A stretch of 20,374 bases of DNA from positions 1-20,374 of the IMG/VR virus record IMGVR_UViG_3300025767_000169; one strand, written 5' to 3'. Made by a program: the position numbers and the translations under genes. Below the pieces are notes generated by a model. It was not told the origin of the DNA, searched no databases, and saw nothing but the letters and a program-made list of their open reading frames with translations. This document shows positions 1 through 20,374 of the stretch, piece by piece (within the stretch, counting starts at the first letter, position 1; each line of letters begins with the position of its first letter). The DNA is from a virus.

Positions 1-666
1 GGTTACTTGTCAGGTTACAAACAGTCTGCTCTGCACGCAAATGCAGACACTGTTAACACAACTGTTAACGGTACTGTGGCTAACGCTGCTGCTGGTACTG
101 ACGAACTGCTTGCCGCTAATAAGTTGGATGCGTCTGACTTTAATGGTGGTGTTGCTACACAGTCAATTGGCATCATTCCACGTGCAGGCACTTCAGGTGT
201 ACCTTCTGCTACTGGTACTGCTAACCCACTGCAAATCATTGCACGTATGGCACGTAAGCTAGACGAGCAAGATGTTGACAGCCGTGGACGTTGGATTGTG
301 ATTGATCCAGTTCTGAAAGAAATCCTGATGGACGAAGAGTCACGTCTACTTGACGCTGACTTCGGCGGTTCAGGCTTGCAGAATGGTTTGATCCTCAACA
401 ACCTACACGGTTTCCGTGTGTACGTGTCTAACAACTTGCCAGTTCTTGGTACTGGTCCTGCCACAACTGGCGGTACTAATGCCACTAACTTTGGTGTGAT
501 TGTAGCTGGACACGACTCAGCAGTTGCTACTGCAGAGCAGATTAACAAGACAGAGACATACCGTGACCCTGACAGCTTTGCTGACATCGTACGTGGTATG
601 CACCTCTATGGTCGCAAGATTCTGCGTCCAGAGGCTCTTGTTAACGCCGTGTACAACCTAGCCTAG
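1..666 (+). CDS. Major capsid protein, C-terminal part (5' truncated by window)
   Basis: The reading frame is open at base 1 and ends at TAG 664-666, so about 221 residues of the C-terminal part are present and the true start lies upstream. The visible part reads as the C-terminal portion of a phage coat protein: a segment with RGRWIVIDPVLKEIL (an antigen-handling style 'Pro-xx-xx-Leu' coat motif), then LHGFRVYVSNNLP, then GHDSAVATAEQINKTE, and a closing stretch with DIVRGMHLYGRKILRPEAL. This ending, in which the protein is said to be tested against 'authentic' positions and the chain closes on an Arg-Pro-Glu-Ala-Leu strand, is common in HK97-fold coat proteins of marine podoviruses. The protein would form the icosahedral shell. 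A strong terminator directly follows, as expected for the most highly expressed virion gene. The family call rests on recognition; the fold is inferred. Confidence 0.85.
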   Translation, partial: GYLSGYKQSALHANADTVNTTVNGTVANAAAGTDELLAANKLDASDFNGGVATQSIGIIPRAGTSGVPSATGTANPLQIIARMARKLDEQDVDSRGRWIVIDPVLKEILMDEESRLLDADFGGSGLQNGLILNNLHGFRVYVSNNLPVLGTGPATTGGTNATNFGVIVAGHDSAVATAEQINKTETYRDPDSFADIVRGMHLYGRKILRPEALVNAVYNLA

Positions 667-675
667 TTTGGCGGT

Positions 676-714
676 GGGGGGACAGGGAAACTTGTCTCCC
701 TACTTTTCTTTTTT
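676..714 (+). terminator. Intrinsic terminator after capsid gene
   Basis: A 10-bp stem (677-686 with 691-700, two G-T wobbles) encloses a GAAA tetraloop at 687-690 and is followed by the T-rich tract at 701-714. This is a textbook rho-independent terminator. It starts 10 bases after the capsid stop codon and would partly insulate the tail genes from capsid transcription. Confidence 0.9.
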
Positions 715-725
715 GAGGATTTCAA

Positions 726-1448
726 ATGGCATATGATTATTTAGGATTAACTAACGAAGTATTATCTCGTATGAATGAAGTTGAATTAACTTCTGCTACG
801 TTTAATACTGCACGTGGTTTTCAGATTCAATGTAAGAATGCCGTTAATGATTCTATTAATTATATTAACCAACGTGAATTTGGTTGGCCTTTTAATCACC
901 AGTTATATTTTCAGAGACTTCCAGCGAACCAGTCTCGCTTTCCTTTACCTGCTTCAACTAAACACGTAGACTACGAAACATTCCGTATTATCCACGATCC
1001 TGTTTTGGGTGCGCCTAGCCGATCTTTACGGGTAATGGATTATAAAGATTATGCGGATTCTTATATTGCACAAGAAGATGACCATGTAAACAGCATTACA
1101 AATGGCAGCATACCTACTCATGTATTTCGTGCGCCTAATGATGAGTTTGGTCTATATCCATATCCTAACTTAGATATACAAATTAAGTTTGATTACTACC
1201 TTATTCGCCCTCAACTTGCCGCTGCTACAGATGTACCTTATATCCCAGAGCAATTTAGGCAGGTTATTGTAGACGGTGCTACTGCTTATGGCTACCAGTA
1301 TCGTGGAGAATCCCAGCAGTATGGTATTAACTTCGCACGTTTTGAAGAAGGTATCAAACATATGCAATCAATTCTGTTAAACAGAACAGACTATGTGAGG
1401 TCAACCTATCGTCCAAGTTCACGTTTTGGCGCAAGCATAGCATTTTAG
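726..1448 (+). CDS. Head-to-tail adaptor / tail tubular protein A-like
   Basis: The protein has 240 residues. It starts at an ATG preceded by GAGG at 715-718. The sequence shows an alpha-helical N-terminus (MAYDYLGLTNEVLSRMNEVE) followed by AVNDSINYINQREFGWPFN, a pattern typical of marine-phage proteins annotated as tail tubular protein A or T7 gp11-like adaptors. A mixed beta region follows, and a C-terminal helical segment (IPEQFRQVIVDGATAYGY, then FEEGIKHMQSILL). In T7-like phages this protein forms a ring of twelve copies under the portal and connects it to the nozzle. T7 gp11 has about 196 residues, so this one is slightly longer. Its place directly between the capsid and nozzle genes supports the role. 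The alternative is a P22 gp4-like accessory factor. Confidence 0.75.
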   Translation: MAYDYLGLTNEVLSRMNEVELTSATFNTARGFQIQCKNAVNDSINYINQREFGWPFNHQLYFQRLPANQSRFPLPASTKHVDYETFRIIHDPVLGAPSRSLRVMDYKDYADSYIAQEDDHVNSITNGSIPTHVFRAPNDEFGLYPYPNLDIQIKFDYYLIRPQLAAATDVPYIPEQFRQVIVDGATAYGYQYRGESQQYGINFARFEEGIKHMQSILLNRTDYVRSTYRPSSRFGASIAF

Positions 1449-1457
1449 GTGATATAA

Positions 1458-3167
1458 ATGGCAGATGAATCCGGCCTTAGTCCCTTTGTATTTGCCTGTC
1501 AGGGTGGGTTGGTACTTGACCAATCTACCTTTGTTATGCAACCGGGTGCGGCACTTGAACTAGAAAACTTTGAGCCTGATGTGCAGGGTGGATACCGCCG
1601 CATTTCTGGTTATGTTAAGTGGGCTACTAGCGAAGTACCGTATACTGCTAGTGCTAGTGAACCTGTTTTAATGTCTGCCTTCTATGACAACCGGGTATTA
1701 GCCGCTAGAGGCGAAAAGATATTTAGTTCTACTAACGACAGCACAACTCTTGATGGTGCTATCTTAGCAGGCGATACAACTATTAACGTACAATCAACTG
1801 CTGGTTTTCCTAGTGCTGGTACAATCTTAATTGGTACGGAACAGATCACATATACCGGTATTACCTCTACATCATTTACTGGTTGTACTCGTGGCGCAAA
1901 TGGTACTACTGCTCTTGGCTACCCTACTAATACTTTAGTATCTTCTTTTTGGACAGAGATAGATAGTGGTAGAACCAATGCAAAAAAGTACACACACTTT
2001 AGATATAATTTAGCAGGAACTGAGTATATTGTTTGGGCAGACGGTGCTAATTTTGCATCTAAATATGATGGCATTACTGTTACAGACTTAAATGCTACCA
2101 ACGCACCTGCTGATCCTAGATATGTAGTTAGCTATAAAAATACACTTTTCTTTGCTGGCATGTCTAGTACTCCACAAGAAATACTTTTTACTGCACCTTA
2201 TACTGATGATGACTTTAGTGTGTCAAACGGTGCAGGTACTATTGCAGTTAATAGTCCAGTAACAGCATTGTTTCCTTTTCGTGACCAGCTATATATCTTC
2301 TGTGAAGAACGCATCTTTAGGCTCGTAGGTAACTCAGCAGCAGACTTTGTACTACAGCCAGTAACTAGAGAAATCGGATGTGTTAACGGATTTACTGTAC
2401 AGGAATTTGCTGGTGACTTGGTATTTTTAGGGCCAGATGGATTACGTACAGTAGCAGGTACAGACCGTATTGGTGACGTGGAACTTGGTACAATCAGTCG
2501 GCAGATTCAAGAACGATTTACTGGTTTGTCTGATGTTGATGAGTTTGATAGTGTTGTTATTCCAGATAAAACACAGTATAGATTATTCTTTTCTAATTCA
2601 AATGTAACCCGAAATAATACTAAAGGTGTTATGTGTGTACGTAAGGATGATTCATATGAGTTTGCAGATTTAAAAGGGATATCACCTAGCTGTACAGATT
2701 TTGCTGTATCACAAGGTCAAAGTTTTGTTATACATGGCGGGTTTGATGGATATGTGTACAGGCAAGAAAAAGGTGATGACTTTGACGGTAACACTGTAAC
2801 AGGTAAGTATCGTTCACCGGACTTGACTATGGGTGATGCAGGTTTACGTAAAGCATTCCAACGTGTTATTCTAAACTACGCACCTGAAGCAATTGTTAAT
2901 GCTGACTTGTTTGTGCGTTATGATTATGAATCACCTAATGTACCAAGACCGGCAGCTTATCCTTTTGATACGACTACCGCTGTTGCTATTTATGGTTCAT
3001 CAGTTTTTGGTACAGCTACATACGGTGGTCAGTCAAACCCATTGGTAAGACAGCCCATTGAAGGTTCAGGATTTGCAATAGCATTGCGTGTAAATGATAG
3101 GGGTACGTCAGCACCCTACTCACTGAAAGGTTTTCAGCTAGAGTTTGAAGCGGCGGCAAGGAGATAG
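1458..3167 (+). CDS. Tail nozzle protein (T7 gp12 / P22 gp10-like), with inserted domain
   Basis: The protein has 569 residues. The ATG is preceded by AGGTGA at 1447-1452. The N-terminus carries QPGAALELENFEPDVQGG and YRRISGY, a signature of marine podovirus tail proteins that form the nozzle below the adaptor. The body is beta-rich, with repeated short strands such as VSYKNTLFFAGM, FPFRDQLYIFCEERIF and EFAGDLVFLGPDGLRTV, as expected for the beta-propeller of gp12 or gp10. Residues about 93-162 look like a separate small domain inserted in a propeller loop (see the finding). The C-terminal part (GLRKAFQRVILNYAP onward) resembles the closing beta-sandwich region. It is shorter than T7 gp12 (about 794 residues) and longer than P22 gp10 (about 470). 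The product would seal the DNA exit channel. Confidence 0.7.
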   Translation: MADESGLSPFVFACQGGLVLDQSTFVMQPGAALELENFEPDVQGGYRRISGYVKWATSEVPYTASASEPVLMSAFYDNRVLAARGEKIFSSTNDSTTLDGAILAGDTTINVQSTAGFPSAGTILIGTEQITYTGITSTSFTGCTRGANGTTALGYPTNTLVSSFWTEIDSGRTNAKKYTHFRYNLAGTEYIVWADGANFASKYDGITVTDLNATNAPADPRYVVSYKNTLFFAGMSSTPQEILFTAPYTDDDFSVSNGAGTIAVNSPVTALFPFRDQLYIFCEERIFRLVGNSAADFVLQPVTREIGCVNGFTVQEFAGDLVFLGPDGLRTVAGTDRIGDVELGTISRQIQERFTGLSDVDEFDSVVIPDKTQYRLFFSNSNVTRNNTKGVMCVRKDDSYEFADLKGISPSCTDFAVSQGQSFVIHGGFDGYVYRQEKGDDFDGNTVTGKYRSPDLTMGDAGLRKAFQRVILNYAPEAIVNADLFVRYDYESPNVPRPAAYPFDTTTAVAIYGSSVFGTATYGGQSNPLVRQPIEGSGFAIALRVNDRGTSAPYSLKGFQLEFEAAARR

Positions 3168-3170
3168 AAT

Positions 3171-5129
3171 ATGGCAGGGTATACTAGACAATCGACATTT
3201 GCTGATGGTGATATTATCCAAGCAGCAGACTTTAATGACGAGTATAACCAACTTGTAAATAGTTTTGACAATACAACAGGCCATAAACATGATGGCACTA
3301 CAGGTGAAGGTCCGGTCATTGGTTTGATTGGTGATCCCGGTGTTGTTTCTCCTATTAACAAAGTTGTAGTAGATGATACTAATAATCGTGTCGGTGTTTT
3401 TGTAGATGCAGCAGGTGCTGGTTCATCTGTTGAACAAGTACGCTTTGAAGATGGGGTTATTGTTCCTGTAACAACTAACGACATTGACTTAGGTACAGCT
3501 TCTCTTCAATTCAAAGATGGTTACTTTGCTGGCAACCTTGAAGTAGCGGGTGTGTCTGTTGGCGGCGGTGCTTCTATTGGTACAATCCTTGACGAAGATG
3601 ATATGGTATCAGATGATGATACTGCCCTTGCTACACAACAGTCTATTAAAGCATATGTGGATGCACAGGTAACTGCACAGGACTTAGATGTTGCTGCTGA
3701 TACAGGAACGGCTGCAGTAGACTTAGACAGTCAGTCATTTACTGTAACTGGTGGTACGGGCATTGATACATCTGCTACAGGGCAAGCTGTAACTATTGAT
3801 ATTGATGCTACTGTAGCTACTCTAACGGATACGCAAACACTTACAAACAAAACTATTGATGCTGCAAGTAATACCCTTTCAAACATTGATACAACTATGC
3901 TTGCTGCAGGTGTACTCGATACTGACCTTACATCTGTATCTCTTACAGATGATACCATCCCTTCAGCTAAAGCTACAAAAGATTACATTGATACCCAGCT
4001 TACTGCGGAAGACCTAGACTTCCAAGGAGATACAGGCGGCGCACAGAGTATTGATTTAGATAGTCAGACTCTTACAATCACTGGCGGTACAGGTATTGAT
4101 ACTACAGGTTCAGCACAAACTCTTACTATTGATATTGATGCGACTGTAGCTACACTTACTGATACACAAACTTTAACAAATAAAACATTGACAAGTGCTG
4201 TACTTGACGGTACAATAAGTGGAACTTCTATTAAAGATGAAGACACTATGGTATCAGATAGTGATACACATCTTGCTACTCAACAATCAATTAAAGCATA
4301 CGTAGATACTCAAGTAGGTGGTGTTTCAACTCCTACTGGTAATGAACTAGAGAATGTTGTTGAGGACGTTACACCGCAGCTTGGTGGTGATTTAGATGTA
4401 AACGGTAATGCCATTGTTTCTGTAACTAATGGTGATATAGCAATTACACCAGACGGTACAGGTTCAGTAATCTTAGATGGTCTGTCTTACCCACAAGCAG
4501 ATGGTACTGCAGGTCAGGTTATTAAGACAGATGGTGCAGGTAACTTAACTTTTGCTAGTCCTGCTACTGGTCTTGCAGACGTTGTAGATGACACTACCCC
4601 ACAGCTAGGCGGTACACTAGATACTAATGGACAACTTGTTCAGTTCGGTGACAGTGCAAGTGCTACAGATGATCGTTTACAGTTTGGTGCTGGTCAAGAA
4701 CTAGAAATTTATCAAGACCCAAATAACAATCACAGTACTATTGTTTCTAGTGCTATTGGTGGTTTGTACATGAAGTCTGATAGTGTCGGACTACAAAGCG
4801 AAGATGGTACTAAAACTTTCGTATACGCTACAGGCGGTGGTGTATCTATCAATGACGGTTTAGGTGTAACACGATTAAAGACTACAGTAAATGGAACAGA
4901 AGCATCTGGTTATCTACAGTTTAATGATACAAGTGGTGGCAGCTTTAACTATCTTCGTTTCCAAGCACCTTCTACTGTAACAACAAATACAACATTTACC
5001 TTCCCTGATGGTGACGGTACGTCAGGTCAAGCACTTGTGACAGATGGTTCGGGTACTTTGTCATGGGATACACCTACTATTGTAGAAACTGACCCGTCTG
5101 CATTAGCATTCGCAATCGCATTAGGATAA
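3171..5129 (+). CDS. Tail fibre protein, repeat-rich shaft
   Basis: The protein has 652 residues. The ATG at 3171 has AAGGAG at 3158-3163 with a 7-base gap. The N-terminal part, with QAADFNDEYNQLVNSFD and TGHKHDG, is the usual opening of marine-phage tail fibres and probably docks to the tail. Residues about 137-385 form an imperfect tandem repeat with SIKAYVDAQ, TGGTGIDT, IDIDATVATLTDTQTLTNKT and related blocks, typical of trimeric shafts. TPQLGGDLD and TPQLGGTLD (residues about 401 and 476) form a second repeat pair. The C-terminal part contains FPDGDGTSGQALVTDGSG, a common closing module of such fibres. No intramolecular chaperone or peptidase domain is recognised. The gene is followed by a promoter and the small tip genes, which suggests that it is the arm carrying or neighbouring those tips. 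Confidence 0.8.
   Translation: MAGYTRQSTFADGDIIQAADFNDEYNQLVNSFDNTTGHKHDGTTGEGPVIGLIGDPGVVSPINKVVVDDTNNRVGVFVDAAGAGSSVEQVRFEDGVIVPVTTNDIDLGTASLQFKDGYFAGNLEVAGVSVGGGASIGTILDEDDMVSDDDTALATQQSIKAYVDAQVTAQDLDVAADTGTAAVDLDSQSFTVTGGTGIDTSATGQAVTIDIDATVATLTDTQTLTNKTIDAASNTLSNIDTTMLAAGVLDTDLTSVSLTDDTIPSAKATKDYIDTQLTAEDLDFQGDTGGAQSIDLDSQTLTITGGTGIDTTGSAQTLTIDIDATVATLTDTQTLTNKTLTSAVLDGTISGTSIKDEDTMVSDSDTHLATQQSIKAYVDTQVGGVSTPTGNELENVVEDVTPQLGGDLDVNGNAIVSVTNGDIAITPDGTGSVILDGLSYPQADGTAGQVIKTDGAGNLTFASPATGLADVVDDTTPQLGGTLDTNGQLVQFGDSASATDDRLQFGAGQELEIYQDPNNNHSTIVSSAIGGLYMKSDSVGLQSEDGTKTFVYATGGGVSINDGLGVTRLKTTVNGTEASGYLQFNDTSGGSFNYLRFQAPSTVTTNTTFTFPDGDGTSGQALVTDGSGTLSWDTPTIVETDPSALAFAIALG
3579..4325 (+). 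repeat. Imperfect tandem repeat in tail-fibre shaft
   Basis: Three related coding units occur at about 3579-3860, 3945-4196 and, as a partial unit, 4221-4325. Each begins with an acidic SDDDT-like box and IKAYVDxQ. The first two continue through LDSQ, TGGTGIDT and TDTQTLTNKT. The nucleotide sequence has diverged at third codon positions, so the repeat is old or under protein-level selection. Confidence 0.8.
4188..4216 (+). promoter_or_regulatory. Possible internal promoter in fibre gene
   Basis: TTGACA at 4188-4193, a 17-base spacer, then TACAAT at 4211-4216. This is 11 of 12 consensus bases at optimal spacing, and the upstream bases are A/T-rich. It lies inside coding sequence and could be coincidental. 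Transcription would begin near 4223. Confidence 0.3.
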
Positions 5130-5136
5130 AAAGTAC

Positions 5137-5165
5137 TTGACAAACAGTGCTTAATATGGTATAAT
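5137..5165 (+). promoter_or_regulatory. Perfect consensus sigma70-type promoter with extended -10
   Basis: TTGACA at 5137-5142, exactly 17 bases, then TATAAT at 5160-5165, preceded by TGG at 5157-5159, which completes the extended -10 motif TGnTATAAT. It lies in the 58-base gap between the tail fibre stop and the next gene. Transcription should start near 5172, leaving a short leader with GGAG at 5178-5181. A small dyad (GTATA 5159-5163, TATAC 5169-5173) overlaps the -10 and could be an operator, but it is weak. This should be a very strong promoter for host RNA polymerase. Confidence 0.85.
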
Positions 5166-5187
5166 TAGTATACAATTGGAGTAATAA

Positions 5188-5532
5188 ATGGCAAACGCAT
5201 TCTTATCAGAAACACAGACAGCAGTCGGGACATCTCCTGTAACTGTTCTTACCTGTGGTGCAGCAACAGAAACAACCATTATTGGTCTGAGTGTCTCTAA
5301 CATTGTAACTAGTCAGATTACAGTAGATGTACAGCTTGATGCTTCAGGTCGTACATCTGGTGCAGAAGCTAGTGTTTACCTTGTTAAAGATGCTCCTGTA
5401 CCTGTAGGTGCTTCTTTGGTGGTAGTCGGTGGAGACCAGAAAGTGGTCATGGAACCGGGTGATGTAGTTAAAGTTACATCAGATACTGCATCATCTGCTG
5501 ATGTTGTTTTAAGTCATCTTGACATTACGTAA
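5188..5532 (+). CDS. Small beta-rich virion-associated protein
   Basis: The protein has 114 residues. The ATG at 5188 has GGAG at 5178-5181 with a 6-base gap. The sequence is an even alternation of short beta strands (SPVTVLTCGAATETTIIGL, ITVDVQLD, GASLVVVGGDQKVVME, PGDVVKVTSDTASS). This pattern recurs in small proteins of marine phages that sit near tail fibre genes and are usually annotated as structural or hypothetical. No cysteine-rich, nucleic-acid-binding or enzymatic motif is visible. It is the first gene behind the consensus promoter, so it is probably made in large amounts. A decorating or tail-tip role is inferred from context; the specific function is unknown. Confidence 0.6.
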   Translation: MANAFLSETQTAVGTSPVTVLTCGAATETTIIGLSVSNIVTSQITVDVQLDASGRTSGAEASVYLVKDAPVPVGASLVVVGGDQKVVMEPGDVVKVTSDTASSADVVLSHLDIT

Positions 5533-5547
5533 GGAATAAGATATAAT
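5519..5547 (+). promoter_or_regulatory. Second perfect -35/-10 pair, overlapping a start codon
   Basis: TTGACA at 5519-5524, a 17-base spacer, then TATAAT at 5542-5547. The -35 lies in the last codons of the gene at 5188 and the last two bases of the -10 are the first two of the ATG at 5546-5548. Transcripts would start near 5554, inside the anchor gene, and so could serve only the genes from 6058 onward. The match is 12 of 12, but function is uncertain because the site is constrained by two coding regions. Confidence 0.5.
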
Positions 5548-6061
5548 GGCATATCTTGGTAATCATCCTTCTGTATCTTATAGCACAGTATCCTATCAGG
5601 ATTTAACTGGTGGCACTGGTACAGGATTTACACTTGACTACCCTGCAGGTACTCCTCAAGATATTGAAGTATTTGTAAACAATGTTCGCCAAGAACCGGG
5701 CGTTGCTTATACGGTTAGTGGTACTAGCCTTACCATGACAGGCAGCATTGTAGCTACGGATGATTTCTATGTCGTGTTCCAAAGCAAAGCCCAGCAGACT
5801 ATTACACCGGGTCTAGGCACAATTACACAGGCAATGTTTGCACCGGGGCTGTCTCTTGGCGCAGGTTACTTCCAAGGGGATAACGGTGCGACAGGTGACA
5901 CAACAAATGGTAAAGCTGATATCTTCCGTGTACATGAGCAAGAATTGAATACTAATACTACAATTGCCGCAACAGACAATGCTTTGTGTGCTGGGCCATT
6001 GACAATCGCAACAGGGGTAACGCTGACGGTAACAACCGGCGGTAATCTGGTGATAGCATGA
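5546..6061 (+). CDS. Tail-tip anchor protein, cassette 1
   Basis: The protein has 171 residues. AAGGA at 5531-5535 lies about 10 bases before the ATG. The N-terminal part (MAYLGNHPS, then DIEVFVNNVRQ and YTVSGTSLTMTG) is a small beta domain common at the start of marine-phage tail fibres. Residues about 88-105 contain TPGLGTITQAMFAPG, a familiar linker. The C-terminal part, with TIAATDNALCAGPLTIATG, resembles the tip domain that closes many tail fibres. The gene at 9052 shares this N-terminus and the C-terminal AGPxT block, so the two are paralogues. Its stop overlaps the next start (ATGA at 6058-6061), with GGTGA at 6049-6053 as ribosome site. It probably joins the tip proteins to the fibre or tail; this role is inferred. 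Confidence 0.65.
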   Translation: MAYLGNHPSVSYSTVSYQDLTGGTGTGFTLDYPAGTPQDIEVFVNNVRQEPGVAYTVSGTSLTMTGSIVATDDFYVVFQSKAQQTITPGLGTITQAMFAPGLSLGAGYFQGDNGATGDTTNGKADIFRVHEQELNTNTTIAATDNALCAGPLTIATGVTLTVTTGGNLVIA

Positions 6062-6447
6062 GTGAACTAAGAACAGACACAATCACTGCCAGCGATGGCA
6101 CAAGTCCTGTCACGCTGACGAAGCAGAGTGCGCCAAAGGCGTGGTTAAGTTATGACCAAAGCGTACCAACTGTTAATGACAGCTTTAACCAAAGTTCAAC
6201 CACAGACGTTTCCGTGGGAAGATATAACTTAAACTTTACCAACAGTATGACGAATAAACATTATTCGGTGGCGGGTGTGGGTGCTTCTACGGTTATTTTT
6301 TGTCAGAGAACTACTGATAATAACGCAACCAATGCAAGTTCAGCATCATCCTGTAGGGTTGAATCATTCTATTTCACAGGGTCTTCTTTTGTTAATTACT
6401 ATGATTCAAAACCAACAACTATGGTTGTTAACGGAGACTTAGCATGA
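6058..6447 (+). CDS. Small tail-tip module A (slot 1, cassette 1)
   Basis: The protein has 129 residues. The N-terminal 30 residues carry DGTSPVTLTKQSAPKAW, nearly identical to the corresponding part of the gene at 9510 (DGTSPVELTKQSAAKAW). The middle follows the pattern shared by the whole family: a Lys-Ala-Trp box, DSFNQSSTTD, then YNLNFTNSM. After about residue 70 the sequence has no clear similarity to its paralogues. It ends in NGDLA. The start overlaps the stop of the anchor gene, and its own stop overlaps the start at 6444, so translation is coupled on both sides. A role as a receptor-contacting tip protein with a conserved docking end and a variable outer end is inferred. Confidence 0.6.
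   Translation: MSELRTDTITASDGTSPVTLTKQSAPKAWLSYDQSVPTVNDSFNQSSTTDVSVGRYNLNFTNSMTNKHYSVAGVGASTVIFCQRTTDNNATNASSASSCRVESFYFTGSSFVNYYDSKPTTMVVNGDLA
6433..6447 (+). promoter_or_regulatory. Coupled junction: GGAG in Gly-Asp codons, ATGA overlap
   Basis: GGAG at 6433-6436 encodes part of Gly-Asp near the end of module A and lies 7 bases before the ATG at 6444, which overlaps the TGA at 6445-6447. Confidence 0.75.
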
Positions 6448-6875
6448 GTGAGATAAAAGTAGACAACCTCAACGGCAAGACCTCCGCTGGTGACATTACT
6501 GTTACATCTGAAGGTGGTGCGGCGACTATGCAGTTGCAGCAGGGGTTGGCGAAGGCTTGGGCAAGTTTTAATCAAGTTGGCACAAATTCAATAAATGACA
6601 GTTTGTCCGTTTCAACTTTAAGTGATTTAGGGACAGGATTAACGCAAATAAATATAACGAACTTGTTTTCAACAAGTAATTACACAACTTCTGGTAGTAC
6701 CGTAGGTTCTACACAAAGTTGGGCTAGCACTTCTATGGTGGCAAATGGAAATGGAAATGACGCAAATACAACAACATATTATAGAATAGCTTGTCGTGAT
6801 ACTTTTCCTTCTAACAGTGGTACTTCTAGGGACTTTTCAAAAGTAAGCTGTGTAAATAACGGAGACCTCGCATAA
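6444..6875 (+). CDS. Small tail-tip module B (slot 2, cassette 1)
   Basis: The protein has 143 residues. Its N-terminal segment, KVDNLNGKTSAGDITVT followed by LQQG, pairs specifically with the gene at 9890 (KVDALQGITSAGDITIT, LQDG). The family boxes follow: LAKAWASFNQ, NDSLSVSTLSDLGTG and a strand-rich segment. The outer part from about residue 80 is rich in Ser, Thr and Asn and contains two Cys (ACRD, SCVN). It ends in NNGDLA. The start overlaps the previous stop and its stop overlaps the start at 6875 (TAATG). The function is inferred from the array context only. Confidence 0.6.
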   Translation: MSEIKVDNLNGKTSAGDITVTSEGGAATMQLQQGLAKAWASFNQVGTNSINDSLSVSTLSDLGTGLTQINITNLFSTSNYTTSGSTVGSTQSWASTSMVANGNGNDANTTTYYRIACRDTFPSNSGTSRDFSKVSCVNNGDLA

Positions 6876-6877
6876 TG
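6861..6877 (+). promoter_or_regulatory. Coupled junction: GGAG in Gly-Asp codons, TAATG overlap
   Basis: GGAG at 6861-6864 lies 10 bases before the ATG at 6875, whose A is the last base of the upstream TAA. The same bases encode the terminal Gly-Asp-Leu-Ala of module B. Confidence 0.75.
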
Positions 6878-7267
6878 GCTGGAAAAATTATAGCAGATCA
6901 AATCGAACACAGCACCGCAGGTTCTCTGGATACGTCTTATGTGGTGAATGGTAGTGCGAAGGCTTGGGTTCGGTTTAACGGCACTGGTACTTTAGCGGTT
7001 AATAAAAGTCTAAACACAAGTTCGGTTTCGGATATTGGTACTGGCAATTATGACCATAACTACACATCGTCTTTTTCGGATGCTGTTTATAATTACGTTC
7101 ACGGTGCAAAAGACGCTGACGATGGTCTTGGTATTCCTACGCTTGGTTCAGACCCAAGAGTGTCTGACACAACTTCAAAAGTCCGTTTGATTCATAATTA
7201 CCCCACCAATATAGGTTTTTATGATGGAGTTGCAATTTGCAATAATATATTCGGAGACTTAGCCTAA
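6875..7267 (+). CDS. Small tail-tip module C (slot 3, cassette 1)
   Basis: The protein has 130 residues. The segment SYVVNGSAKAWVRF pairs specifically with the gene at 10291 (EYVANGSAKAWINF). An 18-base stretch at 6950-6967 is identical to 10369-10386, which supports direct descent or exchange. Family boxes: NKSLNTSSVSDIGTG and YDHNYTSSFSD. The outer half, with several charged and aromatic residues, is unlike the paralogues. It ends in FGDLA. Both ends are translationally coupled (TAATG at the start and at the end). Docking by the N-terminus and receptor contact by the C-terminus are inferred. Confidence 0.6.
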   Translation: MAGKIIADQIEHSTAGSLDTSYVVNGSAKAWVRFNGTGTLAVNKSLNTSSVSDIGTGNYDHNYTSSFSDAVYNYVHGAKDADDGLGIPTLGSDPRVSDTTSKVRLIHNYPTNIGFYDGVAICNNIFGDLA

Positions 7268-7269
7268 TG
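7253..7269 (+). promoter_or_regulatory. Coupled junction: GGAG in Gly-Asp codons, TAATG overlap
   Basis: GGAG at 7253-7256 lies 10 bases before the ATG at 7267, which shares its A with the TAA ending module C. Confidence 0.75.
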
Positions 7270-7743
7270 ACCCAGACACCACAGTTCAAAGGCACTCACC
7301 TATTTGACCGTCTGTGCTGGGCAAAGGAAAACCTTGAGCCACATCAGTCAGACTATCGGGTGGTTTATGAGGACAGCGTTGATGAGTGCGCCAAGATACT
7401 TGTGCCTGACCCTAACTGGATGGCGTGTGCATTGCAGGGCGGTATCCTGCCACCAGTGTGGGTGTATCACGAACTGGCAAAGGATGAGGCACAGCCTGAC
7501 TTTAAGAAGCACACCAGAGGTTACTTGCTGCACAACACAGAACCCGTAGGGGCAATGACAGAAGAAGAAGCGATTGAATACCTAATTATGAAAGATTGCC
7601 CGCAGCATGTGTGGCGCAATTGGGATACAGGCAACAAACCTAAGATGGTTATCTGCCGCAAGGAACAGTTACCAAGCACACGTGAGTGGCGCAATGCTTG
7701 GAAAATAACTGAAGAACTCAGCGTCACTGATTTAGCAGCATAG
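7267..7743 (+). CDS. Unrecognised protein with R-x-W-R-N-A-W motif, possible tail assembly factor
   Basis: The protein has 158 residues and is charged and soluble in character, unlike the Ser/Thr/Asn-rich tip proteins beside it. It contains aromatic and acidic stretches (DSVDECAKILVPDPNWM, GGILPPVWVYHEL) and near the C-terminus PSTREWRNAWKI. The motif Arg-x-(Trp or Phe)-Arg-(Asn or Gly)-Ala-Trp recurs in the next gene. Small proteins with this motif are frequent next to tail fibre genes in marine phages, and I read them as assembly chaperones or fibre accessory factors. There is no signal peptide or membrane segment. The start overlaps the stop of module C, and the stop is followed by AGGAG at 7743-7747 for the next gene. 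The function is inferred from motif and place. Confidence 0.5.
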   Translation: MTQTPQFKGTHLFDRLCWAKENLEPHQSDYRVVYEDSVDECAKILVPDPNWMACALQGGILPPVWVYHELAKDEAQPDFKKHTRGYLLHNTEPVGAMTEEEAIEYLIMKDCPQHVWRNWDTGNKPKMVICRKEQLPSTREWRNAWKITEELSVTDLAA

Positions 7744-7752
7744 GAGAAAACA

Positions 7753-8127
7753 ATGGCTGTAACAACATACATCGTAGATAAGGACGGCAATCAGATTGAT
7801 GCTTCAACTGCAACTGTCCCTGCTGACCGTGCCTTTCGTGGTGCATGGTCATTGAGTGGCAATGTCATTTCAGAAGACATGACTTCTGCCAAAGCAATCT
7901 TCAAGGACAAGGTTCGTGAAGTTCGTGGTCCACTGCTAGATGCAGAAGACGTAGTGTACATGAAGGCACTAGAAGCTGACGATGCAACTGCTAAAGCAGC
8001 ATCTGTAGCTAAGAAGTCTGCCCTTCGTGATGCACCTGCAGCGGCTGCTATTGATGCAGCTACTGACATTGCAAGCCTCAAGGCAGCTTGGGATGCAGAC
8101 ACACTTGGTGATAGCCCTTACGCATAA
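7753..8127 (+). CDS. Tail fibre assembly chaperone-like protein
   Basis: The protein has 124 residues. The ATG is preceded by AGGAG at 7743-7747 with a 5-base gap. It starts with a short beta segment, followed by PADRAFRGAWSL, then an acidic, alanine-rich helical region (SAKAIFKDKVREVRGPLL, YMKALEADDATAKAASV) and SALRDAPAAAAID. The Phe-Arg-Gly-Ala-Trp box followed by a long helix and an ALRD box is characteristic of small marine-phage proteins that follow tail fibre genes, and the ALRD box recalls the tail-assembly chaperone family seen more clearly at 8659. It probably helps fold or trimerise the fibre tips and may not be a virion component. A hairpin spans its stop codon. Confidence 0.5.
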   Translation: MAVTTYIVDKDGNQIDASTATVPADRAFRGAWSLSGNVISEDMTSAKAIFKDKVREVRGPLLDAEDVVYMKALEADDATAKAASVAKKSALRDAPAAAAIDAATDIASLKAAWDADTLGDSPYA

Positions 8128-8137
8128 TGCGTAGGGG
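8115..8137 (+). other. Inverted repeat spanning a stop codon
   Basis: Arms 8115-8123 and 8129-8137 form a 9-bp stem (one T-G wobble) around a 5-base loop holding the TAA at 8125-8127. No T tract follows, so it is not a standard terminator. A second, overlapping option (TAGGG 8132-8136 with CCCTA 8142-8146) is exclusive with the first. Confidence 0.55.
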
Positions 8138-8166
8138 TCATCCCTATTTGACCGCTGGAGAACTAG

Positions 8167-8628
8167 ATGGCACTTAGTAAGATTAAAGACGAGTCAACAG
8201 ACGGCAGTATTGCTGGCGGTAAGGTGTTGCAGGTTGTGCAGGGGACTACTTTGTTTGGTACAACTGTATCTAATGATACCTATGTTGCAACTACCCTCAC
8301 GGCTACAATTACACCTACAAGCGCATTAAACAAAATATTAGTCTTCGGTCAAGGTTTTGCTGTTGCAAACCAAAGCCAAGCACAACCTCAAATAAAATTA
8401 TATAGAAACGGTTTAGATATTTCTCCGGTAAATTACGGTTTTGGTAATATATATTCTAATAACGGTGGGTATAACGAAGGTATGTTGGTATTTTCATTGC
8501 TTGATTCACCTTCTTCTTCTTCTGCAACTACATACACAATTTATTTGAGAAACAACAACGTTGGTAACGCTAGCTTTGGCGCAGGAGATAGATATTCTGT
8601 TATTACCCTAATGGAGATTGCCGGATGA
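8167..8628 (+). CDS. Tail-tip/receptor-binding-like protein
   Basis: The protein has 153 residues, with a ribosome site at GGAG 8157-8160. It opens with ALSKIKDESTDGSIAGGKVLQ, a leader seen in many marine-phage tip proteins, then TTLTATITPTSALNKILVFG, a strand pair typical of small beta-sandwich tip proteins. The remainder is rich in Asn, Tyr and Ser (YGFGNIYSNNGGYNEG, SSSSATTYTIYLRNN). It lacks the Lys-Ala-Trp box of modules A to F and so belongs to another family. GGAG at 8613-8616 near its 3' end precedes a 9-codon ORF whose ATG overlaps this stop. The role in host recognition is inferred from composition and position. Confidence 0.55.
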   Translation: MALSKIKDESTDGSIAGGKVLQVVQGTTLFGTTVSNDTYVATTLTATITPTSALNKILVFGQGFAVANQSQAQPQIKLYRNGLDISPVNYGFGNIYSNNGGYNEGMLVFSLLDSPSSSSATTYTIYLRNNNVGNASFGAGDRYSVITLMEIAG

Positions 8629-8654
8629 CCTTAATTTTAGACACACAGGAGTAA
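8625..8654 (+). pseudogene. Nine-codon coupled ORF, possible relic of a tip module
   Basis: The ORF reads MTLILDTQE and then TAA at 8652-8654. Its ATG overlaps the stop of the gene at 8167 (ATGA at 8625-8628) and has GGAG at 8613-8616 with an 8-base gap. Its last codons contain the AGGAG (8647-8651) used by the gene at 8659. Many marine tail-tip proteins begin MTLxLDG, so this may be the truncated head of a deleted gene, or a short coupling ORF kept to pass ribosomes on. Confidence 0.35.
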
Positions 8655-8658
8655 ACAA

Positions 8659-9042
8659 ATGGCATCAATATCAGAAGCCTTAACCGAACTAGGCATCACC
8701 GAATGGGTACTCCGTGGCGAACCAACCACTGAGGCTGAGTTCAACGAGATGTTCCGTAAAGTAACTGGTGCGGATGCTAATGGCAGTGCTATTGAATCCT
8801 CCACACCCAGCGACTTTGGCGTAACTTGGTCACAGGTATCGGCTAAGAAAACAGAACTTGTTAATGCAGAGCCTATGCGCTTGCTTCGTGAGGAACGAAA
8901 CCGTTTGATTGCAGAAACAGATTGGTGGGCATCAAGTGACCTTACTATGACATCTGCACAGACAGCATATCGCCAAGCATTACGAGACATTACATCCAGT
9001 GCCACATCACTAGACGATGTTACTTGGCCTACGAAACCATAA
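8659..9042 (+). CDS. Phage tail assembly chaperone (Phage_tail_APC-like)
   Basis: The protein has 127 residues. AGGAG at 8647-8651 lies 7 bases before the ATG. The C-terminal half carries the family signature in order: LLREERNRLIAETDWWASSD (residues about 75-94), then AYRQALRDI (about 105-113) and a terminal VTWPTKP. This Arg-xx-Arg-Asn-xx-Leu-Ile-xx-Thr-Asp-Trp to Tyr-Arg-Gln-x-Leu-Arg-Asp to Trp-Pro layout is what I know as the tail assembly chaperone family found at the end of many tail fibre operons. The N-terminal half (ALTELGITEWVLRGEPTTE) is less conserved. The product should act in the host cytoplasm during assembly of fibres or tips. It separates the two tip cassettes. Confidence 0.7.
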   Translation: MASISEALTELGITEWVLRGEPTTEAEFNEMFRKVTGADANGSAIESSTPSDFGVTWSQVSAKKTELVNAEPMRLLREERNRLIAETDWWASSDLTMTSAQTAYRQALRDITSSATSLDDVTWPTKP

Positions 9043-9051
9043 GGAAGAACG

Positions 9052-9513
9052 ATGGCATATATAGGTAAATCCCCACAGAACGGTGTTCGTAACCGGTACA
9101 TCTACCAAGCTACTGCTGGTCAGACTACCTTTACTGGTAGTGACGCAGACAGTAAAGTGCTTACATACACAGATGGCCTATACATTGACGTATATCAAAA
9201 TGGTGTTTTGCTAAAACCTAATACTGACTATACTGCTACTAGCGGTACAAGTATTGTACTCACTGCCTCTGCTAGTTTAAATGACGTAGTTGAGATGATT
9301 GTTTATGACATCTTTTCTGTAGCTAATACTTATACTAAAGCACAGAGTGATGAACGCTACCCATTCAAGGGTAATGACAGCATCATCCGTTTGAACGGTC
9401 AGACTATCAGCGCAGACATTACGATTGACAGTGATGAGAATGGTGTATCCGCTGGACCTATCACACAGGACAATGCCACTGTCACTGTTAATGGATATTG
9501 GAGTATCGTATGA
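9052..9513 (+). CDS. Tail-tip anchor protein, cassette 2
   Basis: The protein has 153 residues. AAGGA follows directly on the previous stop, before the ATG at 9052. The N-terminus (MAYIGKSPQNGV, then YIDVYQNGVLL and YTATSGTSIVLTAS) matches the anchor at 5546 (MAYLG, DIEVFVNNVRQ, YTVSGTSLTMTG). The middle has TYTKAQSDERYPFKGNDSI, a common fibre linker with a Tyr-Pro-Phe box. The C-terminus (DENGVSAGPITQDNATVTVNG) matches the AGPLT tip block of cassette 1. Its stop overlaps the next ATG (9510), and GGAG at 9500-9503, inside the Trp-Ser codons, is the ribosome site. Duplication of the cassette 1 anchor is the simplest reading. Confidence 0.65.
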   Translation: MAYIGKSPQNGVRNRYIYQATAGQTTFTGSDADSKVLTYTDGLYIDVYQNGVLLKPNTDYTATSGTSIVLTASASLNDVVEMIVYDIFSVANTYTKAQSDERYPFKGNDSIIRLNGQTISADITIDSDENGVSAGPITQDNATVTVNGYWSIV

Positions 9514-9890
9514 CCAGCGTATTGAATGTAGATAGCATTGCGGCAAAGGACGGTACGTCACCTGTTGAGTTGACTAAGCAGAGTGCGGCAAAAGCGTGGA
9601 GCAAGTTAAACGGTACTGGAACAATTAGTTTATATGATTCATTCAATATATCTTCTGTCGCAGATAATGGGACGGGAGATTACACGCACACAATGACATC
9701 GGCTATGTCTAACGCAAACTATTCTCATACTTTTACTGCTCGAACTTATTTTGCAGTCTTTAGAGATGGTCAAACGGCAACCACTACAACCTATCGCATA
9801 GGCCACATTTACAATGATGGTGGTGGTGGCAACTTTGGATATTCAGACGGAAGCTATATCTCCGCAAATATTATAGGAGACCTAGCATAA
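9510..9890 (+). CDS. Small tail-tip module D (slot 1, cassette 2)
   Basis: The protein has 126 residues when started at ATG 9510, which has GGAG 6 bases upstream and overlaps the stop of the anchor gene; an in-frame TTG at 9498 is less likely. The N-terminus shares DGTSPV, LTKQSA and KAW with module A at 6058. Family boxes follow: YDSFNISSVADNGTGDY and MTSAMSN. The outer part is glycine- and tyrosine-rich (IYNDGGGGNFGYSDGSY) and unlike module A. It ends in IIGDLA. It is coupled to the next gene by TAATG at 9888-9892. It is inferred to occupy the same position as module A on a second tip. Confidence 0.6.
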   Translation: MTSVLNVDSIAAKDGTSPVELTKQSAAKAWSKLNGTGTISLYDSFNISSVADNGTGDYTHTMTSAMSNANYSHTFTARTYFAVFRDGQTATTTTYRIGHIYNDGGGGNFGYSDGSYISANIIGDLA

Positions 9891-9894
9891 TGGC
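9873..9894 (+). repeat. 22-bp direct repeat, copy 1 (module junction)
   Basis: An exact 22-base repeat of 10274-10295. It contains AGGAG (9875-9879), the terminal Asp-Leu-Ala codons of module D, the TAA at 9888-9890 and the ATG at 9890 of module E. It therefore acts as stop, ribosome site and start together. Confidence 0.8.
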
Positions 9895-10291
9895 GAGTAT
9901 TCTTAAAGTAGATGCGCTACAAGGCATCACATCAGCGGGTGATATCACGATTACCAATGGCACGACAACACAGAAGTTGCAAGACGGCGTTGTATCTACA
10001 TATTCTCTGTATGACCAGCAAAATACTACGGTTGATATGAGCATAAACGTCACTAGCATCACAGATAGTGCCACAGGAAGATACGGACTAAATTTATCCA
10101 ATAACTACACTACTGCTAAACAATATATCATTGGGCATAGCGCACAATCTTGGTTTTCTAATGCAGGTGCAGACACTTCACCTCTATATGGCGTATCAAC
10201 TGCAAGTGTTTTGGAGTTTATTCATGTAGAAGGTGGCACTACAAGAGACACGCAGTATAATGCGGATAGTGTGATAGGAGACCTAGCATAA
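9890..10291 (+). CDS. Small tail-tip module E (slot 2, cassette 2), flanked by direct repeats
   Basis: The protein has 133 residues. KVDALQGITSAGDITIT and LQDG pair it with module B at 6444. The Lys-Ala-Trp box of the family is replaced by STYSLYDQ, which makes this the most divergent member. DMSINVTSITDSATGRY and LNLSNNYTTA match the later family boxes. The outer half (HSAQSWFSNAGADTSPLYG) has no similarity to module B. It ends in VIGDLA. Start and stop are both of the TAATG type. The gene lies exactly between two copies of a 22-bp direct repeat 401 bp apart, so one recombination step could remove or add it as a unit. Confidence 0.6.
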   Translation: MASILKVDALQGITSAGDITITNGTTTQKLQDGVVSTYSLYDQQNTTVDMSINVTSITDSATGRYGLNLSNNYTTAKQYIIGHSAQSWFSNAGADTSPLYGVSTASVLEFIHVEGGTTRDTQYNADSVIGDLA

Positions 10292-10295
10292 TGGC
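10274..10295 (+). repeat. 22-bp direct repeat, copy 2 (module junction)
   Basis: Exact copy of 9873-9894, including AGGAG at 10276-10280, the Asp-Leu-Ala codons ending module E, the TAA at 10289-10291 and the ATG at 10291. Confidence 0.8.
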
Positions 10296-10689
10296 AAGCG
10301 AACTTAGAGTAAACACCCTAAAGGATGCCGCTGGGAACAACAGCGTGGGTATGGAGTATGTTGCCAACGGTAGTGCGAAGGCTTGGATTAACTTCACAAG
10401 TATCTCAAGTACATCAGCTAGAGATTCACTTAATCACGCAAGTTTAACGGACAATGGAACAGGTGACACTACGTTAAATTTTACCAACTCTTTAAGTAAC
10501 AACGATTATTGTTTTTCTGGTAATGCCCAAAGAAATGACCCAACTGAGGATGCAGAAATGACCTTGTATCAAGACCAAGACAGTTCTTTAGCTACTAATA
10601 GTATGCGTGTTATTACTAAAAAAAGTTCTGTCACAGACCAAATAGACGTTCTTGGTGGGTTTGCTAGTGCAACAGGAGACCTCACATGA
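10291..10689 (+). CDS. Small tail-tip module F (slot 3, cassette 2)
   Basis: The protein has 132 residues. EYVANGSAKAWINF pairs it with module C at 6875, including an identical 18-base stretch at 10369-10386. Family boxes: RDSLNHASLTDNGTGD and LNFTNSLSNNDY. The outer half is acidic and Ser-rich (RNDPTEDAEMTLYQDQDSS). It ends in ATGDLT, a variant of the usual ending. AGGAG at 10674-10678 lies 7 bases before the ATG of the following gene, and that ATG overlaps this stop. The function is inferred from the array. Confidence 0.6.
   Translation: MASELRVNTLKDAAGNNSVGMEYVANGSAKAWINFTSISSTSARDSLNHASLTDNGTGDTTLNFTNSLSNNDYCFSGNAQRNDPTEDAEMTLYQDQDSSLATNSMRVITKKSSVTDQIDVLGGFASATGDLT
10675..10689 (+). promoter_or_regulatory. 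Coupled junction: GGAG in Gly-Asp codons, ATGA overlap
   Basis: GGAG at 10675-10678 lies 7 bases before the ATG at 10686, which overlaps the TGA at 10687-10689. Confidence 0.75.
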
Positions 10690-11789
10690 GTAAAGCAGCA
10701 GAACTAGCCGCACTGATTGGTTCGCAGTCGGCGTTGTCAAACCGGAACATGATTATCAATGGTGCGATGCAGGTGGCACAGCGGGGAACATCATTTAGTT
10801 CACTAAGTGCAAGCGCATACACTTGCGACAGGTGGCAGCTACAAGTAGCTGGTGCGGGAAGGGGAACTGTTACACAAGAAAGCAGTGGTGGCCCTGCTAG
10901 TCTTAAAGATAATTTTTTGCGTGTCACTGTGGCAACCGCTGATAGCAGCGTGGCCTCAAGTGATATGCAAGTGTTAAAGCAAGTTATAGAGGGTCATGTC
11001 GCAGCGTTTACAGATGCTGGAACTTCAGACGCAAAGACGCTTACATTGTCCTTTTATGTTCGTTCTAGTGTGACTGGAACTTTTAGTGCAACTTTGTACA
11101 CAAACTTTAGCAGCCCTAGTGCAGTTTCGTATCCTGCTGAATACACAATTTCATCTGCAAACACTTGGGAACAAAAAACAATTACGTTTCCAGCTTTTAC
11201 AACGAGTTCATCACTTGTTTCAAGCGGATATACAACGGGTGAGTTTTACCAAGTTCGTTTCGCTTTAATGGCTGGTTCTGATAACACAGGGACAGCTAAT
11301 CAATGGAATAGTGCAAACGACTTTGCTTCAACAAATCAAACAAATCTTTTTGCAACATTAAGTGCAACTTGGGATATTACAGGCGTACAGCTAGAAGTCG
11401 GCGAGACAGCCACACCGTTTGAACACCGCAGCTTTGGCGATGAGTTGGCTAGGTGTCAGCGGTATTATGAAAGCATTCAAGTAATGAATGGGTATTTTTC
11501 AACAGGTCAAGCGTTTACTTCTTCACAAGCCGCAGGTGCTACTTTAAATTTCAAAGTAACAAAAAGGGCTATTCCAACATTAACAGTTCCTGCTGCTGGA
11601 AATACATCAGGCACTTGGGGGTTTGTAGGAAGTAATGGGAGTTATGCTACTATAGGCGGTCATTCGACTTACAGCACAGTGGATTTTTTTAGCATAGAGG
11701 CGAGTGGCTACAGCGGTCTTGGCGCAGGAAATGCTTCTATGATTTATTCTAGTGGGGCTACTGAAGCAAAAGCAGATGCGGAGTTATAA
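10686..11789 (+). CDS. Tail-tip adhesin with carbohydrate-binding-like beta domain
   Basis: The protein has 367 residues. The segment SNRNMIINGAMQVAQRGTS followed by AYTCDRWQ is a well-known opening of marine-phage tail proteins. The next 180 residues alternate short strands (TLTLSFYVRSSVTGTFSATL, WEQKTITFPAF, EFYQVRFALMAG) and read as a jelly-roll like a carbohydrate-binding module. Residues about 230-260 carry ITGVQLEVGETATPFEHRS and ELARCQRYY, the usual end of that domain. The last about 105 residues (from YYESIQVMNG) are Ser/Gly/Thr-rich and probably the variable receptor-contacting end. The gene closes cassette 2 and is coupled to module F by ATGA. Sugar binding is inferred from the fold pattern; no binding residues can be assigned. 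Confidence 0.65.
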   Translation: MSKAAELAALIGSQSALSNRNMIINGAMQVAQRGTSFSSLSASAYTCDRWQLQVAGAGRGTVTQESSGGPASLKDNFLRVTVATADSSVASSDMQVLKQVIEGHVAAFTDAGTSDAKTLTLSFYVRSSVTGTFSATLYTNFSSPSAVSYPAEYTISSANTWEQKTITFPAFTTSSSLVSSGYTTGEFYQVRFALMAGSDNTGTANQWNSANDFASTNQTNLFATLSATWDITGVQLEVGETATPFEHRSFGDELARCQRYYESIQVMNGYFSTGQAFTSSQAAGATLNFKVTKRAIPTLTVPAAGNTSGTWGFVGSNGSYATIGGHSTYSTVDFFSIEASGYSGLGAGNASMIYSSGATEAKADAEL

Positions 11790-11790
11790 A

Positions 11791-11973
11791 ATGGAAAACA
11801 TGAACATTACATCTGCACAGTATTACAACGACATGAATGACAATCAATCTGGCATCAAAGCTATTATTGACGGCATTGAAATGTCCGTACCCCTTGACCC
11901 ATCCAACCGCCACTACGCAGAAATCATGCGTCAGGTAGACGCTGGCGAGTTGACCATTGCGGATGCTGACTAA
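11791..11973 (+). CDS. Small conserved marine-phage protein, function unknown
   Basis: The protein has 60 residues. The ATG at 11791 has GGAG at 11780-11783 with a 7-base gap; the frame extends further upstream, but no start there has a better site. The sequence contains NITSAQYYNDMN, IKAIIDGIEMSVPLDPSN and RHYAEIMRQVDAGELTI. The last box recurs in many marine phages, in small proteins or at the ends of larger ones, always near tail fibre genes. The pattern (short beta hairpin, then a helix) suggests a small folded domain. I do not know its function. It lies between the terminal adhesin and the membrane-anchored small gene. Confidence 0.65.
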   Translation: MENMNITSAQYYNDMNDNQSGIKAIIDGIEMSVPLDPSNRHYAEIMRQVDAGELTIADAD

Positions 11974-11974
11974 G

Positions 11975-12202
11975 ATGGAGATGCAGTCTTTGATTGATAT
12001 GCTTATCGGATTAGTCGTAGCTGCAGGTGCGTGGTGGGCTAATGGTATGACACGTGAACAGAAGCGTGTAGAGATACTCTTGAACAAGACACGTGAGGAC
12101 TACGCTACTCGTGCAGAGTTACGTGATGACATGCGCCGTGTAATGGAAGCACTTCACCGTGTAGAAGACAAACTAGATAAAGTATTAAGTAGGGAACTGT
12201 AA
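11975..12202 (+). CDS. Small membrane-anchored coiled-coil protein, candidate lysis gene
   Basis: The protein has about 75 residues from ATG 11975, one base after the preceding TAA. In-frame alternatives are ATG 11963 and ATG 11981; none has a well-spaced ribosome site, so coupled re-initiation is likely. One hydrophobic segment near the N-terminus (SLIDMLIGLVVAAGAWWANG) is followed by a charged helix with heptad-like spacing (RAELRDDMRRVMEALHRVED). One membrane segment plus a soluble coiled coil fits an inner-membrane spanin or a small holin. No endolysin is visible in the window, so a lysis role is only inferred. Confidence 0.5.
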   Translation: MEMQSLIDMLIGLVVAAGAWWANGMTREQKRVEILLNKTREDYATRAELRDDMRRVMEALHRVEDKLDKVLSREL

Positions 12203-12205
12203 TCA

Positions 12206-14161
12206 ATGGCAATGTTTAAAGCATTTAAACCAGAAGCAATGAATAAGATTGCAAGTGCTATGGGGTATACTGGTGATATGAACCAGTTCCAGCAGTACAT
12301 TGAACAAGACCCCGCACGACAGCAACAGATGAATATGTATACTAATGCTGCTAAAACTATGGCTAAAGGCGGGTATGCACGTAAAGGATATGCAGTAGGT
12401 GGTACTGTTATCAATCCATCAGGCACACAAGCTGCTACCCCCGTTGCTGTAGCACCTACCACAACTCCTGCAGGTCAACCAGAGATTGGTCAGTTTTCTG
12501 TAGAGCAAATGTATCAGCCGGGATTACCTATTGGTGGTACAACTATTGCTGCTGAAACACAGACAGATACATCACAGGATATTACTGCAGGTACAGGTGC
12601 TATTACAGGACAGGTAGCAGTACCAACTGCAACAGCAGCTACAGCGCAGGCTGCTCCTGTAACTCAAACGCAAGCTAATGTAATGCAAGCCTCTGCTGCG
12701 GCTCCTGCAGTGGATGCAGCTATGAATGCTACACAGGCAGCACAAGCTAACCCACAAGACCCTCGTGCGCAGATTGCGGCTGCACAGCAGACTACTTCAT
12801 CAGTAGGTAATCTTCAGGCAGCACAGGGCAATGCTTTCCTTATCAACACCCCTATTCAGCGTAACCTACAAGCAGGTGAATTGATTAGTGGTACAGGTGT
12901 AGATGCTGCACGTGCTAGTGCATTGGCTGCACAGACAGATGCTGCTGCTGCACAGGCTAATCCTAGCCAACAGGCAATGGTACAGGATCAACTATCTGGT
13001 TTGATGAATCAGTTTGTAGGTGGTGCTACACCAGCATGGGCATCAGGTGCTATCCGTACTGCTAATGCTACTATGGCTGCACGTGGTCTCAGTGCTTCAT
13101 CTATTGCTGGACAGGCTATTGTACAGGCAGCTATGGAATCAGCTATGCCTATTGCAATGGCTGATGCTGCTACTGTAGCTAAGTTTGAATCACAGAACTT
13201 ATCTAACAAACAGCAGAGTGCAATGCTTGCTGCTGAACAACGTGCTAAGTTCATGGGTCAGGAGTTTGACCAAGAGTTTCAACAGAAGGTAATGAACGCT
13301 AGTAAGATTAGTGACATTGCTAATCAGAACTTTACAGCAGAACAGCAAGTACAGCTAGAAAATAGTCGTGCTGCTAATACAATGAACCTGCAGAACCTGT
13401 CAAACAATCAGGCTCTTGTAATGGCAGAGGCTTCTGCTTTAGCACAGCTAGATTCACAGAACCTGAATAACCGTCAAGCTACTGCTGTACAAAACGCACA
13501 AAACTTCTTGCAAGTTGATATGGCTAACCTATCTAATCAGCAACAAACAGATTTGTTTAAAGCGCAGCAGCGTGTACAATCTTTGTTTACTGACCAAGCC
13601 GCTACCAATGCTGCAGCGCAATTTAATGCATCTAGTCAGAACCAAGTTGACCAGTTCTTTGCTAGCTTGGGTTCACAGGTATCACAGTTTAATGCAACGC
13701 AACAAAATGCACAACAGCAGTTTAATGCAGGACAGACTAATACAGTAGAAAGATTTAATGCTGAACTTAATAATCAACGTGATCAATTTAATGCACAGAA
13801 CCAGCTAGTTATTGCACAAGCTAATGCACAGTGGCGTAGACAAATTGCTACAGCAGATACTGCAGCAGTTAATCGTGCTAATGAACTTAACGCTAATGCT
13901 ATCTTGGATATTAGTAAGACTGCCTATGATAATTTATGGAATTACTATAATGACACAATGGAGTGGGCTTGGACTTCTGGAGAAAATGACTCTGACAGAA
14001 TTGTTCAAATGGCTTTAGGTGAACTTTCCGCTAAAACAAGTATAGATATGCAGCAATTAAAAACCAACGCAGAGGAAAGTGGTGCTATTGGCGGTTTCTT
14101 TAGTAGCTTGTTAACTAGCCAAACTGCAGGAAGTCTAGTTGGAAAAATCTTTGGTATTTAA
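12206..14161 (+). CDS. Internal virion (ejection) protein with 11-residue repeats
   Basis: The protein has 651 residues and is very rich in Ala, Gln, Asn and Thr. Residues about 54-66 carry KGGYARKGYAVGG, a motif that recurs in marine-phage structural proteins. Residues about 70-250 are low-complexity Ala/Thr/Gln/Pro sequence. Residues about 332-560 are built of 11-residue units, with Leu, Phe or Ala recurring every 11 positions (for example Phe 473, 484, 495, 506, 517 and 528). This predicts a long right-handed coiled coil. The C-terminal part has YDNLWNYYNDTMEWAW and ends in a Gly-rich hydrophobic segment (GAIGGFFSSLLTSQTAG) that could touch membrane. By place it corresponds to the first internal core protein of T7-like phages. 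A tape-measure-like role is the alternative. Confidence 0.6.
   Translation: MAMFKAFKPEAMNKIASAMGYTGDMNQFQQYIEQDPARQQQMNMYTNAAKTMAKGGYARKGYAVGGTVINPSGTQAATPVAVAPTTTPAGQPEIGQFSVEQMYQPGLPIGGTTIAAETQTDTSQDITAGTGAITGQVAVPTATAATAQAAPVTQTQANVMQASAAAPAVDAAMNATQAAQANPQDPRAQIAAAQQTTSSVGNLQAAQGNAFLINTPIQRNLQAGELISGTGVDAARASALAAQTDAAAAQANPSQQAMVQDQLSGLMNQFVGGATPAWASGAIRTANATMAARGLSASSIAGQAIVQAAMESAMPIAMADAATVAKFESQNLSNKQQSAMLAAEQRAKFMGQEFDQEFQQKVMNASKISDIANQNFTAEQQVQLENSRAANTMNLQNLSNNQALVMAEASALAQLDSQNLNNRQATAVQNAQNFLQVDMANLSNQQQTDLFKAQQRVQSLFTDQAATNAAAQFNASSQNQVDQFFASLGSQVSQFNATQQNAQQQFNAGQTNTVERFNAELNNQRDQFNAQNQLVIAQANAQWRRQIATADTAAVNRANELNANAILDISKTAYDNLWNYYNDTMEWAWTSGENDSDRIVQMALGELSAKTSIDMQQLKTNAEESGAIGGFFSSLLTSQTAGSLVGKIFGI
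13199..13885 (+). repeat. 33-bp-periodic coding repeat (hendecads)
   Basis: About twenty consecutive 11-residue units. From residue 332 to 453 the units alternate between Leu/Phe starts (332, 354, 376, 398, 420, 442) and mostly Ala starts (343, 365, 409, 431, 453; Ser at 387), a 22-residue super-repeat with QN(L/F)xN boxes. After a 2-residue register loss the units resume at 473 with xQFNA boxes. Confidence 0.85.
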
Positions 14162-14172
14162 GGAATAAAGCA

Positions 14173-14409
14173 ATGAGTATAGAGCGTCAACCCGCAAAAC
14201 TTGCATTAGTAAATATGCGTAATGCTGTATCTGAAGCACAAAAAAATAAAGTAAAAGTTAAATCGCAAGGTAGAACAGGTTTACTTTCTCCTAATAATGT
14301 GTTACAATCACGTACCAAAACTGAAAACAAAACTAAAACAGAAAGCCAGAAGGTATTAGACTATATGCTTGCTATACGTGAAGCTATGTCAACTGAGGAA
14401 AAAGCATAA
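14173..14409 (+). CDS. Small basic protein, function unknown
   Basis: The protein has 78 residues. AAGGAATAAAG just before the ATG provides the ribosome site. The sequence is Lys-rich and polar (SEAQKNKVKVKSQGRTG, SRTKTENKTKTESQK), with a short C-terminal helix (KVLDYMLAIREAMSTEE). It has no membrane segment and no recognised domain. Its stop overlaps the next start (TAATG at 14407-14411), so it is co-translated with the gene at 14409. Its place among internal virion genes suggests a small virion or assembly protein; I do not recognise a family. Confidence 0.55.
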   Translation: MSIERQPAKLALVNMRNAVSEAQKNKVKVKSQGRTGLLSPNNVLQSRTKTENKTKTESQKVLDYMLAIREAMSTEEKA

Positions 14410-14918
14410 TGGCATTTAGAGAAACATCGGATTTTGATGCTCCTATTCCGGGTCAGGGTTTAACCGCTGAACTGGGTTCTCGTCCGTGGCAAACTCCACC
14501 TGAGTTTACTACTTTAGAAGAGGGCGTAGACTTTTACGTGTCTCGCATAATTCAACCAAAAATGGCTGCTCAACTTTTAGACATCATTGAAATGAAAATT
14601 CCATTAACTGCTATTGCAGAAACATTAACGCTTGGTGGTGTAATGCAGGGACTTCATACTGTTGACGTGGGTATCCTTGTTAATCCTATTCTTGTAGAGT
14701 TGATGGAAGGTCTAGCAAAAAATGCGGAAGTTCCATACAAAGTTGGAGACACTGACGGAGAAAATATTCCAGACAAAGGTATTTTAACTAAAGCTATGGC
14801 TAGTCTTTCTGAGATTGACACTGAAGAATTAGAGCAAGAAATGTCATATGAAGAAGATAGCAAAGAAGATGTATCTGTAGAACCAAAGGGTTTAATGTCT
14901 CGTAAAGGAGCAATGTAA
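14409..14918 (+). CDS. Conserved marine-phage virion-region protein, function unknown
   Basis: The protein has 169 residues. The N-terminus (FDAPIPGQGLTAELGSRPWQ, with a TPPEFTTLEEGVDFY continuation) and LGGVMQGLHTVDVGILV are familiar from marine-phage proteins located next to internal virion genes, but they carry no known function. The first 115 residues look like a compact helical domain. The remainder is acidic and probably disordered (IDTEELEQEMSYEEDSKED). The ATG overlaps the previous stop. AAAGGAG at 14904-14910, near the 3' end, serves the next gene. A scaffold or chaperone role for the neighbouring core proteins is possible but not shown. Confidence 0.6.
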   Translation: MAFRETSDFDAPIPGQGLTAELGSRPWQTPPEFTTLEEGVDFYVSRIIQPKMAAQLLDIIEMKIPLTAIAETLTLGGVMQGLHTVDVGILVNPILVELMEGLAKNAEVPYKVGDTDGENIPDKGILTKAMASLSEIDTEELEQEMSYEEDSKEDVSVEPKGLMSRKGAM

Positions 14919-14919
14919 T

Positions 14920-16587
14920 ATGGCTTTTAGATTACAATCGTTTCTAGCAGGTGCAGCTAAAGAAGCAACAAAAAATATACGAGCATTAGATGAAGAGTAC
15001 CGGGAGTCTCTAAAAAATACTGCTGCAAACTTAGCTAAAGAGGCTCAAGCCGTACGTAAAGAGCGTACACAAGCTATACTTGATTATAGTGACAAAGGCA
15101 AAAAATTAAAACGAGATTACAAATTATCAGATGCACAAATTCAAACCTTGTTATCTGCAGGTACTGATTCGTATGAGTCTTTTGTAAACTCAATTAGAGC
15201 AGGCAATCAAGCTGCTAAACTTGCCGATCCTAATGCTACGTTTGATGCAGCTACTTTTGCTCAAAGTTTGTTTCAAGGACAGGCTGCCGAAGAAGGTATC
15301 CTTTCTTTGGATCAACAAGCGCAGGCTTATGCTGCTCGTAGAGTTCCTTCGACTATTGACCTTCAAACTGCTGCTAGTGGAATTTCTGCAGGAACACAAA
15401 CAATGTTAACAGGTGTAAGTCCTGAAGCTGTAGCAGAGAGACTTCGTGGTAGCGTAGGAGATATACCTGATTATACTGGCCCTGCTATGGGTGAAACTGG
15501 ACTCAGTGTTTCTGGTCAAACAGCACTTACTCCAGCGGAATTAATTGCATTGCAGGGTGCAAGAGCAAGTGTAGCTAAAACGGAAGCTGAAATTGGCGGT
15601 ATTAAAGCAACCACTAAATTTACTGGACTCAAAGGCGATTTAATAAAAGCGCAAACAACTGCCACTGAAATTACGAATGAGGTACTTCCAGAACAGTTAC
15701 GTGTAGACCTAGATAAAGGCTATGCTTCAACCGCATTAACAGAAGCGCAGACCCAAAAAGTAGAACAAGATACTTCTACAGGAATCCTTCAGCAAGCTAA
15801 ACTCAAAGAAGAACTCATTAACTACCAAAAGTTTGGTGAGAAAAACGAGCAACTTGCACTTGACTTACTTGAAGCTAAAATTACACAAGCTAATCGCCCG
15901 GCTGATCTTGAAGAGTTACAGGCTACGTTTGTGTCTCTCGCCAGCGACTCACGTGCAAAAGCAGGGCAGCTTGACGAAAATGATCCAGAAGCCATTAGAC
16001 TAAATTCTCAAGCTTCAGCTTATGATACACGTGCAGCAAGTGTAGCTAACATGATTAAAGCACAAGATACGTCTGCTAGTACCGACTGGTCAAAAGGTTC
16101 ACCAGAAAAACGCTTTGCTAGCTTGCTTAAAACAAATGTTCAAGCAGCTAATATTTCTGGTTCACTTAATTCCGCAGGTAATTGGGAATGGGATTTTGCA
16201 AATAAACGTCCTGCTTACTATACCGCCTATGCAAACACTGTAGATCAGTATTCTCAATTATACGGCACTTCAGGAAATACAGGTTTAGTATCCTCTCTGC
16301 AAAATAAAGAACAGCTAAATAATGTGCTTAACCAGTGGTCACAAGAAGGAAATTTTGTTAACGCAAATACTTCAAGACCAGCCGCAACAAGCACGGGGCA
16401 AGTCACTAATGTTGACTTTGGTTCAAAGAGTCTAGAGGATTTAGCTGAGTTGCAGAACTTGCAGCCCGGCGATATTGCAAGAATACAAGCACAAGTTTAT
16501 GATAGCAAGTCAAGTTCTGTGGTATCAAAAGAAGTTGTTGCTATGTATAGCACACAAGGTGAGTGGATTACAGCAGGAGACCTCTAA
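14920..16587 (+). CDS. Putative internal virion protein, helical
   Basis: The protein has 555 residues. GGAG at 14907-14910 lies 9 bases before the ATG. The N-terminal 70 residues are strongly helical and charged (EEYRESLKNTAANLAKEAQ, VRKERTQAILD). Residues about 205-330 are also predicted helical, with many Ala, Lys, Glu and Gln (ARASVAKTEAEIGGIKATT, EKNEQLALDLLEAKIT). The C-terminal third carries more aromatic residues (NWEWDFANKRPAYYTAYAN). There is no membrane segment or enzyme motif. Size, composition and position between two other large late genes fit the middle internal core protein of a T7-like phage. It ends in TAGDL, and that DNA supplies the ribosome site of the next gene. Confidence 0.55.
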   Translation: MAFRLQSFLAGAAKEATKNIRALDEEYRESLKNTAANLAKEAQAVRKERTQAILDYSDKGKKLKRDYKLSDAQIQTLLSAGTDSYESFVNSIRAGNQAAKLADPNATFDAATFAQSLFQGQAAEEGILSLDQQAQAYAARRVPSTIDLQTAASGISAGTQTMLTGVSPEAVAERLRGSVGDIPDYTGPAMGETGLSVSGQTALTPAELIALQGARASVAKTEAEIGGIKATTKFTGLKGDLIKAQTTATEITNEVLPEQLRVDLDKGYASTALTEAQTQKVEQDTSTGILQQAKLKEELINYQKFGEKNEQLALDLLEAKITQANRPADLEELQATFVSLASDSRAKAGQLDENDPEAIRLNSQASAYDTRAASVANMIKAQDTSASTDWSKGSPEKRFASLLKTNVQAANISGSLNSAGNWEWDFANKRPAYYTAYANTVDQYSQLYGTSGNTGLVSSLQNKEQLNNVLNQWSQEGNFVNANTSRPAATSTGQVTNVDFGSKSLEDLAELQNLQPGDIARIQAQVYDSKSSSVVSKEVVAMYSTQGEWITAGDL

Positions 16588-16590
16588 ATG
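16576..16590 (+). promoter_or_regulatory. GGAG in Gly-Asp codons upstream of the large core gene
   Basis: GGAG at 16576-16579 lies 8 bases before the ATG at 16588, directly after the TAA at 16585-16587. The same Gly-Asp-Leu ending is used at the tip-module junctions. Confidence 0.7.
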
Positions 16591-19500
16591 AAACTGCAGC
16601 AAAAACTAGATAGCTTGCTGTCTGGTGAGGAGGTCTCTGAAGATGATGAGATTCAACGACAACTACCTACCAGTGGACGCAGCCTACAAAGTGTACTCAA
16701 TGAAATTCGTTCATCTCAAACAGATGAGCCTGCAGTAGACGTACCTGTTGTACAAGACGATTTCACACCCAAGCCAACTGATCCTAATGCGGCTAAACTT
16801 CCCCCTGAAGAACTAGATTTGTTTAACTACGAGAGAACTGCTGCAGCGTATGAGCAGCAAGTTTCTCCTATTGATCCTGTATTATCGGATGAAGAGTTTC
16901 TGGTAGAGTATGTACCGGATTATCTTCGTCCGTTTGTGCGTGTGGTAGCTAAAGGTGCAGACGGTGCTTTGGTTAAACCTACCATTCGTACTATGCGGTC
17001 ATTAAACACAGGCTTAACAGCAGCAGGTGAAACTACATCTGATGCTATGGCTGCTTTGACACAGGCAGTTCAAGATGGAATCGTAGAGGGTGGTACATTT
17101 GAAAGGCTCACAGGTCTAACAGGTAAAGATCTAATACCTTTTGATCCTAAAGCGTCAGGCCGTAGATTCACAGGTGACTTAATTGATGCAGCTATGGTGG
17201 CTGATGCACCTATTGTTGCATCTGCAGGTATGGCTAAACTAGCAATGCAAGCACAAATGAAAGCCTTAACTAAAGGCAAAGACATGGTTGTGCCTCGTAC
17301 ATCCTTGTTAGGTGCGCCACTTAAAGAAGGTACACTAACAGAGAAAGCTGTTCGTGCTGTAGGTGCGGATGTCAAAAGAGTTGATACCGATACTATGACA
17401 CCAGAGATGATTGCTCGTGCAGAAAAGGCTAGGCAAGCACGTGAAGAGTCTGGTGAAATGACTATTGGGGAAATACAACAGGCGACTAAAACTGTTGCAG
17501 ATGAAAAACGTGCAGCAGCTAGAGCCAAAGCAAAACAAAATGATGAAATTAGGCAGTCCGTTATTCAAAATTTTGAAGTCGAAAATGGTTTAGAGGCGGG
17601 TGCTGTATCTAAAACAGTAGCCGGTAAAACATATATAGATTATGAAAAGATGCGTGAACTAGGTGTAGAGAAGGTAGAGTTTTTAGACTTAGACGATGAC
17701 CTAGCTTGGGACATTGGCGTGGGACCAGCAGGTTATAGAAATCCTGTCCTTAATCCTGATAAGTTAGACGCTGTTGTAGCTACGGTAGCAGACGTAAAAG
17801 CTATGAATCCTGATGCCTTTAAGGGCAGTAAGAATGTAATGGAGACCCTGTTTAGGGAAACAGTAAACGGCAACTTAATTGCTTCAGACGAACTGCTAAC
17901 AATACTAAATCAGTATGGTTTGTCATTAGATGATTACATCTTAATGACTGTCGGTTCAGCTACTAAATACGGTAAAGGTTTGCAAAAGTTCTCACAAATG
18001 GGTGAGGCTATGGGTAGGTATAAACTCGGCAGACCTGCAGGTAAAAAAGCACAAGACGAACTAGACCAAGCGCAGGGTATGTTGGAATGGCTTGGTGTAC
18101 CTATTCCAAGCGTAAAAAAGGTAACGCAAAATATACGCCGTACAGAAAACGTATCTCGTGGACTTATGGTTTCCGCATTTGCTACAGCAGCTAGAAACTT
18201 AGAGTCTACTCTCATTCGTATGCCCTTAGAAGGCATGACAAACTTGCTCTCAGAGGCTATCATACGTGGTGTACGTGCGGCAGAAAGAACCAAAGCTGGA
18301 GATATAAAAGGCGCAAGAGATGCCGTAATGGATACGGTAAATGCGTTTAATCCTTTGTCTCGTAAAAGTGCTATAGGTGATAGCTTTGCCTACTGGAAGA
18401 GCCTAAAAGACCCTCTAGAAGCGGATGAACTAACTAAGTTTATTTTAGAACAGCCAGAAAATGTAAAGCTGTTATCTCGCTATCGTGATCAGATTGTTGA
18501 AGCGCAAAAAGCTACGGGTAAGGGCGAAGGCGGTATATCAGATTTCGTATTTAATCCTATTGAGGATTTTGTAGACACTTTAAATGCACCAAACCGTGGT
18601 CAAGAATTTTTAAGCCGTAACGCTTTCTTCTTAACTGATCTTAGCAGAAACCTTAAACGTGAATGGGGTATTAGTTTAGAGCAGGTAATCAAAGAAGGAA
18701 AAATAAGAGAACTTATAAATGACTCACCTACTCTACGTCCTACTGGCGGCAAGACCCAACCACCTACGTTTGCAGAGTTGGCAACAGATGCGGTTGAAAG
18801 TGCGTTAGACAAAACATACGCCTCACCACCTAAATTTGGACCGTTTAAAGCCGCGCTAAAAGTTCTAAACTCTATTCCGGGTAGTACAATAGCTATACCT
18901 TTTCCACGGTTTATGTTTAAAGCTATGGAATACATTTATTCGGGTGTACCCGGAACTGCAACTCCGGCAGCACTACGAATTGCTTTGGGTAAAGGCAATA
19001 CAGTAAAAGATGCAGATGCTGTATCAAGAAATATTGTCGGGTATGCAGCACTGTATGCTGCCTATGAATACAGAACATCAGACGATGCGCCAGAAGAGTA
19101 CAACAAGATAGCTAACATGGACGGCACTACAACTAATGTTGATCCGCAGTTTCCGCTTGCCCCAGCATTTTACTTGGCTGAAGCTAAGAAACAGTACGAT
19201 AAAGGTGGTGCAGATTATCTAACCCAATGGCTATTTATGAATAGGGGCAGGAACTTCCAGAACGGTGTGAAGTCACTGACAGGCACTAACTTTAGAAACA
19301 ACCAAACTTTTGGTGATATATTAAGTGACGTATCTAATATGTTTGCTGAAGATAACGATGCAGTGTGGACAGAAGAAGCATCAAAAGCATTTGGTAAAAC
19401 GTTTGGTAATACGTTAACACGTATGCTGCAACCTTACTCAATGGTTCTTGATACAGAACGTGCGCTTGGTATGCGTGATATGCGGTACAAAACTTTTGAA

Positions 19501-20157
19501 GGTGAGCCTAATCTTTCCGGTGGGGGTGCGTTTGTAAAAGGCTTTATGTTACCGTTTGCATCTAGGGGATATCTGTCACCTAAAGCTGAAGCAGATGCAC
19601 CTGTTCGTAACTTCCCAATGCTGGGTGAAAAGAAACGTATCGGGCCAACATGGAAACTTGCATTGGGTATTAACATCGAAGCAGGCGATAATGAGTGGCA
19701 GAAATATCTCAAATCTATCCAATACGCAGATTATGATTTTGCATCTAAATCCGGTATAGATATTATTGATAACACAATGAACGCACTTCATAATGAACTT
19801 TTGCCTGATATCGCAAAGATGGTTATGGAAGATGCGCCTAAAATAAAAGCAGAACTTAAAAAAGAAGGCAGGTTTAGCGAGAAAATATTCTTGCTAGAGC
19901 AACGAAACAGAATAGACAATAATAAAAGAGAGATGTTTAACGCTATAAAAGGCGCACAGTTTAGTGGATCGTCTAATCCCGCTTATGTGATGGCGGTCAA
20001 TGACTTACGTAAAATAACTAGGGATAAGCGTGTGCTTGCTATGAGTAGGCTGTCTGCTATTAAAGCAGCAAAGGGTGAACCACCTGTAAATTTAGGTAAT
20101 ACTGCTGATGTTAGGACATTACTGAGAATAGCAAAAGGTATTGCAAAAGAAAGATAA
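16588..20157 (+). CDS. Large internal virion (ejection) protein
   Basis: With 1189 residues this is the largest protein of the window. It has an acidic, disordered N-terminus (residues 1-100), then an amphipathic region with YLRPFVRVVAKGADGALVKP. Residues about 270-320 are Ala/Lys/Glu-rich helical. Residues about 530-700 are helical (RNLESTLIRMPLEGMTNLL). Residues about 760-850 contain two hydrophobic aromatic segments (STIAIPFPRFMFKAMEYIYSG in two parts, and NIVGYAALYAAYEYR) that could insert into a membrane. The C-terminus is basic (RDKRVLAMSRLSAIKAAKG). No transglycosylase motif is seen. The position as last gene of the late block and the size fit a protein ejected into the cell envelope ahead of DNA, like T7 gp16. 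The role is inferred from this. Confidence 0.6.
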   Translation: MKLQQKLDSLLSGEEVSEDDEIQRQLPTSGRSLQSVLNEIRSSQTDEPAVDVPVVQDDFTPKPTDPNAAKLPPEELDLFNYERTAAAYEQQVSPIDPVLSDEEFLVEYVPDYLRPFVRVVAKGADGALVKPTIRTMRSLNTGLTAAGETTSDAMAALTQAVQDGIVEGGTFERLTGLTGKDLIPFDPKASGRRFTGDLIDAAMVADAPIVASAGMAKLAMQAQMKALTKGKDMVVPRTSLLGAPLKEGTLTEKAVRAVGADVKRVDTDTMTPEMIARAEKARQAREESGEMTIGEIQQATKTVADEKRAAARAKAKQNDEIRQSVIQNFEVENGLEAGAVSKTVAGKTYIDYEKMRELGVEKVEFLDLDDDLAWDIGVGPAGYRNPVLNPDKLDAVVATVADVKAMNPDAFKGSKNVMETLFRETVNGNLIASDELLTILNQYGLSLDDYILMTVGSATKYGKGLQKFSQMGEAMGRYKLGRPAGKKAQDELDQAQGMLEWLGVPIPSVKKVTQNIRRTENVSRGLMVSAFATAARNLESTLIRMPLEGMTNLLSEAIIRGVRAAERTKAGDIKGARDAVMDTVNAFNPLSRKSAIGDSFAYWKSLKDPLEADELTKFILEQPENVKLLSRYRDQIVEAQKATGKGEGGISDFVFNPIEDFVDTLNAPNRGQEFLSRNAFFLTDLSRNLKREWGISLEQVIKEGKIRELINDSPTLRPTGGKTQPPTFAELATDAVESALDKTYASPPKFGPFKAALKVLNSIPGSTIAIPFPRFMFKAMEYIYSGVPGTATPAALRIALGKGNTVKDADAVSRNIVGYAALYAAYEYRTSDDAPEEYNKIANMDGTTTNVDPQFPLAPAFYLAEAKKQYDKGGADYLTQWLFMNRGRNFQNGVKSLTGTNFRNNQTFGDILSDVSNMFAEDNDAVWTEEASKAFGKTFGNTLTRMLQPYSMVLDTERALGMRDMRYKTFEGEPNLSGGGAFVKGFMLPFASRGYLSPKAEADAPVRNFPMLGEKKRIGPTWKLALGINIEAGDNEWQKYLKSIQYADYDFASKSGIDIIDNTMNALHNELLPDIAKMVMEDAPKIKAELKKEGRFSEKIFLLEQRNRIDNNKREMFNAIKGAQFSGSSNPAYVMAVNDLRKITRDKRVLAMSRLSAIKAAKGEPPVNLGNTADVRTLLRIAKGIAKER

Positions 20158-20160
20158 TAA

Positions 20161-20190
20161 AAGAGGGGGCTTAATTGCCCCCTTTTCTAT
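20161..20190. terminator. Bidirectional intrinsic terminator between convergent genes
   Basis: A 6-bp GC stem (20165-20170 with 20177-20182) around the loop TTAATT, extended by A/T pairs, is followed by TTTTCT on the + strand. On the - strand the same stem is followed by TCTTTTATT. It can therefore end both the rightward late operon and the leftward gene at 20190. Confidence 0.9.
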
Positions 20191-20374
20191 TACCGATTAT
20201 CTCCACTACCACCAAGCACTCCTCGTGCCTTCCTACTTGATAGCTTCTCTATATTATCTTCCATGACCTTACCTAAGTTCATGCCTAACTCTTCAGCTAA
20301 CACTGCCAGATACCAGCACACATCTCCTAGTTCCTTGCCAATCTCTTGACGTTTGTCTGCATTATCTCCATCAC
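20190..20374 (-). CDS. mazG: MazG-type nucleotide pyrophosphohydrolase, C-terminal part (truncated by window)
   Basis: On the - strand an open frame enters from the window end and stops at the complement of 20190-20192, giving about 61 C-terminal residues. KELGDVCWYLAVLAEELGM is the second half of the MazG fold, with the Glu-x-x-Asp metal-binding motif (ELGD) on the active-site helix, followed by NIEKLSSRKARG, the usual end of the domain. The first motif (Glu-Glu-x-x-Glu) must lie beyond the window. The family hydrolyses nucleoside triphosphates to monophosphates and pyrophosphate; phage versions are often linked to host nucleotide or alarmone control. It is convergent to the late operon, so it belongs to another transcription unit, probably early or middle. 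Confidence 0.85.
   Translation of the reverse strand, partial: DGDNADKRQEIGKELGDVCWYLAVLAEELGMNLGKVMEDNIEKLSSRKARGVLGGSGDNR

Follow-up and report, generated by a model that had tools for sequence, protein, structure and literature searches.

A conserved host-type promoter sequence ahead of the exchangeable fibre-tip genes of HMO-2011-type podoviruses

Internal promoters in phage late regions

Internal promoters in late operons are already known in several phages, and a full-consensus one that is owned by the phage backbone and located at an exchange junction, as described here, is an unusual variant of them. The comparisons that follow hold as far as the accessible text of the cited papers goes. 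In LUZ100 and T7, the coat gene is controlled by a local promoter and by a terminator located right after the gene (PMC10134795). The phages considered here resemble these two in having a promoter before and a terminator after the coat gene and several promoters in the structural region, but the late promoters of T7 and LUZ100 are read by the phage polymerase, whereas those of the present phages are of host type, with the perfect one placed ahead of the fibre-tip block. The morons of lambdoid and P22-like phages, as in epsilon34, carry their own promoter within a late operon, near tailspike or fibre genes (PMC2629481). The locus shares with them a promoter of its own inside a late operon, the proximity of fibre genes and the exchangeable nature of the block; unlike in morons, no terminator is found just after the array, the block consists of virion genes and the promoter stays with the backbone. 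Host sigma70 sites are also predicted in the genomes of phages 7-11 and phiEco32, where additional internal ones have been proposed as boosters (PMC4331800), a role similar to the one considered here. In those phages, however, the host-type sites serve early genes, the late promoters are phage-specific and the tabled sites do not reach 12/12 matches. Finally, sigma70-type sites are predicted in Polarivirus skadi, a SAR11 phage without an RNA polymerase of its own (PMC10504331), but these lie near replication genes, and the available part of that paper describes no conserved promoter before a tip array. An open-literature search, to whose scope the original HMO-2011 paper did not belong, returned no published description of the tip-junction promoter in the text accessible to it, and the word "promoter" is absent from PMC9038755 and PMC6918029.

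The locus and its promoter sequence

The stretch of DNA analysed (the window) is a viral record of 20,374 bases; among named phages, Puniceispirillum phage HMO-2011 is closest to it. Both have in common the gene order coat, tail, stabilisation and fibre genes followed by small fibre ORFs, and the stabilisation protein of the window is 77% identical to that of HMO-2011, which by sequence comparison places the window as a fragment of an HMO-2011-type podovirus, a member of an abundant group of marine phages. The window's long ORFs include no DNA polymerase gene, which in HMO-2011-type podoviruses would carry a partial DnaJ domain, the record being a fragment. The features discussed are collected in Table 1.

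Table 1. Features of the window around the tip-junction promoter and in the adjoining late region.
Feature	Position	Strand	Description	Basis
Intrinsic terminator after coat gene	673..704	+	14-pair stem, T-rich tail, about -24 kcal/mol	
Tail fibre protein	3171..5129	+	652 aa, ends ..AFAIALG-stop at the exchange junction	ORF list, comparison
-35 hexamer	5137..5142	+	TTGACA	window sequence; kept in relatives
Spacer	5143..5159	+	17 bases, ends in TGg (extended -10)	window sequence
-10 hexamer	5160..5165	+	TATAAT	window sequence; kept in relatives
Predicted mRNA leader	5172..5187	+	16 bases, Shine-Dalgarno-like GGAG	inferred from -10 position and sequence
Virion protein, phrog_1276 family	5188..5532	+	114 aa, predicted jelly-roll; candidate first gene driven	
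Second 12/12 promoter-like site	5519..5547	+	TTGACA-17-TATAAT	
Fibre protein	5546..6061	+	171 aa, second array gene	
Array of small fibre/tip ORFs	6058..11789	+	last is a 367-aa fibre protein (10686-11789)	
Further late ORFs	12206..20157	+	651, 78, 169, 555 and 1189 aa; within putative read-through range of the promoter	

The promoter sequence at 5137-5165 lies on the plus strand inside the 58 bases that separate the fibre ORF from the 114-aa ORF, both on the same strand, in the middle of a run of plus-strand structural genes. A promoter scan of the window, scored against the E. coli sigma70 consensus (-35 TTGACA and -10 TATAAT, 16-18 bases apart), found all twelve hexamer bases matched. The preliminary description had called the hexamers, the 17-base spacer and the TGn extension all consensus, and this is borne out at a level above that of shuffled sequence: two exact 12/12 sites are present in the window against a mean of 0.007 in 1000 dinucleotide shuffles, seven of which contain at least one such site and none two. 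Weaker promoter-like sites are at chance level (45 found, 42.4 expected). One of 11/12 is located at 4188, within one of the imperfect internal repeats of the fibre ORF. An Rfam search of the window gave no match.

The other exact site, 5519-5547, had been missed in the preliminary description. The TTGACA of this site falls within coding sequence and the TATAAT shares bases with the ATG at 5546; a transcript started here would therefore miss the start of that gene. Among 70 loci this site is 12/12 in ten and at most 9/12 in the others, and in a set of 379 loci it always accompanies a 12/12 first site (11 of 11).

Conservation and distribution among relatives

Relatives of the 114-aa gene were collected by ranked searches, and the resulting loci are mutually related, their counts not being independent. 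A search with the window protein gave 82 rows (the window, HMO-2011 and 80 loci), of which 43 carry a 12/12 promoter just upstream of the gene, each with a spacer of 17 bases, and the other 39 reach at most 9/12. The HMO-2011 protein retrieved 80 loci with 58 promoters at 12/12, two at 11/12, nine at 10/12 and 11 lower, and the HTVC104P protein 80 loci with 76 at 12/12 (spacer of 17 bases in 75 and of 16 in one) and four at 11/12. In the pooled set, an exact promoter is present just upstream in 225 of the 336 loci that contain the downstream gene. A further sample was drawn on the basis of the stabilisation protein upstream and of nothing else, 33 of its 80 loci being dropped for lack of a tip match or of sufficient upstream sequence; the 47 readable junctions divide into 25 at 12/12, two at 11/12 and 20 lower. 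Three of these 20 (L322, L326 and L371) contain a decayed copy, CTGACC..TATAAG, with the spacer as in an intact relative, and two have an exact promoter about 525 bases upstream of the tip gene. Exact promoters 470-560 bases upstream of the tip gene are seen in L359, L375, L130, L135, L137, L121, L143, L145 and L087, a distance that leaves space for an extra gene between the two.

Selection on the site was assessed by parsimony on a tip-gene tree of 177 distinct gene-promoter pairs with at least 10/12 matches and a 17-base spacer, lower scores, other spacers and repeated pairs being left out. Seven changes were counted for the twelve hexamer columns together, compared with 23.7 for each spacer column and 15.8 for each third codon position on the same tree. 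Because of the 10/12 threshold, heavily decayed copies escape notice in this set; few sites score between 9 and 12. The boxes and their 17-base spacing are under purifying selection and the spacer sequence is free to vary, which is the pattern of a sigma70 site. Because the boxes have remained nearly unchanged while the DNA between them has changed, the site is very probably a real and strong start site using the host RNA polymerase. The motif is moreover strand-specific: in the 379 loci (2.97 Mb, with a few double counts from loci overlapping on one contig), it is found 305 times on the late strand but nowhere on the opposite strand, and the reversed motif occurs four times. The 305 copies comprise 221 at the tip junction, 11 at the second site and 73 elsewhere, many of which look coding, e.g., a group located some 2.6 kb upstream in phages like HTVC104P. 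That some 12/12 sites elsewhere arise in coding sequence, and that weaker matches in the window do not exceed expectation, would fit a chance match to the consensus, an explanation which is nonetheless barely conceivable, contradicted as it is by the conservation on the tree and also by the shuffles.

Elements next to the hexamers are less constant. TGn precedes the -10 in 60 of 88 distinct promoters of relatives, and TA follows it in most relatives. A small dyad on the -10, through which repression had been suggested, does exist in the window (GTATA-N5-TATAC). Among the 88 distinct promoter-leader sequences of relatives, just 20 have it, with two different spacings, and since its position is not kept, repression through it is weakly supported. 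Dyad arms of at least five bases are nevertheless present in 58 of the 88 sequences, compared with about 24% in a rough shuffle that was not fully matched, so that an operator function keeps some probability.

The presence of the promoter follows the phage backbone. Taking a stabilisation-protein homologue upstream as the mark of an HMO-type tail backbone, and considering those 208 loci in which 4.2 kb or more of upstream sequence is available (128 of the 336 rows have less and were left out), a promoter at or near the junction is found in 155 of 177 loci with this backbone versus none of 31 without it. The 177 loci include 143 with 12/12 at the tip gene, eight with 10-11/12, four with the promoter within 700 bases and 22 without; these 22, among them CRP-9, CRP-13 and HTVC115P, indicate that the promoter is not essential to the plan of these phages. 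In other tail backbones the same tip gene has a tight junction without promoter, as in L009, which contains T7-like internal virion and fibre families and a tip protein 85% identical to that of the window. The possibility that tip genes bring the promoter along was rejected, since tip genes up to 94% identical to a query lie in other backbones and lack it. As tip genes are found in several backbones and the promoter is not, the promoter does not go with the tip genes; judged from sequence comparison, it belongs to the backbone. Among 13 isolates examined, HMO-2011, HTVC103P and HTVC104P carry the junction promoter, which is absent in the other ten (CRP-9, CRP-13, HTVC115P, HTVC019P, HTVC035P, CRP-143, HTVC026P, 023Pt_psg01, Lederberg and S-TIM61).

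The fibre or other preceding genes of quite different phages end alike at this point, often in ..AIALG or ..MAIAL, and are followed by a tip gene starting with ATGGC. These similar gene ends directly before ATGGC (5129-5188 in the window, and L393-L400) constitute a shared exchange junction. A Bacteroidetes-binned contig (L401), probably a phage contig in the bin, also contains a tip gene with the exact promoter. As tip genes meet different backbones at this junction, the conserved boxes might themselves be a recombination or exchange signal. This is highly improbable, since it is only the hexamers and their separation by 17 bases that persist, the spacer sequence being replaced, and the same junction occurs in other backbones without the site.

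Transcription of the late region

The preliminary description regarded such an optimal host promoter as seldom present in phage late regions, a statement that has to be qualified for this group, in which near-consensus sites precede other late blocks, i.e., the coat, terminase and portal genes. TTGACA-16-TATAAC is located upstream of the coat gene in five of ten isolates (HMO-2011, CRP-1, CRP-9, CRP-13 and CRP-345) and in many contigs, and HTVC115P has exact sites before the terminase and near the portal gene. In the 55 kb of HMO-2011, only two exact 12/12 sites are present, one at the tip junction and one at 53396 on the minus strand, upstream of the first leftward genes. In several relatives, though not in all loci, a strong terminator was found behind the coat gene or behind the small gene next to it. 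Exact promoters were also observed upstream of an Hsp20-family gene in HTVC104P (L157; 19548-19576, minus strand), with a near-identical site in HTVC103P (19131-19159, minus strand), and about 4.7-5.1 kb upstream in L058 (5277-5305), L037, L038, L054 and L060, where it stands before a small ORF that precedes the tail gene. A similar promoter, some 4.3-4.4 kb upstream, occurs in L012, L053 and L056, three loci without the one at the tip gene.

T7-type RNA polymerase (PF00940) was not detected in any of 42 records including ten whole isolates, a set to which the 20-kb fragment of the window does not belong, and for HMO-2011-type isolates, in which no such polymerase is detectable, host-type late promoters are thus expected. 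The same search matched two of eight other phages, HTVC019P and CRP-143. A link between absence of the promoter and possession of a phage RNA polymerase was considered and holds only partly: HTVC019P and CRP-143 have the polymerase and lack the site, and HTVC035P, HTVC026P, Lederberg and S-TIM61, outside the group, lack the site and a detectable T7-type RNA polymerase. The site could alternatively be a strict late promoter that needs a phage factor or is recognised by a host RNA polymerase which the phage has modified, as the late set of HMO-2011 has TATAA(C/T)TA in common, which extends past the hexamers in agreement with the TA seen in most relatives. We consider this unlikely, because a full consensus should need no help and twelve HMO-2011 proteins gave no match to a sigma factor or antiterminator family, many of them being matchless or matching families of unknown function only.

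Our preferred reading, which we hold with considerable confidence although it is built on sequence comparison, is that 5137-5165 is a promoter for the host polymerase with its main sigma factor that restarts transcription, making the tip array a separately initiated and strongly expressed late unit. Strong and independent initiation of the array, as had been proposed, is supported as likely by the conservation of the hexamers and the restriction of this host-type promoter to one lineage. Host RNA polymerase with the main sigma factor would bind the site and start near 5172, producing a leader of 16 bases with GGAG. In HTVC104P-like phages, in which 11-12 bases separate the end of the -10 from the ATG, the leader would be of about 4-6 bases and the message nearly leaderless. 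The strong terminator behind the coat gene would reduce read-through and the tip promoter would boost the array again, its purpose probably being one of dosage. Terminator-like sites on the plus strand after 5137 sit within ORFs (5398, 11062 and 16899), and the scan of the window found none between the array and the late ORFs that follow, so the internal virion genes behind the array are probably part of the same separately initiated unit.

The array may also be transcribed early, as had been suggested. That the promoter serves the tip block early or in the prophage, as in a moron-like cassette, in place of boosting late expression, is improbable. Such a role would agree with the integrase gene of HMO-2011 and with the expectation that a full consensus could fire on entry without a phage factor. 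However, the array has no terminator behind it and is followed by other virion genes, the block occurs in other backbones without the promoter, and the three relatives obtained in one scan of a genome collection all come from metagenome-assembled bins.

A strong promoter would be explained by a high-copy role of the first product of the unit. The 114-aa protein is predicted to be an all-beta jelly-roll (pLDDT 92.9), and its best structural match is the KHP40 phage capsid cement protein (Z 9.8 over 103 residues at an rmsd of 2.9), which is tied with unrelated jelly-rolls. The fold does not show the role, and the protein may be a high-copy jelly-roll acting as a tip or cement protein.

More tentatively, the late genes of HMO-2011-type phages could be expressed without any late transcription factor, their doses being set by graded host-type promoters and a terminator, with the backbone providing a "promoter socket". 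A tip cassette from an unrelated phage, plugged in at the ..ALG-stop/ATGGC junction, would thereby gain a full-consensus promoter. In all, a start site under such selection provides a precise prediction that can be tested in cultured phages, and suggests that the late genes of these phages are transcribed via the host polymerase only, with a control element owned by the backbone and set apart from the exchangeable fibre-tip genes.

Follow-up and report, generated by a model that had tools for sequence, protein, structure and literature searches.

The DNA analysed here, referred to as the window, is a virus record of 20,374 bases and represents an incomplete genome fragment without the replication-gene region of the HMO-2011 type. 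Among annotated relatives, Puniceispirillum phage HMO-2011 comes closest (77% DNA identity, in pieces that make up 34% of a 9.1-kb query), and the order of the homologous structural genes matches that of this phage. Judged from homology and gene order, the window is a fragment of an HMO-2011-type podovirus, a marine virus that infects bacteria. It holds two arrays of three small genes, here called modules: A-B-C at site 1, between the genes U and K, and D-E-F at site 2, from N to T. All of them, like the neighbouring genes described with them, lie on the plus strand.

Site 1 is preceded by U (5546-6061), a tail-fibre-like base protein that matches phrog_18673 (tail fiber) and after which the site-1 arrays of relatives also come. 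Three modules follow, each of which consists of a short N-terminal tag and a C-terminal head: A, in slot alpha1 (6058-6447; tag 6058-6135, head 6136-6444), and B, in slot beta1 (6444-6875; tag 6444-6551, head 6552-6872), were assigned from their matches to phrog_11355 (9e-16 and 4e-11, respectively) and from slot order, while C, in slot gamma1 (6875-7267; tag 6875-6958, head 6959-7264), was assigned from its phrog_11355 match and a relative of its head in locus L174. The site is closed by K (7267-7743), a conserved gene that overlaps the end of C. Homologues of K were otherwise found here in phages only, and the one in NC_023841 (46% over 78% of the query), a record whose label, Dunaliella viridis virus SI2, points to a green alga as host, suggests that this host label may merit a check.

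Between the two sites lies a further slot, delta, which is occupied in the window by a non-module tail-fibre head (8167-8628; phrog_24754, with no Pfam match) and in some relatives by module heads. The head is accompanied by a tail-fibre assembly chaperone (8659-9042; PF16778, 1e-11; phrog_4912, 2e-15), so that the region 8167-9042 forms a two-gene unit of the kind seen in the beta slots of HMO-2011, and such two-gene head units may also change slots. Site 2 begins after N (9052-9513), another tail-fibre-like base protein (phrog_18345) that precedes the site-2 arrays of relatives. The modules here are D, in slot alpha2 (9510-9890; tag 9510-9590, head 9591-9887), identified by phrog_11355 (3e-20) and by relatives of its head; E, in slot beta2 (9890-10291; tag 9890-9994, head 9995-10288), identified by phrog_11355 (5e-4) and a predicted beta-sandwich; and F, in slot gamma2 (10291-10689; tag 10291-10377, head 10378-10686), identified by phrog_11355 and a head relative in L081. 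T (10686-11789; phrog_4492, 2e-60) then fills the epsilon slot with an MSKAAELA tag and a large tail-fibre head, the same tag bearing small module heads in some relatives.

All six modules match phrog_11355 with E-values from 3e-20 to 5e-4, E being the weakest and covered over residues 40-94 only, and none of them reached the curated cut-off of any Pfam family. The description of phrog_11355 offers the label 'tail fiber protein' alone and says nothing of an organisation into slots, tags and heads. Elsewhere in the window, a tail-fibre-like gene of 652 residues (3171-5129) contains internal direct repeats (78%) at 3720-3853/4053-4186 and 3591-3671/4236-4316, and the bases 12206-14161 encode a protein of 651 residues in which Gln, Ala and Asn are abundant and QNLSN-like stretches recur; this protein matches no PHROG family.

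The preliminary description had placed exact 22-bp direct repeats around E, and these are confirmed: bases 9873-9894 and 10274-10295 both read ATAGGAGACCTAGCATAATGGC, the match stops at exactly those bases, the copies are 401 bp apart from start to start, and this sequence is the only repeated 22-mer of the window as well as its longest exact repeat. Each copy comprises the codons for I-G-D-L-A, a TAA stop that overlaps the next ATG (as TAATG) and the opening bases of the gene that follows. The first copy is the 3' joint of D, with its GDLA codons, an embedded Shine-Dalgarno GGAG and the TAA overlapping the ATG of E; the second is the 3' joint of E together with the start of F. Within 20 kb, chance would be very far from producing an exact repeat of 22 bp, and the excess is accounted for by shared functional sequence, the same type of junction closing nearly every module gene in the window (all six of A-F) and in its relatives.

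For the comparison with relatives, viral-contig loci (L007-L327) were gathered in five scans, in which they were chosen by similarity to window genes, and their modules were annotated with an HMM that had been built up from the six modules of the window. The exact 22-mer is present at only 3 of 541 distinct module junctions, and the shorter form GGAGACCTAGCATAATG ends 13% of the 516 modules that terminate in GDLA. The codons of this terminal motif are strongly biased (GGA 98%, GAC 95% and GCA 92%, against 21%, 35% and 38% elsewhere in modules), those for leucine being less constrained. The GGAG within the Gly-Asp codons is the Shine-Dalgarno sequence of the next gene, at proper spacing to its ATG, and of the 501 modules that are followed by another gene, 490 share 1 or 4 bases with it. 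The type of stop tracks the slot pair, with TAA (as TAATG) between alpha2, beta2 and gamma2, and TGA (as ATGA) at the alpha1/beta1 and gamma2/epsilon junctions. The suggestion that this was a joining sequence is therefore borne out, GDLA-stop-ATG being the standard, codon-biased joint. The identity of the two copies had also been read as a trace of exchange between them, a reading that does not hold: over 90 arrays, the two site-2 junctions of a genome have on average an exact run of 13.4 bp in common, compared with 14.0 +/- 0.4 bp in shuffled pairs (p=0.95, in a permutation that ignores phylogeny), and runs of at least 22 bp occur in 11% of within-genome junction pairs and 15% of between-genome pairs at this site. 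Homogenisation of the junction within a genome was accordingly rejected; the junction is a family consensus, a standard gene end that carries no sign of recent local exchange.

In the module genes themselves, a slot-specific N-terminal tag, about 25-38 residues long, is followed by a C-terminal head of some 100 residues. The division was set at the lysine of an A-K-x-W motif, which corresponds to HMM column 27 and is a lysine in 552 of 576 modules; a regular expression for this boundary missed 221 of the 576, and the HMM column was used instead. Tag identity amounts to 59-76% within a slot, compared with 30% across slots; the within-slot similarity is partly due to construction, since slot classes were assigned from the first 18 residues against reference tags picked by the analyst. 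The genomic order of the slot classes is not built in by this procedure, and it is nearly invariant: alpha1-beta1-gamma1 followed by alpha2-beta2-gamma2 was read in 36 loci, and the remaining ones are mostly truncations or single-slot variants of it. Outside the usual sites, L173 holds two extra modules ahead of the U gene (4054-4860). In Nostoc phage Nsp-JY18 (L328) and Microcystis phage Mel-JY33 (L331), three consecutive small genes precede a homologue of K, those of the Nostoc phage being confirmed as modules, and these cyanophages suggest that the three-slot plan extends beyond HMO-2011-type phages.

Heads behave very differently from tags. Their identity is 28-32% within a slot and 29% between slots, so that a head resembles the other heads of its own slot no more than it does any others. 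Among 536 modules, most head pairs lie near 30% identity, with 46 pairs at 50-70% and 94 at 70% or above, and 54 of these 94 close pairs join heads in different slots; likewise, 45 of the 73 head families with several members are found in more than one slot. Close pairs in the same slot are nevertheless commoner than expected (40, compared with 15.7 +/- 3.5 under shuffled labels, in a test that again disregards phylogeny), which indicates that the movement of heads is not slot-blind or that some of the sharing is vertical. At 70% identity the modules form 452 head families, from which a Chao1 estimate of about 1,600 is obtained.

Replacement of heads is also seen between closely related genomes. 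Where the N gene is at least 92% identical (59 genome pairs), 158 of 177 slot heads have been replaced, 18 kept and one is intermediate; L073 and L236, for instance, have identical N genes and tags that are 82-90% alike, and carry three unrelated heads. The proposal that the tail-tip units are exchangeable and were recently exchanged is in this respect borne out, and the exchange is extensive. The unit exchanged, however, is usually not a complete gene, as had been supposed: the tag stays with the slot, the head moves, and the junction is the 3' joint of the moving block. In 39 cross-slot pairs at 80% identity or more, DNA identity most often begins 3 bases before the K codon, or further upstream where the two tags resemble each other, and most often stops 2 bases before the end of the stop codon.

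Relatives in other slots are found for four of the six window heads, those of C, D, E and F. The head of F is 96% identical, in both amino acids and DNA (10383-10687), to the gamma1-slot head of L081, and that of C is 88% identical in amino acids and 85% in DNA (6956-7270) to a head behind an epsilon tag in L174. A scan with the head of D alone yielded seven relatives at 76% or above, one behind an alpha1 tag (L332, 92%), four behind alpha2-variant tags (L333-L335 and L337, 87%) and two behind beta1 tags (L336, 86%; L338, 76%). E is less typical, as it does not hold the consensus K-x-W at its 5' joint; its sole cross-slot relative, a head behind a beta1 tag in L167 (58% in amino acids), shares the second half of the tag as well, the common block starting at 9935, inside the tag. 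No other contig encoding the head of E was found in a head-only scan, no match to E was found in annotated phage genomes, and the heads of A and B have no relative above 50% among the collected loci. A cultured phage is also involved, the head of HMO-2011 gp40 (alpha1) being 91% identical to a beta2-slot head in L217. Nearly all of the relatives are metagenomic contigs and could hold misjoins, but the joints that they share exactly are short, at about 10-25 bp, and one of the partners is cultured. These comparisons show fixed slots with slot-specific tags, between which, as between genomes, heads have been exchanged with boundaries near two joints.

The structure predicted for E agrees with this division. 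The AlphaFold model (mean pLDDT 81) is almost entirely beta, and its predicted fold starts where the exchange block starts. Using VIA-align, residues 34-132 were matched to tailspike and fibre tips and to H-type lectins: the phiAB6 tailspike, in its C-terminal domain (Z 8.7 and 8.6 for two entries), the receptor-binding domain of the Pam1 tailspike (7.3), AP22 gp53 (6.1), an R-pyocin fibre (5.0) and Helix agglutinins (5.3). The best Z, 8.7, is close to values for which a common architecture by itself can account for a match. A Foldseek search of the model against the PDB gave no match at E-values up to 0.001. The head is thus predicted to be a lectin-like beta-sandwich tip, with a fold like those of the phiAB6 and Pam1 tailspike C-terminal domains, AP22 gp53, the lectin domain of the R-pyocin fibre and the Helix agglutinins; sequence identity to these proteins is only 5-13%, and a common fold shows no binding specificity. 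Heads of other kinds occupy the beta slots of HMO-2011, where beta-like tags are borne by gp39 and by the C1q protein gp31 (PF00386, 4e-10), each of them followed by a tail assembly chaperone of family PF16778 (gp38 and gp30, respectively).

The occurrence of exactly three slots per site, filled by overlapping genes of nearly equal length, could mean that the three coupled paralogues of a site build one obligate alpha-beta-gamma trimeric tip, and the runs of three small genes in the two cyanophages point in the same direction. This arrangement is nevertheless unlikely. Heads that share only 29% identity exchange freely between slots, and unrelated folds such as the C1q domain are found in beta slots, which argues that each slot product oligomerises alone; mixed trimers would require a universal interface. 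An obligate heterotrimer deduced from the three-per-site rule was disfavoured on these grounds.

A second alternative is the one put forward in the preliminary description, according to which homologous recombination between the 22-bp repeats deletes or inserts whole modules, so that their number varies. Reading outward from U and N gave 109 distinct site-2 arrays and 65 distinct site-1 arrays in which both ends were present. The middle slot of site 2 holds one module in 99 of the 109, one non-module head in seven and two modules in three, and is empty in none, while that of site 1 holds one module in 58 of 65 and one non-module head in seven, these being counts of distinct arrays, mostly from metagenomic contigs, and not of independent events. 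It had been proposed to look in relatives for zero, one or more modules between the repeats: exactly one gene stands at the place of E in 106 of the 109 arrays and more than one in the other three, and the class with zero is missing. A single module with a diverged junction in all relatives had been named as the contrary outcome; the slot is indeed nearly always single, while it is the junction that is conserved and the head that differs. Whole-module gain or loss is thus nearly absent, and variable copy number was rejected as a general rule.

The exact repeat speaks for this mechanism, and a few loci conform to it. An extra module in the beta region of site 2 is found in L179, L285 and L297, the first of which (672-2289) has two consecutive beta2-tagged modules with different heads, the one clear whole-module insertion of the predicted kind. 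The layouts of L187 (U-alpha1-beta2-gamma2-T, in which neither K nor N was found in between) and L265 (beta and gamma having traded sites, with beta2-gamma2-epsilon at site 1 and beta1-gamma1 at site 2) are those that a crossover at the junctions would give. All of these loci look like crossovers at module junctions, each on one metagenome contig, for which assembly error is the alternative in L187 and L265. Against the mechanism as the general source of variation stand the 109 arrays in which the slot was never found without a gene, and junctions that are no more alike within a genome than between genomes; moreover, no two heads of one locus exceed 44% identity, which indicates that internal duplication is not their source. 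As a general account, deletion and insertion of whole genes between the repeats is very unlikely.

The junction might also be no more than an embedded ribosome site of the ordinary kind, in which stop and start overlap, conserved by chance or for purely translational reasons. This is true as far as it goes, as the GGAG properly spaced to the next ATG, the GGA-GAC codon bias, the overlap of nearly all modules with the next start by 1 or 4 bases and the common GDLA ending all fit it. It accounts for the 3' junction, however, and not for the mosaic of heads and tags, nor for the codon bias at the 5' A-K joint, a place with no start site. There, the alanine before the lysine is encoded by GCG in 65% of cases (background 17%) and the lysine by AAG in 81% (background 49%), GCG-AAG being the commonest pair in every slot but epsilon, whereas the conserved motifs DSFN and TDxGTG inside the heads have codon usage near background. 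In the window, the 5' joint of F, GGTAGTGCGAAGGCTTGG (10369-10386; codons G-S-A-K-A-W), is an exact 18-mer copy of the 5' joint of C (6950-6967). The bias at this joint fits exchange through shared joint DNA, to which shared descent of the tag end could contribute. Translation by itself is thus a very improbable explanation of the whole pattern. An integron- or shufflon-like site-specific cassette system or a diversity-generating retroelement is scarcely credible despite the short repeated joints and one HMO-2011 gene annotated as an integrase, as the moving unit has one joint within coding sequence and leaves its tag behind, neither a reverse transcriptase nor a template/variable repeat pair is annotated in the HMO-2011 record (the window's own genome being incomplete), and variation consists of whole-head replacement instead of point mutation at fixed positions.

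According to these data, it is highly probable that the arrays are fixed adhesin sockets refilled with heads from a large shared pool by recombination at standard joints. The proposed plan comprises alpha1-beta1-gamma1 after the base protein U, alpha2-beta2-gamma2 after N, and the optional slots delta and epsilon. Tags remain with their slots and presumably dock the tips onto the fibre bases, while the heads are replaced from a very large pool common to all slots and to many phage genomes, each slot product most likely forming its own homo-oligomer. The block moved runs from near the A-K-x-W codons, or from higher in the tag where tags are alike, to the stop codon, and the 22-bp repeat, whose position and codon bias are observed, would function as its 3' joint. 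Since this joint encodes the C-terminal GDLA, bears the Shine-Dalgarno sequence of the next gene and overlaps its start, any head in any slot would couple translation of the next slot.

Recombination as the cause of the mosaicism is inferred from the sequence comparisons, the window having yielded no recombinase. It is postulated that heads pass between co-infecting phages through recombination, homologous or annealing, at the short conserved joints, after which functional heads would be selected. The heads would bind variable glycans or proteins of the host surface. More tentatively, and with rather less than even confidence, both joints may be kept as standard connectors, such that any head, together with the ribosome site of the next gene, fits behind any tag, each genome then being a combinatorial sample of a community-wide library of more than a thousand head types. 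Taken as a whole, the earlier interpretation is partly supported.

Exchange of a C-terminal part behind a conserved N-terminal part, the mark of a domain-swapping adhesin, is found in these modules. The swap motifs of T-even phages are reportedly internal glycine-rich islands which, unlike the joints described here, are said not to carry the ribosome site of the next gene as well. Recombination between conserved motifs exchanges the specificity of the adhesin at the distal tail-fibre locus of these phages (Tetart, Desplats and Krisch 1998, as given in PMC7468147 and PMC11414711), in what is, by these accounts, one adhesin locus and not a multi-slot array. The branched tail-spike complex of Ackermannviridae (TSP1-TSP4) provides several receptor-binding proteins per phage, whose receptor-binding domains are replaced by recombination; in one recombinant made in the laboratory, tsp4 had received this domain from an additional tsp5 (PMC11414711). 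As far as that account goes, a conserved N-terminal part sets the place in the complex and a variable C-terminal part sets the host, as would be the case here (PMC11414711). The N-terminal parts there are XD/TD domains on large tailspikes, compared with tags of about 25-38 residues and heads of about 100, and the arrays described here differ further in their overlapping genes, their two sites of three slots each and the natural occurrence of near-identical heads in many slots.

In environmental phages from the sea and from glaciers, host-recognition genes, C1q-type and tail-fibre genes included, are replaced in near-identical backbones (PMC3909814, PMC7468147). These metaviromic islands or flexible gene modules are variable regions, for which a fixed tag with a free head, movement from slot to slot and a standard joint are not described in the portions of those papers considered (PMC3909814, PMC7468147). 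Nothing describing this arrangement was found in the available parts of the literature on heterotrimeric fibres and coupled tail-fibre genes. Domain swapping in tail fibres is therefore already known, while an array of slots, tags and heads with natural slot-to-slot movement was not found described within the same sources and is, to that extent, new.

Phages of the HMO-2011 type have been counted with the most abundant viral groups of the sea (PMC9038755). Heads that are small and separable, that have defined limits and that exist in very many natural variants provide a direct handle on the host surface molecules that are recognised. The division into slot, tag and head makes it testable how a tip with several adhesins keeps working while its binding parts change, and how one stretch at the end of a gene can serve as protein, ribosome site and recombination joint at once.
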